Part shown: one piece after another, positions 1-64,000 of the stretch
Layout: each line of letters opens with the position of its first letter
How positions within the stretch are numbered: position 1 is the first letter of the stretch
Source of the DNA: Cryoendolithus antarcticus
Taxonomy: Eukaryota > Ascomycota > Dothideomycetes > Cladosporiales > Cladosporiaceae
Assembly (NCBI GenBank): GCA_002077065.1
Contig: NAJO01000037.1
Span: 1 to 64,000, forward strand
Direction of reading: 5' to 3'
DNA: 64,000 nt
Program-made: the position numbers and the translations under genes
Notes under the pieces: generated by a model
Databases searched by the model: none
What the model was told of the DNA's origin: nothing
Seen by the model: only the letters and a program-made list of their open reading frames with translations

Positions 1-126
1 AACCCTAACCCTAACCCTAACCCTAACCCTAACCCTAACCCTAACCCTAACCCTAACCCTAACCCTAACCCTAACCCTAACCCTAACCCTAACCCTAACC
101 CTAACCCTAACCCTAACCCTAACCCT
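1..126. repeat. Telomere repeat array
   Basis: Uninterrupted tandem copies of the hexamer AACCCT (21 units), i.e. the C-rich strand of the TTAGGG telomere repeat used by filamentous fungi. The C-rich strand read 5' to 3' at position 1 means this is a left chromosome end and that the window starts inside the telomere. The array stops abruptly at the first non-repeat base after the last unit, with no degenerate variant repeats, so the junction to subtelomeric DNA is sharp. Confidence 0.98.
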
Positions 127-561
127 AGATTCGAATACCGTACTCGGATCTTAGTTATCCCGTCTATATCTAGAGAACTTATCCTAGTATTTAACCTTAA
201 AATCTAGTAACTTTCTTAGGGTAGCTATATAATTCTTATAGGTAAACTAACTTCTCTTATACTTTCTAGACTATAATAGACCCTAGAAATCGATCTACGG
301 ACTCGGAATTTAGTTTCCTCATTTAGAATATATAGAAAATAGCGGATTTAAAAAATCTTAAGGAAACTAAAATACTTCGACGGGGAAACTTAAGTTTCTA
401 TATGTTTTATACTATTAGGATCTCTACCTAGATAAGTAAGACTAAGTATTACTATAATTAAGGAAGTCGTAGGGTTAATAGTATATAAGGTATATAAAGT
501 ATAGTATATAGTATAGTCTACTCCCGGGCGTAATATAGCTATTCTTAATAATACCTTAAAG

Positions 562-626
562 TCTATATTATACGATTATATATATACTACGATAACGATA
601 TTAAATATATAATCGTATAATATAGA
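562..626. repeat. 22-bp inverted repeat in the RIP zone
   Basis: The arms 562-583 and 605-626 are exact reverse complements of each other, separated by 21 nt. The sequence is very AT-rich, so chance or RIP-driven convergence has to be considered, but 22 matching bases including the CG in each arm is more than expected from composition alone. It could be the relic of a transposon terminus or a foldback element. No target-site duplication is apparent. Confidence 0.7.
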
Positions 627-712
627 GAGATAAAGAGTAGAGAGTCATAAGTAATTAGCTAGAATATTACTACTATATAGGAATAGTATATTTATATCGA
701 AAATCGTAGGTA

Positions 713-734
713 ACTATAGTTAGCTAACTATAGT
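713..734. repeat. 22-bp perfect palindrome in the RIP zone
   Basis: Positions 713-734 read identically on both strands (ACTATAGT-TAGCTA-ACTATAGT). Parts of the same word recur just downstream near 777-800, suggesting a small family of AGCTAACTATAGT-like words in this remnant. Function unknown. Confidence 0.7.
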
Positions 735-1030
735 ACCCTTTCGGGCGCTAAGGATCTAACGTTTAGTAAGAGCGATAGCTAACTATAGTTATAGTTATTT
801 ATAGATTAGTTATAAGGGTCTATTTAGCGGCGTTAATACGACCTAGTCCTTTTCTAAAGGTTAAGGTATTCGCTCTAATCTCTTTAACTTACGTAGTCTA
901 GACGCTAAAGAGTACCTATATTAAGACGTTTAGTAGTAAGGATAAGGCGTTAATAGTAATAACGACTACTAGGTAATATTTATAATCCCTAAGTTCCTCG
1001 ACTTTATATAGGAAACTTATTTTAATAAGA

Positions 1031-2448
1031 CTACTATAACGGGCGAGACGAAGAAGAAGTTTTAGTCGAATCTATTAACGAGCATAGGCATAGATGCCCT
1101 AATCGATAGATTCGGAATAGAGATAAATAGCAGCTTCAACGAGACTGACTATAGCGAGACTTAGAACAAGTACGCATCTTGTTATCGACATCACTAAGTC
1201 TATACGCTTAAGATTAACTAGACTGCACCGAGGAAGCTATAACTAGTACTTGACGGAGCATGCTCTAGAAACATTCGAGGAGTAGTCTGCGGCCGCTATT
1301 GTCGACACCTTCGGCACCTACTTTATGACCAAGGCTACCTTCGGTGGTCTAAAGTGATGGTCCACCACAATGGACGTCCGCAACACTAACGTGTCCCTGA
1401 GTCTGGGCATCAGCTTGGGCATCAAGGTTGCCGAGACGTCGCCACCGCCTACTGGGGCAGGCGACGATAACAAGAACGGGGCGGTAAAGGGACCCGATTC
1501 TGGCGGCGCTAATATCAACAATCAAAATGCGACGACGCAGAAGGTCTACAAGTCGATGGAAATAGTGACTACAGACGTACTCGGCGGCACTCCGTTGAGC
1601 AACAACGATGACTGGATGACCTCGGTCTATCGCAACCCTGCGGTGATCAAGTTCACCCTACGGAATATCGCTGATCTCATCTTGGACGCAGACAAAGCCA
1701 AAGCTGTGCAAGCCGAAGTAGACGCCCGTATGCAAGCTGCAGGTGTAAAGGTGAATCCCAAGGCTCTCGTCATGTTCAACTCGTTCAGTGGCGTTGAAGA
1801 TGACCGCGGGAGCGGTGGACAGATGGGTAAAATTGTCACTCCCTTCCGGCCTTCGCACGGGGAGGGACTGCATCACTGACTCGCACAGACATCTCATGCG
1901 CGAGCTTGAGCCGCATCGACGGATGGTTCAACATCGGCCACTACGCTATGGGCACACTCGATTGGGACACGACCGATTATCAGGGTCTCATGATCCGAGA
2001 CATTCCCGATGCCAAAGCCCCACTCATTGTCAAGGGAACAGGCACAAACCGGACTCGGGGCATGCGCAGTCCCCACCGCCTCGGCCTCTTCGAACTCACA
2101 GGCCCATCAGGTTACGTCTCCCTCTCCGACATGTTCATCCGCGAAGAAGACATTGGCGTCGATCGTTTCGAAGACCAAGGAGTGGTTCATCAGGACGAGC
2201 TCACTGTAGAAGGTGAATGGGGCTCGAAGATGTGGGATGACTCCCACACAGGCTCACGCGACGTCGGCAGCGCATGGCGGATCGAGGTCGGAGCGTTCGA
2301 CGATGCCAAGTCCAAGATCATGGTTGTGCCAGACGGTAAAGGCGCTGGCTCCTTGATCAAAAGCTTCAGCACGCAGGATCCTCCCACTGGCAAGCCGAGG
2401 AAGCTGGACATGTCGAAGTGCAAGATGTTGAGGAACAGGTATTTGTAG
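1031..2448 (+). pseudogene. MACPF-domain protein gene, 5' half degraded by RIP-like mutation
   Basis: From 1370 the frame is open and encodes a MACPF (membrane attack complex/perforin) hallmark: a Gly-Gly followed by an acidic-Trp (DDW) and an NPAVIKFTL-like strand. Just upstream the typical FGTYF...GG motif can be read at about 1304-1351. A short intron at 1827-1888 (GTAAAA donor, CTGAC branch, CAG acceptor) restores the frame into a downstream C-terminal region that ends at a TAG at 2446. The 5' part is interrupted in the reading direction by TAG at 1162, TAA 1195, TAG 1219, TAG 1244, TAG 1283 and TGA 1355, with a frame change near 1235-1245. Most of these fit CAA/CAG to TAA/TAG, the RIP change. 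MACPF proteins of fungi form membrane pores; this copy cannot make a full-length one. Breaks are described only as seen. Confidence 0.72.
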
Positions 2449-2652
2449 ATTGTATCATGCGGTTTGAACGGAGTGACATTGTGCGACACCAATGAACAGT
2501 CTAGGAGTAGACAGGCACAGCGAGAAGTACCGTGATCTAGAGATGAGGTAGAGCAAGTGAGCCATGGTGTGGCAACGGCAGAATGTTATGCTGGGTATCC
2601 GACGAACGCTTCTTATGAACTCCGAACGCCTTCGCTCGAGTGGATCTGAACA

Positions 2653-3885
2653 TCACAACGGGGAGTCCGCTTCCTTCCTGAACCCATCCGACGACGATGA
2701 TGCATGCTTTGCAGTACTGAAATCCTCCTGCGGCACCAGGCCTGAGTTGCCCGGGTTCTTGTGTCCAGCCTCGAGCTGGCGCTTGTAGCTGAGTTGGCGT
2801 AGACGACGAGTTTCTTGTGGAGTGAGATGAAGCTGTGTAAGGTCAACATATGGTCGTCGATCTTTTGCGTGGACACACAAACATAGACCTCGACTCCTAC
2901 TGCATGTAGTGTAAGCGCAATCCACCCAGCCATGCCGAAGGATGCGTTCATGGCAGACATGAGCTCCGCGCCGGTGCCGTTGAAATTGACGTGAACAAGA
3001 GTTACAGCGCTCATGTCTGCGCCGCTGACCAGAGCCGAGCACGAAGGGTACAGCTTCGTCAAAACCTCCGAGTTGTGAAAGATGTCGAGCAGCTTGGTAC
3101 AGTCTTGCACGGTCCAGTAGTCTCCGGCTGCTGTGAGGATCTGAGCGGCGATGATCATTATGATGCGAAGGGTGATGATCGAGGCGAACTGTATTTCAAT
3201 CAGCGTCGAGTCTGCAATCGCAAAAGTTGCGACGACGCACGTAGAACCAAGTGCGCAGCATCCATGCCCTGTGCTGATCGATCTGCAGTCTCTTAATGTT
3301 GTAGTACGCCAGAAACAGTCCGACCATGGTCATGATGGCCAGCAGTCCGACCCATGCTTGGACTTCAACTCCACCTCCAAAGGCGTGGTGTGCAATCATG
3401 AGCGCTCCCACATTTGCAATGCTGGCCAGGAGGACGACCACATAGCCAGTCATGCGGTGGAATAGGATCGCTTTGTATCGAATGATGGGCGTGAATTGCA
3501 GGACAACCAGGAGAGAAGCAGCTGCGAGGAAGTGTCAGTGATTGCATCGATACGAAGGAACATCAAGTCTGGATCACTCACGTATGATCGTGTACAGGTG
3601 CAGCCGGATTCCGATCTTGTATCGGTCAAAGGTCTGGTAGTAGTAGCACTCGCCTGGTGCTGCGTGGTTTGCGCCGGGTGTCGAGCCACAGAAGACGCCG
3701 TTCACGTCGAGGTACTGCAGCCGGGCCAAGGAAAATCCGAAGAGCGCGCCAGCGAAGATGAACCATAGGATGAAGTTGTAGCCTTTGCTGAAGCCGAAGA
3801 AGTTGTGCACTTTGGCGTAGCCGCTCAACTTCTCAGCCGATTGCGACTTCTCTGGCTTCGCCACGGCGTTCTTGTGTCCAAACAT
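2653..3885 (-). CDS. DUF2306 multi-pass membrane protein
   Basis: Four exons on the minus strand: 3885-3582, 3521-3241, 3188-2883, 2832-2653, giving 356 residues. Introns are 60, 52 and 50 nt, each with GT..AG ends, and phases agree. The protein has several hydrophobic segments and the DUF2306 signature, an LHR-like His-Arg before a helix (FHRMTGYV), a Gly-rich loop, and an HRAWMLRTWFY motif closing the core. The third intron was chosen because it joins VEVY to LHLTP, preserving the family's conserved stretch; reading through gives an unrelated tail. Function of fungal DUF2306 proteins is unknown; they are predicted to sit in a membrane. It is the most telomere-proximal gene that looks intact. 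Start ATG at 3885 precedes a short charged N-terminus and then the first membrane segment. Confidence 0.85.
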
Positions 3886-4599
3886 GTTGGCGATGCTGAT
3901 GTGCGGTGGAAAGGTGATTGGTATTATGGCTGTAAGGAGGCAAGACAGATGCGATGGACTGATCGAACACTGCCATAGCCGGCGACGACCAGGCATATAT
4001 GTCTCCCTCGCCGCGACTCACGCTGTGACACGCTGACGCTGCTGTCCTCCGCTCCATCGCGATAGCCATCGCATCAAGCATAGCGTGTTGCAAATCACTA
4101 TCGTTTTGGGATGCCACGCGAGATCCATGCAGTCGCAAACCGAACGTCATAGCAGAGCCTCAGATCTTAGATTCGTCGCGATAGCACTCAGATGTAGTTA
4201 GCGCAGATCCGGCGGGACGGACCATTGCCGGGAGGCGGTCAACGGGCGCTTCTCGCGATACCCGAGATGGGTGTGGGCTTCTGCACGCTCCTGATGTTCA
4301 CCATCTCAAAATACATGTAGTCATACAAGCATTAGCTCCCTCGTATACATTGTCGCAGATCGAATTGCATCTCACAGGCATCGTCAGGTCTCTCGCAAGC
4401 AGCATTGGCGTCCAGCTTAGCTTATGACGAACCGATCTGTTCCGAAGAACATCCTCGCGGCGATCAGTGTAGTGCCACAGGCGCGCAGCAGTACAATGTC
4501 TTCCAGAGAAGGCTGCTGATGGCCAGGGCTGGCAATCCGGCAAAACACTTCGCTTCGGGCACGGAGATGCATCTTATGAGTTGTGAAGATCCGCATTGC
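3886..4599. other. Intergenic, no gene seen
   Basis: About 710 bases between the 5' end of the DUF2306 gene and the 3' end of the Zn2Cys6 gene. It should hold the DUF2306 promoter. I see no protein-like reading frame or RNA gene in it. Confidence 0.6.
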
Positions 4600-6129
4600 T
4601 CAAGGACTCTCCACCGGCGTGATCGCTCTGTCAACCTGTCGAATGCTCGGTCGGTTCAAGCCTCTATTGAACACGTTCGCCGAGACGTCGGCCAGGAAAT
4701 TGACCCAATCGACCATACCCTTGGCATGACAGTATGTCTCAGCCACGCCGAGCGGGAGGAACATTGCAATGTGACCATGAGCCCCAGTGACTGGCTCGGC
4801 GAAGGCAGGCAAGCATTTACATAGACTGAAAACCAGGTCCAGCAACTCATCATCTGCCGCATTAGGACTCAGTGCCTTATCAACAGGCGTATTTGACACA
4901 GATCGCATCCGCTGTCGCAGCGACGCCAGCGTACTTCGGAGGTAGTAGATACAACACCAGTACTGCGAATGCATAAATGCAAACTTCTGATCGAGGAAGA
5001 CGAAGCCAGTTTTCAACGTGCGATCTTGCACGAGGTTGCAGAACGCGTCGAAGTCTTCAATCGGCAACTCCATGTATGGCGCTAGGTTCTGAGCTCTGAG
5101 ACCTATAAGGAAGCCTTCATACCACTTCCGTATCTCTTCATCTAGGCGCTCACAGTCAGCGAGGAGCTTCACTGCAGCTTCCGCCGAGTCGGCACTTCTG
5201 AGGTCAAGACTGTCGTGTCGCTCAAGCAGGCCCGGTATCTGAAGTGCTAGACTCATCCAGTAGACAGCTGGACCGAGTGGCACTCGACGCAGGACGGCCT
5301 GCCATTCAGGTGTTGCGAAAGGATCAGCTTTGCGGCGGATCAGAGATCGAGACAGCCCAGCATGTCGTGAGTTGTACAGCATTAGCATCGATAGTTTCGT
5401 GCTCACAGCCTGTGGTCCGCGAGCCAGGAGAATCTGATCAAAGCCGGCCAGATGTTGAAACCAGGATGAGGCAGCACCTTGGATGTGGTTGTAGAACTCA
5501 CATAGTGCTAGAACACTCACTGCTGCGAGTATGCCATCGTCGTTCGTCTCGCTCGATGCAATCGCTCGGCTCGCCCCGCGTAATGCCTTTCCGAGCTGCA
5601 CTGTGGATTCCTGTAGTAGTCTCTGGTCCTCACGTAGACTGCCGACCTGAACCAAGCTCAAAGCGTCCAGACTGTCAGTAAGTACTGGACTGCTCGGGGC
5701 TAGCAAGACGACCATGCGCATGTAATCGAAGCCCTGAGAACGCGAGCTCACGTTCTTTGGACTGTAGACGTCGATGAAAGTCTCATAGAACTGTGCTCGG
5801 TTGGCCGCAGGACTGCTGAGTGTCCGAGGCGACAAAGTCCTCGCAGATGTGGCGGGCGAGGTTGTTGGTGAGGTCCTGTCTCTGAATAGGATCACAGCAT
5901 CTCCAATCGTCGAGTCGCTTTCCTGAAAGGCGTGCGTGCGCAGATACTGTATGCCGGCTCGCTGTGCCGTAGATTCGCTCTGGTCCACCCACTCGACAGC
6001 GCCTTGAGCTCGTTCGTAGCCTTCGCACACCACGCGGCGACGCACGCACTTGCTGCATGCCGGCCGTTCAAGGTCACAACGCACTTTCCTGCGGCGGCAT
6101 GTCAGACAGCCAGCAGATCGAGCAGGCAT
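4600..6129 (-). CDS. Zn2Cys6 fungal-type transcription factor
   Basis: Intronless 509-residue protein. The N-terminus carries the zinc binuclear cluster with cysteines at about residues 8, 11, 18, 25, 28 and 35 (CxxCx6Cx6CxxCx6C), with the basic CRRRKVRCD stretch, so it should bind DNA, usually at CGG triplets. The rest resembles the fungal-specific regulatory domain of this class (DUF3468-like): a helical region with a LALCEFYNH-type segment. There is no obvious target cluster next to it, so its regulon cannot be inferred from context; the adjacent isomerase and DUF2306 genes are only neighbours. The start ATG at 6129 is eight codons before the first cysteine, typical for the class. Confidence 0.92.
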   Translation of the reverse strand: MPARSAGCLTCRRRKVRCDLERPACSKCVRRRVVCEGYERAQGAVEWVDQSESTAQRAGIQYLRTHAFQESDSTIGDAVILFRDRTSPTTSPATSARTLSPRTLSSPAANRAQFYETFIDVYSPKNVSSRSQGFDYMRMVVLLAPSSPVLTDSLDALSLVQVGSLREDQRLLQESTVQLGKALRGASRAIASSETNDDGILAAVSVLALCEFYNHIQGAASSWFQHLAGFDQILLARGPQAVSTKLSMLMLYNSRHAGLSRSLIRRKADPFATPEWQAVLRRVPLGPAVYWMSLALQIPGLLERHDSLDLRSADSAEAAVKLLADCERLDEEIRKWYEGFLIGLRAQNLAPYMELPIEDFDAFCNLVQDRTLKTGFVFLDQKFAFMHSQYWCCIYYLRSTLASLRQRMRSVSNTPVDKALSPNAADDELLDLVFSLCKCLPAFAEPVTGAHGHIAMFLPLGVAETYCHAKGMVDWVNFLADVSANVFNRGLNRPSIRQVDRAITPVESP

Positions 6130-6538
6130 AATCGTGGCGTCTTCTTCGCATATTCATGTCGCGTGGAAGATATGCAGCTGCGAGATGCAGGCTACTTGAC
6201 ATGGGACCAGGGTCCGGGAGCAAGATGGTCGTCATAAGGTCTGATTGAACGCTATGTTTGGTACCTGCAGTAGCAATTTGTTGGATGACCGGGTAGCCCA
6301 AGGGCCGATGCACACCGACGTTTAAATCTACACCAGTCGTTCATTTGGTATATCATATCGCATTTTTTAGCACTCGGACGTCGATTTACTATCACTCGAT
6401 GTGTCGAAGATATTCTTGAGACACTGTAGCGGCCCCAGACCATCAATGCAGGCCAACTCAGGAATAGTGTAGACATGTGAACACACACGGTGAGAGTAGT
6501 AGCGGTAACCGCGAATACGGCGAAACTTGAACGCAGGA
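6130..6538. other. Intergenic, no gene seen
   Basis: About 410 bases upstream of the Zn2Cys6 gene and downstream of the isomerase gene. Presumably the transcription-factor promoter and the isomerase 3' untranslated region. No coding or RNA feature recognised. Confidence 0.55.
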
Positions 6539-7414
6539 CTACAACTTATGCTTCTTCTGCCCACTCGCAATCCTCTCAAACTCCTTCTGCGGGATACCAG
6601 CCATAAATCTCTCCAAGCCACCGAACACCTCCGCTACACCTTGAGCATCCAAAGTCTCCCTATCAGGCTTCCTGATGAGTGCCTTGATCTTCGTCATCGA
6701 GTCCTGTACAAGATGATCCCCAAGTCTCTCATTGACCTCATTTAGCACGAGCTCCAAGAACTTGTCCGACTCGTTGGGCTTCGTATCAAAGACCTTGTTG
6801 ACGAAGCCACATTGCACTAGCTCATCGCTCGTGATCCGCTTACTCATGATCAGAGCTTCGTTCGCTTTCGCGATGCCCATGCGCTTTACGAAGCTGTGGC
6901 TCACCAAGCCTTCGCTCACTAGACCCAAGCTGCTAAAGGGCGTGAGGATGAAGGCATGCGGAGCTGCGTAGATGAAGTCGGAATGCGAGATGATAGCTGC
7001 AGACAGGCCTACTGCTGGACCATTCAAGGCTGTGACAAGGATCTTTGGGTGCGAGTAGAAGGCTTGGGTTGTGTTGAGGTTGTTCGCCAAGAAGGAGGTA
7101 AGCCAATGCTTGTAGGGGTCCACGCCGGGCTGCGCAGCGCGGGAGATGGAGACGTCGGCGCCGCTAGGAGGACATTAGCAGTGCTCGCGGGCAAAGACTC
7201 TCGAATAGGCTCACGCGCTGAAGTATCGCCCCTTCGCAGTCAACACCGTCACGAAGATGTCCTCCCGCAATGCCACTTCGCGCATGAGCTGTGAGAGGCG
7301 AAAGTAGAGATCCTGGGTCATAGCATTGAGCTTCTTCTCATTGCTGATAGTGATGATCGCGATCTTGCCGCGATACTCGAGGGTCACTGCCTTCTTGGGG
7401 TCGAGGTCTGCCAT
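6539..7414 (-). CDS. Delta3,Delta2-enoyl-CoA isomerase-like (crotonase family)
   Basis: Two exons, 7414-7215 and 7163-6539, with a 51-nt intron; 274 residues. Crotonase fold: N-terminal beta region with AIITISN...LNAM, the GRYFSAGAD oxyanion-hole loop reassembled exactly across the splice junction, ALNGPAVG, and FSSLGLVSEG, whose Glu matches the catalytic acid of Eci1-type isomerases. The family moves 3-enoyl double bonds to the 2 position so that unsaturated fatty acids can enter beta-oxidation. The C-terminus is KKHKL; the last three residues resemble a peroxisomal PTS1 signal (variant of SKL), in line with a peroxisomal enzyme. It could be a related hydratase, but the loop pattern favours isomerase. 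It shares a 386-bp divergent promoter with PET100. Confidence 0.87.
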
Positions 7415-7800
7415 GATGAAGGTACCTTATCGAGGGTTGCGTTCCGTTTGTGCTGGTAACAGATCTTGGGATGTTGAGGGGGAAAGCTGGAGAGTTTAAC
7501 TAGAAGTGAAGTCTCTACTACCTTCCGCCTGCTTACGCGCGGTTAATCCTATAATATATCACCGTCACTTGTGGCCGAGGGGTGGTGTTTGTAGGATCTA
7601 GAGCTTAACCTCGGCTTACTTCCAGGCTGTTCGTAAATTCTGGCAGCTTGGCTTGCACCTCCGGACACGACTTCTGCTGCACACTGTTGCATGTCGTTGA
7701 TGTCAGCAGTGGAGGAGAGCCCAGAATTGAGCTCAAGACATCAATGATGCACTAGAAACGCACACTCGACCTCCACATAATCATAATACGCATCGGCAAT
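7415..7800. promoter_or_regulatory. Divergent promoter region, isomerase / PET100
   Basis: Both start codons face away from this 386-base interval, so it must hold both promoters. An AT-rich stretch TATAATATATC lies near 7550. No further element can be assigned with confidence. Confidence 0.5.
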
Positions 7801-8228
7801 ATGGGCGGCCCTAATCTCGAAGTCTTCAAGGTATGCTACACTCGAAACCCCACATGAGACGATGTACTTACGCACAGCAGTTCGGCATGTACATCATGTT
7901 CCCCATCGGCATCATGTACTACTTTGGCACCAACCTGGAGTCACGCTTCTCCGTGCCAGACTTCTGGCCGAAAGAGGGATCTACTCACAAGATCCCGTTC
8001 GAAAGGGAAGAGATCACTGAAGAGCTGCAGAGATTGAAGGAACGGCGGCTAGCGGCGAGAGCGCACAGGCTGGCCATCGAGTCTCGTGGCGGCAGTACCG
8101 AGCACTTCGAGCATCGACAAGCAGAAGAAGCGCAGCCGAAGCCGGATATATTGGCAGCGACCAAGCTTGATGAGCCTGGGAAGAGCGGGCTGGCGAAGGC
8201 GAACGGGTGGTCGTCTTGGTTCAAATGA
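7801..8228 (+). CDS. PET100: Cytochrome c oxidase assembly factor Pet100
   Basis: Two exons, 7801-7830 and 7881-8228, 125 residues. The first exon is only ten codons, MGGPNLEVFK, and is joined by a 50-nt intron to FGMYIMFPIGIMYYFGTNL, which together form the unmistakable Pet100 N-terminus; the ATG at 7801 is therefore certain although it lies in its own small exon. FSVPDFWP follows. Pet100 is a small mitochondrial inner-membrane protein with one N-terminal membrane segment that chaperones assembly of complex IV. The C-terminal half is a charged helical region with a long tail, longer than in yeast-type proteins. It ends only 56 bases from the convergent deacetylase gene. Confidence 0.95.
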
Positions 8229-8284
8229 GAGGATAGATGCGAATCACGGGTTGCTCTATTGCAAGCGGGACATTCACTGCTGGA

Positions 8285-9476
8285 CTACAGATGCCTTGGT
8301 CTGTACGGAAACTTCTCACGCCAGTGTGTCGCGATGTCCATCCGCCGGGTCACCCAAACGTCACCCTTGGGTAAAGAGTGAATATACTCCAAGAACTTCA
8401 TCAACCCTTGCGACCGACCTGGCTTGCCGATGATGCGACAATGCAAACCGATTGACATCATCTTGGGAGAGCCACTCTCGGCTTCTGCCAGCAGCGTGTC
8501 GAGCGAAGCTTTGAGATACTGGAAGAAAGCATCTGGCGTAAACGCACCACTACCGCTGTGGAACTTTAAGTCGTTGTTGTCGAAGCTATGATAAGATCAG
8601 AAGGTGTAGCTGGCTGGTTCGGAGATAAGACGAAGACCTACGAGTACGGCAGCATCAGCATGCCCTCCGGCTTCTCGACGTCCTTCTCAGCGGGCACGTC
8701 GATCCAGTACGGCAGATCATCACAGTAGCTATCGCTCTCCCATAATAGAGGCAAGCCGTGCTCTTTGTACACTTCCCAGATGAGCGCTTTAGTTCGTGTG
8801 GATTGACGGCCGATGTACCATCCACCCGGAAACTCGCCAGTGAGCTTCTTGAACACTTCGAGTTGTCGCACGATGTATTGCTTCTCCACCTCGGCTGGCA
8901 TGTGATGATAGTCGATCCATCTGGAAGGCAACAAAGGTCAGCAAAGGAGTTCCTAAAGCATTTCACGAGAGGCATGCACGTACCGATACCCATGGGAAGC
9001 GATCTCATGACCGCCATCTTTCAGCGCCTTCACGACATCGGGATTCATCTCTAGCGCCTGACCAATTGCATACGCTGTGATGGGCACGTTGAACGACTCG
9101 AACAGGTTGAGCAGTCGCCAGACGCCAACACGCGACCCATATTCATAGTCGCTTTCGGTACCCAAATTCCGCTCACCTTGTCGCTTGTATATAAGCTCAG
9201 ACAAGATCTCCTCAGAACGATCGTCACCGTTGAGGACTGTCCGCTCGGCGCCCTAGCATGTGTCAATACTGAGCATGTACAGAGAGCACGGAGAGAGTCT
9301 ACCTCTTCGTAGTTGATGACGAACGAGACTGCTACTTTCGCTCCGCCTGGCCATTGAGGATCAGGTGGATGTCGGCCATAGCCTCGGAGATCACGTGGGA
9401 ACTCATACTTTGTACCGCGTTCTGGATCGAGGTTCGCAGCGTCCAGGGCTGGCACAAACGGTACTTCCTGCGCCAT
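8285..9476 (-). CDS. PuuE-type polysaccharide deacetylase / allantoinase-like hydrolase
   Basis: Four exons, 9476-9303, 9252-8984, 8920-8642, 8585-8285 (introns 50, 63 and 56 nt), 340 residues. All phases fit and the junctions rebuild conserved motifs: DLRGYGRHPPDPQWPGGA at the N-terminus, VINYEEGAE, YEYGSRVGVWRLL, HEIASHGYRW, LPYWIDVP, PYSFDNNDLKF, MSIGLHCRIIGKPGR and a VWVTRRMDIATHW end. This is the NodB-fold subfamily that includes the metal-independent bacterial allantoinase PuuE; fungal members are usually labelled chitin or polysaccharide deacetylase. By family it should hydrolyse an amide, most likely allantoin in purine breakdown, in the cytosol since no signal peptide is seen. No other purine-catabolic gene lies nearby, so the substrate is inference. 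Confidence 0.88.
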
Positions 9477-9792
9477 CTTGGCTTTGTAGGCTACAGCGCA
9501 TCTGCGAGAGACTTATAAAATTGACCGTATGCACTCTACGATTTCAAACAAGTGCAATTTGCACCTTATCTCGGCCAAACGACATGATGTCATGATGCAG
9601 CGGGGGAGTATCTGAACTACATGATGTGCTGTGTTTCTTTAAGCTGCGACTGTGGTCTCTCACAGCTGGATCGGATTGGCTCCGGCATTGGACCGTCCGC
9701 TTCTAGGTGCTCCTGCTGTTTCTCCTCTCAATGAACAATACTGCGACACCCTGATCCCCAGCCTAGTTGCATATCTCTCATCCCTATCTATC
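9477..9792. other. Intergenic, no gene seen
   Basis: 316 bases between the deacetylase 5' end and the 3' end of the first BTB gene. Nothing coding recognised; should contain the deacetylase promoter. Confidence 0.5.
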
Positions 9793-10989
9793 TCAGTTGA
9801 GTCTACACCGACATGCCTTCCGATCGCCGTGATTCTTGGTCCGACCGCAACGAATGATCCAGTCGCCATCGGCGTACCTCGCATGTCCAGCTCGCTCGAA
9901 CAGAAACTCTCCAATGCTGCTGGAGCAGCCCGTACTCTTGCACTCCGATGGCAGATTGCCCAGATCTATGATGAGATTTGCCATCACGCTCTCGATATGG
10001 GTTAGCTTGTCTTTCACTGCGATGAGCTCAGTCTCGTGATCAGCTGCGTTCATCGATAAGGTGGACCTAAGATTGGATTCGACAATCCCCATGTCAAAAA
10101 TCGTGCCTAAGTGGGTCCTGTTGTAGTGTTCCGAATCTCGCAACTGGGGCCCAGTCACTTCAGCAGCATGTTGAAGCAGCTCGGCGACGAAGGCCTGTGT
10201 ACCCTCGGAGCGCCCCAGCTCAGCGTAAAAGTTAGTCTTCTCACCGAGCTGGATGAACTTGTCAACGCTGGCCAGTGCCTTTGCAAACCTCGAACGGAGC
10301 TCGTCGTGACGTGCAGCGGACGTGGCAAGGACCTCCTGGCCGACAGTGCAGAGTCCCTTGGCTTTGCTGAGGTCCCACACTTTCTCGAAGAGGGCAACGA
10401 AGCGATCAGCAGATAGGGTCTTCAATCGTGCGAACGCATAATACTCGGCAATGCCATACATACGTACGTGCTCAAGCAGCTGTATCGGGAGCTCAGCAAC
10501 TGCAGTTTCCGTAATGTCGAAAGAGCCTAGCTTTTGGGCGAGCAAGTCGCTGGGTGTTGGGGTAGTGGTAGTGACATCCTGCGATGGACTTGGAGCCGCA
10601 GCAACAGATGCCTTTGGATTCGCTCTGTCGTCGATACTTACAGAATAGTCACCAGTATACGCGTAGCTGATCATCCGCTTGACGGTTTCGATATCAAAGT
10701 CATCTTGTACTATCGCGCCACTCTTCCTCTCCTGCATGTCGAGATCGAACGCAGCAGTGAGGACTGGCGATGCCAAAGAAAGGAGTGGCTTGTGCACTGG
10801 GATGCGCTCGCCGCGGCAGATGATGGTGAAGTCGGAGTACTTGCTATCATGAAGTAGGCTGCCTGCGTTCATCATGTGGTCAGACTGGGTCAAGAAAAAG
10901 TATGGTAATGACTTATGATTTACAAGCGGATAGCTTCGACTATATACCTCATCCATCCCGCTGGCACCTTCTGGTATGGTGCTCGTCAC
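9793..10989 (-). CDS. BTB/POZ-domain protein (copy 1)
   Basis: N-terminal BTB domain (DSKYSDFTIICRG, IPVHKPLLSLASPVLTAAF, FDIETVKRMISYAYTGDY) for protein-protein interaction, typically as a cullin-3 adaptor or in transcriptional complexes. A fungal-type helical BACK-like region follows (LLEHVRMYGIAEYYAFARLKTLS). The last 50 residues hold spaced cysteines (CKSTGC...C...CRC) that recur in the neighbouring copy. The frame is open for 398 codons, but a 63-nt stretch at 10885-10947 looks like an intron (GTATAT donor, pyrimidine-rich end, CCCAG), flanked by phase 0 on both sides; spliced length would be 377 residues. A later methionine pair near 10875 is another possible start. It lies head-to-tail with a paralogue. 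Confidence 0.82.
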   Translation of the reverse strand: MTSTIPEGASGMDEVYSRSYPLVNHKSLPYFFLTQSDHMMNAGSLLHDSKYSDFTIICRGERIPVHKPLLSLASPVLTAAFDLDMQERKSGAIVQDDFDIETVKRMISYAYTGDYSVSIDDRANPKASVAAAPSPSQDVTTTTPTPSDLLAQKLGSFDITETAVAELPIQLLEHVRMYGIAEYYAFARLKTLSADRFVALFEKVWDLSKAKGLCTVGQEVLATSAARHDELRSRFAKALASVDKFIQLGEKTNFYAELGRSEGTQAFVAELLQHAAEVTGPQLRDSEHYNRTHLGTIFDMGIVESNLRSTLSMNAADHETELIAVKDKLTHIESVMANLIIDLGNLPSECKSTGCSSSIGEFLFERAGHARYADGDWIIRCGRTKNHGDRKACRCRLN

Positions 10990-11104
10990 TACAGCCAGTG
11001 CTGGTCACTTTTGTAACATGCACTGGGGAAACTCATCTGGACATTTCGCGAGAATCTAGACCTATCCAGCGACGTCCATGCAAATCCGCGTGCAACGACT
11101 CAGG

Positions 11105-12174
11105 CTACCTTCTACTGAGTCTCGTCCTGCACACCTCCCGGTCTCGTGGGCGATCAAGGTTGTGGCCGCATCGCAAGACGCATCCTCCGTTCCAGGTCCT
11201 CTCTACTTGGAACTTGCCGAACCTCGTCTTGCAGCCATCGTTCGGGCAAGTTGATGGTAGCGATCGAATGTCATTCGCAAGGGACTCCAGACCCTCATGT
11301 AGGGCGGCGGACTGCAGCCGTTGTCGGCGCATTTCGGACTGGGCTTGTGCTACCGCGCGCTCCAGCTCCTCTATACCCTGCTGTTGCAGCTGCGCAGTCA
11401 CTGCGAGAATGTCAGCAGTAAAGTCTTGCAGTCCTTCGCAGGCCTTCAAGGCGGCTATGAAGTCAGCGTCCTGGACGATATGCTGTACGTGAGTGGCGAT
11501 CTGTTGCACTAGTACTGCACGCAGCTCGTCAGCTGGGAGTCTGCTGATCTCTGTAGCGACTTCCAGCAGTGTCACTGCATCGCAGCTGCGGATCTCAGCC
11601 TTGAGCAGGTTGGTGAACTGAGTAATTGCGTGGCTTCGCAAGGCGTCCGTTTGGTAGTAGTCTGCTATGCCGAATACACGGACGTGCTCGATCAACCTGT
11701 CAACAGCATTGGATGGTCCGCCATGGGAGGAGAAAGCAAGAAGACCCGCGGACCATGCTCCGTCGGCGCAAGCTCTTCGCCCTCCCCTTTGAGCTCCTCC
11801 TCTTGTGGTTTGGCAGGAGAAATCTCATATTTGTCCAAGTACGCAAACTGGATCATGCGGCCCACAGTGGCGGCATCGAACTCCTCGTGAACGATCTGAG
11901 CATGACCGCCACTCTGCCATCGTTCCCTGCACTCATTGGCAAGCACCGGAGACAACGCGGACATGACTGCCTTATGGACTGGGTCAAGGACTCCGACACA
12001 GAGTATGCCGAGATCTGAGTGTTCTCGAGTGTGGTAGATGGAACTGTGATCGGGCATAGCCGTGGATGTGAGATACCTGCGAGGTGGAAGTGAGCCGTTC
12101 AGGGTCCGCTGAGAGCAGGCGGGTGAGGGTAAGGTAACTAGGTTTGATCGTAGATCAGTGTCTGTATGCCTCAT
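11105..12174 (-). CDS. BTB/POZ-domain protein (copy 2), frame broken near 11695
   Basis: Paralogue of the preceding BTB gene in the same orientation. One frame (from about 12174 or, more likely, ATG 12057, to 11692) encodes the BTB half, HSDLGILCVG...PVHKAVMSALSPVL...FDAATVGRMIQFAYLDKYE. A second frame (to 11105) carries the C-terminal half starting with IEHVRVFGIADYY, the same helix seen in copy 1, and ending with a CPNDGC...CGHN...C motif. The switch is either a short intron (for example donor at the GTCTTC near 11752 and an AG near 11690, phase 0) or a frameshift; no strong splice pair is visible. If unspliced, the product would be a BTB-only protein. The hydrophilic segment between the halves is rich in Glu and Pro. 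Confidence 0.7.
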
Positions 12175-12448
12175 TACGATCTTGATTACATCTAGGCTTG
12201 ATTTCCGATCGGTGTCACGCGGGATTTACACAGGCGATGCCAGAGACTTACTGATGCGGTGATGTATCATGGTAGCTTCCACTGGAAGAGCAAGTAGGCA
12301 AGGCAGGATCGATGAATTGCCAAACTCTCAGAGTTCATACACAGAAGCTACATCAAAGCCCCATCCCTGTCTCGAATACACATACACCAAGAAAGTCATT
12401 GAGGTCCCTTGCCCTCTCCATCGCGCTCAGACATCAAGCCCAAGCCCT

Positions 12449-13428
12449 CTAAGCCTTCCAGATCTGCGAGAAGCGCTTGCTCTTCGTCCACCCAGACCAG
12501 ACAGCCGGGCCCGGAATGGTGTATGACGACAAGCTCTGGTAAATGTTGATCAAGATACCGGCGCTGGGAACAGAGTCAGTAAGTGTCCGCAAGACACTAA
12601 GAAGAGGGGCCACTCGTACTCAGTAGCCTTGTACAGCGCAGTGCCCTTTGAGCAGGGAGCGCCGCTATCGCAGGGACGCTTAGTGCCCGAGCCAGTGATG
12701 TGGACGTTGATGCATTGCGGGTAGCTCTGTGCGCCGTCGGCGTTGCCAGCAGAGTGTAGGCCGATGATCTCGTGGCGGAGGACGAAGTAGCCGGGTGCGA
12801 GGTCCGCGGGGATGGTGACGGTCCATGAGTTGTTGTTGGCTAGACAGGAGGTTAGGGTGTGCATTGGAAGCACGAGATGACGGATGCTGAGGAGTACGTA
12901 CCGATCAGAGTGTCTGATGCCCACTTGCCAGGATTGACGGAACCATCGAGCAGGCCGACCTTGTCGATGGGGAAGAAGTTGAGGCTCGTCTTGTCGACGG
13001 CTGTGCAGTCGCCGGGGCAGCGAGCAAGGTAGTCGGTCACGGGGCCGTGGTGGGACTCTGGCCAAGTCTGTGTTTTGATGTCAACTCTTTGCCCATGTTC
13101 GCTCGATTGATTGTGATCAGATACTCACATCCCAAAACAACGTCATCTTGCTGCCAGCAGCGACCTCAACGCTGTTGGCACCAGGGGTCGCCGACTTATG
13201 GCAGATGATGTCGGGCGATCCATATGCGTCGGGAGCAACGAAACCATTGTCCTGGTCCTTGGCGTACCAGCCAGGGCTGACGGGCTTGGTGCCGTAGATC
13301 CAGTTGGGTGTGGTGTTGGGCGTGTATTTGCCGTTGGCCATAATGCCCTGGACGTGGCCGTGGGCGGAGACAGAGGGGAGGATGGCAACGGCAGCGGCGA
13401 TGGCGCCGGCGGTAGTGAAGGAGTGCAT
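12449..13428 (-). CDS. AA9 lytic polysaccharide monooxygenase (secreted)
   Basis: Four exons, 13428-13129, 13067-12902, 12839-12620, 12563-12449 (introns 61, 62 and 56 nt), 266 residues. A 22-residue signal peptide ending SVSA leaves a mature N-terminal histidine (HGHVQGIM), the first ligand of the copper histidine brace; the second His lies in [10 protein letters not shown] at the start of exon 2. [22 protein letters not shown] and the IPGPAVWSG end are AA9 landmarks, with cysteines placed for disulfides. AA9 enzymes oxidatively cleave cellulose or related glucans outside the cell. There is no C-terminal CBM1 binding module; the protein ends soon after the catalytic domain. Exon 4 is joined to exon 3 by ACTGA/CGCC, restoring [10 protein letters not shown]. 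Confidence 0.94.
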
Positions 13429-15104
13429 CTTGATGTTCTGAGGTGGGGGGAAATTGGGCTGGTGAGGTAGCTGTGCTGGACCGCTGAACTTCGACTGTAG
13501 AAACGAATGTGATTGAGCCGATCAACGGTCTCTGGAATGAATGACTGGAAGTTCGAAGACTGGAAGCTTGGGCTGTACGAAGGGAAGTCGAAGGGAGAGC
13601 AGCGACCTGATACTTATGATGTTACTATCTCAAACCCGGCTACATCCGGGTAGTGGAAGATGAGCTGCTGTTTCGCAGCGGTAAGGATGAAACGTGACGT
13701 GTGGATCGAAGTACTATGGATGCGAACGCGGCGCCTAGTCGGTGGAGTGTAAGGCGTTCGCTTCGGACGAGATAGGCAGTTTGATTGTCCAAGCCAACAT
13801 ATCGATCTCATGTTTGCGGGCGTCGAAAGCTATCGCACGCGATTGAAAAGCGCTGAAACGCATCGTATCGCTGGCTCGCATGTTGAAGCAGAGCTGGACC
13901 GTCTGTGCGCCATCGATGAGCTCCGTACTGTGGTCCTCGCAGAGATTTTCCGTCGCTGTGACTGCTTGGCTTACACTCAACGATCGCCTCCAGCATCCCA
14001 TTTTCATGATCTCCTTCCCATCTCAACTGATTGCGAGCGATGCGCCTTCCAACTTGGCGTATCTTGACGTTTGACGCCGAGTCGCAGACGCTGTAGCAAG
14101 TAAAGTAGGCCGGAAATGAAGCTGAAGTCCAGTTTGGCTTGGCGAGCTCCTTGGTCTGTGCGAATTCCTCCGACCTCCTGGTTTGCCTCAGAATTGGAAG
14201 CCGATGTCCATGACAGCGGCACGCCGTCGCAACGATGTGGCCGACTTTGTAGAAGAAAGCCGCGTCCAGCCACATCTGGAGAGCGAGACCGCACTTCGCA
14301 TTGGACCGAGCGAATTCGCATACCTGTGGAGAAGACTCAGCCAGCCTCGGGTTGTCCGCAAGATTCAGAGAGCGCTTGGTCGCTGTAGCATTTCACTTGG
14401 GAGACATTCGAAAATCCATCATGCGTCCCTCGAAAACAGATCAGCATAGTGAAAGATGAGCCGGCCGTGAGATTTCCTGGCCAAAGGGTAATGTGAGACG
14501 CGTGCGCTTTCTTATATACCCTCTCGCTGCGAATCTGCTCATTAACGCTCACCTCTCCTCCGTCTCCATACCAGCCACGGCCTCGAAGCGTCCGCGCTGT
14601 GCCGTATGCAACCTTGCATATAGTTGCAAACTACATCTCGCTTGCTGCATTCACCTTCATGCATTGACCGCGGTATCGAGTGTGACACGCCTTTCTTACC
14701 TGCTGTCCGTAACCAACGTGGTTCAGATATCAATGAAGCTGGAGCCCGATGGCATGGGATGAAAACATGCACTAACAACTACTGGCTAGTGTTTACATCG
14801 AGGCGAAGTTTGCTTTCGAGTGTGTGTTGAGCTGTCTACTTCTGCGCCTGCCTTCACTGCCCGAGCGCGTGCGTGATGCGAGCTCCTCGACCGCAAGCGT
14901 CTATGAACGATGCTAAGCTTCTTTCACCCTCGTCGCGCTCCACACATGCGGCTGCTGGGCCCAGTGGGAGGTGCGTTCAATGTCGTCTGGAACAGGTTGT
15001 TTGCAGCGCGCGCGTCCATTCGTTGCGCTCGTCGGCAACCTGGCTCATCTAGCCACACGATGGCGCGATCGTCGGCCCCTTCTCTTCAGCAGCACTTGCG
15101 GCCT
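13429..15104. other. 1.7-kb intergenic region, no gene supported
   Basis: Lies between the LPMO start and the CSE1 stop. Several overlapping open frames exist on both strands (up to 155 codons on the minus strand at 13808-14275), but none has recognisable family motifs, and I could not extend any by splicing. It should contain the LPMO promoter. No repeat or RNA gene recognised. Confidence 0.5.
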
Positions 15105-18096
15105 CTATGCTCCCATCACACTCTGCAACGCCGTCCTTCCCTCGCCATCAAGTTTCTCCTGCACAAACTTTCCAACCCTCCCACTATGTCTCCCATCCGC
15201 CTCCTTCAAATACCTCCCGACCCAAGCCCTCACATCCGTGACGTCAGGGAACGCATCCACAACGGGCTGCTTACAAGTGTTCAACGGCGTGAAGGCGGCA
15301 CCGAATCCCAGCTCTTCGACATCGCGGTCCTCGATCACGTCGCTGAACTGCGTCGGCAGGGGAGGGTTGATGAGCAGCTTGAGGAGGGTCTCGCACGTGA
15401 TGGTCCATCCTCGCTTCGCGTAGCGGGTTGCGAAGGCTTCGCTATCAGCCAATGTCTTCGTCAAGCTGACAGTGGCGGTCTTGCGGTCCGTAGGACGGGA
15501 GAGCTTCTGTGTCTCGGGCAGAATGATGGTAGTGTATATAGGCGTGAACACGTTCTCTTGCACCGTATCCGCTACGCCGATGAAGAAGTCGGCGCCGAGG
15601 CCCTTTTCTGTTAGAGCGGAGACGAGGTGATAGAATCGCACGAACCGCAACTTGAAGTTCTCAGTTGGGCTGCCGGAGAGCCGCGCGAAGAGCAACTGTA
15701 GGAGGGACGTCCAATAGGGTTGTAGCGCCTCGGCGGGGAAAGACAGGACGACGGATTCCAGGAGGTCCATGGCATGGGTTTCGTTCGCTTTTGTGGCAAT
15801 GAGTTTCTGGAAGATGATAAGGATGCTTTCCGTTTGCGAGGCGGCGGCTATGCCTGCGGCGCCTTTAGGCAGGATAGTGGTGAGGAGACGTGTGAGCGCA
15901 GGGATGTTGCCTCGACTATCCCACATGCTGAGCGTGAGGATCGGTGCGACGAGGGCCTGGAAGTTGGGGGAGAGGGTGGGGGAAGGCGAGGAGGCCACGA
16001 TCGCGGCGTAGAGTTGGAAGATGTAAGGCGTGAATTCATCGACGGAGGATTGCAGAACTTCCATGAAGACTGGGAAGAGCGCGGCTTCGAGTTTGTCTGG
16101 TTGTGTGGTGCCCGCGAAGCGGATCAGTGCGCCGAGGGACTCGAAGTGATAGTAGCAGAAACCTGGATTCGAGGGGTTGTGACGGATGACTTTCGTGATG
16201 TTCACGAGGTTCGTGGTGATGAGGTCGGTGATGGGCAGGGCACCGTCGCGGATGACGATGAGGACGCGCATAACGCATTTCATAAGGAATTCGTTTTCTT
16301 GCACTTTCTCGGGTTTCGTATCTTTTGTGATGAGGGCGAAGAGGTGGCTGAGCAGGTCCTTTGCGAGGGGCACGATGGTGTCGCGTGGTATTATTGGCTC
16401 GTTGGCTTCGTTTGTGAGGTACAGGGCGCGGTCGACGGCGATGGCGGCGTATGTGTAGACGACGTAGTTTGAGTTGTTGAGGTGTTGGACGAGGAGTGGG
16501 AAAGCTGCCTGCCATTGTGGTGCGTTCAAGATACTGCGGAATATGTACAAGTACTTGATCGCATCCACTTTGAGCAGGACAGGTGCCGAATCGTTCGTGA
16601 GATCCTCGGCGATGTTGTGCTGGAAGAAGTCGATCACGTTGACGTTCGGATTCACACTGAGTACGCCTTTTGCAGCAGTGGCCGTCCCCTTCGCTGCTAT
16701 CGAAGAGAAGAGGTGTACTGCTGTGTCCTTCGCCTTCCAATTTGCTTGCCGGTCTTTTGCGTACTCTGCTAGGAAGTGCTCGATGTACCGTAGTACTACT
16801 GTCGTCACCTCTTTCTCAAATTGCTCCATTAGTCGCTTGAGGAAGTTTGTCGCACATCGTCTCCGCGATCCGTCGTCTGAGCCTTCCAGATCCCGTCGGA
16901 TGAACTCGATCGGCTCATCTTCGAAGAGCTCGATGTCCGAGTCTCGCAATGACAGATTGGGTATCACGACCTTCTCTGTGACTTGGCCCAGCACCTCTGG
17001 AGTGTTGAAGCTCTGCGCGTGTGACTGTATGCCTGCTACAGTAGTCAAGAACTCCAACGCTCTTGCTACGACCAGATCGTACTTTGTCTCGGGACCAACA
17101 CTCGTGAGCATGTTCCATGTCGTGCTCACAAACTGTGCAAGGTGAGGACCAAACGCATCCTCGTACTTTTGTGTGTACAGTATCAAAACCCGGAAGATGT
17201 CTGCTCTTACTTCCTCCAATGGCCCCGCTTCATCTTCATCGTCTGTCTGCGCAGCCTTTGCGTCAAATGTGAGGTACTTGTGGAGCAGGGAGGCGACTTG
17301 TCCCATGTTGTCCTCGAACTGTGGTGGGAGGTCCTGGCAAGACAGGTCGTAGAGCAGCAAGATGACCAGGTCGAGTGTCACTAAATGCTCCTTGAGCACT
17401 GCGGCATTCGTCTCGTTCGTAGTGATGACCTGATCCTCGTTCGCCCAGAGCTGCAGGAAGGGCTGGGCGAAGCGTGACAGCACATGATTGATCTCGGTGA
17501 AGAGCTCATCGGATCTGTACAGCGGCTCCCACTTCTTGAACACCGAGTGTGCCACCTTCAGCACGCCATTGTTCACTGTCGCATTGTCGGGCGTCAGTCG
17601 TGAGACCAGATCATCCACCAGTGTGTCCCATCGCGCGTAGAAGTCGCTGTCTGCTATCACGCTGATCGCATCGCCGAGTTGTGCTTGTAGCGTGCTCGGC
17701 ACCTTGACCATGAGCCCGATAAGCTCGCTCTTGATGGTTGACACTTCATCCGCAGGAAGCTTGTGGTTGCCATCTTCGTCCTGTGGTGTGTCAGTGAGTG
17801 GGGAACGCAGCCTGTAAGATCAGCAACATACGGTCCAGTTGCGGCGCACAAAGTTCTTGAAGAAGAGTGCGCTGGCCAATCGCGTGGCTTGCGGGAAGGA
17901 GTCTGTATTGACGATCTGCAGTAATGAGAGTGAGAAGCCCGGCTTGGTCTCCTCGAGCTTGAGTCCCTGTTCGGCTGTGCGAGTGTTAGCAAACGAGCAG
18001 TCATCCACGTGACACGCATTGTATACCTTGATGCCGTTGTGTGGGATCGAGACTGGCCTGCAGTTGGCCAGCGATAGCCTGTATGTTCGTGGCCAT
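15105..18096 (-). CDS. CSE1: CSE1/CAS exportin (importin-alpha re-exporter)
   Basis: Three exons, 18096-18027, 17974-17832, 17780-15105 (introns 52 and 51 nt), 962 residues, the usual length for fungal Cse1. Starts MATNIQAIAGQLQASLDP; the splice into AEQGLKLEE and then RRNWT/DEDGN rebuilds the importin-beta N-terminal domain and its conserved NFVRRNW. The remainder is HEAT-repeat protein with an INHVLSRFAQPFLQLW segment and a CAS/CSE1 C-terminal region (NPSNPGFCYYHFESLGALIRF). Cse1 binds RanGTP and carries importin-alpha back from nucleus to cytoplasm, and is essential in yeast. The third exon alone encodes over 890 residues. The divergent partner is the GHKL ATPase gene. Confidence 0.95.
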
Positions 18097-18617
18097 CTTG
18101 CAGGGATGTGCGTAGAATTATGTATGGATCTCGGTAATGGATGCACTTCACACAAAAGTCGACCGTCACACCAAACAGATGCATGGGCAAGCTTTCCGGC
18201 TGGCTGGGTGACCCCACATCTCGCGTGCCCGCCCGCAGAGCCTCGAAAGTCTACCGCGGTCCCTGCAGATCTCTGATTACCTAACGTTCAGGCACCCGAA
18301 CGTCAACACTCGGAGCCTCGTGGCGGGCTTGTGATATATATATTATCACGAGACTTTCTCCACGTGCTCCCAAGTCCTTCATTACCCGGCTAAGCATGTG
18401 TCATTTCACCTGTGGCGTTCGCTTAGACATGGACTGCCGGTGAGAGGCGGCGAAAGTGCCTACCTAAAGGTCGCCTTTCAGTGGTGCAGCCGTCGCGCTT
18501 CACTGCTACCGTGGCGACATTGATATAAGCCTCGCACGCGACAGCTGCCACGAGCACGGGAGTACATCGCTCCATACATCTTAAGACTCTCCCTCTGCAC
18601 CCCCCTCAATCCCAAGT
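18097..18617. promoter_or_regulatory. Divergent promoter region, CSE1 / GHKL protein
   Basis: Some 520 bases between two start codons pointing apart. Holds an AT-rich imperfect palindrome around 18331-18352 (GTGATA...TATCAC) and a pyrimidine-rich run just before the ATG at 18618, common before fungal start sites. No more precise element is claimed. Confidence 0.5.
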
Positions 18618-21600
18618 ATGTCTTCCTCGACCGATTACGCCCGCCTACGGCAACAAACCCTGCTCTCGCTGGACGATGAGGAGGCTGTCACTGTCAACAC
18701 ACGCGCCTTGATCGACAAAGTACTTGCTCGATACTCCGGCGAGTGGACGACCCTTCGAGAACTGCTACAGAACGCCGCCGACGCTCGAGCGACTGAAGTC
18801 ACCATCCGCTTCGAAACGACAGCATCCACATCCTCTTCCTCGCTCAGCCCTTCCCCCCGAGACCTCAAGCATGTCCTCACCCATAACACTCTCAAGACCC
18901 TCCTGGTCACGAATAATGGCGACCCCTTCAAAGAGACGGACTGGCAAAGGCTGAAGCGCATCGCGGAGGGTAATCCGGATGAGACCAAGATTGGTGCATT
19001 TGGTGTTGGATTCTACTCGGTATTCGCCGACTGCGAGTCACCATTTGTCACATCAGGCGACCAGTCGATGGCATTCTACTGGAAGAAGGACAGCCTCTTC
19101 ACAAGAAGGGTGAAGGCACCTACAGGGCAAGCGGGCAAGGACACCACATTCGTGCTCGACTATCGGAGCTCGTCCACACCAGTCCCCTCGCTACTGAGCC
19201 TATGTCAATTCCTCGCCACCAGTCTCACGTTCGTCGGTCTGGAGTCGATCAAGCTCTACTTGGATGAATGGAATGTACTCAAGCTTACGAAGAAGATGGC
19301 GCCGGGGGTTGAGGTCAGCGTGCCGAAGGACGTCAATCCTAAGACGAAAGACGGTCTGATGAAGATCACTGGTGTGGAGTATCAAAACGCACAAATCGAC
19401 GCACAGTGGATGAACGTCGTTGGCTGGAATCGACAACTAATCTCTGCATCTGATACCCTGCCTCCAGCTCAGTCAGCCGACAACGCCGCAACATCTCTGC
19501 GCGGCTGGTTCAGTAAGATCACCGGCGGAGTGAACTCAGCAAGCGCAGCGACGAAACGAGCGCAGAAGGAGGAAGATCTTCTACAACTAGCCATCTCGGA
19601 GGATCTTACCGGTCTCAGCAATGCTACTGTATTCCTCCGCATCAGCACAGTGAGTGTGCTGACGTCCGTGAGTAAATCTCTCGCAGCAGAACTCGAGCGC
19701 GCCACCAAGAAACCGCCTCCAAAGCACACTCGCATTGCTATCCTGACCTCCTCTCACGATGAGACGTCAGCCTCACTTTCCACCATCACTGGCGCAGGTG
19801 CCCGCAAAGCGAGTGAGATCTTCGCATCAGTGCTGCCCAATAAGAACGGCAAGATCTTCATCGGCTTCCCCACTGCGCAAACGACCGGCCTTCTCGCACA
19901 CATCTCAGCACCCTCCGTGATCCCTACGGTCGAGCGTGAGAGCATAGATCTGAATGCACGCTATGTAAGAGATTGGAACATCGAGATGCTCCGAGTGGCG
20001 GGTATTGCGTGCCGGATAGCATACACGGGTGACATGCAAGAGCTGAGTGCTAAGATTCAGAGGCAAATGAGTGTGGACAAGCGGACGAAAGTGAACGCAG
20101 CAGACATCGCAGCAGTGATGCCCGCGGCCATTCATGCTTTCAAGCAGTACACATACGACGAATCTACGCCGAACGCTCGTGTCGGACAGTACATTGAGGA
20201 GGCGTTCTGGACCTGCAATAAGCAAGCCTGGCAAGCTTCAATTGAGGTGCTGAGCACGCGTGGGATCCTTCCCAGCCAGCAGGTGCGCGTTGCGACCGAG
20301 GACCTCAGCTTCGTCGAAGGCATACCCGTCGTGCCCGAGGAGATCATGCAGCGGGCGCCTGACTTCTTGGCGAAGCTGCGCGACTATGGACTGCTCTCCG
20401 ACATCACCACCAGCGACATCAAGAAAGAGCTCGAAGCCCAGGCGCTTACCGAGAAGCAAGTTGCCGAGCTGCTCAAATGGGCATGTGGCAAGGTCAGCAG
20501 GCAAGAGATGGACGCTTCGGCCGTGCAGACACTATTCGACGGCACAGTGGCTGGCGTGGACGAGCAGTTCGTAGGCTTGTCATCAAGTCCGGTTATACAG
20601 CTCGGGCAGATACAGACCTACGTGAACACCTCGAAGATCCCCGCAGAGCTACCCACACCGCCTCAGACTATGCCGTTTAGACTTACGAAAGGTCTGTCGC
20701 TTACTCAGCTCTCATCGCTCGGGTGGGAAGAGCTACAGATTGTACCTTGGCTACGATGGATCATCGAGAGCCGAGGCCAAGGTTTCGGTGCTGGACAGAC
20801 TATCGACTCCACGCCTGCTGTCGCATCGCAAGTGCTGCCTGTGATCAGCAAGGCTTGGGAGTCGCTGAGTCAGAGCTCTAAGCAGACGGTGGTCGAGCTA
20901 CTGGTACCACTGACCGTGATACCGACCAAGTCCGGCATGCGCAAGCCGCCTCAGGCGTACTTTGCGAGTGTCAAGGTCTTTGATGATCTGCCCACGATAA
21001 TTGGGCTACAGGCTGTAAAGGAGAAGTTCCTCTTCGCTCTGGGCGTGCGGAAGACGGTCGAGCTGAACGTGGTGTTCGATCGGCTGATGGCGAAGTCTAC
21101 GGGTAAGGCAGCAGATGACGAAGGGAAGTCATCGAGTCATGTCGACCTTATCAAGTACCTCGTGAGCGTCAAAGACGACATTCCCGCGGAGGACATCAAG
21201 CGGCTTCGCGATACGCCCATTTGCAGTGCTGAACCTCGGTCGGGCGATCAGGCCAACAAGAGCAGACTGTACCGACTCTGCGACCTCTACGAACCCGATG
21301 ACGCTATTCGTCGTCTCGGTTTGCCCATCCTCCACTGGCCAGGCCTCTTCCGCCAGCAGAGCCCCGAGGGCCGATTCCTTAAGACGCTCGGCCTCCGTCC
21401 CTGCCCGGATGTGCCAGCTCTGGTCGACATTCTCAACCGTGCGCCGATGGGTAGCGACCTTCAGCAGGCCGCGCTACAGTACTTCGTGGTCAACTGCTTC
21501 CATCATGGGTATAACAAGTACCCCATGGCAACGATAGACAGAGCCTTTCTTCCCGTTCTGCCGTTCCCCGGCGAGAAGAGCAATCTCATCGCAAAGCCGA

Positions 21601-23732
21601 ATCAGTGCTATGCTGATCCGAAAGCCGCAATCCTGCGGTTCCGCGTGCTGCGGGAGGATCTGCAGTCACAGCATGCCATGTTCGGTGTTGCCCTGCATCC
21701 GCCTATCGATATAGCCGCTGAACGACTTGTGAAAGCGCCTCCGCTAGATATCAGTCAAGCTAGGACCCTCTTCGGCTACTTTGCTGGTCGTCTCAATGAG
21801 ATAGGACCATCCGGTAATCTGGCCGAACGTCTCGGGACTGCTCCTATTGTCCCCATCATAAATCATGAGAAACAGGGTAGTGTTCGCTTCGTTGCGCCGA
21901 GAAGTGTCTACCTCGGTGATGCTACCAATTACGGGGATATTCTCGACTTTGTCGACTTTGGTGCCGAAGCTAATACGTTCCTACTGCGTGTTGGCAGTAC
22001 TCACGAACCCAGTGCCACGGAGATAGCTCAGTTACTCATCAAGCAGCCTGGCCGCTTGCTGCAGACGCTGGGTACGGAGAAGTACCTGTCCCTCCTTCGT
22101 CGAGTCGCAGAGAATGCCGTTGTTCTCAAGAAGGATAAGGCGATCTGGTCGCAACTACGAAGCGCGCCTTGTTTGTTGGCCGTCAAAGAGGTCGTCAAAG
22201 TGTCGCCAACTAACGACAACGAGAAGCTTCGTGATCTCGATGACGAGGAAACGACGATCAAGGAGTACTCTCTTTGCAGTGCCCCGACAATGGTGATCGT
22301 CGATGACTTCGCGACTTATCGTTTGTTCCAATCGGATCTGGTTGCTGCACCACAAGAAGAGACTTTGGAAGGGCTCTATGCAGCGCTGGAGACGCCTTAC
22401 CTCAGTAAGCTTGTGCAAGACGAACAACGCATGGGCCAGCTTCTCCGCGATCAGAGTACCGCACAAAGGTTGGAGAAGCTAATCGTAGAACGTTGTCGGT
22501 TGTTCTTACACGATCAGACTGAGGATCAGATTCGACATGACGCGAGATGGCTCGAGCAGAATATGAAGGTCAAGGCTACCGAGTTCCTACAGGTCACGCG
22601 ACGATTGAAAGGGTATAAGATGCAGTTCATGGAGAAGCGGAGTGCGGCTTTGCATCGGGAGAGCAAGAGAGATGCCACGCTCTTTGTCACCTCGCGCTGC
22701 GATCTGTACGAAGTCAGTAGAGCGTTGATGCCATTGCTGTTGAAGAGACCGAGACAACAAGACTATCTGGCACTGGAGATCTTGATGGAGAGTGATTTGG
22801 GAAGGCTGAAGAGGAAGGGGTACAATGTTGATCGGATCTTGAGGGCCAAGGCTGCAGAGACGAGGATCGCGGAAAGCGAGCGTCAGAAACGCGACCAAGA
22901 GCAGAGCCGGAGTGAGCCGGAGACCAGGGCGATGGCTTTGTCGAACGGCACAAACGGACAACAACAGCAGCAGCTACCACTGACAGCTCCGCCTACACCT
23001 CCGCCTAGTCAACAAGCACGAATACCAGGTGCATTCAACGAGTCGCCTCCTTCAAGCTCGACAACCGACAACAACCAACTTACCCGCCCGACATCCTCCC
23101 TGAAGCCGTCGAAGTCTCTCTTTGGCAACCTCACCCGGCAACTCGGCTTCAACAACTCTTCCCAAAACACCTCAGCCGCTCTAGTCCCCTCCACAGAGAA
23201 GAAAGCTCTCAGAGATGCCATAGCCGCCACACGGCCGTTCGACAGCTCAGCGCTGGCTACGCCTGCGACAACAAAGGACCTTGCAACGGAAACCCCGACG
23301 TACTGTGATTCCACGCCTGCGACAGATATCGTGAGGCTGGATGCAACCCGGCTGGGGACGAACATGGGCATCTTCGTATCGCGGAGCACGCCGAATAAGG
23401 AGCGTTTTGTCAGTGAGCATGACCAGTCGATTCGAGCCTTCTCCGGCCTCTTGCGCACCTGCGCGCAGATCTTCGGTCTGGATGAAAGGACGCTGAATAT
23501 CTACTACGAGCCCTCCGGCGCTGGCATCGCTTTCAACGTCCGGCAGAGCATTTTTTGTAACCTGCGGGTGTTTGAAGAGGGGCAGATGGATAATGCGCTT
23601 GTATATTGGTTCGTGACGCTTTGTCATGAGTTGGCGCATAATCTTGTGCATGAGCATGGGCAGGCGCATAGTTTTCATACTGAAAGCTTTATGACGGAGT
23701 ATATGGGAAGGTTGGTGGAGGTGTTGCAATAG
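18618..23732 (+). CDS. Giant GHKL-ATPase (sacsin/DUF3684-like) protein with C-terminal HExxH motif
   Basis: Intronless, 1704 residues. The N-terminal 250 residues form a GHKL (Hsp90/histidine-kinase-type) ATP-binding domain: ELLQNAADA at about residues 47-55 is the N-box with its Glu and Asn, and KIGAFGVGFYSVF at about 125-137 resembles the Hsp90 lid glycines. This corresponds to the fungal DUF3684/sacsin-repeat-type family. A long region without recognisable domain follows, then a low-complexity hinge near 1430-1500 with Gln- and Pro-rich runs. The last 40 residues contain TLCHELAHNLVHEHG followed by another His, a zinc-metallopeptidase-like HExxH arrangement. Sacsin-type proteins act as chaperone-like factors; whether the HExxH end is catalytic is unknown. 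It is one of the longest uninterrupted coding frames in the window. Confidence 0.88.
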   Translation: MSSSTDYARLRQQTLLSLDDEEAVTVNTRALIDKVLARYSGEWTTLRELLQNAADARATEVTIRFETTASTSSSSLSPSPRDLKHVLTHNTLKTLLVTNNGDPFKETDWQRLKRIAEGNPDETKIGAFGVGFYSVFADCESPFVTSGDQSMAFYWKKDSLFTRRVKAPTGQAGKDTTFVLDYRSSSTPVPSLLSLCQFLATSLTFVGLESIKLYLDEWNVLKLTKKMAPGVEVSVPKDVNPKTKDGLMKITGVEYQNAQIDAQWMNVVGWNRQLISASDTLPPAQSADNAATSLRGWFSKITGGVNSASAATKRAQKEEDLLQLAISEDLTGLSNATVFLRISTVSVLTSVSKSLAAELERATKKPPPKHTRIAILTSSHDETSASLSTITGAGARKASEIFASVLPNKNGKIFIGFPTAQTTGLLAHISAPSVIPTVERESIDLNARYVRDWNIEMLRVAGIACRIAYTGDMQELSAKIQRQMSVDKRTKVNAADIAAVMPAAIHAFKQYTYDESTPNARVGQYIEEAFWTCNKQAWQASIEVLSTRGILPSQQVRVATEDLSFVEGIPVVPEEIMQRAPDFLAKLRDYGLLSDITTSDIKKELEAQALTEKQVAELLKWACGKVSRQEMDASAVQTLFDGTVAGVDEQFVGLSSSPVIQLGQIQTYVNTSKIPAELPTPPQTMPFRLTKGLSLTQLSSLGWEELQIVPWLRWIIESRGQGFGAGQTIDSTPAVASQVLPVISKAWESLSQSSKQTVVELLVPLTVIPTKSGMRKPPQAYFASVKVFDDLPTIIGLQAVKEKFLFALGVRKTVELNVVFDRLMAKSTGKAADDEGKSSSHVDLIKYLVSVKDDIPAEDIKRLRDTPICSAEPRSGDQANKSRLYRLCDLYEPDDAIRRLGLPILHWPGLFRQQSPEGRFLKTLGLRPCPDVPALVDILNRAPMGSDLQQAALQYFVVNCFHHGYNKYPMATIDRAFLPVLPFPGEKSNLIAKPNQCYADPKAAILRFRVLREDLQSQHAMFGVALHPPIDIAAERLVKAPPLDISQARTLFGYFAGRLNEIGPSGNLAERLGTAPIVPIINHEKQGSVRFVAPRSVYLGDATNYGDILDFVDFGAEANTFLLRVGSTHEPSATEIAQLLIKQPGRLLQTLGTEKYLSLLRRVAENAVVLKKDKAIWSQLRSAPCLLAVKEVVKVSPTNDNEKLRDLDDEETTIKEYSLCSAPTMVIVDDFATYRLFQSDLVAAPQEETLEGLYAALETPYLSKLVQDEQRMGQLLRDQSTAQRLEKLIVERCRLFLHDQTEDQIRHDARWLEQNMKVKATEFLQVTRRLKGYKMQFMEKRSAALHRESKRDATLFVTSRCDLYEVSRALMPLLLKRPRQQDYLALEILMESDLGRLKRKGYNVDRILRAKAAETRIAESERQKRDQEQSRSEPETRAMALSNGTNGQQQQQLPLTAPPTPPPSQQARIPGAFNESPPSSSTTDNNQLTRPTSSLKPSKSLFGNLTRQLGFNNSSQNTSAALVPSTEKKALRDAIAATRPFDSSALATPATTKDLATETPTYCDSTPATDIVRLDATRLGTNMGIFVSRSTPNKERFVSEHDQSIRAFSGLLRTCAQIFGLDERTLNIYYEPSGAGIAFNVRQSIFCNLRVFEEGQMDNALVYWFVTLCHELAHNLVHEHGQAHSFHTESFMTEYMGRLVEVLQ

Positions 23733-25172
23733 TATAGCATTGGGACAAGGGCGAGGGGCACACGGAACGGAGGTTGGAGGAGATTGAAGGGGAGGATTAG
23801 CCGGGGGAGGCTGAGATAGTTGTATGATAGCGAGACGTTTCTCCATGTTGTTTAGCACTGGCTTGTGGCAATATCATGTACGCTGCAAGTGTCGATACGA
23901 GGACATCACCTCCGTGAGAGTGCATGTCACTCCTGTGGTACGGTCGTTATTTACGATGTGTCGTATGCTCTCCATGGCAAACGCTCGTTGCTTGAGGATC
24001 TACCAGGTAGACTGCAACAGTCAACTATCTAGCCAATGCAACACGGAGGGACATAGTGCGCTGCGAGATGTGTAGTTCGCAAAGGCCCGCTCTCTCGTGG
24101 ACGCTACAGGCCCATAGTGACACATGCGGCGCGAACGGTAGGAGCATAAGCAGCCTTCCAATTACCGAGAGCGCGGAGATGCTGAGGCTCGCAACAATGA
24201 GGGTTTCTCGGCGGCGTACCGAGCAAGCTCGAAAGATCGCCCTCTCGAAGGGGCAGCGAGCGATGTAATGACGCGACGGTGCGCATGGGAGCGGCGTAAG
24301 CGGCGCTTGGAGTTTTGAGAGAGCGGCGATGCGCAGGCTCGTAAGACTCAAGGCCTTCCAGTAGCGTGACTGGTGCGTCGAAAGTGCGCAACAGGGCGCT
24401 CTCTCGGCGGAGCGGCAAGTGTGTTGGGACGGCCACGGTGCGCATGGCAGTAGCATGACCAACTTCCAGACGCTTGAAAGAGCCGTCACGCTCGTAAGGC
24501 CGATACTGTCCTGCTGGGGTGATGACTTTACCGGGAGTGCTCAGCAGAATGCTTTCTACACAAAGCAGTAGGCGTCTCAGAATAGGCGCGGTATGAAGAA
24601 GGTAGGATGAAAAGTTTCCTGTTTGTTGAGAGATATTCAAGAGCGGTGTGGCTCAGACTCGCTCGCTGGCGTGACGATGTGGTGAGAGCACCCAGCGGCA
24701 GCTCTCTCATGGAAGCCGTAAATACATCATGACATGGATAATGCGCGTGGTAGTAGCATAAGCTTTTAAAAGTCTAGTCAGCGAGCTCTCACGCTTGCAT
24801 GGCCGAAGGGCGCGTCGACAGCGTGACAAGAGCGCTAGACTAACGTCGCAAGCACCCAGAGCCGGGCCTGTCGAGTACTGGAGGTGTGATGAGGCTGATT
24901 TGAGATCTTTTCACCACATGATCGAAATGTGTCCGATGAGGTGCGGTCGCGCGGAGTTCGTCAGCTCGCTTGAAGGTGCTTCTCGTGCACCACAGTCTGC
25001 GTACCGAGCGTTCGCTGATTGCTTCGGCGTAGCGCACCTCCTGGTGGACGATGATGAAACGACAGAGTGAAGTACGTTGGTCGCATGACAGGATGGCAAC
25101 AGCCCTGGAAGTCCGATACACGCCTGCAGTCGACACATCAGTACACGATGCAAACGCGTGGTTGGTATCCGA
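23733..25172. repeat. Gene-free region with degenerate ~155-160-bp tandem repeats
   Basis: Within about 24110-24850 a degenerate unit recurs: a GGTGCGCATGG-like start, a GTAGCATAAGC-like word, GAGAGCGGCGATGC..AGGCTCGTAA, a GGCGTGACTG-like word and CTCTCG.CGGAGCGGC. Copies begin near 24120, 24270 and 24430, and a more diverged one near 24740, the third lengthened by about 130 bases of extra sequence. Open frames here on both strands are by-products of the GC-rich repeat and show no family motif. No tRNA or rRNA was recognised. Confidence 0.5.
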
Positions 25173-27122
25173 TCAGGAGCTGCATGAACACTGCATCGCT
25201 CGTTGGTATCTCGGCACATCGCCACACCATCGCTCCTCTTCCGCAGCATCTCCGCCCCAAGATTCCGCGAAGGGGTTGAGCGCCATCTCCATCACGCGTT
25301 CCAGTACTTCTCTCTCGCCTTTCTTCTCTACTCGCTCGATAATCTCGTCCAGTACCCAGGATCGGGGAATGAACTTCGGATTAACAGCCTTCATGGCATT
25401 CAGTCGCTCTTCTTCCATAGTAGACTCGGAGCCCCAGTCTTCAACTACGCGCTCTCTGTACTTGCCAAGCCAAGTAGCGATACGTGTTCGTGCTGCTTGA
25501 TCATCACCCGCGAGAGACGAGAGACCTTCGTGGTGGAAGAACAACCCGGCAATCTCTTTCCGCTGCTCCTCCGACTCAAATTGGGCGATGGTGATTGATG
25601 ACAGTCGACGGAACGTGTGGTTGAAGTCCAGCTCCAACGCCTCCAGAGTATCCAAGAGCTCCGAATACAACTCCTTGAAGTCCGCTTCCGTGCTTGTCTT
25701 GAGCCCCAGTCGAAGCGTCATCAGCCGCTTGTACTCAGCCATGAAGACGCCACGATACTCTTCGCCCGTTGCGTCAATCAGAGTCTCAGCTCGCTTGATA
25801 AGCTCGGGTGCGAAGTCCTCCCTTACACCTTTCTCTACGAACTCAGGGTCATCAACGCGGTCGCCTGCGCCGATCAGCTCGCCCAATGCTTCTCCAAGCC
25901 GTACCAAGTTCCACCAGATGATGCTTGGCTGGTTCTTGTATGCGTATCGATTCGAATGGTCATCATGATTGGGTGTGTAGTTCGGGTCGAAGTTATCAAG
26001 AAAGGCGAAGGGGCCAAAGTCGATTGAGAGGCCCATGATGGACGTGTTGTCTGTGTTCAGCACACCGTTGGTAAATGCGTATGCTTGCCAGCTGGCTACC
26101 ATGCGAGCATTGAGGCAGGCTACGTGGCGGTAAAGGCGCGCGTAGCGGTTTTGTTGATGCTCCGCTGAACCTTCAAGTTCATCTTTTGGCAGGCCGGGGG
26201 CAGATTATAGTACGTCTGTGTCTTCCTTGGATTTTGCAATACCAGGAAGCTGGTCCCATCCGCCGAAGATATGGACGGCGGCATAGTCTGCTAGCTTGCG
26301 TACCAAGTCCCTGTCTCCACGAGATCGAGCGAGGTCGAACGTCCCGAGTCTCAGCCAAGACTGCGCGAAGCGTGCCACGATTGCTCCCGGCTCGACAGTC
26401 TCTCGCCTGACTCTGGCCTCAGGTGCGACTGTCAGTGACAGCGCCCGGGTCGTGGGGATCTTGAGAGCATGCAAAGCTTCGCTGACGATGAACTCGCGGA
26501 TACTGCTGCGAAGGACGGCACGACCGTCTGCGAAACGGGAGTAGGGCGTCTTGCCTGCACCTTTGAGCTGGAGCTCGTAGCGAGTACTTGTCGAGGGATT
26601 CGTGGTCTCGAAAAGCGAGATCGCTCTGCCATCACCGAGCTGGCCGGCCCAAGAGCCGAACTGGTAACCACCATAGCATTGAGCCCAAGGATAGATGTCG
26701 CCGTCTTTCGGCTCAGTATCGGGATCTAATGTGATGATACTCCGACCAGAGACTGTGTCTTTGAAGTCGTCCGTCTCGACCGAAGTCGGTTTGATGGCAA
26801 GGTCGCGCAGTGCTGCTTTCGAGACCCCGATGAGCTCACTTGTCGGAAAAGGATCCGGGCGAACGTATGTATAGGCTGCGCTCTTCACTAGTCGTGGACC
26901 TAGCTTCTGTCGATCCGCGCTGTGAGATGCTTGTGGTGTTGGATACAGGTCGTCAGGTGGGAGATTGCTTGTGAAAGTGTTGCTCTTGGGTAGATCGCGG
27001 ATGCTGAAAGTCTGACCACTGTGGGCTGCGGTCCCATTGCTGCCGTTAGTACTTAGATGAGAAGTCATTTGTGCTATCCGGTGGCGAATATTGTTCGGAC
27101 GAGTCCGGAATTGCGAGATCAT
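25173..27122 (-). CDS. SelO/YdiU-family pseudokinase (protein adenylyltransferase)
   Basis: Exons 27122-26243 and 26182-25173; 629 residues. SelO landmarks are clear: YPWAQCYGGYQFGSWAGQLG, the Lys of LQLKGAGKTPYSR, VLRSSIREFIVSEAL, and NGVLNTDNTSIMGLSIDFGP with the metal-binding Asn/Asp pair. By family it adenylylates proteins, probably in mitochondria; the Arg-rich N-terminus fits a targeting peptide, and a second ATG at 27068 is possible. The C-terminus ends CSCSS: a Cys stands where animal SelO has selenocysteine, third from the end. A 60-nt intron (GTATTG donor at 26242, AAAAG acceptor at 26183, phase 1) is proposed because an in-frame TAA otherwise interrupts the gene at a variable loop; removing it leaves GGWDQLP joined to DELEG. 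If the intron is not used, the gene is broken there. Confidence 0.85.
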
Positions 27123-27444
27123 CGACAGATGAAAGAAGTACAGGGAGTAGTGGTGATGAAAGTTGAGTCTTGATGTTTTACCTACTAGTCGTAGATACTC
27201 AGATTTCCTGAGAGTTCGCTCATGCTGATCGACAGCAGTATGATCATGACGATGCCGCCTCGGCTCTCAGACAATTACTCCGTCTTCGATCTTAGTCATC
27301 ATGCCAAGCCCAAACTTCAGTATCGCTCGCTCTTGCCATTCAGACGGAACCTCGATCTGCCCGATCACAGTTTACATCGCGCAATAGTCCAGCACCCGAT
27401 CTTGACAATGCACGTAGATTTCGAAGTAGCTGTGTCTGGCCAGT
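27123..27444. promoter_or_regulatory. Divergent promoter region, SelO / WD40 protein
   Basis: 322 bases between divergent start codons. No specific binding site can be assigned. Confidence 0.45.
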
Positions 27445-29003
27445 ATGAATGTGGGCAGTCTTCCAGGCTACTACTACGGTAAGTGTCTCTTTTCCGCAGA
27501 TCCGCCCTTCTTAAGCATCTCTCCATTGCCTCCGTACAGCACACGAGATATTCCCGGCTTCTGTGAGAGCCATGGTCTCGCGGCCGCATGGTGGGGTCTG
27601 ATTGTACTCACCACTAAGCATACAGAAGCGCAAAAACATCGTACAGTCAGAAGAGAAGATGCTAACATTATTGCTTGATAGATGAGGAGAAAAAGAAGTA
27701 CTTCAAGATTCAACCGGACGCTGCAGTACCACCCAACGCCAGGTATTCGAAAAGTAATGTCAAGTACGAACAAGATGCCGTCAAGAAGCGTAAGCTGGAC
27801 CATCAATTCCGGGCGAAGCAAGCCGCTCAGACGATTGAACGATCGAGGATCCTAGGCGATGCCACTTACGGCGGGCTCCTATCGCGCGAGACAGGTACTG
27901 CGCCTGGGCCTGGGCTATGTCAGGCCAGTGTGGACAGGATCCAAGTATCGCATTTGACCCGACAGGACGTCGAAGTACGAATTCCTTCTCTGTTTGCCAT
28001 ACACCCGACCTTCAATGGTGCATATGCTGCACTCGGCTTTGGAGCGAATGTGGCTCTTTACGGGAGTCCGTGGAATATCTCAGGCCGTCTTGATTATTTC
28101 TGGCTCCAACCTCGTATCTCCCCAGAGCCGCGCGATACCGATTCGTGGTCGTTCCTCAGAGCTCAGCGTATAGTATCGACGTCTGTCTGGCCTGCGAAAG
28201 ACCCGGAAATGATGGTGTTGCTGACGGACCATTCGAGGGACAATGTCTACGTGGAAGCCACCCAATTCCATACAGCCGCCCGAATCAGTACGATCAACCG
28301 CGATGGCGATCCATTATGGCAGTGTGTTATCAACCCTCTCAATCCGGTTTCGATGGCCATTGCTGCTACACAGGGCGTGACAAACCTACCGTGTACGGAG
28401 CATGATCAAGGAGAGTCTCTCAGCGGGCTAGCAGAGACTCGTTCGGTGGACTGGCTTGACGCAAGCACCATCGCCGCAGGTACGGGCAAGACTGTGCTCT
28501 TGTGGGATACACGCAACTCCGACAATAAGCGAGATCGTTTCAATCACGGTGCACAAATCACTGCGTTGCAGACAGTACCGCGAAGTGGAAGCACTCAGCT
28601 GCTGGTCGCGTCGAATCGCCGACTAAGCCTCTACGATACTCGCTTCCGGCCGAACAAGCCAGGCAATGCTCTCCTATCGTTTTCCTTACTCCATGAGACC
28701 ACGACACTTACGATGTCCATCTCTTCCAGAGGTCTCGTAGCTGCGGCTACAAAGATAGGAGCGGACAACAAAGTGCAGCTGTTCTCTCTTCGGGCGGGCA
28801 GAGAGCTGACAGCACTTGATCTACCTGGGCGTAGAGCAGCACATGTCACTCAGCTGGCGTGGAGAGAGGATGACGTTGGCGCGGAATATCTGCAGGCGTG
28901 TGTAGGTAACAAGCTCGTGAAATGGGGCTGGGAAGATCCTACGGAGGAGGTAGAAGGTGCGGACGAGTACATTGCGGAGATGATGAGGCATGGTGGTAGG
29001 TAG
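27445..29003 (+). CDS. WD40-repeat protein similar to DCAF4/WDR21
   Basis: Exons 27445-27478 and 27682-29003, 451 residues; the 203-nt intron has a consensus GTAAGT donor. The splice joins MNVGSLPGYYY to DEEKKKYFKIQ, giving the LPGFYYDEEKKRYFKI-type start found at the N-terminus of DCAF4-like proteins; an in-frame stop lies just upstream of the ATG at 27445. A nuclear-type basic stretch (VKKRKLDHQFRAK) follows. The rest contains degenerate WD40 blades, for example VDWLDASTIAAGTGKTVLLWDTRN and LVASNRRLSLYDTRF. DCAF4 proteins are substrate receptors for CUL4-DDB1 ubiquitin ligases; that role here is inferred from similarity and from the LLWDTR and SLYDTR dipeptides that usually contact DDB1. 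Confidence 0.82.
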
Positions 29004-29098
29004 CACATCGTCTCCCGTACTACAGGCTATCATACACCGAACGCTCGTTCTCTCCGTGGTTCATTGACAGCCCGTCCTAGCAGCATCAGCACCTCAAC

Positions 29099-29551
29099 TC
29101 AATTCTTCTTCAACTTCTCCACAATCAGATCATCATCAAAGCACCCTCCTCCATGTACAGCGCGTTGGTGAACGCCGAGCTGTCTTCGATTAGCACATGT
29201 TTTGAATGGTAGGGTGTAGTAGCTTACCTTTGGGATGTGAAGCGCAAGTACCTCGCAGACCGTGGTGAACAGCTTCCGCATTGCCAGCTCGGGCGTGGCG
29301 CACTCGATACTCTCGATTGCGGGCGTGAGACCGACCATTACGGCGGCGATGTACTTGTCTTGGCCGAAGACAACCACGGCAATTTCCCCTGGGCTAGTCG
29401 TGAGGGTGGTGCTGGAGTTGGCAGTGAACGTGGCTGAGGTGGAGAGCATGATTCTTGCGTTTGCTTCATCAGATAGTCAGTATATGGAATGAATGGGAAA
29501 CAGTGCACACTGACCGATGATCTGCTCGCGGATGCCGCTGAGGTCTGACAT
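29099..29551 (-). CDS. Small protein of unknown function (115 aa)
   Basis: Proposed exons 29551-29511, 29453-29228 and 29179-29099, with introns of 57 and 48 nt. The reconstructed N-terminus is MSDLSGIREQIIGQIM, followed by a compact alpha/beta-looking core (GEIAVVVFGQDKYIAAVMVG) and a Met/Cys-containing helix. The core resembles no family I can name. The donor of the first intron could alternatively lie two codons earlier, and the last exon could be read in another frame, so the C-terminal 27 residues are the least certain. No signal peptide or membrane segment. It converges with the WD40 gene, leaving under 100 bases between the stops. Confidence 0.6.
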
Positions 29552-30279
29552 GTTTGCTTATGGAATGTTGTAGTAGTAGTGATGGTAGTAGAAGAGGTCA
29601 CTGAGGGGTCGCAGGTGATGGTGTGAGTATATGTTACAGTCGGCATGTAGGTATAAGACTGTTGTGAACAAAGAAGCCCGTCGTTGTACCGTATCAACAT
29701 CGAGTCGCGTATTGTGGGAAGCCACGCGTGAGACTTATCTCTTGGAGGAAGGAGCGATGTCTCTCAACATCGACTCAGCCTCTCCAACGCTGTCATGTGT
29801 CACACTGCAACGATGAAATGTACAGTGGACCACCTTGGAGAGACGCACCGTTATTGAGCTCAAGACATGTGAGAGCGCCTGGCGCTCTCAACTGTGTCTT
29901 AGCGACAGACAAGTGCTCGCGGTGCAGTGGATAGCAGCGCGATTCTATCGGAAGCCTTGTAGAGCGATTAGGCCATTGCCCTTCGCATCGCACGAATGCA
30001 ACGAACGCAGCTTGATGCAGGCTCGCAAGCGCGTGTTCTTTGATCTGCCGCTTTGCCCATCTTCGATGGCCTTCTTGTGGTGGTATCAGCCGCGCCGCGA
30101 GCTGAAGCTACGTTTTTCACGACAGCAACAGACACTCTATTGTCTTGCATTTTTCCCGTGACACTGCGGTGGTGGATGAGTCTCACACGGCTTGGTAGAC
30201 GCGAGTTGAGATCACACTGTCGAAGCATTGGGAGGTTGGGAATCTCTGGGGCAGCGCAGGCACATATTCCGGGCTTGAT
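29552..30279. other. Intergenic, no gene supported
   Basis: 730 bases upstream of the 115-residue gene, downstream of the GGQ gene. Contains TAG/TAGTAG-rich runs near 29570-29600. A tRNA-like stretch near 29915-29975 was considered and rejected. No other feature. Confidence 0.5.
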
Positions 30280-30816
30280 CTACGGCTGAGGGACTTCGAT
30301 CCCAGTAGCCACGGACTTTTCGATGGGCTCGCTCTGCGTGGTCTTGTTTGCCGCAGCATCCACAAATTCAGCATCGCCAACCACCGCCTCCTTGCCCTCC
30401 GCTAGCTTCTTATACTTCCGCCTTGTCTTCTTGTCAGCACTCGCCTTTTTCGACCTCGCCCGATCCGCCTTGATTGCAGTTCGACTCTCGCCACCCTTCT
30501 CCATCTCATCAAGCTTCTCCCCAAGAATTTGCCTGGCAAACTTCCGGTTCTGCTCACGACTGCGCGTTTCCTGACATTTTACTACGATGCCAGTGGGTAG
30601 ATGTTTCAGCTGCACAGCTGACGAGGTCTTATTGATCTTTTGACCACCTGGGCCGGAGCCTTTGAGAAATGCCTCGGAGATCTCATCTTCGGTGATCTTG
30701 CGGCGAGGTGGGAGGGCCTTTTCGAGGAGGATGGAGCATTGATGATAGAGTCTATTTGGCGCAGTAGCAGAATGTAGTGACGCGAAGAGTGCTCGTACGA
30801 CTGGCCTGACTTGCAT
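30280..30816 (-). CDS. Mitochondrial GGQ-domain release-factor-like protein
   Basis: 178 residues from the ATG at 30816 (an upstream ATG at 31035 in the same frame would add 73 residues with no family similarity). After a short basic N-terminus typical of mitochondrial import comes the class-I release factor catalytic domain: DEISEAFLKGSGPGGQKINK, with the invariant GGQ, then a VQLKHLPTGIVVKCQETRSR segment and a highly basic KK-rich tail. Proteins with only the GGQ domain and a basic tail (C12orf65/MTRFR, yeast Rso55) rescue stalled mitochondrial ribosomes by hydrolysing peptidyl-tRNA, the tail reaching into the mRNA channel. No codon-recognition domain is present, so stop-codon specificity is not expected. 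Divergent from the serine palmitoyltransferase subunit. Confidence 0.9.
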   Translation of the reverse strand: MQVRPVVRALFASLHSATAPNRLYHQCSILLEKALPPRRKITEDEISEAFLKGSGPGGQKINKTSSAVQLKHLPTGIVVKCQETRSREQNRKFARQILGEKLDEMEKGGESRTAIKADRARSKKASADKKTRRKYKKLAEGKEAVVGDAEFVDAAANKTTQSEPIEKSVATGIEVPQP

Positions 30817-31103
30817 CGAGTCGATGCTGTTTCGGCTACACTCACTTCTCAGTGCTGTTCCTGGTTCCTCGTTGGCTGCACCGTGATGGCTCGTGACAGC
30901 ACAATCGGCTTCAACTTGCAGCCGAGCCGAGCCGAAACGCGATGCTTCCTTACGTGAAGTCAACTTCACCTTACTTCGCCATCCCCTCAGTACACCCACC
31001 GATTCACAGACTCTCGAGATAGCTCCCTGAAGCATCCTCCCGGCTTCCTACGATCGGCCCAATTTGTTCCCCTCCCCAAGTCTTGCTGGTCGTACACTTC
31101 ATC

Positions 31104-31552
31104 ATGGCTTTCTCGGACCACGCAACCTTGACATATACGATTCTTGGGTTGTTTTCCGTCTCCGCCATTGCTTTCCTCCTCTCCCAGCCTACAGACTTCG
31201 CGAAATGGGTGCAGAAGAAGAAGTACCAGTATGAGGTCACGTTTGCGCTATATATGCTCACCCCGACGGAGCGGTTCATCTTCAGTAGGGAAACCCACAC
31301 GCAGATCCGTGTGGTTGATGCATGGACTAACGCGAAGCTGTAGATTCTGTGCTATTTCTGTTTGTAGCCATGACCTCCATTGCTGCCGCGCTGTACCTAC
31401 CGGATCATATCTCTGAGATTGCACGACGTGGCTTCTATTACTGGGCTGGCGAGGCGGGGCCGGGAGCTGCGGCTGCGACAAAGGGTCTTGCTGAGGTTGT
31501 ATCTAAGTCTACGGAGGCGCTTGGGGAAATGGATTCTAGTGGTGTACAATGA
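31104..31552 (+). CDS. Small subunit of serine palmitoyltransferase-like protein
   Basis: Exons 31104-31284 and 31344-31552, 129 residues; the 59-nt intron has a GGACTAAC branch. The central segment KKKYQYEVTFALYMLTPTER followed by FIFNSVLFLF lines up with the ssSPTa/b family of animals (YYQYLLVTALYMLEPWER, VFNSM), including the LYML-P-ER motif; the splice restores the Asn-Ser of that motif. These tiny ER proteins bind and activate serine palmitoyltransferase, the first enzyme of sphingolipid synthesis, and set its acyl-CoA preference. Here there are two predicted membrane segments (residues about 5-25 and 60-80) and a longer Ala-rich C-terminal tail than in animal homologues. No alternative family fits. 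Confidence 0.82.
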
Positions 31553-32680
31553 GCGTGGTGGTCCAATGTGGGGTACATACGTCTGCGAAGGCGATCTGCA
31601 TCTTCAAGTGGACCACACAGTAGGCGCATTTTGATGGATGACCGCCGCCCAGGACTTGGTGCCGGCAGACACCGGATTGGAGTTCACGACTATGGCGACA
31701 CGATGCTAAGGCACGTACCGAGAAATACTGTGTCATGTCTTCGTGTCGATTCCAGCCTGTCGCTCCCGGCATTCGGGCCATCAGCTCTGGTCGGCTGCAA
31801 GTCTTCGCCATCAGTGAGCCGCTTGAATGCACTAGCCATCGATACCGCAAGCTATTCTGCTGACCAATGCATGACATTCCTACCCATGGCAAATACAGGA
31901 TTGCCGGGCCAGGAGCAGATGCTCGTCCGAACTTGATCACCGGATAGCACAAACACCGCCCTTTACTCTGGCGAAGCTTCGCATGCGCGGAAATAGAGTC
32001 TCGCGAACCTCCATCAATCGCCGAAGCAAGATCGGAGCTGGAACAGTCTTGGATGATTCCGCTCTAGGCTCGGCCGCCGTTCGAGGGAGCTCCAATCTAC
32101 GTGAAATCCTCGGAGCGATGCAGCAACGGATTCGAGCGGAGTGGGTACTTTGACATGAGCTTACCACTTCGTTTTCCACATCGACTGTAGCACAGGTGGT
32201 TTTGGATGAGCAATTTATTGGTGTAGGCGGCACGTTCCGCATGCGCGACAAACCGTTACTCCATGGAATCCTCCCGACTCCAAGGTTGTCAGGACGTCAA
32301 CAAAATGTAAGTAGACCACGACCATGGTCGATACAATTTCACATGCTTTGCCTTTGCCGCGTTTCCGCGAGTGCAAACCTATTATCAAGTGCCTTGCCCT
32401 CTCTCCTCTATTCCCCTCCTACACGTTCTGCCCATCTTGACGCATCAAGTTCTGCTGCGCGTAAAACCACGACACCTCAGTGGAAGGACTGCGCTACCGC
32501 TCGTGCTGGTCGACGCACGCGCTCACAGTCACTCGCTGGGACTCACTCATCCACACCGCACGAGCACAACATACTGGTTGGAGCGCTGTCGCCACGCCAC
32601 TTTGACCAGAGTGACTGCACTGCGTCGGCTCCTCTAGGACACGTCCAGAGCCTTGCAAGTGTCATCGCCACATCGCGACA
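31553..32680. other. 1.1-kb intergenic region upstream of paralogue A
   Basis: Between the palmitoyltransferase subunit and gene A. Frames open on both strands (for example 32196-32939 on the plus strand, overlapping the start of gene A) but without any recognisable motif. Should hold the promoter of gene A. Nothing else seen. Confidence 0.45.
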
Positions 32681-35600
32681 ATGCAGGTGTTATTCTACAT
32701 CAACGCTAAGTGGAAGTGGTTCGCCATACTGCATCTTCTCGTGTACCAGACAGTCGCGATCCCAAGCACGGAACATTTGCTTCATGGCTCCCAGTATCGC
32801 TGGGCTGCCAGCGAACCGTACCGACAGCAACCGCGGGAGACGGCGACTGGATCCTTGCACTCCCGTCGGCCATCCTCAGACCCTGCGCCGAAGCAAGGCA
32901 CCGGTTCAAGCACTTCGAAGTCGTCACCAACCTTCATGAACGTAACGGAAGATCCAGATTACACTCACTTGTTCCTTGTGGCCGGTTACATCTTCCCTGA
33001 CGACGCCCCCTTCGATGAGCTCACTCGCGGTAATCCATGGCGTCATGCGGACGAAAGGTCTCCTGACCGATGGGACTCCCAAGAGATGGCGAAGTACAAC
33101 ATCTCCATTGCCCAATTGGGCGTCGGTTTCAACTGGGATGGAACCAGCGAGAGCATTCAGAAGCGAGGTTCGAAAGGAGTCAGTATCAATAAGGTCTCGG
33201 GATGGACGAAGTTCAAGGACTGGATTATGGGGTACGTTTGCGTCCATCGCGCTTCTAGCAGGGCCCTCCCCGCGTATTCAACAGCACACTACTGACGTCG
33301 TTTTATCAGTTGGCGTAAAAGCAATTTGCTCACCTTGCCCTAAAGAGTTCGGAGATAAGGATCATCGAGGTTCCCATCGAGGTACCCGTCGAGAAAACTC
33401 GTTGGCGTACTCGGACTCGGACTCGGACCAAGGTCATTTACACGGAGCGCGGGCAAGCGCGGGTTGCGGACGCCGTCTCGAACTTTCATCGTGCCACTGG
33501 TGAAGGGCCCCTACCGGTGGAGCGTATTCCCCACAATCCTGGCAACACCCATTGGCAGACGACCGGCGAGAGGCCGTTTGATGCTGGATATTTTGCCGAC
33601 AATGAGGGCTCCCAAGAGTCCCCGATTCGCTCGACCCAGCCAGATCAGCAAAAAGTGTACGAAGCGCAGCAAGAACATGAAAAGTCTTCTTACCAGCACG
33701 ATAAGAAGATCGAAATGTCGGAGCAGAAGACGCTCGAAAACAAACATGAAATCCAAAAGTCCGAGCACGCTGAAGTCCAGGAGCGCACGCAAGCAAAGAC
33801 TGCAACCGGGAATGCCGAGAAGTATGAAGCTAAAGCTGCAGAGCTTGATAAACAGGAACCTAGGCCTCGCACCTTGATCGACAAATATCTGGAAGATGCT
33901 AAGAAGGAACGCGCAAGGGATAGAGAGGCCAACCAACGCGGGGACCAAGCCAAGCAGAAGACCACTGAACTCAAACAAGAAGGGAAGCTGCTCGACGAAG
34001 CTAGCACTAATCTGAAGTCAAGCTCTGAGCAGCTGAACAATCAGGGTGCTGGGATTGGCGAGGCTCAGAAGTCCTTAAACGCTGGCAATGTCAATGAGGC
34101 CAACAGCAAGCTCGAGGTCGCTCGCGAGCACGGCCAGCAAGCCTCAGTGTCTGATGAGAGGGCAACGTCGAAAATCAACGAGGCTGCGGTCCGCAAACAG
34201 GATCGTGTCCAACAGCAGCGTCCCAACCCTGAGTCGCAGCCTAGCACAGACCAGGAGAAGGCCGACAAGCAGAAGGCCGACAAGGAGAAAGCCGACAGGG
34301 AGAAGACCGACAGGGCGAAGGCCGACAAGGAGAAGACCGACAAGGAGAGGGTCGACAGGGAGAGGGTCGACAGGGAGAAGGCCGATAGGGAAAAAGCCGA
34401 CAGGGAGAAGGCCGACAAGCAAAAGGCCGACAAGCAGAAGGCTGACAAGGAGAAGGCCGACAGGGAGAAGACCGACAACGAGAAGGTCGGGAAGGACAAG
34501 CCAAAGCCGGAAAGTCCGCCCGATGGACCACCTGCGACACCTGGAGAAGTTGCCGAGGTCGAACGTGCGGTATCACGAGCGAGTCAACTCGAGAGCGAGA
34601 TCACGCGCATGCACCAAGTGATAGCCACAGACAATGCGAATGCTGAAGCAGCGGGTCCGCGGATAGCTGAGCTGCAATGGCAGACGGCGGACCTCAGAGC
34701 TCAACACGACAGGTTGCAACAAGAGTACAGGAGAGCGCCAGATATGGAGAAAATGCGGATCTCCGGCGAGAAACGCGCGGTCACGGCTCGATTGGAGGAT
34801 ACACGGCTGAATATATTCCACGAGCAGCGAGTCATTGAGAACAACAAAGAGTACCACGGGCATCACCAGGACGAACTTACTGGTTATCAGAATGAACAAG
34901 CGAAGGTCAAGTCGAAGCTAGACCGCATGAACCCGAAGGCTGTGAAGTCGGTCAAGGACGCTCACATGACTTCAGCGACGAAGCTAGGTGGGGAGATCGA
35001 AGCGATCGAGGCACGAATGCTTCAAAACCTGCAGCGTCACAACGAGGTCATGGACACAATCTGGCGTCAGATACATCCAGATGGTGACCAATACCGCCGG
35101 GCCATCGGTCAGGGCAAGACGCTTACAGCGGCCCAGGCTCGGGAGTGGGACGCAGTCCAGGCACGGGAGAAAGCAGCAAAGACCGAATTGATCGATCTCT
35201 TCAAGAAACGGCAGGCTTCACGTCTCGAGCGCGCGGGCATCCGCACGGCTTTGTACAAGGCGGATCCTGCCGCAGCCTTGAACTTCGACGTGGAGTACTA
35301 CCCCAAGAACGCAGCAAAAGGCTTCTACCCATCGGCTGGCGAGTCCGGAATCCTTGATTTGGGTATCGCAGAGGGAATCCCACTGACGGTCGATAATGAT
35401 GGGAGACTTGTCAGACCAAAGAGCCCAATGATGGACCACGATGGTCAAGGCACCCGCTTCAATGAGATGAAAGTCAAGCAGTGGGAGAGGTTCAAGGAAC
35501 TCCACCCTGAAGCTGACGTCCCTGAGCCTAAGATCGGCGGATTGGATGGCGCCGATGAGCCGGACGTGCTGAGGCACAAGCAGGCAGTTCGAGCACGAAT

Positions 35601-36392
35601 GAAATTCGGCGATCTCTGGAATCCGGATGGCCATGTCCTGGAGGCTTTCAAGACTAAAGACGCGATGTACCTGAGACATCCCACTGGAAAGGTTTTCTCG
35701 AGTCCACTGGAGGGATCGACGGCTAGTCTGCAGCGGGTCTTCCGGCTCGTGGACGCGGTTCCTGAGGGCGCTGTGGAAATCGCTGCCGGCGCACGTCTCA
35801 TAACCACAGGGACAAGAATGACGGCTACAGTTGCGAGAGCCCTCACCGCTGCAGGGGTCGTATTGATCCCGATCGCCGAAGTCGCCGTCGCTCTCGTGAC
35901 TGGTATCATGGTTGTTATGCAAGCCGTATCCACGGTGCAGCAAATCGCAGACGGCCACTACGGCCAAGCGGCTATTGACCTCTACATAGCGGTGCACGAA
36001 ATGGTAGACCCATCGTTCGCCGCCATCATGCTGTTGTACCATGTCACGAGATTCATCGTGGACTACGCTCAGAAAAAGCATAGGGAACACAAGTGCCACG
36101 ACGCCTTGAACGAGGAGTACAAGACCGAATACAAGAAGAAATGTGGATGGAGGCCACATCATGTTCCGACAAGAAAGAAGGTGAGCCGTACCTGAAGATT
36201 CCACTCGCCGCTTCACTACTGACTTCATTCTAGATGTGGTCCGTAAAAGCGTTCGAGTGTAAATATTACACGGAGAAAGACTATAAGAAGGCGCATCTAT
36301 TGAAGCAGGACGGATGGGACAGGCTGCCACAGATGCCGCAGTTTGCGGCATCACACCCAATACAACATGGAAAGAAGCCATGTCAGGAGTGA
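32681..36392 (+). CDS. Paralogue A: large secreted protein with KADKE repeats and Cys-rich C-terminus
   Basis: First member of a three-gene family. Exon 1 (32681-33231) encodes a signal-type hydrophobic start (KWFAILHLLVYQ region), then a domain with NVT and NIS sites. The main exon runs from about 33348 to 36180 and the last is 36234-36392, joined by a clear GTGAGC...TTCTAG intron; about 1180 residues. The middle is coiled-coil-like and holds 16 pentamers of the type KADKE/KADRE at 34258-34497. Then come a conserved region ending PEGAVEI, an Ala/Val-rich hydrophobic segment (35758-36060) and the C-terminal module EHKCHD...YKTEYKKKC...KMWSVKAFEC...KDYKK...KKPC. The exon-1/exon-2 acceptor is uncertain: the nearest good one (33309) leads to an early stop, so an AG at 33347 is used here. 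Function unknown. Confidence 0.7.
34258..34497 (+). repeat. 16 tandem 15-bp units (KADKE pentapeptides) in paralogue A
   Basis: Exactly 240 bases coding for 16 charged pentamers of the pattern K/R-A/T/V-D-K/R/N-E/Q/A. The codons are nearly uniform (AAGGCCGACAAGGAG-like) with A/G differences that swap Lys and Arg, so the array is recent or kept homogeneous. It should form a highly charged helix. The minus strand is open across it but encodes only a mirror-repeat. Confidence 0.9.
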
Positions 36393-37399
36393 TCGCAATA
36401 GTACGTCTATTGCTTCTTACGACCGTGATGGCTAGCTGATATACTCTAGCGCTTGCTACTCGGCGACTGGCGACAGGGATCAGCGACTCCTTGAGTGACT
36501 GTCAGGCACCGCATGACCAGGCAACGAGCGGCTCCCGCGGCGAGGTGGATACAGAGCCTTGTGATCAATATCACTTGATTCAGGCTCTGTTGTGCGATCC
36601 TGGTGTGCAAGCTACAAGGCAGTTGGAGCTCTGCATGGGCTAGTACAATCACGCCGTGGGCAAAGGGCGAGATCGCCATGCGTGACCGTTTACCGCACAG
36701 TTCTGAGTTGTGGATACGATCGTAGCTTGGTATGACGTGAGATGAGACTTGACCTTCGCGAGGGGAAAGTGATCGCATATACTGGATGAGTGCTTGTGAT
36801 GGGAGATCGTACTGTAGATTCGGGCGCGTCCATCAGAACAGGATATAGCAATACAATACAACAGCTGTAAGTGATGTGCGTCGATCGTAGAGTTGTCGAG
36901 CAAGTGAAGGCATCGAATGCGTCGAACGCTCAAGTCTGCGCTTCTCTCACAGTCCCGGATGCATGTAGAGCTTCTGCCGGACACGCTGCATCATTCTATG
37001 CTGCGCTGTCGCACTTGTAAGAATGCAGGGACGCCAGCGTCAAGGTCGGACCTGTCTCTCATGAGTAGTCTAGGCTGGATTCACTATAACAAGTAACCGT
37101 AGGGGAGCATTGGAGCATTGCAGTCACCTCGGAGAAGCAAAGATACTCGAGACGTGCTGCCATATGGCCCAACTTTCAGCGCCAATGACGCCGAGCGCAG
37201 TCGCTACCAAATGGCCTCTTCACCCAATGTCCTCGATACGTACGAAGACTTCGCTCGCTCCCCTCGCTCGACTCCAATCCCCCAATTTTCCATCTGACAC
37301 ACAAATAACAGATGACGAACCGAGCCCAAGTCACTCCAATCACATGCTACGCATGGATCGCAATAGTAGCTCCGTTGCGGCACTCCCCAGCGGAACGAC
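36393..37399. other. 1.0-kb intergenic between convergent A and B
   Basis: 3' ends of genes A and B face each other across this stretch. No coding feature recognised; expected to contain both terminators. Confidence 0.45.
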
Positions 37400-40255
37400 C
37401 TAAGCCAACATGGGGCGACCAAAGGGATGCACTGGGGAAGTCTGCGAGTCGTCTTCACCGCGAGACTCGTCGACTGGCTGATCATGCCATTCTTGAGCTA
37501 GCGAACTCAAGTCCCGCTTCATCGCCGGTGTGCCGTCCCAGAACGTGAACTCACATGGCGTCGTACCCTTCGGTATGAAGTGTGTGTTGACAAACCTGTG
37601 ATCGTCTTCAAGGTCTTCCGCACCCTTGGAATTGTTCAGCTTCTGGTCATGATAGTCCTTCTCGGTGTGAAGACGCTCGCAGTCGAATGCGATTGCCTTC
37701 CACATCTTCGTTCTGGTCGGGACATCTGCGGGCGGGCGGAGGCAAACTCTCTGGAACTCGGTCTTGTAGTCTCTGTTCAAGTGCTTGTGACACTTGTGCT
37801 CCTTTACGGCTTGTCGTATGGCACGGAAAGCGACATCGCCAATGATGAAGGACGCCTGTACAGTCCAGCCAATCGGCCCGGAGAAAGACATTGCTGCATT
37901 GAGGCCGCCAAGAAGTCTACCTGTAAGCACAGCCGCTTCCACGACTCCGGTTCTGATGATGCCTTCGGCTGTCACAGCTATAGCGGGCTCGGCAAGTCGG
38001 AGAGCGGCTACGGCTGCTTCTGTAGTGGCCAAAGAACCCTCCGCGAGGCCGAGGGTGGCCTCCATCGCAGAGATGCCGATGGGAGCGACTTCTGCGCCCT
38101 CAACAATGGCCATCGTTGCCGCTTCTGCTCCCTCAGTCGCGGTAACGGGAGCTAGAGCCCCAATGCTATCACTGATCTCGATCGCACCTTCAGGAATACC
38201 ACTCTTCATGCCCTGGAGTACCTGCTTACTCCCGCTTGCGATCGCTTTGAATGCTCTGCCCGCTTTGTCCAGGATGTACTTGTCACCCTTGTGGATCCAC
38301 GTGCGTGAAGCCAGCGAACCTTTGCGATAGCCAGCTAGAAGTTCTTTCGGTAATTGCGTTATAGGCGCTTTGCCTGCCGCTGTCAAAGCTCCGTGCTCGA
38401 AGAGATTGACGGCGCCATCGACAGCATCAGCGGTGCCGTCAAGATTCGTGACAGATGGTGTCTTGAATTCAGGTGGCACCTTGTAGTGAGTGCCAGTGTG
38501 CAACTTTGCCGCGCCCTCGTTCGTGTAGAAAGGTCCGCCTTTGCCATCCTTCAGGAACAAGGATGCACCTTTCTGCACCTGGGTGCGCTCGTCTAGCAAC
38601 CAGTTCAGCTTCTTAAGAGGAGACATCTTTGCGACTTCAGGTTCAATCGCTGTCCGCGGTCCATGTTCGACCGCTTTGTACGCACTGAACCATAACCGTG
38701 TCTCTGTAGGATCGGCCGCCAGCAATCTGCTCACTGAATTCTGACAAAGGCCATGTAAACGATCGATGTCGTTCAGCAGCTGCTTGTTTCGAGATAACAC
38801 CTCGCTCATTTCAGTCTTCACTTGTTCAAGACGCTGAAGCTGCTCAGCCGTGGCACCGCCAGTAGCTCCTTGCGCCCGCCCGAGTGCATCCAATTCCGGG
38901 GATAGTTTGTTCTCGAGCAGCGTCTCTAACTGCTTACTTTGCTCCAGAGCATTCTGTAACTCTCCTTCCTGTACGCCAAGCCTTGTTCTCTCCCACGCTG
39001 CTTGCGTCTTGTCCGAATATACTTCGACATTCTTCTCGATATCTTTCAGCCGAGCAGCCATGCGCCCCTCATCAATTTGGAAAAATTTCGTATTGCGGAC
39101 GTCCATTTCATTGCGCGCCTGGAATGCGCTAGCAACAAGTTGCCTGTCCTTTACCCCAGTCTCGAGCATCACCCGTTCCTTCTCCAGAGACTCGAGCTCC
39201 AGTTTCCACTGTGCTGCATTCGTTTCCTTCGAGTGAGACATGTATGCCTCCTGCCTCGAAAGCGCCTTTTCCCATTCCGGCAGCTCGAGGGATGCCTTCT
39301 TCATCCGGATCTTGCGTAGTTTAGTCTGTTCCTTAATGGATTCCAATTCGCGACGCGTATCATCAAGCTTGTCGTACAGCTCCTCTCTCTCCCACGACTC
39401 TGCTTTCCATGCCTCTGCCTCGGCGTCATAGCGGCCTTCGGGGGGCCCAAAGTCGCTTGATGAAAAGTCTTTCTGCTGCACGGGAATCGGAAGCTGTCCG
39501 GTCTCCTCAACATCGTCGGAAGCCTCTTCAATGGCAATCCGCCCTTCTTGAGTGGTAACCCATTCCTTTCCAGAAAGCCCAGTTCCCTAAGACTCGGTTC
39601 ATCAATCCCAAAGATATCCTGCAGTGCCCCCAATACCCTCGGGCTCGGTTCACCAATCCCAGCAAGATCGAGCGTCGGCGTAGTCTCTCCGGCAACCTCG
39701 AGGATTCCTTTCCTAGGGGCAAGAAAGTCAGCACTGCATCAACGCACGCATACGGAAGCGCGTCACGCTGCGGCGGCCGACAGAACACTGATTGACTCAC
39801 CTGCCCTTGAGGCGTAAGAAGTTCTCAAAACGACGCCATGTGTTGCTCAAAAACAGTTTCCATCCGCCCTTCGCACCTCTTGCACTCAGTAAACCATTGA
39901 CTCGGCCACCTTGCGTCAAGACCAAGAGTAGATGGTATACTGTTGGATTGTGTGCACCAAGAGCGTCTGGCGACCATACTGTTGTGTCGTTCGACTTGCG
40001 ATGGACTTTGCCGCCCGTGACATTGATAAGGGCGCTCTGATCCTCAAAACTATAGTAGTTGACAAAGATGACGTGGGTGATGTTGGCAGCATCTGTGAGC
40101 TCTTCGAGGGCGCTGCTGTGATTGCTCGCTTGGATCTCAACGTTCCTGGTACTATTGTCTCTGTCGATGACAACGGGCGGTTGCTCGCCGGTGGGTAGGG
40201 CAGCGGTCGTGCAGATCACCCGCAGAATCACGAGCAACGTGACTTTTAACCGCAT
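37400..40255 (-). CDS. Paralogue B: large secreted coiled-coil protein with Cys-rich C-terminus
   Basis: Three exons, 40255-39801, 39712-39637 and 39586-37400 (introns 88 and 50 nt, all phases consistent), 905 residues. Starts with a signal peptide (MRLKVTLLVILRVICTTAA), then the shared N-terminal domain ITHVIFVNYYSFEDQ...NVT. From about residue 200 a long acidic/basic coiled coil follows (ELYDKLDDTRRELESIKEQ and similar). Then come a region ending IPEGAIEI, an Ala-rich hydrophobic stretch of about 130 residues, and the C-terminal module KEHKCHK...FQRVC-RPPADVPTR-KMWKAIAFDC...KDY...DDHRFVNTHF...TTPCEF. Gene B gives the clearest exon structure of the three and guided the reading of A and C. 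It has no pentamer or proline repeats. Function unknown. Confidence 0.8.
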
Positions 40256-42029
40256 CGTGGCTACGGACGCGATTGTGATATCAGTGTGGCAAGCTAATAC
40301 TCAATCATCGGTGAACGGCGACGATCGATATCATGTACCCAGGAAGCAATGGAAGGTGATGATCGGGAATCGACAAAAGGTGTTGAGTGGCCATGAGGGA
40401 TGCTAGCTTTTGTGGAATGTATAGTGCGAAGAAATATTGAAGAAAGTTTGGCATCTCGAGATGCGCGTCCGCGATGATTTGGACGGAGCATGGTGAACGA
40501 CTTGGGTATGACTTACAACCAATAGATGGATCCTGTATCCTCGATCGCTCAAGACACAGTCAGTAATACACTAGTACCGCAATTCCCTAAGGTCACCACA
40601 TAGAGCCTCGTCGATAGCAGTCAAATGGCCCCCCCGACATGACTGGCTGTAAGCATATGGCTTTGTACCGAGTCCATGGCGTCGAGAATCCCGATGAGCC
40701 TTTGGAATTCCATCGGAGTAGTCGTTTTAGGGGCGCAGGTCGTGGTGACAAGCTGAATAAATGTATCAGGGCAGGGTCAAATGCTGAGCCGAAGCGATAG
40801 GTGGGCACGACGCAGCCCGTCGGAGAGAGGAAATTAGCGTGACCAGGCCGGAGAGACGAGAGAATCTGCAATGCTGTCGAAAATCGGTGCGAGACTTACG
40901 TTCGCGACAAGTCACGATAGTCAAGTCCGTGGCCAATCGGGTTCGCATCTGGGACTTCTTTGGCTCTCCCAGTTCTCCCATTTTCCGCATTCCAGAGTCT
41001 CGGTTCCCCCTGTTGTCTTGTAATCTAGGTCGCTGCTGCTGTGAAGCGCGGCTTGAATGTATCTCTTGTAAGACCTTCTGAGCTTTGCAAGAGCCCAGAT
41101 CACGTCATAGAGAAACGCATCACCCTTCGTACTTTCAGTCGACGTGTGAAGAGATGTATTGACGACGCACAATCCTGCGCGCGATTGGAACGGTCAGCAA
41201 AAGTAACCAGTGCTGACTTTGAGGCTTTGCGAGAGTTGGCACCGCCGGCCCGCTTCGCGATCTCAACAGTCTAGCTATTAGACCACTCGACACGCGCCTC
41301 GACACCATCACAAAGTACAAAACCTACATTGACCCACTGCCTCGGATTGACAGTCAGCAGACGAAGCTATGTCTGCGGCTGTCATCATGCAGAATCCGCG
41401 CACCACGCTCTGGATCGAGTGGCATCCATCGTCTGGCACCTGGTCAGGTCGAGTCCGATTGGAATACGAGAAAGACAGTGCGGACTGGGGACACTTCGAT
41501 TGCCGCTATGCAGAGCTGCTTCTTTCCACAGAGTTGGCTTGACTGCTGGGAAGGTCATTACGACCCTCCGGCACCTTTCCTCTACAGCATACCATTTATG
41601 CCGCGCGGACGAACGCGGTCTTGGTACCCGCGCGCTAGGTCGCCCTACGTCGATTTACCTTTATCGAGGCTGATTGGCAGTACTTGACAGGAAAGTTGGG
41701 TGCTTGAATCTCATCTACTGGAGCCGCGGGTCTGCCTCACAGAAAAGCTAACGTGGTGCTTTTGGTCGAGCACCTATGGCTGCCAGCAAATAAAAATGTT
41801 GTGGATGGTAAGTTGAACGAGACTTCATCGTCGCCACTTCTTGTGCACGCATTTTCGTCTGGCTCAACCACCTCTCGGTGGCTGTTCCCTATTTCTTCCA
41901 ATTGTGTCTCCTCGTCGAGAATTGATGTCGTATTCGACTGAGCCCTCATTCTCGCAACTTCGCCACGGTAAATGACTGAAGAGCTTCCGCCCTGACTTAA
42001 CTCAAGATCCATTCATCTCAGTCTCGACC
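40256..42029. promoter_or_regulatory. 1.8-kb divergent intergenic region between B and C
   Basis: Genes B and C are transcribed away from each other, so both promoters lie here. It is long for this genome. Open frames of up to 115 codons exist but none resembles a known family or the three paralogues. No repeat recognised. Confidence 0.45.
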
Positions 42030-45000
42030 ATGGTCAAGTGGCTGGCGTTCGTATGTCTAGTCATCTCCGAGGCACTTGCGTTACCTCGCATCGAAAATGG
42101 ACTCATTGATCCCGAGCACGACTTGATTACGCACACGTTCCGCCACGGTCCATTAGGTGAGCATGCTGGCCAGAAGCTTGGCGCTCGAAAGGCGCCAACA
42201 GAGGCTACACTACAACCACGAGATGTGTCCAGTCTCGACAGCAACCTCACGTCCTCACCTGAAGTAACATCAATCGTTGTACTCTGGGTCTATGTCTTTC
42301 CCGACAATGCAACTCTCCAGACTGTCACATTCGGGCGTGAGTTCCGCGCAGCCAACGACTCATCGCCAGAGACCGGTTGGGCACAACACTCTTTCGGCGA
42401 CTACAACATTACCATAATTCCGTACGTCTTTGGTACCTTGAGCGGCAGTGCTCACGCGCCTGGACATCTTGTCGAAAGGGGCTTCGGAGACTTCGTCAAT
42501 CTATTCGTTCGTGGATGGAAGCGGATTGGCAATCGAGCCAGATCAATTGTCGAATACATATTCGGTCTCAGCCCGTAAGTTGTTCCCTTTCCGTCCTTGA
42601 CGACACTCTTACTTCTCTAGAAAGTCTGAGACGTTCCTGCGATCTCATCTTCGCTCCCAATGCAGCGCAATGGCGATGTGATGCCGGAGGAGGAGGGCGC
42701 GGATTTCGCTATCTGCTCTGGCAGTATAGCTCTGTCCCGGGAGCCAGGGCCATTGGACACGCCGTCGCGGCTGGATGCATAGGAGCGCTCCCTTCAAACA
42801 AGACAGTGTGAGAAGCACAGCCAGATCACAAGAGCTGACTTACTCAAAGCAAGGTAGTCTCCGAAACTTACGAAGCGCAGGACTTCAGCCACCTCGAATG
42901 GGCCACCACTGAGTCAGATGAGAGTATCTTCTCCGAGCAAGCAAGGCGAAGGCTGCCGGAAGGTCTCTCTCAAACGGGCCAACGGCCTCGCGCCGTCAGT
43001 AGTCGACCAATGCGTGTCGATAGCTCCGGCTCTGTCGAAGAGTTCGAACCGGCCGTGCGCAAATCCACATTACCACGCGAACAGCAGAATACGAAAGCGC
43101 GATTTACGCCCAAGGCCAAGGCGGAAATGCAGAAGACTCAGAGGCAGATGCAGAAGCAAGCAGCAAAGGACAGGGCGGCGACGCGACAGAGACTCAGGGA
43201 ATCTAAGAAGTGGTGGCGCGAGGACAATCCTGAACTACAGCGGCCACAGCCTCCGGGCGAGCAGCCACCAGCTACAGACCCACCTGTCGATCATCCGCCA
43301 CCTGCTCAACCTGAAGCCCCTCAATCGCCGCCTGGTGAAACTCCTGTCAATCACCCACCACCTGCTCAGCCTGAAGCCCCTCAAGCGCCGCCCGGTGAAC
43401 CTCCTGTCAGCAATCCGCCACCTGCTCAGCCTGAGGTCCCTGCTTCGCCGCCCGGTCAGCCTGACGTGCCTCGCCCGCCGCCCGGTCAACACGAGGTCCC
43501 TCGTCCACCTCCCGGTCAACCTGACGTCCCCAAGGCTCCTTCTAATCAACTTCCTGTCAATGACCCTGCGCCTGCTCGACCTCCTACGCAGCAGCCACGT
43601 CCACGTCCCGGCCAACAACCTCCGTGGCGTCCAAATCAGCCACTGCCGCCTTCCGGACAACAACCACCTCCCGGGCCGGTGAAGCAACCCCCTACAGGAC
43701 CTGTGCAGCAGCCAGCTCCAGGTCCTGCACAGCCCGATCGTCTGTCTCCGCAGCAGTTGCAAGCGATTGATAGGGCATTGGATAATGCAGAGGCTGCAAA
43801 CATACACGCGCTAGATCGCGATGCTAGCGTACGTACGGGTAACCGCAACTTGCTAGAAGCGCAGAGATATTCGCGCCAGATGGAGGGCGTGGCCTCGGAT
43901 GCTCGTCAATCACTCCACGCTGCCACGTCCGAGACGGAGAGGTTGAGTTTCCGAACAGCTGTTGAGATTGCCGAGGGAGAAGTCGCACAGGCTGGCCGCG
44001 ACATCGCCGGGGCCCAAGGAATCGTTGATCATATGATCGGAGAAGGTGCTCATTTTCGTGATCTTACTGCGAGAGTAGGGGCTGAGGTCGAGTCGTTGAG
44101 ATCTGCAAGCGCGTCCAATGTGGAACAAGGCGTACAAAGGCTTTCCAACCTGATCGACGACATCAGAGGCAGTATCGATCGCGACTTGGTGTGGCAGGAT
44201 ACACCGGAATTTCCGGCTGAGCCACCACGTTCACCGAGTCCCGGTGGTCATCCCGAGACGCCAGCACCGCCCACGCAAGATTCACCTACCAATCCAGGGC
44301 AGGAGCGTCCTCCTACTGACAATCACCCTTCTTCTCCCAACAACGAGCCACCTATTGACAGTCACCCTTCTCCTCCCAACAACGAGCCTTCCGCCAACAA
44401 TGGTCCTTCTTCTCCAAACACAAAGAACCCTCCTGGTGATCACACTCCTCCAGGCGATCACACTCCCCCTGGAGATCACGCCTCTTCCGGCGATCGCACG
44501 CCACCGAAAGGAGAACATCCACCTGATCCTCCAAATACGCCAATCACGCCGCAGGAGCTACGGACTATCCAAGAAGCCGAAAAGGGTATCGAAGCCATGA
44601 AAACGAACGCCTTGCTACACGAGACAAACGCTAAGTTTTACGGAGCAGACCTGGACAAAGCCAACACAGCTCTCAGAGACGCCGAGACCGCCCTCAAGGA
44701 AGCTGAAACCAAGCTTGGGAAGTCGATTCCTGCCGAGAAGCCAGCACTAAACAAGCAGATCACGTCCCTGAAGGAGACGATCAAGAAAGCTACTAACACT
44801 GTCGATCGATATCAAGCACATGTTGAGTCCGAAATGAGGGAGGTGAGTCGCTATACCGAACTGCAGCAAAGGACCAGGGCGAACATCCAGGACCTGAAGG
44901 CGATGCGCAACCCCGGCCAGGCTGCAGAGGAAGTTAACCACCTTGTTGATACTCTCAAGACAAAGGACGCAGATATCGCAGAGATGCAGACGAGGATACA

Positions 45001-46426
45001 AAATTCCCTGAAACATCGAGACCAGATGAACGCCGATTTCGAGAAGTTTGAGAGACTCGATGCAGCTGAGCGTGGCAAACTCGACATGCTCAAAAAGGAC
45101 AAGGGCGCACGGGTAGGCCTTGAGACAGACGCAAAGATCGAGACCTCGAAGGCAAACAGGGTAAAGTATCAGGCCGAGATGAAGAAATTGGATGATATAC
45201 ACACTCTAGACAATCTAGCCGCCGAGCAAGATACAGTCAGACTTGTTGATCTGCAGAATGAAAGACTGACATCACTGCAAAGATTGGAAGTTTTCGATAT
45301 CAATGAAGCGGCTCAGCATCCTTTCCGATCCGGGGATCCTGTTGCCACGCCCGCCGAAGAGGTCGGCCTGTCGAGACCGGCGACGCCTCAGCGGGCACCT
45401 GCACAAGCTGGACGGAATGTACACTCTCTCACCGATGCGGATGTTCAGCAGCACTTGGGATCGGATGATGGACGGACTCAGATCCCGGCCCAGACGGACG
45501 GTGCAGCTGATGAAGTAGCCGTTGATCTGTTCAAGAACGGGAAAGCCACCGAGGCCGCGGCGAAACCTGTCACTGAAGTCTTCAAAGCCGGAGCTAACGG
45601 CATCAAAACCGGCGCAGCTGAAGGCTTTCTCGAGGGCTGGCGCACAACCGCTCAAGCTAGTAACAGACTAGTCAGTGCTGTCGGCAACGGCGTCAAGGGC
45701 GCCGTGAGATTTGGGAGAACTATCGTTCAGCCCGCTAAAGCCATCACCGCCGAAGCCTCTCAGGCTATTGGTAAGACAATTGCTGGCGAGGTAGTTGGGG
45801 AAATCGGCGGTGAGGTGGCAGCCACTGTAGGCGCCGAAGTCGCGGGCACTGTAGCTGCTGAGGCAGCTGCTGAAGTCGGTGTTGTGGTTCTCGGCGAGAC
45901 CTCTGCGGCCGCTACAGCCGAGATACTGGCATCCGCAGCTGCGCGTGGTGTAGGCGTGGCAGTCGGGGTAATGGTGAGAGGGGCCTTCGAACTAGTCGCC
46001 GGGCCTATTGGAATGGCCATCGGCGTCGCATGGATGGCCGGCGACCTCATGTACCACACCATCAAGGCCAAGGTCATGGAACATCATTGCCACGACAAGG
46101 TCAATAAGGACTACAAGACTGAATTCCAGAAAGCCTGTAACCGGCCACCCGCTGATGTGCCCACAAGGCTGAAGATGTGGAAAGAAGACGCTTTCAAATG
46201 TGACAAGCTGTGGACTAAGAAAGACTACAAGCATCTGAAGCTTAAAGACGAGAGAGGCGCTCAAGACTTGAAGGACGATCATCGGTTCGTCAACACGCAT
46301 TATATCGCGCCTGGACAGAAGCCGTGCGACTTTGGCTGGTATGCGAAGCGGGATCTGGATGCTATTTATGTGCCGCACAATGTCACTTTGATACTTGGAG
46401 ATGGGACTTATCATTTGCTGATCTAG
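42030..46426 (+). CDS. Paralogue C: large secreted Pro-rich/coiled-coil protein with Cys-rich C-terminus
   Basis: Exon 1 (42030-42574) encodes a signal peptide (MVKWLAFVCLVISEALA), the shared domain (VTSIVVLWVYVFPDNAT...YNITIIP) and ends at a GTAAGT donor. The main exon probably starts at 42850 (acceptor after CTCAAAG, phase 2), joining a KVVSETYEAQDF stretch that aligns with B exon 2; total about 1373 residues. Other acceptors at 42621 give either an early stop or an extra 60-residue segment, so this junction is open. Then: basic linker, Pro-rich repeats (43240-43735), coiled coil, second Pro/Asn/Gly-Asp-His repeat tract (44215-44545), coiled coil, Gly/Ala-rich hydrophobic segment (45540-46070) and the module EHHCHD...FQKAC-RPPADVPTR-KMWKEDAFKC...KDY...DDHRFVNTHY...QKPCDF. 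Function unknown. Confidence 0.72.
43240..43735 (+). repeat. Proline-rich repeat tract in paralogue C
   Basis: Imperfect repeats of the pattern PPPAQPEAPQ-PPGE and PRPPPGQ-EVP, in DNA units of about 60 and 30 bases. The tract is Pro/Gln-rich, expected to be extended and flexible, and has no counterpart in A or B. Confidence 0.85.
44215..44545 (+). repeat. Pro/Asn/Gly-Asp-His repeat tract in paralogue C
   Basis: Contains copies of PNNEPPIDSHPS-like and then GDHTPP units (the latter three to four times in a row, 15-18 bases each). A second disordered linker between two coiled coils. Confidence 0.8.
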
Positions 46427-46639
46427 GCGACCTGACATCCAGCGTTTCTTGATCTTTAGAGGTACTAGTTGCGTGCTTGGGAACGCAAATACTGCAGGAG
46501 ATTTAGTGTGGGAAGAATTTTCAAATCGCAGATTGAGTAGTGATATTCGATAAGTGCCTCTACGATCTCTCTACCGCGGCCGATTGCCTCTCATCGCCTA
46601 GGCCCTTGTCGACTGTCTTCCGTGGCCCATCAGTACCTA

Positions 46640-47281
46640 TCATTCATTCCGATACCTCTCTACCCAGAGTTTAAACCACTTGTGGCAAATAGCCTGGTGG
46701 TCCGCGGTAAGCTCCTTTAAGACACTTCCATCATCCTCTAACACGCCCTTCTGCGACGGACTGACTGCGAACGTCACCAAGTCCACTCGCCGCTTCCCCT
46801 CCTCCCGACTCACACCATCCCCAACGAAGTACGGCTTCGCGACTTCCCAGTGCTCGTCGAGGTGCTTCTTCAACGTACCCTTGATTGTATAGCTGAAGGT
46901 CACCTGAAATGACTTGAGACTCGTGGCTCGCCGCAGGAGCCCGTAGCACTGCTTGAGGAGTCCAGGGGTGCTCCTACCAATCGTGAGGTGCTGGATGAAC
47001 TGCACATTCCCGGCGATCTGGGGGATCCAGCGATTGAAGTCTTGCATCGAGGCGAAGGCGAACTCGCGATTGTCGCAGAGAAGGGCCTTCGCTTCGGAGT
47101 AGACTAAGCGGTTGACAAGGAGTAGAGCTGCATCGCCGCGGCAGATAGTTCCTTGATATAGAGACGATAGGCGTTGAGTCGAGATATTGTCTTTGCTGAT
47201 CGTAATGTTCGTGGAGGATCCAGAGAAGACGTGATCATAGATCTTGACCCGGATCTCGGGAGGCAGCTGCTCGAAAGGCAT
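46640..47281 (-). CDS. F-box-like / 2EXR-type fungal protein (copy 1)
   Basis: 213 residues from the ATG at 47281; the frame stays open further upstream but the F-box-like motif starts at once (MPFEQLPPEIRVKIYDHVF), favouring this start. The motif LPPEIRxxIY with a following CRGDAALLLVNRLVYSEA helix is the hallmark of the large fungal family of short F-box-like (2EXR) proteins, with unknown partners. The C-terminal half has a GTLKKHLDEHW helix and ends without further motifs. A paralogue lies at 51330-52202 and the two share motif order along their whole length: a CRGD-type helix, MQDF-x-W-PxIxxN, and FVGDxxSxxEGxRRVDL. Confidence 0.75.
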   Translation of the reverse strand: MPFEQLPPEIRVKIYDHVFSGSSTNITISKDNISTQRLSSLYQGTICRGDAALLLVNRLVYSEAKALLCDNREFAFASMQDFNRWIPQIAGNVQFIQHLTIGRSTPGLLKQCYGLLRRATSLKSFQVTFSYTIKGTLKKHLDEHWEVAKPYFVGDGVSREEGKRRVDLVTFAVSPSQKGVLEDDGSVLKELTADHQAICHKWFKLWVERYRNE

Positions 47282-48444
47282 CTGAGGGGAGGGAGCAATG
47301 ACATAGCCGCTCAAGCCGAAGGGAAAGGTTGCCTTGGTGAATGTCAGTATATAGCACTGAGTCAAATGAGAGGGTAGGGGCAGCGTGCATCGTCGACGGA
47401 GAAGGGCAAGCTCGAGACAAACTCCAGCCTTTTTCTGTACGTTCGCGTTGCGTGATCATACTGCGAGGGTATTAGTCTAGGCTTGGAATATGCGCGCCCT
47501 GTCTCTTCAGATATCTCTAATGTTTCCAGCGCCTCAGAGTCCCCAGCTTCGCCAGTGGCTCTTTGTGATACGGTACAAAGCCTGGGTTGTAGTTTCTTGT
47601 CCTGAACACGTTGCAACATGCGGAGAATTGTCCCAGTCTACAAAGAGGTACGGTGGCTGTGACTTACCACTGCGTGCCGCCCATTACCACGGACGGTAGA
47701 GCTGACCGGTGGTGCTCTGACTATCGTAGCTGTCTTACAATCGCCAGTACTCGTTGAATATAATAGGTAAGGATGCGTATTCGATGTATCGTGCAAGGAT
47801 GTATAAGAGGTGTCGTTACCTTCAAGCGGTATCGCAAACTGCTAGAGGTGCCTAGTGTTGTAGGGAGTGTATATAGGAGAGTGTCGAGAAGAGCCTCTAA
47901 GCTCGCGTCTCAAGAGATGCTTACAAGTCGGAAGCAGGCTCGTGATAACACCGATGTGCTAAATGTTACCTCTTGATTGTCTTGTCTGGACATGCGAAAG
48001 ACCATCTGGAAGGGTGAAGGCTCGTCACGAGTGTTCCTTGTTCCAGAAACAACAAGTGAAGTGTTTGGACACGTGCCTCCGAGTTGTATCTGTGTGCGAG
48101 ACTTTCTCCATTCAGTCGTCGTCAAGCTTGCATCAATGTTGAATGCTCTTGTCGCTGTGCGCGTCGAGCAATCCATATCTTTGGCGAAGCAAATTACTAT
48201 GCTTGCTTGTCTCGCGATCGAGTGACCACGCACGTACGTCGATGCACGAATCGTGGTCCAACAGGCCCAGAAATGTTCAGACAAGAGCTGAGCTACCAAT
48301 CGCGAGGGAAGTGTGAAGACGAACTCGTGAGATGCTTCATATCGTCCGCAGGTGATAGTGAAGTCTTTGAGATGAGTAGGCTGTGGCCACGAGTCCATGT
48401 GGAGATCCTATGGCTCAGCGAACGTCCCATTCGAACGCCTGCGC
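47282..48444. other. 1.2-kb intergenic, part of a duplicated segment
   Basis: Upstream of F-box-like copy 1. Words such as GTCGTTACC..TC, GTGTTGTRGGGAGTGTA, GCTCGTGATAACA and TGTCTTGTCTGGACATG recur in the same order upstream of copy 2 (about 52600-52795). No intact gene recognised; open frames look like chance. Confidence 0.5.
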
Positions 48445-49033
48445 TCAAGCCTCCAATCTTAGCGTCAACACCAACAGCGTGATGTAAGCGGCGACACTCA
48501 GGCTTGTGAGGACAACGACAACATTACCACTAGTCCGGAAGCTGCCAGAGTCAGTCATTGCCATACCTGTATCGCTCTGCGGACGAAGCATCGTACCGTT
48601 TCCTGCTCAGCCCATCATCGCCGACTTCACTGAAGAACTGGCGGTTACCCTGCATGCGCCGAAAGGCACTCACGCCGAGTACGCCAGCGCCGTAGACTGC
48701 GAACAGTGCACCTGCATGAGCTGTCAGCTCGAATGTTCAGGTGACTTCTACATCATCAGGTCAGAGTCGGACGTACCAATGCTGTAGAACTCTCTCGTGA
48801 AGATCTTGAGCACGATTAGAGCGAAGCTGAATTGTCCGAGCGACGTGCGCATATATGCCCCTTCGAAGGTTCGTTGAGCAGCGCGAATCTCCACGAGCTC
48901 GGAGGGTGTCAAGATGACCGAGCGGGCACGATGAGTCCGCAGTGTGTAGCGTTGTTGGGCATGTCGGGTATGGAGATGGGTCAGCTGAGCCCGGCGGACT
49001 ACGGATGGGGTGTGGGGGTGTTACCTCGAACAT
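48445..49033 (-). CDS. DUF202-domain small membrane protein
   Basis: Four exons, 49033-49025 (only nine bases), 48984-48777, 48720-48649 and 48602-48445, total 148 residues; every phase agrees and each junction has GT..AG. The core is RAAQRTFEGAYMRTSLGQFS, a DUF202 signature (aromatic, Arg-Thr and RTSL), followed by two membrane segments (about residues 56-68 and 74-90) and, at the end, a third (VVVVLTSLSVAAYITLL). DUF202 proteins are small inner- or vacuolar-membrane proteins of unknown function; a fungal member (Vtc1-like) acts in polyphosphate synthesis, but the RTSL motif alone does not prove that role. The tiny first exon is the weakest point; a longer first exon extending upstream is possible. 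The gene was found only by joining short exons. Confidence 0.72.
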
Positions 49034-49775
49034 GGTCGATGAGGCTGGTGGCGTTCAAGGTGGGGGCATTATGGGAGGAGATTGGAGGGAAAGGGTCGCC
49101 CACGTAGCCTACCAGTTATTGAGGAGGTGCAAGGTGGTATCCGAAAGATATGGACAGCAAAACGCTCTTCGATGATCAACAGCGGTCGCACAGCATCAGA
49201 TGTCGTCAACAAGCCAAGGTCTTGCGAGTCGCGATCTTCAGACCTCAGCTTCACTTTGATTTACTCTCCTTCGTAGAGACAAGTAATCAGTACTGTACCC
49301 AATGTGCCGGGACATCGCTCCCCCACCCATGCACGGCAGGGATGTGAGGTGGGCACATCTAGCAGGCAGGTCTCGGGCGTGACGGATGGGGCCGTGGCGG
49401 TGGTCCAGTAAAGCTCGACCCCCTCCCATCCCACCCCCTCTCTGCACACTTTTCCCGCAATTCACTTCCCCCTCCCTCACTGCACCTCCTTGCTACTACT
49501 GTCACCAGTTACTTCATGGTTGATATCGCTCATAGTCTTCCTCACCTTACTATCACCGCGCAAGAAGTCAAATTTCACACGACCCCCCCTCCACCTTCCT
49601 CAATCTGTCGCGGCTTTCGCACCTTCTTCGCCGGGCGGCAGCTTCGAGACTTCGACAGCCTCCTTCGCGACTGATCAGACGGGGACCTCTTCTTCGCAGA
49701 TCACTTGCTCGACATCTGCTTGATACAGCTCCAACTTCGCACTTGCTTGGCGCCTTATCCATACAGCACTTCGAC
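49034..49775. promoter_or_regulatory. Divergent region DUF202 / RNase H1, with CT-rich tract
   Basis: 740 bases between divergent genes. A strongly pyrimidine-rich tract lies at about 49410-49610 (many CCCTCC, CTTCCTC runs), characteristic of core promoter or 5' untranslated DNA in filamentous fungi, ahead of the RNase H1 start. Confidence 0.5.
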
Positions 49776-51134
49776 ATGGCTGCTGAGATGGATGCACCTA
49801 CCAATGGCTTCACCTCCGTTAATAACGGCATCGCGCATCCTCCCAGCCCTCCCTCCACCATAGGCAGCGCTGGCACTAAACGCAAGCGCGATGCCAAGAC
49901 ACCTGCTCCAAAGTTCTACGCTGTCCGCACCGGCAAGGCGCCCGGCATCTACCACACTTGGACCGACTGCCTCGACCAGGTACGCGGCTTCCCGAAAGCT
50001 GTGTTCAAGTCCTTCACATCTCTCACCGAAGCCGAGAGCTTCTTACACAACCAGCAAAGTGCTGGTGGGGAGGGGAAGGTGTCAAAATACTATGGAGTTA
50101 GAAGCGGACGCACTCCAGGCGTGTACACCAGCTGGAGCGATGTCCTCGAGCAGATCACGGGCTGGAAGGCACCCAAGCACAAGGCATTCAAGACGAAGGG
50201 TGAAGCTGAGCAGTGGGTCGCGGAAGGCACGAACATGAGCTACCCAATGTCGGACATCGCACTTGAGAGCGTTGAGTCACTCGAGGGTCCCTCAGCAAAG
50301 AAGTCGAAGACCACAATCCGCCTCAAGCCTTATGGTGGCGTCAAGACTGAGATCTCACCCACCCCTCTCGACCCTTCGGCATACTCCCCTGGTTCTGCTC
50401 CTTTGCCAACGTCGACAGAAGACGGCTTCGACCCGAATATCACACTTGACCCCATCACCAATGGCGTCCGCTACAAGACCGCTACTGAACGCGCTCTCCT
50501 CAAACCTCAAGCCGTTCGCCCCGCAAAAGACTCCTGGATCAAGATCTACACAGACGGCTCAGCCCTCGCGAACGGCCAAGCACATGCCATAGGCGGCATA
50601 GGCATCTACTTCGGACCTGGCGATAAGCGCAACGAAGGTTCAGCCCTCACTGGCTCTCGTCAGACGAATCAGCGTGCCGAGCTCAGCGCCATCTACCGCG
50701 CTCTCGAGCTCGCTCCACAAGACCGCCGCATCATCATCGCCTCTGACAGCAACTATGCCATCAACTGCGTCACGATATGGTTCCAGAAATGGCGTTCAAA
50801 TGGGTACATCAACGCCCAAGGACGCGCAGTGGAGAACAAAGATCTCATCATCAAGATCGTGGACGTGCTGGAGCAGAGGTTCAGGACTAATCGTCATCGC
50901 ACTGATGCTGAGGAGGATGAGCTGGCCGAGGGCGGGCATTGGGAGCGTGGGCCTGCGGCTGTGAAGTTCGAGTGGATCAAGGGGCATGCCGGGAGCGAGG
51001 GGAATGTGGAGGCGGATCGCTTGGCTGTGGCGGCTGCCAGAGAGGCCAGAGATGCTAGGGATGCTGCAGGTGTAATCGCTGGTGGCGTTGTGGAGACGGC
51101 GCAGGCGGTGCAGGCGACGAACGGGGCTGCTTGA
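49776..51134 (+). CDS. Ribonuclease H1 with two N-terminal hybrid-binding domains
   Basis: 452 residues, single exon, start ATG at 49776 (CGACATGG context). Two hybrid-binding (caulimovirus VI/HBD) domains at about residues 40-90 and 105-155 share the pattern FYAVRTGKAPGIYHTW and YYGVRSGRTPGVYTSW, each ending in a Trp/Phe-rich alignment. The catalytic domain follows at about 270-430 with the four acidic residues in YTDGSA, RAELSA, ASDSNYA and EADRLA, and HAIGGIGIYF between. RNase H1 removes RNA from DNA:RNA hybrids in nucleus and mitochondria. Most eukaryotes have one HBD; two copies occur in some yeasts and fungi. No mitochondrial signal is obvious from this start; the short Met-rich start suggests nuclear location. 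Confidence 0.92.
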   Translation: MAAEMDAPTNGFTSVNNGIAHPPSPPSTIGSAGTKRKRDAKTPAPKFYAVRTGKAPGIYHTWTDCLDQVRGFPKAVFKSFTSLTEAESFLHNQQSAGGEGKVSKYYGVRSGRTPGVYTSWSDVLEQITGWKAPKHKAFKTKGEAEQWVAEGTNMSYPMSDIALESVESLEGPSAKKSKTTIRLKPYGGVKTEISPTPLDPSAYSPGSAPLPTSTEDGFDPNITLDPITNGVRYKTATERALLKPQAVRPAKDSWIKIYTDGSALANGQAHAIGGIGIYFGPGDKRNEGSALTGSRQTNQRAELSAIYRALELAPQDRRIIIASDSNYAINCVTIWFQKWRSNGYINAQGRAVENKDLIIKIVDVLEQRFRTNRHRTDAEEDELAEGGHWERGPAAVKFEWIKGHAGSEGNVEADRLAVAAAREARDARDAAGVIAGGVVETAQAVQATNGAA

Positions 51135-51329
51135 GTAGTCGATTACAGCTGTAGAGGGATGACGAGGGTCACAGAGTGCATTATATGGCGTTTCACGGGC
51201 TATGCAAGCTTAATGATGACACGAAAGCCGTCGTAAAGAACGCAATGGTAATGGAGGCGGAACTACCGCCCTCGGCAGGGAGTTGAACGAAAAGTATAGT
51301 CTACGTATGCGAGATAGCTGGAACAGATG

Positions 51330-52202
51330 CTAAAGCTTGATGTCAATGGCCTTACAGCAGGTGACATTCCTGGAACATGGATGTTGCACGATGTCACTAA
51401 TGATGCAGCCTCTATTCTCTATTGCCTCGCCACAAAATTGTGCTATGATCGGCGGGTCAGCCTTATATCCAAAATTTACTCCCTTCAACTCCCACGCCCA
51501 CCCCTTCTTCTGCCCTCCTTTAGTCCCCTTGATCCCCTTCGAGTCCGCATAGGTAGGGATCCAGTCCTCCATGATCTTGCGAATCTCCTCGCGATCCTCA
51601 GCACTGATCTCCTTCATGACATCCTCGCTATCGTTCGAGTCCAGAACGCTCTTTTGGGAAGGCCCAATGGTGAAGATCATCAGATCGACGCGTCTGCGCC
51701 CTTCATCCTGGCTTATGTCGTCTCCAACGAAGAATGGCTCGCCCTTGTTCCATTGGTCGGTGATATGGTCGCGCAGAGCGGCTTTGAATTTCGCGCTCAG
51801 AGCGACTTGGACTTGTTGGAGACGACCTGATGGCACCTTTGCGAGGATGCCGTAAAAGTCCTTCAATTGCTTGGCGCCACTCTTGCGAACCGTAATGTGC
51901 GTGAGTAGCTCCACGTTACTACCGATCCGTGGGACCCAGTGGATGAAGTCTTGCATGGCCGGGAAGATGAATTCGCGATCCTGGTACATGAAGTCCTTGG
52001 CTTCATCGCGAATCATGCGGTTGACGAGGAGCGGTGCGAGGTCGCCGCGACAGATGTGCTCGGGCGTTGTTGCGACTCTGCCGCGGATGGATTTCTGCGT
52101 AGTATATGTTGTATATGGGCTTGCGAAGTCGGCTCTGGATACAGTGATGCTCTTACGAGAGTGCGAAAAGAGATGCGTATATATTATGTGGCGAAGCTCC
52201 AC
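51330..52202 (-). CDS. F-box-like / 2EXR-type fungal protein (copy 2), 5' end unclear
   Basis: 290 codons from an LPVELRHIIYTHLF motif, the same family as the 46640-47281 gene and most similar to it (CRGDLAPLLVNRMIRDEA, MQDFIHWVPRIGSN, FVGDDISQDEGRRRVDL). No ATG stands in frame before the motif: the frame is closed by a TGA a few codons upstream, so the true start is probably in an upstream exon or the copy has lost it. The C-terminal tail beyond the RRVDL region is longer than in copy 1 and ends after several Cys. Role unknown; F-box-like proteins usually present substrates to SCF ubiquitin ligases. Confidence 0.65.
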   Translation of the reverse strand: MELRHIIYTHLFSHSRKSITVSRADFASPYTTYTTQKSIRGRVATTPEHICRGDLAPLLVNRMIRDEAKDFMYQDREFIFPAMQDFIHWVPRIGSNVELLTHITVRKSGAKQLKDFYGILAKVPSGRLQQVQVALSAKFKAALRDHITDQWNKGEPFFVGDDISQDEGRRRVDLMIFTIGPSQKSVLDSNDSEDVMKEISAEDREEIRKIMEDWIPTYADSKGIKGTKGGQKKGWAWELKGVNFGYKADPPIIAQFCGEAIENRGCIISDIVQHPCSRNVTCCKAIDIKL

Positions 52203-55200
52203 TGGCAGGGTCCCAAAATGACCACGCGATCAAGGCGGGAAGAGGAGATAGCTGTAGCCGGCGAGGGGTCCAGAAGAGATCGTGTCCTGTCACAATGGTT
52301 GTCAGCATGCGCGTAGCAAGACGAGGACGGGAGGTACATGTAGACAGACTGCTTTCGTGGAGAATGGGGATTTCGAGGAGAACTTCCCGGAATGCTCATA
52401 TAAGCCTGTCTGCTGGTTGTACTGCATCATGTCAGCAACAGGAACCCTAAAAGACAGTGGTCAAAGACGTCCTTGTTGGGAAGTCTTGCCTCTGCATCTT
52501 GCGAGCCTTTGTCCAGCGCTACTTAAACGTCAGGGGGATCCTTCGTTGATGCGCGGCCTGGCGTTGCTGCATTGCTAAGCATCGCCATTGCGTACTGGAG
52601 GCGTCGTGACCCTCCTATGTTCGCAAATGATCGCGAGTGTTGTGGAGAAAGTGTACATAAAAACGCGGTAGGAACAGTCCACTTAGCTTGGGCCACTCGT
52701 CAGGCTCTTCGTCAGGCTCTTGAGCTAGCTCGTGATAACATATGTCTGTGTGATAGTGCCGTAAAGCCTGAATGTCTTGTCTGGACATGTGCTGAAGAAA
52801 GTGAAGATCGCTCGCACATGCTGTACTAGCGAGAGAAGTCTGGTGAATCTCAGAAAGCTCTATGTCGGACGATCGTCCAAACTTCGATTTTCTCCGTTCC
52901 TTGCAAGATCAAGGTCGACGTTAGATCAAGCGCGTCGCTCATGTTCGTTCCTTCTACTTGTGCAGCGTGGAGCATGGTTTCTGACTACGTTTACCGTTCG
53001 CGACTCGTCTTTCAGCGGCACACCTTTCAAACCAATGCTCCGACTAGACTCACCTGAACTGCGATCAAGTCGCATTGTCGCCACAGACATCAGCGGAGTC
53101 TCCTTGACGACGACCTCGCCTACATGTCACTTACATCGAATTGCTGCCGGCTGCAGATAATCATGAGAACAGAAGGTTTCACAGTTCGTCGTCCGTGAAG
53201 TCCATCATGTGCGTTCATACATTCATCGTCGACGGCTGGCAGCCATTCGGCAGATGTAGTAGTGAGAGTTTGGACAGATCTCATTGCCCGCATACATACC
53301 TGCCGCCTCCTTGTACCGACGTCCACAGACATATGAGGCTAGAACCCCGAGCACCGGTACGCGCCCAGTCACCACCGCATGAGGCCCAGCAGTTCCCGGC
53401 CGATTCCAAGCGAGCATGTTTTGGACTGCTCGCAAGCCCACATCGGCACTTCTAGAGCTGCATTGATCGGGACAGCCACCACGACGTTCCGGACGCACGG
53501 TATGGATGCACGGGGCAGCTACGCAGACAATTCACGCATCGCCTTCCGGAAAGACAACAGGTTGGAAAGGAGGGATATTGATGACTTGCGTTGATCGATG
53601 GTGGCTGCACATCGCACTCTACGGCGGTATAGCCGTTGACAGAAGCCAATATATCGACTTGTAAAGTGACGTCTGCACCCACTATCGACGTCCCAAAACG
53701 TCTCGCATTCGGCAAGAATTGCTTCTACCCAAGAATTCTCAAAAGCTCTCCCTGACAGCGGCACACCCACTCGGCGCGTACCGAAGTCATCCTACCCACG
53801 CTCCAGGGTCGACCCGAGGAAAAAGATGGATTGACTTTCGGGCATTTGCTATTACAGTGGCGTTAGAACTCGCAAGGCCTCGCCACGTTCTGCTGTGCTG
53901 CCGCGGCGACGCTGACTGTGCTGCTGCAAAGCCGTTGGAAAGACACGTGAGGTAGATGGGTACGTCGCTGAATGCGACGAGTCGCAGGTGCGGGCGCGGA
54001 GGAGGCTGTAAGGGCTGGGGTATTGAAGCGGGGATCATCCCGATCGTGGAGTCGGGGGATCTCTGCGATGGGAGTGGTGGACTGGTGCGACACGCTCATA
54101 GGGGAGCCTTGGTCTTAGTGACGGCCATTCAAGCTCCGAGGGAAGGTCGCTCCGTCTTCTGCGATGTGGAGGCTTCGATAATTGTTCAATGCGGATAGAA
54201 GGGCACTGTGAGAGTCTCATCGAGTCCTTCGACATGCGCTCAACGAAATCCCCGATTCGTCAATCGCTACGCGCACGACAGCTCGGTACGGCACGTTGAC
54301 GCTTTTGCTCGGTGCGACCTACCGAGGGAGCTCTGACCAGGCGCGATAAGACACAGCGGCCTGGGATTTGGGAATGACATGGGAATGCTGGGCAATCAAG
54401 TGCTTGGGAAGGAATACGTTGCGACCGGGCCTTCGGAATCAGCGCGGCACGCACGAAACATCGCATTGTGGTGGGCGATGCTGTGCCTGTCAGATTGTGG
54501 AGATGAGAATATCAATAAAGGCACTGCAGATTGCAGACGTGTTGGGCAGCAATGCTAGTGCAAGTTGCGGCGGCGGTCGCGTTTCGCGGAGCAAGATGTG
54601 TGGAAAGGCTTCGAAGCGAGCCTGTGGTGGGACCGTTTGGGCGCTCGACGGGCACCGGGAAGGGGAGGGATGTGACGTGCTCCGAGCGCTGCTCGAGTGT
54701 GGAGCATCGACGAGCTCGCTTAGAGCGTAGTGATACTGTCTGCAGCTTTGGTGCGCGCTCATAGGAGTGTCCAGACGCAGCGATTTGCAAAGAACGGATG
54801 GATGGACGTTGCATTTGCTTGAACTTGTTCATGTTCAGCGACGCATCAAGCTAACTTAATGGTCAACTGCTGACCTCACGTTCCAACATCATGGAACTGG
54901 ATATTGCACTAGCGTAGAAGCTGACTAGCTCGCAATATTGGCTGGTAAGCTAAGAACGGGAGCTCGGTAAGGGCTCGTCCCACGCACTCCGAACTCTGGT
55001 GGCCAACTACCTCGACTTCGCCTCGTCTTGCAAACCTTTGTTGTGCCGACCACGACAGTATCGCCATTCGGATATTCCTTCGTGAGGGGAGTATTGGAGT
55101 GGCGGTCTTCTGGATCTCCCGACAGTACCAGGACAGTCCAGGAACGTTGCAGAGCTGCCTCCGTCCCGCGTGTGTGGTTTCGACCCAGGATCCGAATTGC

Positions 55201-55596
55201 GACGAAGCTCATCCCGTGGACAGGACACCGACTCACTTTTACAGCACGCGGTTTCAGCAGAGGTGTGTACGGCGGTGATATCACTGGCATTCAGCCTGCA
55301 GGTTGTGAGTCTTAGCCCTCGGAAACAACACCATCCCTTACCTCGCGTATTTCATGTGCGTTGCATCATTCCGATGTACCAGTCAAGTGGTACCTTCATC
55401 CCCAGACCAACACAATGGATTACCTACGCCTCGGTTTCGCAATTCCCCCTCGGCGGTCTCGATGATGTCTGCGTGTTTTGTCTCGACGCCACGCCGACTG
55501 TTCCCGATGAGGTGGTGCTAACAGTAACTTGCAGACTAACTCCGAAGACCGCGTTCGTACAAATCTTCAGTCTGCTCTGGAAACTGGATCGTAGCC
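52203..55596. other. 3.4-kb gene-free region upstream of veA
   Basis: The longest gene-free interval. The left end (to about 53000) is the diverged duplicate of the region upstream of F-box-like copy 1. The rest carries only short overlapping frames without family motifs. Long intergenic regions upstream of veA are common in filamentous fungi, so part of this may be regulatory. No tRNA or repeat recognised. Confidence 0.5.
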
Positions 55597-57523
55597 ATGG
55601 AGGATCCGGCTCACCAGAAGTGTGACATTCCTGTCGACAATGAGACGAGAAACTCCATGACCCGGATGACGCAGGACGGCCGCAAAATCAGATATGATTT
55701 GATTGTCCTACAGCAACCCGAGAAGGCGAGAGCATGTGGTGCTGGAGCCAAGTGTGAGTAGCTGCAAGTCGAACGAAGCGCCTGTTCAATACTGATCTGC
55801 TGTAGCTTCGGCCGATAGGCGACCAGTGGATCCGCCACCCATTGTGCAGTTGAAGATCTTCCAGATCAGGCATGATGAGGGCGAAGAAGACATCACGGCC
55901 AGCATGAATGCCAACTACTTCCTCTTCGCTACGCTGGAGAACGCCCGCCAGATTTCCAATGCCCGCGGCATGGCCGACAAAGGACCCACGGTATTGACGG
56001 GTACTCCGGTCGCTGGTATGGTCTATCTTGACCGTCCTAGCCCTGCTGGCTACTTCATCTTCCCAGACTTGTCCGTGAGGCATGATGGTCGCTTCCGCCT
56101 CAGCTTCAGTCTGTACGAAGAGGTCAAGCGTGTGGAAGATGGGGATGTCAAACCCGACGTTGCGCGGCCAGCGTCACCGAACGACTCCCACGTCACCCAC
56201 CGCCTTGAAGTCAGGTCTTGTCCATTAACGGTCTACACCGCGAAGACCTTCCCTGGTCTGAGCGAGAGCACTGCCCTCAGTCGCACCGTGGCTGAGCAAG
56301 GCTGCCGAGTCCGGATTCGCCGCGACATAAGGATGCGCAAGCAGAATACCAAGACAGAACCCAGTAATTGGGATGGTTATGCTGATGAAACTGCGGAAGC
56401 TCGCGCAAGGACTTCGCGTACTCCGGACGCCTATGGCTTTGCGCCAGTGCCCTATGGAGACCCGATATCACGCCGGAGGTCGGACAGTAACGCAAGTCAC
56501 CAGTCCATACCAGCTACTATCCCGCGGAAGCCGTCTCTGCAGGAGATGACCATGAGTCAGCAGCCACACTACGGAGGAACTGCACCACACACGCCCCAGA
56601 GCGGATTTGCACCTACACAGCCATGGGGTCCGTCTCCACCAATGCCACAACATTCGCAGCCTGCGTATATGCAGCATCAGCAGCAGCCAATGCAACCTCC
56701 ACCGCCTCAGTACCAGCCACACGCTTACAACGCTCAGCCTCCTGCCCAGGCTCCGATGTCTCAGCCTCCTAACTACTACGGATATCAAGCTCACCAGCAG
56801 GCGCAGCCGCAGCGACAATTCAGCACAAGTTCGTACGGGAGCAATGGCCACGCCCACAGGATGAGTAGTGACTGGTCTGCCGGGCCAGTTCACTCTAACT
56901 ACTCACGCTCGGGAAGCCTGCAGATCTCAGGACCGCACTCACACATGCAGCCACTGTACCAGGCCCAGACGTATCAGGAACAGCACCCAGTTCCTCAGCA
57001 CCTTCACAGCTACGGCTCCATGGATAGTCAGGCCTGGCGTCCGCCACCACCCGAGACTTTGCAGCCGCCCACACGAGCGACGGCGCCCACGCCTCCGCTG
57101 ACTGCCAAGGCATCCTTCTCCTCTATGAAAACGAACACCCTGCCTCCTCTCAGCGTCACCACGCTTCCCCGCCCCCACGCGCACAATCCCTCACCGTCGA
57201 CCCCGCTGTCGGCTATCAATCAAAACTCGATACCGCTATCGTCATTCGCGTACCACACTCCGCGTTCCTCGGAGTCGCACAACAAGCGCTCGTACAGCTC
57301 GACCTTCTCGACCGTAGCGTACGATCAACCGCAGAAGGGTGGCGCGCGACCCAGCACCGAGGGCTTCGGTGAGGATATGCTCATTCCTGCTGGCGAGGAG
57401 GATGATCGGGAGGGCACCACCATCGCCGACCTGGGAAACGGTGAGTCGGCTACTAAGAGTGGGTTTGGCTACGAGAACATGTATAAGCGGGCCGATGGGA
57501 CATACCACTCTCTGCGACCATGA
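55597..57523 (+). CDS. veA: Velvet complex subunit VeA
   Basis: Exons 55597-55753 and 55806-57523, 624 residues, 52-nt intron with GTGAGT donor. The splice rebuilds ARACGAGAKSSADRRPVDPP, the signature junction of the velvet domain; GRKIRYDLIVLQQPEKARAC precedes it and FLFATLENARQISNARGMAD, GMVYLDRPSPAGYFIFPDLS and GRFRLSFSLYEEV follow. The rest is long, disordered and rich in Gln, Pro, Tyr and Ser, like other VeA proteins, with a basic stretch just after the velvet domain (RRDIRMRKQ) that may act in nuclear import. VeA couples light response to sexual/asexual development and secondary metabolism, acting with VelB and LaeA. It is preceded by 3.4 kb without genes. Confidence 0.95.
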
Positions 57524-58253
57524 TGCGTATGTTCCTTGAACGGCATTTACGCGAAAGAGAACGTGTGAAGGGCTTCGGTGGCGCAGAGGGTAGCGTCGCG
57601 TGCAGTACACAATGGGGATGCGAGGAGTTGGGGTCGAGTGCGTTTCATTCTACTAGGAAGGCGGCGTTTATCAATGGGGATCTTGGGCTTGGCGTGATGA
57701 CACAGACTCACGAGGAAACGATATGTTACAGCTTCGCTGGCGTGCATGAGCGTGAGTGTCTCTGCGGGAGACTTGGGATTGGAGACCGGCGGCTAGGGCT
57801 TTCGGTACTTCTTATGTAATTGGCGATCAATCAGGGGAGAGGGGTGGAGGATTTCTTTGGTGGCAAAGCTGTGGTTGGAGTAGAATTGCAATGCCAGTGT
57901 TGCGCGACCTATGGATAAATCCCAGTGTGGACAATGCCGTGACAGGAACGTAATTTCAATCATCCTCAGTGCTCTCCTGTTCTAGGTCAGGGGACGAAAA
58001 TGTGGTCTCTGCGCCAACGGACGCATTCACTATGGCCAAGTCCAATCACAAGCTGTCTTCGGAGTCATTCATGCTACACTCTCCCCATGCTCCAATCCCC
58101 TCTCCCCGTGTTGCAGCTGCAGCGACTCACTGTTGCAGCTGTGTTAGTAGTAGCCTAAGCCAGTACAGAGTGATGCAGAAGAGCTGCGCGTACTGTCAAA
58201 GCCCGTCGTTCTAGGCGCAACGCTGCTCGCCGTGTCGATCACGCCCATGTTGC
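57524..58253. other. Intergenic, no gene supported
   Basis: 730 bases between the veA stop and the convergent F-box-like copy 3 stop. No motif-bearing frame; presumably 3' untranslated regions and terminators. Confidence 0.5.
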
Positions 58254-58896
58254 CTAACAAGGTCCTCTGAGATCGCACTTCGCTTCGCCAAGGGGTCCAC
58301 GGTCACAGCGACGCAATGTCGAGATCATAAGATCGCACGTACCACCCTCTGCTGCCGTGCCCTGGAGCCCGCGAAGCACATGGTGGAGGAACATGTGCGG
58401 CTCTTCTCCCATCGCTTCCCACTTTGGACGGTACGTGAAGCTCACCTCACGATCGCTGATGAAGCGTACCCACTTGGTGAAGCTGCGAGTGTTGAGCTCT
58501 GAGCCATCGAGGTGTAGGTTGAACACCATGGACGGGAGGGTAGCAGCTTCGCTCTCGCTGATCTGCTTGAGCGTCTTGATAGCCCTTCCGAAAGTCAGGT
58601 TCTGCACTTCGACTTGTACGAGATCACTACTGTTGAAGAAGTCATGCTTGCGGTGCTTCAGAAATTCGTGTCGAATGGTGGAGCATATCGAGAGTAATGG
58701 CGTGGTCACAAGAAAGAGCGGACCTTTGGTAGGTACAATTATGTCGTGCAGTGGGCAGAAGTCGTAGATGATGCAGCGCACCTCAGTGGGGATGTCGAGA
58801 AAGGGACACTATGAGCACGACAATGAGCTGTGAGCCACTGGATTGGCAAAGATGTTGTCATCAAACCTCAGAGAGCCCATTGACGATGCTCATCAT
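58254..58896 (-). CDS. F-box-like / 2EXR-type fungal protein (third member)
   Basis: Two exons, 58896-58867 and 58808-58254, 194 residues. The 58-nt intron joins MMSIVNGLSE to CPFLDIPTEVRCIIYDFC, giving the F-box-like motif IPTEVRxxIY; the following FLVTTPLLSICSTIRHEF is the family's second conserved helix. It is more diverged from copies 1 and 2 than they are from each other: the CRGD and RRVDL segments are not recognisable. C-terminal half is unremarkable. No neighbour suggests its target. Confidence 0.72.
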
Positions 58897-59530
58897 CTCC
58901 CCTCAATGACAGTGCGAGAGAGCTTGTACCATAGCGTTTCTGCAACAGCTGAAGTAGACTTGTATTGCCGGCGACAAGGCGTCTTGCTCCTTGCTCTCAG
59001 TCATGCTAGTAGAGGTATGACTGAAAAGACCTGTTCGTAGAGTCTTTGTGCATGGCCAGCAGATTCGCTCCAGTCCAAGATAGAAAGAAGTGTGCCTGAT
59101 GTCACGAGCTAGTGTAGGTCAACAGATAGCAGCGCCAAGATTACCATGTTCCTTGACTTACCATATCCCCTAGCCTCCGTCGTGCCTTCCTCTTCGAGAT
59201 ACTTTGAAGAATGATATTCTTCTCGCGACGCCTGATGGTACCTTGCATAAGTCCATGAGGGTTCCACACTGATCCCAACCACCACGTTTGCTCGCGTCGC
59301 TTGATAGCTGCCGCCAGCGGGGTTCAATTTGCCTGATGGCAGTATTTTCTGCCCCTCATCTGACCTCCGATGTCCAACCGGGCGGCATATGGACGGTACA
59401 TGTGCACGTTGGTAGGTATGAGGAGTCCGTCGTTCTTCTCAGAAATCATTTCACTTTACTGTCCTACTCCACCTGCAACAATCATCTCATTCTCGCCATT
59501 TCCGCGATATCACAGTCGCTGCAAGCAATA
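58897..59530. promoter_or_regulatory. Divergent region F-box-like / MetE-like
   Basis: 634 bases between divergent genes; both promoters should lie here. No specific element recognised. Confidence 0.45.
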
Positions 59531-60821
59531 ATGTCATCCCCTCGCAATCCTCCGTTTCGCGCAGAGCACATCGGCTCCCTTCTTCGGCCCAAAGAGCTTG
59601 TCGAGAAGCGGTATGCCGTAGCTGCTGGCAAGGCATCCAAAGATGATCTGAAACCGTTGGAGGAAGCCTCGATCAAGTCTATCGTCGAGCTCCAGCAGAA
59701 ATGTGGCTTTCACGCCGTCACAAACGGCGAGCACTCCCGGCATCAGTTCTGGGGCACGTTCTTTGAGACACTCACTGGCATGGAGGAGATTCACCTCCGG
59801 GAGGGCGGGTATGATCAGAGCATATTCAGAGCGTACGCGCCGGATGTGAAGAGCTTCATGCACGAGAAGACGATACCCAACCAGGTCACGCTGGCGACTG
59901 GGAAGATTAAGCATACCGGAACAAGCAGTTTCTTGCCAGAGTTCGAGTACCTGAAGACGCTGGTGCCAAAGAGCGAGTGGAAGAACATCAAATTGACTCT
60001 GACGAGTCCGAGTTGGTATCGTACGTGACCGTCCTCCACCAGACGACGCTACCACAACCAGTCAGTCTAGATTTTACAGCTAATGAAAGCTCTCAGACTT
60101 TCGCTACGGCCCCAACAAAGCCTACCTGCCTGGTGTCTACAACTCAGATGCCGAATACTTCGCCGACGTAGCTGCCGCTTACCAAGAGGAACTCTCCATC
60201 CTCTATGATGCTGGTCTCCGGAATGGCCAGATCGACGACCCGAATCTTGCCTACTTCTGCAGCGACGAAATGCTCAAGGGCTGGAAAGCGGACAAGGAGA
60301 ACTTCCAAACCGCTGATGAGCAGTTCGCGGCTTACCTAAACTTCTACAACGACTGCATCAAGCGACCCTCGGACTTCCATATGGGCATTCACTTGTGCCG
60401 AGGGAACTACGTGGGAAGCAGACACTTCAGCGAGGGCGCGTACGACCGCATCGCGGCGAAGATGTTCAATGATCTGAATGTCTCGACTTACTACCTCGAA
60501 TATGACACACCCCGAGCAGGCGGTTTCGAGCCTCTCAAGTCGCTACCGAAGAACAAGAACGTCGTTCTCGGTGTTGTCACATCGAAGTTCCCAAAGCTAG
60601 AGGACCAGAAGGAAATGGTCGAGCGTGTCTACAAAGCAGCGGACTTTGTCAGCGAAGGACAGGGCATCAGCAGGGAGGAGGCGCTGAAGCAGCTGAGTGT
60701 CAGTCCGCAGTGTGGCTTTGCTAGCCATGCTGAGGGCAACGAGCTGGGGGATAAGGACATGGAGAAGAAGCTACAACTGGTGAGAGCGATCGCCGAGGAG
60801 GTGTGGCCGGGTGAGGCTTAA
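59531..60821 (+). CDS. MetE-like (cobalamin-independent methionine synthase C-terminal family) protein
   Basis: Exons 59531-60020 and 60097-60821, 404 residues, intron 76 nt. Resembles single-domain members of the UROD/MetE-like superfamily (YxjG-type): FRAEHIGSLLRP at the start, VTNGEHSRHQFWGTFF, and in the second exon FHMGIHLCRGNYVG, with His and Cys as likely zinc ligands, YYLEYDTPRAGGFEPL, and LSVSPQCGFAS with the second Cys. The splice (TAT C / AC TTT) restores WYHFRYGP. Full-length MetE transfers a methyl group from folate to homocysteine; these shorter proteins use other methyl donors or are of unknown substrate. The ATG at 59531 directly precedes the conserved start; the open frame further upstream has no similarity. 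Confidence 0.87.
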
Positions 60822-61153
60822 TGATGGTGAAGAACGGGTGCCGGTGGTCTTCAACAAGGGCGTACCGTCAGGCGGACTCAACTAAAAGCAATTTGCAGGC
60901 GAACTATTCAACATGTATAGGCGTAGATACCCAAAAGTGAGCATTATGGCCTGGATCTGCAGTGTCTACCTTTCTGCAGTATTCCTGTACAGCTGTACAT
61001 TACTATGCTCAGTTCTATATCTCTACATATGAAATGCCGCTCTTCCATGGGCGGCGATACCCTTAGGCACTTTGTGTAATTAGTAAAAAGATCAATATCG
61101 TGGGTATCGTAAGAAGCGACATGAGAAAGTGTGCTAAGCGCCTGGCGACCACC
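60822..61153. other. Convergent 3' intergenic region
   Basis: 332 bases between the stops of the MetE-like and serine-rich genes. AT-rich with TACATTAC and TATATCTC words, presumably 3' untranslated and polyadenylation sequences. Confidence 0.45.
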
Positions 61154-63836
61154 TCATCGCCGCGTCGCGACAATGGCTAGAGCAATCTGGAGTAGGGTCA
61201 GTCAACGGTTTCGACGCTCTTCGACGAGGAATTGTACTCACTATAGCGGCAATGACGCCAACCCCGACCACAGCCATGATCCTGTTGAGCGTTCTCCACC
61301 ATCTGGCCTTCATCCACAGCCTTTCCTCAGTCCACCTTCGACTTGCTTCACCAGCAGTATGCCGCCTGAGCGCACCTTCCATCTCGTCCACTTCGCTCTC
61401 CACAGTCACAGAGCTACGCATCGCTTTCTCTTGATCACGAGCCGGTCGCTCGGGCAGAGGTAAAATCGCCCCGAGCATCCAGGCGAAGGGACAGATGAAG
61501 CCGATTGCGAAAAGCAAGATTTGGCGATTGCCGCGAGAATGGATGAGAGTGTCGAGTGACTCAACGAAGCTTGGAGCACGCCAAGTCGATAGACGATTGC
61601 CTGTTCTGCGATTCGGTTGTAGATGTGGCGAGGCTTCAAGCGAAAATTCGGACAGGCGATCCTTGGTCATGGGACGAGGGAACGTCATATCATCCCAGTG
61701 CCTCTGCTTCGAGTACTTTCGTGGCAGAGGTGGCATAGGTGGTGCATCTGGATCCTGTAGGGTTCCCCACTTAGGCTGTCCAGAGGGCAACATCTCATCT
61801 CCAGCATGTTGACCCTCTTCGAAGATCGCAAGACTGTCTGGGCGTATCGAGTCACCCGCTGATGGCCGGGAAGCTTTGCTTTTGCGGAGCTTATTCTTCG
61901 ATGAGCCTTCGGACTTGGCACGCGTGCGTGTTCGGGGTCTGAAGATCGAAGGTAGGAAGTGGCTGCTTGTTGGACTGGACTCCAGCTCACTGTAGCCAGT
62001 GCCTAGGCGAGATGTGATGCTCCGTTCTGTCCATTGACTCGCGTTCCTTGCGTGCGTGGCCAGATTGGCCTCCCTCGGACGAGGGGTGGGTGGTCCGCTC
62101 AAGGAGATCTTGCTTGCGCTCAGCAGCTGCGCGTTATGTACGTAGAAGTTCTTCGCCCACACTGGGAATATGCTGCTTCCATGACTCCATCGCTCGCTCT
62201 CGGTTGTGCTGATCCTGCTATTTTGCCGCGAGTGACTCCCAGATGGCGTACTATTACTGCGTTGCCGTATGGAGTATCCTGATCGCTTCTCCCGCAATGG
62301 TGGCCGCGTGAGCTCGCCGATCGTATCGACATTCTCGTCGCTCTCATTCGGCATAGGCGGCATGGGTGGGAGTGGTCCGTCATATCGTCTCGTCCCTTCC
62401 TGCTCGTCGGACGTTCGTCCCCGGAACAGCGGCTCAGGCTTCGCGCTCTCGGCACGGAACAGGCCCATGGTCATGTCTCCCATCTCCTCCTCACTCCCAG
62501 TATTGCGCCGCACCGGTGACTCCGATGAAGGCGACGTCAAAGGCGCGCTACCTCTACGATAGCTAGATAGAGGTATGCTGCTTGCATCATCGCCTGTCAA
62601 AACGCCACTGCCCAGAGAGAAGTGACTTAGCTGCCGCGAATTAGTGCGGTCACTTTCGCTTGCAATCGTGCTGAGGTGGCTTCGAAGCGGCTGCCGTGGC
62701 CACGGCAAAGGGTCGAAGTCATCGTACATCGAGTCTGGCTCTCGGCTAGAGAGCGAGCCTCGAATATGACGAAGCCGCTTCTTCGGGACTTGGAGCGGCG
62801 GGAGTGTGTCCGCTGATGAGGAGCGCTGATGCGACGCCCAAGATGCGTTAGTCGTGCCACTCCTACCAGTGTCTGGACGAAAATTGGATGGTGTCTCGTG
62901 ACGCGAGAGAATGGACTCGAACGAGGTCACACTTCGTATCACTTGAGTCCTTGTCAGTGGTCGAGAAGCATCTACGTAGACTACAACATTCGGGGAGGAT
63001 TGCTGCGCGGATGCAAGACTTGGCTGCGCGGTTGGTGTGCTGTTCGGCGACTCGCTTGGTGTCTGCGCAGGCGTAATGCGGCTGGCTCGTTGCGGTCTGA
63101 CGATGGCACTCGGCGAGTAAGTGCTAAGGTGTTGTTCTGGCGGAGAATAGACTTCAATGTTTGGCGACGAGGGATTCGGTGGAGTATGCGGCCTTGGTAA
63201 CTTTGACGGCGATGATTGCAACTCGTGGCGAAGGTGCCAATGAGGAGTACTTGGTGAGGATGACTGGACGGCACGGACGGTGCTGCGCTCTGGTGAGACC
63301 TCCTCTAGTGTCTCGAGTGCCTGATGTGGACCCTGCGGCGATGACCCCACGTCTTCGTCGACGAAAGACTCGCTTGGGTCGCGCTCGTACGGAGTCGGCG
63401 TGCCTCGCAGGGTAGTACCTTGACTGAAACGCTCTGCCCTACTGCTATCGCTCCCAGTGAATGAGGTATCGCCCACTTCGGTGCCTTGAAGCGTGGAAGA
63501 AGCGGAGAACTTCGAGCTTGTACTGCGACGATGCCATGCAGTCTTCGGCAGGACTTGCGTGTAGGTAGGTGGCGATAGCAGCACATTGGGTGGGAGGTCC
63601 AGCTTGCGAGCCGGATTAATGTTCGACTGTGCATCTGAAACGCGCGAATCTGCGGGAAAGCCTGGTTCTGAGGCGCTAGTGGGCTTCACATCCGCAGACA
63701 GGGATTCGAGAGACTGCTGCGCCTCACGAACATCTGCCGTGGGCAGCCTATCGCCTGATAACGCATTCCTGGCATTGTCGTTCTCGTCGGAGCTGACTTT
63801 GTGTATGGATGATGCTGGTGACGGACTGCCCTTCAC
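61154..63836 (-). CDS. Serine-rich fungal membrane protein, 5' end beyond window
   Basis: At least 875 residues: exons 61186-61154 and 63836-61242, with a 55-nt intron (GTGAGT, CTGAC branch, CCAG) that turns an odd RRRASKPLT tail into a normal membrane segment IALAIVATRR. Ser/Pro-rich and probably disordered up to about residue 760, with proline clusters (PPMPPMP, PPMPPLPR). Two hydrophobic segments near the end (QILLFAIGFICPFAWMLGAI and IMAVVGVGVIAAIIALAIVA) suggest tail anchoring. Known fungal relatives are called serine-rich protein and lack a described role. Upstream of 63836 the frame stays open (RSSKSKRTVRL...) until a stop near 63913 but offers no ATG; a CTGAC and AAAG near 63890 suggest an intron, so the first exon lies in or past the last 100 bases. 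Confidence 0.8.
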
Positions 63837-64000
63837 TAAACGGACCGTCCGCTTAGATTTGGAGCTTCGCTTACGTAACAGGCCTTTCGCAGCAGATAAG
63901 GGTAGGCGTCAGATCGCTCAAGGCATCGTACAGCCGTATCTCGAAGCTCCAGGTACGGTGCTTCCCAAGGCGTGCGCGCCTGCTCGGGCACTCGGTGGTG

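What the first reader, a model, noticed from the sequence alone, without database searches (positions are those of the whole stretch)
32681..46426. A cluster of three large secreted paralogues of an unrecognised family (genes A, B, C)
Seen in the sequence: three genes in 13.7 kb with the same plan. Each has a signal peptide; an N-terminal domain with an aromatic-F-x-D core and N-x-S/T sites; a long variable middle; a region ending PEGA(I/V)EI (clear in A and B); an Ala/Gly/Val-rich hydrophobic stretch; and a C-terminal module with four cysteines, a KMW-type motif and KDY. The ends are conserved and the middle is not. Inference: this pattern (conserved targeting and membrane parts, fast-evolving middle, tandem paralogues near a telomere) is what one sees in effectors, adhesins or polymorphic toxins. 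I know no named family with this architecture.
Basis: partly seen in the sequence, partly recalled or inferred. Interest (0 to 1): 0.88.

Follow-up and report, generated by a model that had tools for sequence, protein, structure and literature searches.

The report
Orphan modular secreted proteins, Antarctic fungus
Three neighbouring genes near a chromosome end of an Antarctic rock fungus encode large secreted proteins of an undescribed family, whose shared front end carries different, anciently diverged tail ends, a pattern that resembles interchangeable toxins or recognition proteins but whose function is untested.

Summary
A (32681-36392, +), B (40255-37400, -) and C (42030-46426, +) share a signal peptide, an N-terminal domain followed by an intron, a variable helical or proline-rich middle, an Ala/Gly/Val-rich segment and a C-terminal module with four invariant cysteines. 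No library gave a match above cut-off; fold models were poor (43, 46, 52). The genome is Cryoendolithus antarcticus (doubled, 47 Mb). It holds at least nine N-domain copies: A, B, C, their homeologues, and E, E', F, which join the same N-domain to a different C-terminal module. B carries an apparent frameshift; A', E, E', F look broken. In 17 flank ORFs homeologues differ at dS 0.30-1.05; A/A' reach 1.5-1.9 and the 3' ends of C and E about 1.9, while 5' ends of B, C and E show 0.13-0.16. A and C lineages are shared across species labels. dN/dS is 0.10-0.43 per part: no sign of positive selection. Best reading: secreted modular proteins with an exchangeable functional tip, perhaps membrane-active antagonism or recognition proteins (0.4). 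Closest rival: surface-anchored recognition/adhesion proteins.

The parts
1..126 (.). telomere repeats (CCCTAA)n at the contig end
   Evidence: read directly
32681..36392 (+). gene A: exons 32681-33231, about 33348-36180 (acceptor uncertain; the deposited model lacks 4 residues there), 36234-36392; 1176-1180 aa
   Evidence: deposited protein B0A48_14109 (P0005)
32681..33231 (+). A signal peptide and N-terminal domain, ends at a phase-2 intron in my model
34249..34486 (+). 15-bp tandem repeat (Lys/Glu/Ala/Asp pentapeptides) in A middle
35860..36063 (+). A Ala/Gly/Val-rich hydrophobic segment, one transmembrane-grade stretch
36082..36389 (+). A four-cysteine C-terminal module, split by intron 36181-36233
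37400..40255 (-). gene B: exon 40255-39801, intron, exon from 39712; apparent frame disruption near 39510 against the homeologue; body ORF 39586-37400
39801..40255 (-). B signal peptide and N-terminal domain
37403..37804 (-). B four-cysteine module plus tail
42030..46426 (+). gene C: exons 42030-42574 and 42850-46426 (intron 275 nt), 1373 aa
42030..42574 (+). C signal peptide and N-terminal domain
43283..43722 (+). C proline-rich tandem repeats (60, 30 and 24 bp periods)
45752..46048 (+). C Ala/Gly/Val-rich, mildly hydrophobic segment, helical in a low-confidence model
46076..46423 (+). C four-cysteine module plus tail
38300..42200 (.). stretch covering most of B and the 5' end of C where the coding parts have lower dS between subgenomes (0.13-0.27) than any of 17 flank ORFs; its overall DNA identity (0.82-0.94 per 500 bp) is like that of the best flank bins

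Best explanation
A, B and C belong to a family, so far seen in three strains, of large secreted modular proteins. Shown by sequence: a common N-terminus with a signal-peptide-like start, an N-domain and an intron after it; a long poorly conserved helical/proline-rich middle; an Ala/Gly/Val-rich segment; a four-cysteine C-terminal module; and, at a second locus, the same N-domain with a different C-terminal module. Inferred: the N-domain, which carries N-glycosylation sites, serves folding or docking at the cell surface, the middle is a stalk, the Ala/Gly/Val-rich segment can enter a membrane, and the C-terminal module (probably two disulfides) is the working tip. The proteins act on the membranes or surfaces of neighbouring cells (rival strains, other fungi or other members of the rock community), in the manner of toxin or recognition proteins with an exchangeable tip. 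Old tip lineages persist in parallel while the front ends of B, C and E are homogenised or inherited normally; in A the front end is old too.
For: Common plan and paralogy. Nine N-domain copies; six carry the cysteine module and E, E', F another one. In P0005 and C every cysteine of the mature chain sits in the module, and sequons sit mostly in the N-domain. Divergence rises from 5' to 3': C dS 0.15 in the first 60 codons, 0.83-0.96 in the next 120, mostly above 1 or saturated in the body; E/E' 0.16 in the N-domain and 1.9 in the C-terminus; B 0.13-0.27, then 0.72-1.04, against 0.30-1.05 in 17 flank ORFs. A and A' lineages each have orthologues in other strains at 76-95% but are 37-44% identical to each other; C matches Oleoguttula P0009 at 86% and the body of its homeologue C' at 49%. 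C/C' C-terminus dN/dS 0.10. B and C types lack a transmembrane-grade segment, so they are probably not anchored.
Against: No assay, expression or structure. Fold models were poor (N-domain mean pLDDT 49, C-terminus 37), so membrane insertion is only a hydropathy argument, with an insertion scale recalled from memory. A-type proteins may be plain membrane proteins. The B and C gradients flank one shared tract and count as one event; with E that is two, and A shows none (5' dS 1.5). The second module type is known only from copies that look broken. Deep A/A' divergence could be reciprocal loss of old tandem duplicates. No immunity-like partner gene was sought. dN/dS below 1 gives no sign of an arms race.
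Confidence: 0.4

Rival explanations
1. They are the fungus's own surface-anchored recognition or adhesion proteins: N-domain outside, long stalk, hydrophobic hairpin in the own membrane, cysteine module as a membrane-proximal cap; diversity reflects self/non-self recognition or attachment.
For: A-type proteins have one or two transmembrane-grade stretches; repeat-rich middles fit a surface stalk; old lineages shared across species labels are expected of recognition loci.
Against: B and C types lack transmembrane-grade segments; no known adhesin domain in Pfam. No GPI-signal prediction was made.
Confidence: 0.33
2. They are cell-wall or spore-coat structural proteins of rock fungi, with drifting low-complexity middles and no antagonistic role.
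For: dN/dS 0.10-0.43 per part without positive selection; middle rich in Lys/Glu/Ala or Pro.
Against: Frequent damage (B, A', E, E', F) and lineages older than the subgenomes are unusual for structural proteins (inference); found in only three strains at the sensitivity.
Confidence: 0.15
3. They are fungal heat-labile-enterotoxin-type ADP-ribosyltransferases, as the UniRef name of A ('Enterotoxin') suggests.
For: The name shown for P0005.
Against: No Enterotoxin_a match in the six exon pieces or in P0005-P0008 and six other proteins or pieces; no PF01375 match in the genome (but its control rang nowhere, so weak). The conserved N-domain core is about 70-100 residues, small for that fold (inference).
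Confidence: 0.02
4. Non-functional, decaying relics: open frames persist by chance in a doubled genome.
For: Five of nine copies in the genome look broken (B, A', E, E', F).
Against: A, B', C and C' have long open frames (about 900-1370 codons), constraint is strong at the C-termini of B and C (dN/dS 0.17 and 0.10), and long orthologues are deposited from other strains.
Confidence: 0.05

Closest known systems
Bacterial polymorphic toxins (CdiA, Rhs, LXG types; recalled, not searched)
   Same: Conserved delivery end, variable or exchangeable C-terminal module, clustered paralogues, broken remnants
   Different: Eukaryotic, classical signal peptide, no recognised toxin domain; an immunity partner was not sought
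Fungal heat-labile enterotoxin family (Enterotoxin_a, PF01375; PMC7341126 and PMC12099005, passages read)
   Same: Large secreted, expanded fungal proteins; database name of A
   Different: No Enterotoxin_a match
Pore-forming colicins (recalled)
   Same: Long helical middle and hydrophobic helical segment near the C-terminus
   Different: A cysteine module follows; no Pfam match
Fungal adhesins/flocculins (recalled)
   Same: Subtelomeric, signal peptide, N-terminal domain, repeat-rich stalk
   Different: No known adhesin domain in Pfam; C-terminal cysteine module

Membership tests
Polymorphic toxin system | One conserved N-terminal part joined to different C-terminal modules | tested here: met
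   A/B/C types versus E/E'/F type; E, E' and F look broken, so this rests on remnants
Polymorphic toxin system | C-terminal module is a recognised toxin domain | tested here: not met
   No Pfam match above cut-off, no NCBIfam and no PDB-sequence match for the cysteine module
Polymorphic toxin system | Adjacent immunity gene | not tested
   Families were listed for 10 flank ORFs only
Polymorphic toxin system | Kills or inhibits neighbouring cells | not testable with these tools
   needs an assay
Heat-labile enterotoxin family (PF01375) | Enterotoxin_a domain | tested here: not met
   genome search negative but its control was silent
Surface-anchored adhesin/recognition protein | Membrane or GPI anchor in all members | tested here: inconclusive
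   A types have transmembrane-grade stretches, B and C types do not (simplified scale); GPI not predicted
One family A/B/C | Significant similarity in both ends and an intron directly after the N-domain | tested here: met

The most novel reading that the evidence does not exclude
A eukaryotic counterpart of polymorphic toxins: a fungal family with a common secretion/docking front end and exchangeable C-terminal tips, in which front ends are homogenised by gene conversion while several tip lineages older than the species and subgenomes are kept, for killing or recognising other fungi inside rock communities.
Probability: 0.2. Interest if true: 0.85.

Novelty: new variant of a known kind. Interest (0 to 1): 0.55.

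Why it matters
If the reading is right, it adds a sequence-orphan, modular secreted family to a group of fungi whose interactions inside rock are little known, and gives a eukaryotic case where the working end of a secreted protein is diversified separately from its delivery end. It also offers two compact domains (a glycosylation-site-bearing N-domain and a four-cysteine module) for which no structural precedent was found here. Because C. antarcticus and the Oleoguttula strain each hold both lineages of A, the balancing-selection question becomes directly testable by resequencing a few isolates.

Tried and rejected
Enterotoxin/ADP-ribosyltransferase: suggested by the UniRef name of P0005, not supported. 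Positive selection in the middle: not shown; dN/dS of the middles is 0.28-0.36 and, for A and C, dS is near saturation, so the ratio is unreliable there. An impression that A's second intron is more conserved than its neighbouring exons was not turned into a test. RIP as cause of the stops: A, B, C and A' show no RIP signature; among the stretches scanned it is confined to the outermost kilobase. A missing A homeologue: my first idea was wrong; the gene on C123 at 35.4-39.3 kb is A', collinear with A. One 14-kb inversion: also wrong; two adjacent stretches are each inverted in place. Structure: N-domain model mean pLDDT 49, Foldseek best E 1.5, none at 0.001; C-terminal model mean pLDDT 37, not searched. 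Homology between the cysteine module and the E C-terminus: hhalign found none (one E sequence only). Horizontal transfer, from the 95% match of A to Oleoguttula sp. CCFEE 5521, which NCBI places in another order: a mislabelled strain is at least as likely, since A'-, B- and C-type proteins of that strain carry neighbouring locus numbers on a contig of one length; I could not test housekeeping genes. Third protein search: only 2 proteins, and it did not list P0001 or P0002, known members within its length range, so its negative is weak; searches scored only the about 8000 candidates sharing most words. Papers: the capped listings showed no paper on this family; PMC5502844 read in part 1 of 2 of its text; PMC10739867, PMC11412873, PMC12560822, PMC12099005 and PMC7341126 only as passages.
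Full report
WHAT AND WHERE. The window is the first 64 kb of contig C81 of a 46.97-Mb, 149-contig genome and starts with telomere repeats. A protein from a contig of 124,851 bases, the length of C123, is deposited as B0A48_17905 of Cryoendolithus antarcticus, and gene A as B0A48_14109 on a contig of 480,423 bases, the length of C81. The genome of this Antarctic endolithic fungus (formerly Rachicladosporium antarcticum CCFEE 5527) was reported as 47.4 Mb, 18,781 genes, Illumina, 41x (PMC5502844, part 1 of 2). A Tibetan Rachicladosporium sp. has 24.6 Mb (PMC12560822, passages), so this genome is about doubled; the many paired matches and the collinear C123 agree. I call the partners homeologues without having tested how the doubling arose.

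THE THREE GENES. Gene models were made by reading splice sites and comparing homeologues. A: 32681-36392, three exons, 1176-1180 aa; C: 42030-46426, two exons, 1373 aa; B: minus strand 40255-37400, two exons, with an apparent one-base frame difference near 39,510 against B'. One search, with a part of the B body as query, returned B' but no protein identical to B, which fits B not being annotated as an intact gene. In my models the first intron of A, B and C follows the N-domain in phase 2; the acceptor in A is uncertain. There are no transcript data.

PARALOGY. The C N-domain finds A (E 1.3e-8), B (3.6e-5) and two further loci. The B body finds C at 1.1e-48, and the C C-terminus finds A at 5.9e-9. 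The 11-row N-domain alignment has 9 invariant columns; at the invariant Asn a sequon is present in 9 of 11 rows (B and B' read NPT). The 9-row module alignment has 26 invariant columns, among them the four cysteines; KMW is in 8 of 9 rows. In P0005 and C the mature chain has no other cysteine; P0006 and P0007 have one more each. Two disulfides are likely (inference).

FAMILY SIZE AND MODULARITY. One search finds nine N-domain copies: A, B, C, the homeologues A', B', C' on C123, and E (C81:249.9 kb), E' (C83:302.2 kb) and F (C81:246.1 kb); the search gives lower bounds. Six copies carry the cysteine module. E, E' and F carry another C-terminus: a hydrophobic stretch, cationic amphipathic stretches and a conserved tail. 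The cysteine module and the E C-terminus do not align. By reading, A' has a frame difference and two in-frame stops, E and E' stops and frame differences, F a stop and an interrupted N-domain. Long orthologues of A' are deposited from two other strains (P0007, P0008).

NO KNOWN FAMILY. Pfam: no match above cut-off for 6 exon pieces, 10 proteins or pieces, 9 modules or 11 N-domains. The sub-threshold matches have E 0.013-2; two recur, Pentapeptide_2 in P0007 and P0008 (a short repeat, E about 0.05) and COQ9 in 2 of 9 modules (best 0.11). NCBIfam: none for 9 modules; whole proteins were not scanned (one search failed). PDB by sequence: none for A1 and A6 at E 10, one match at 0.63 in the middle of A4. 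Protein searches: 4 hits at E<=0.01 for B residues 330-700, 4 at E<=1 for A residues 1-270, 2 at E<=1 for the C-terminal profile; all ten are from C. antarcticus, Rachicladosporium sp. CCFEE 5018 or Oleoguttula sp. CCFEE 5521. These searches need shared exact words, and one search missed known members, so the true range may be wider. Both structure models were poor; Foldseek gave nothing at E<=0.001 for the N-domain. The UniRef name 'Enterotoxin' for A is not backed by a domain match.

HOMEOLOGUES AND DIVERGENCE. Outside the family genes, C123 aligns with the window at 77-90% DNA identity per block. Two adjacent stretches, window 37.4-46.4 kb (B and C) and 46.6-51.2 kb, are each inverted in place. 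The middle of A and of C do not align at the DNA level. Of the 32 ORF pairs listed, I kept 17 as flank controls (dN/dS below 0.35); I dropped 7 in or antisense to the family genes and 8 with high or undefined dN/dS or antisense to another ORF. Their dS is 0.30-1.05. In the family: A/A' 1.5-1.9 in the parts compared; C N-domain 0.58 (first 60 codons 0.15, then 0.83 and 0.96), C body windows 0.90 to saturated, C C-terminus 1.88; B N-domain 0.13, next windows 0.14-0.27, last windows 0.72-1.04; E/E' N-domain 0.16 and C-terminus 1.9. B and C are divergently transcribed, so their similar 5' parts form one tract; E is independent. Gene conversion is my inference: overall DNA identity of the tract is no higher than in the best flank bins. 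dN/dS per part is 0.10-0.43, up to about 0.7 in single short windows: purifying or relaxed, not positive.

SHARED OLD LINEAGES. A (P0005) matches P0006 (Oleoguttula) at 95%; A' (P0010) matches P0007 (5018) at 89% and P0008 (Oleoguttula) at 76%; between the lineages identity is 37-44%. C matches P0009 (Oleoguttula, partial) at 86%, the C' body at 49%. B' (P0001) matches P0003 (5018) at 94%; the B tail is nearest to Oleoguttula P0002 (85%). NCBI places Oleoguttula in Mycosphaerellales and Cryoendolithus in Cladosporiales; either the strain is mislabelled or genes moved.

MEMBRANE. With Kyte-Doolittle and a simplified insertion scale recalled from memory, P0005 and P0006 have one, P0007 and P0008 two stretches of transmembrane grade; the B types (P0001-P0003) and C types (C, P0009) have only mildly hydrophobic stretches apart from the signal peptide. 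A fixed anchor is plausible for A, less so for B and C.

HOW IT LIKELY WORKS. Shown by sequence: modular build, constraint on the tip, old tip lineages. Read by eye: secretion signals. Inferred: docking by the N-domain, stalk, membrane entry by the Ala/Gly/Val-rich segment, action by the cysteine module. I give 0.4 to antagonism or recognition by a secreted, membrane-acting protein and 0.33 to an own-surface anchored recognition or adhesion protein.

Noticed in passing
window 37400-46430 and 46640-51190 versus C123:39804-48711 and 49145-53782: Two adjacent stretches near the telomere are each inverted in place between the two subgenomes; the first holds B and C, the second a 2EXR-like gene and an RNase H gene.
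   Followed up: partly
window 1-1300: The outermost kilobase is AT-rich with a strong RIP-like signature (TA/AT 1.82, (CA+TG)/(AC+GT) 0.14); the other window stretches scanned are not.
   Followed up: partly
window 1200-2445: The gene next to the telomere looks by eye like a MACPF-type protein; the ORF 1831-2445 gave no Pfam match at 0.01, the upstream part was not scanned.
   Followed up: no
window 51333-52229 and 46643-47455, minus strand: Two 2EXR-like genes (below Pfam cut-off) beside the cluster; the first matched only the region of the second one's homeologue, at 35%.
   Followed up: no
L024 and L025 (C81:about 250.7 kb, C83:about 302 kb): E and E' share a conserved stretch after the N-domain (GSDIVISQAGTGSTANTAISITEN) of unknown meaning, by eye reminiscent of amyloid-type motifs (recalled).
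   Followed up: no
window 55796-57520: Velvet-factor gene about 9.4 kb beyond gene C.
   Followed up: no
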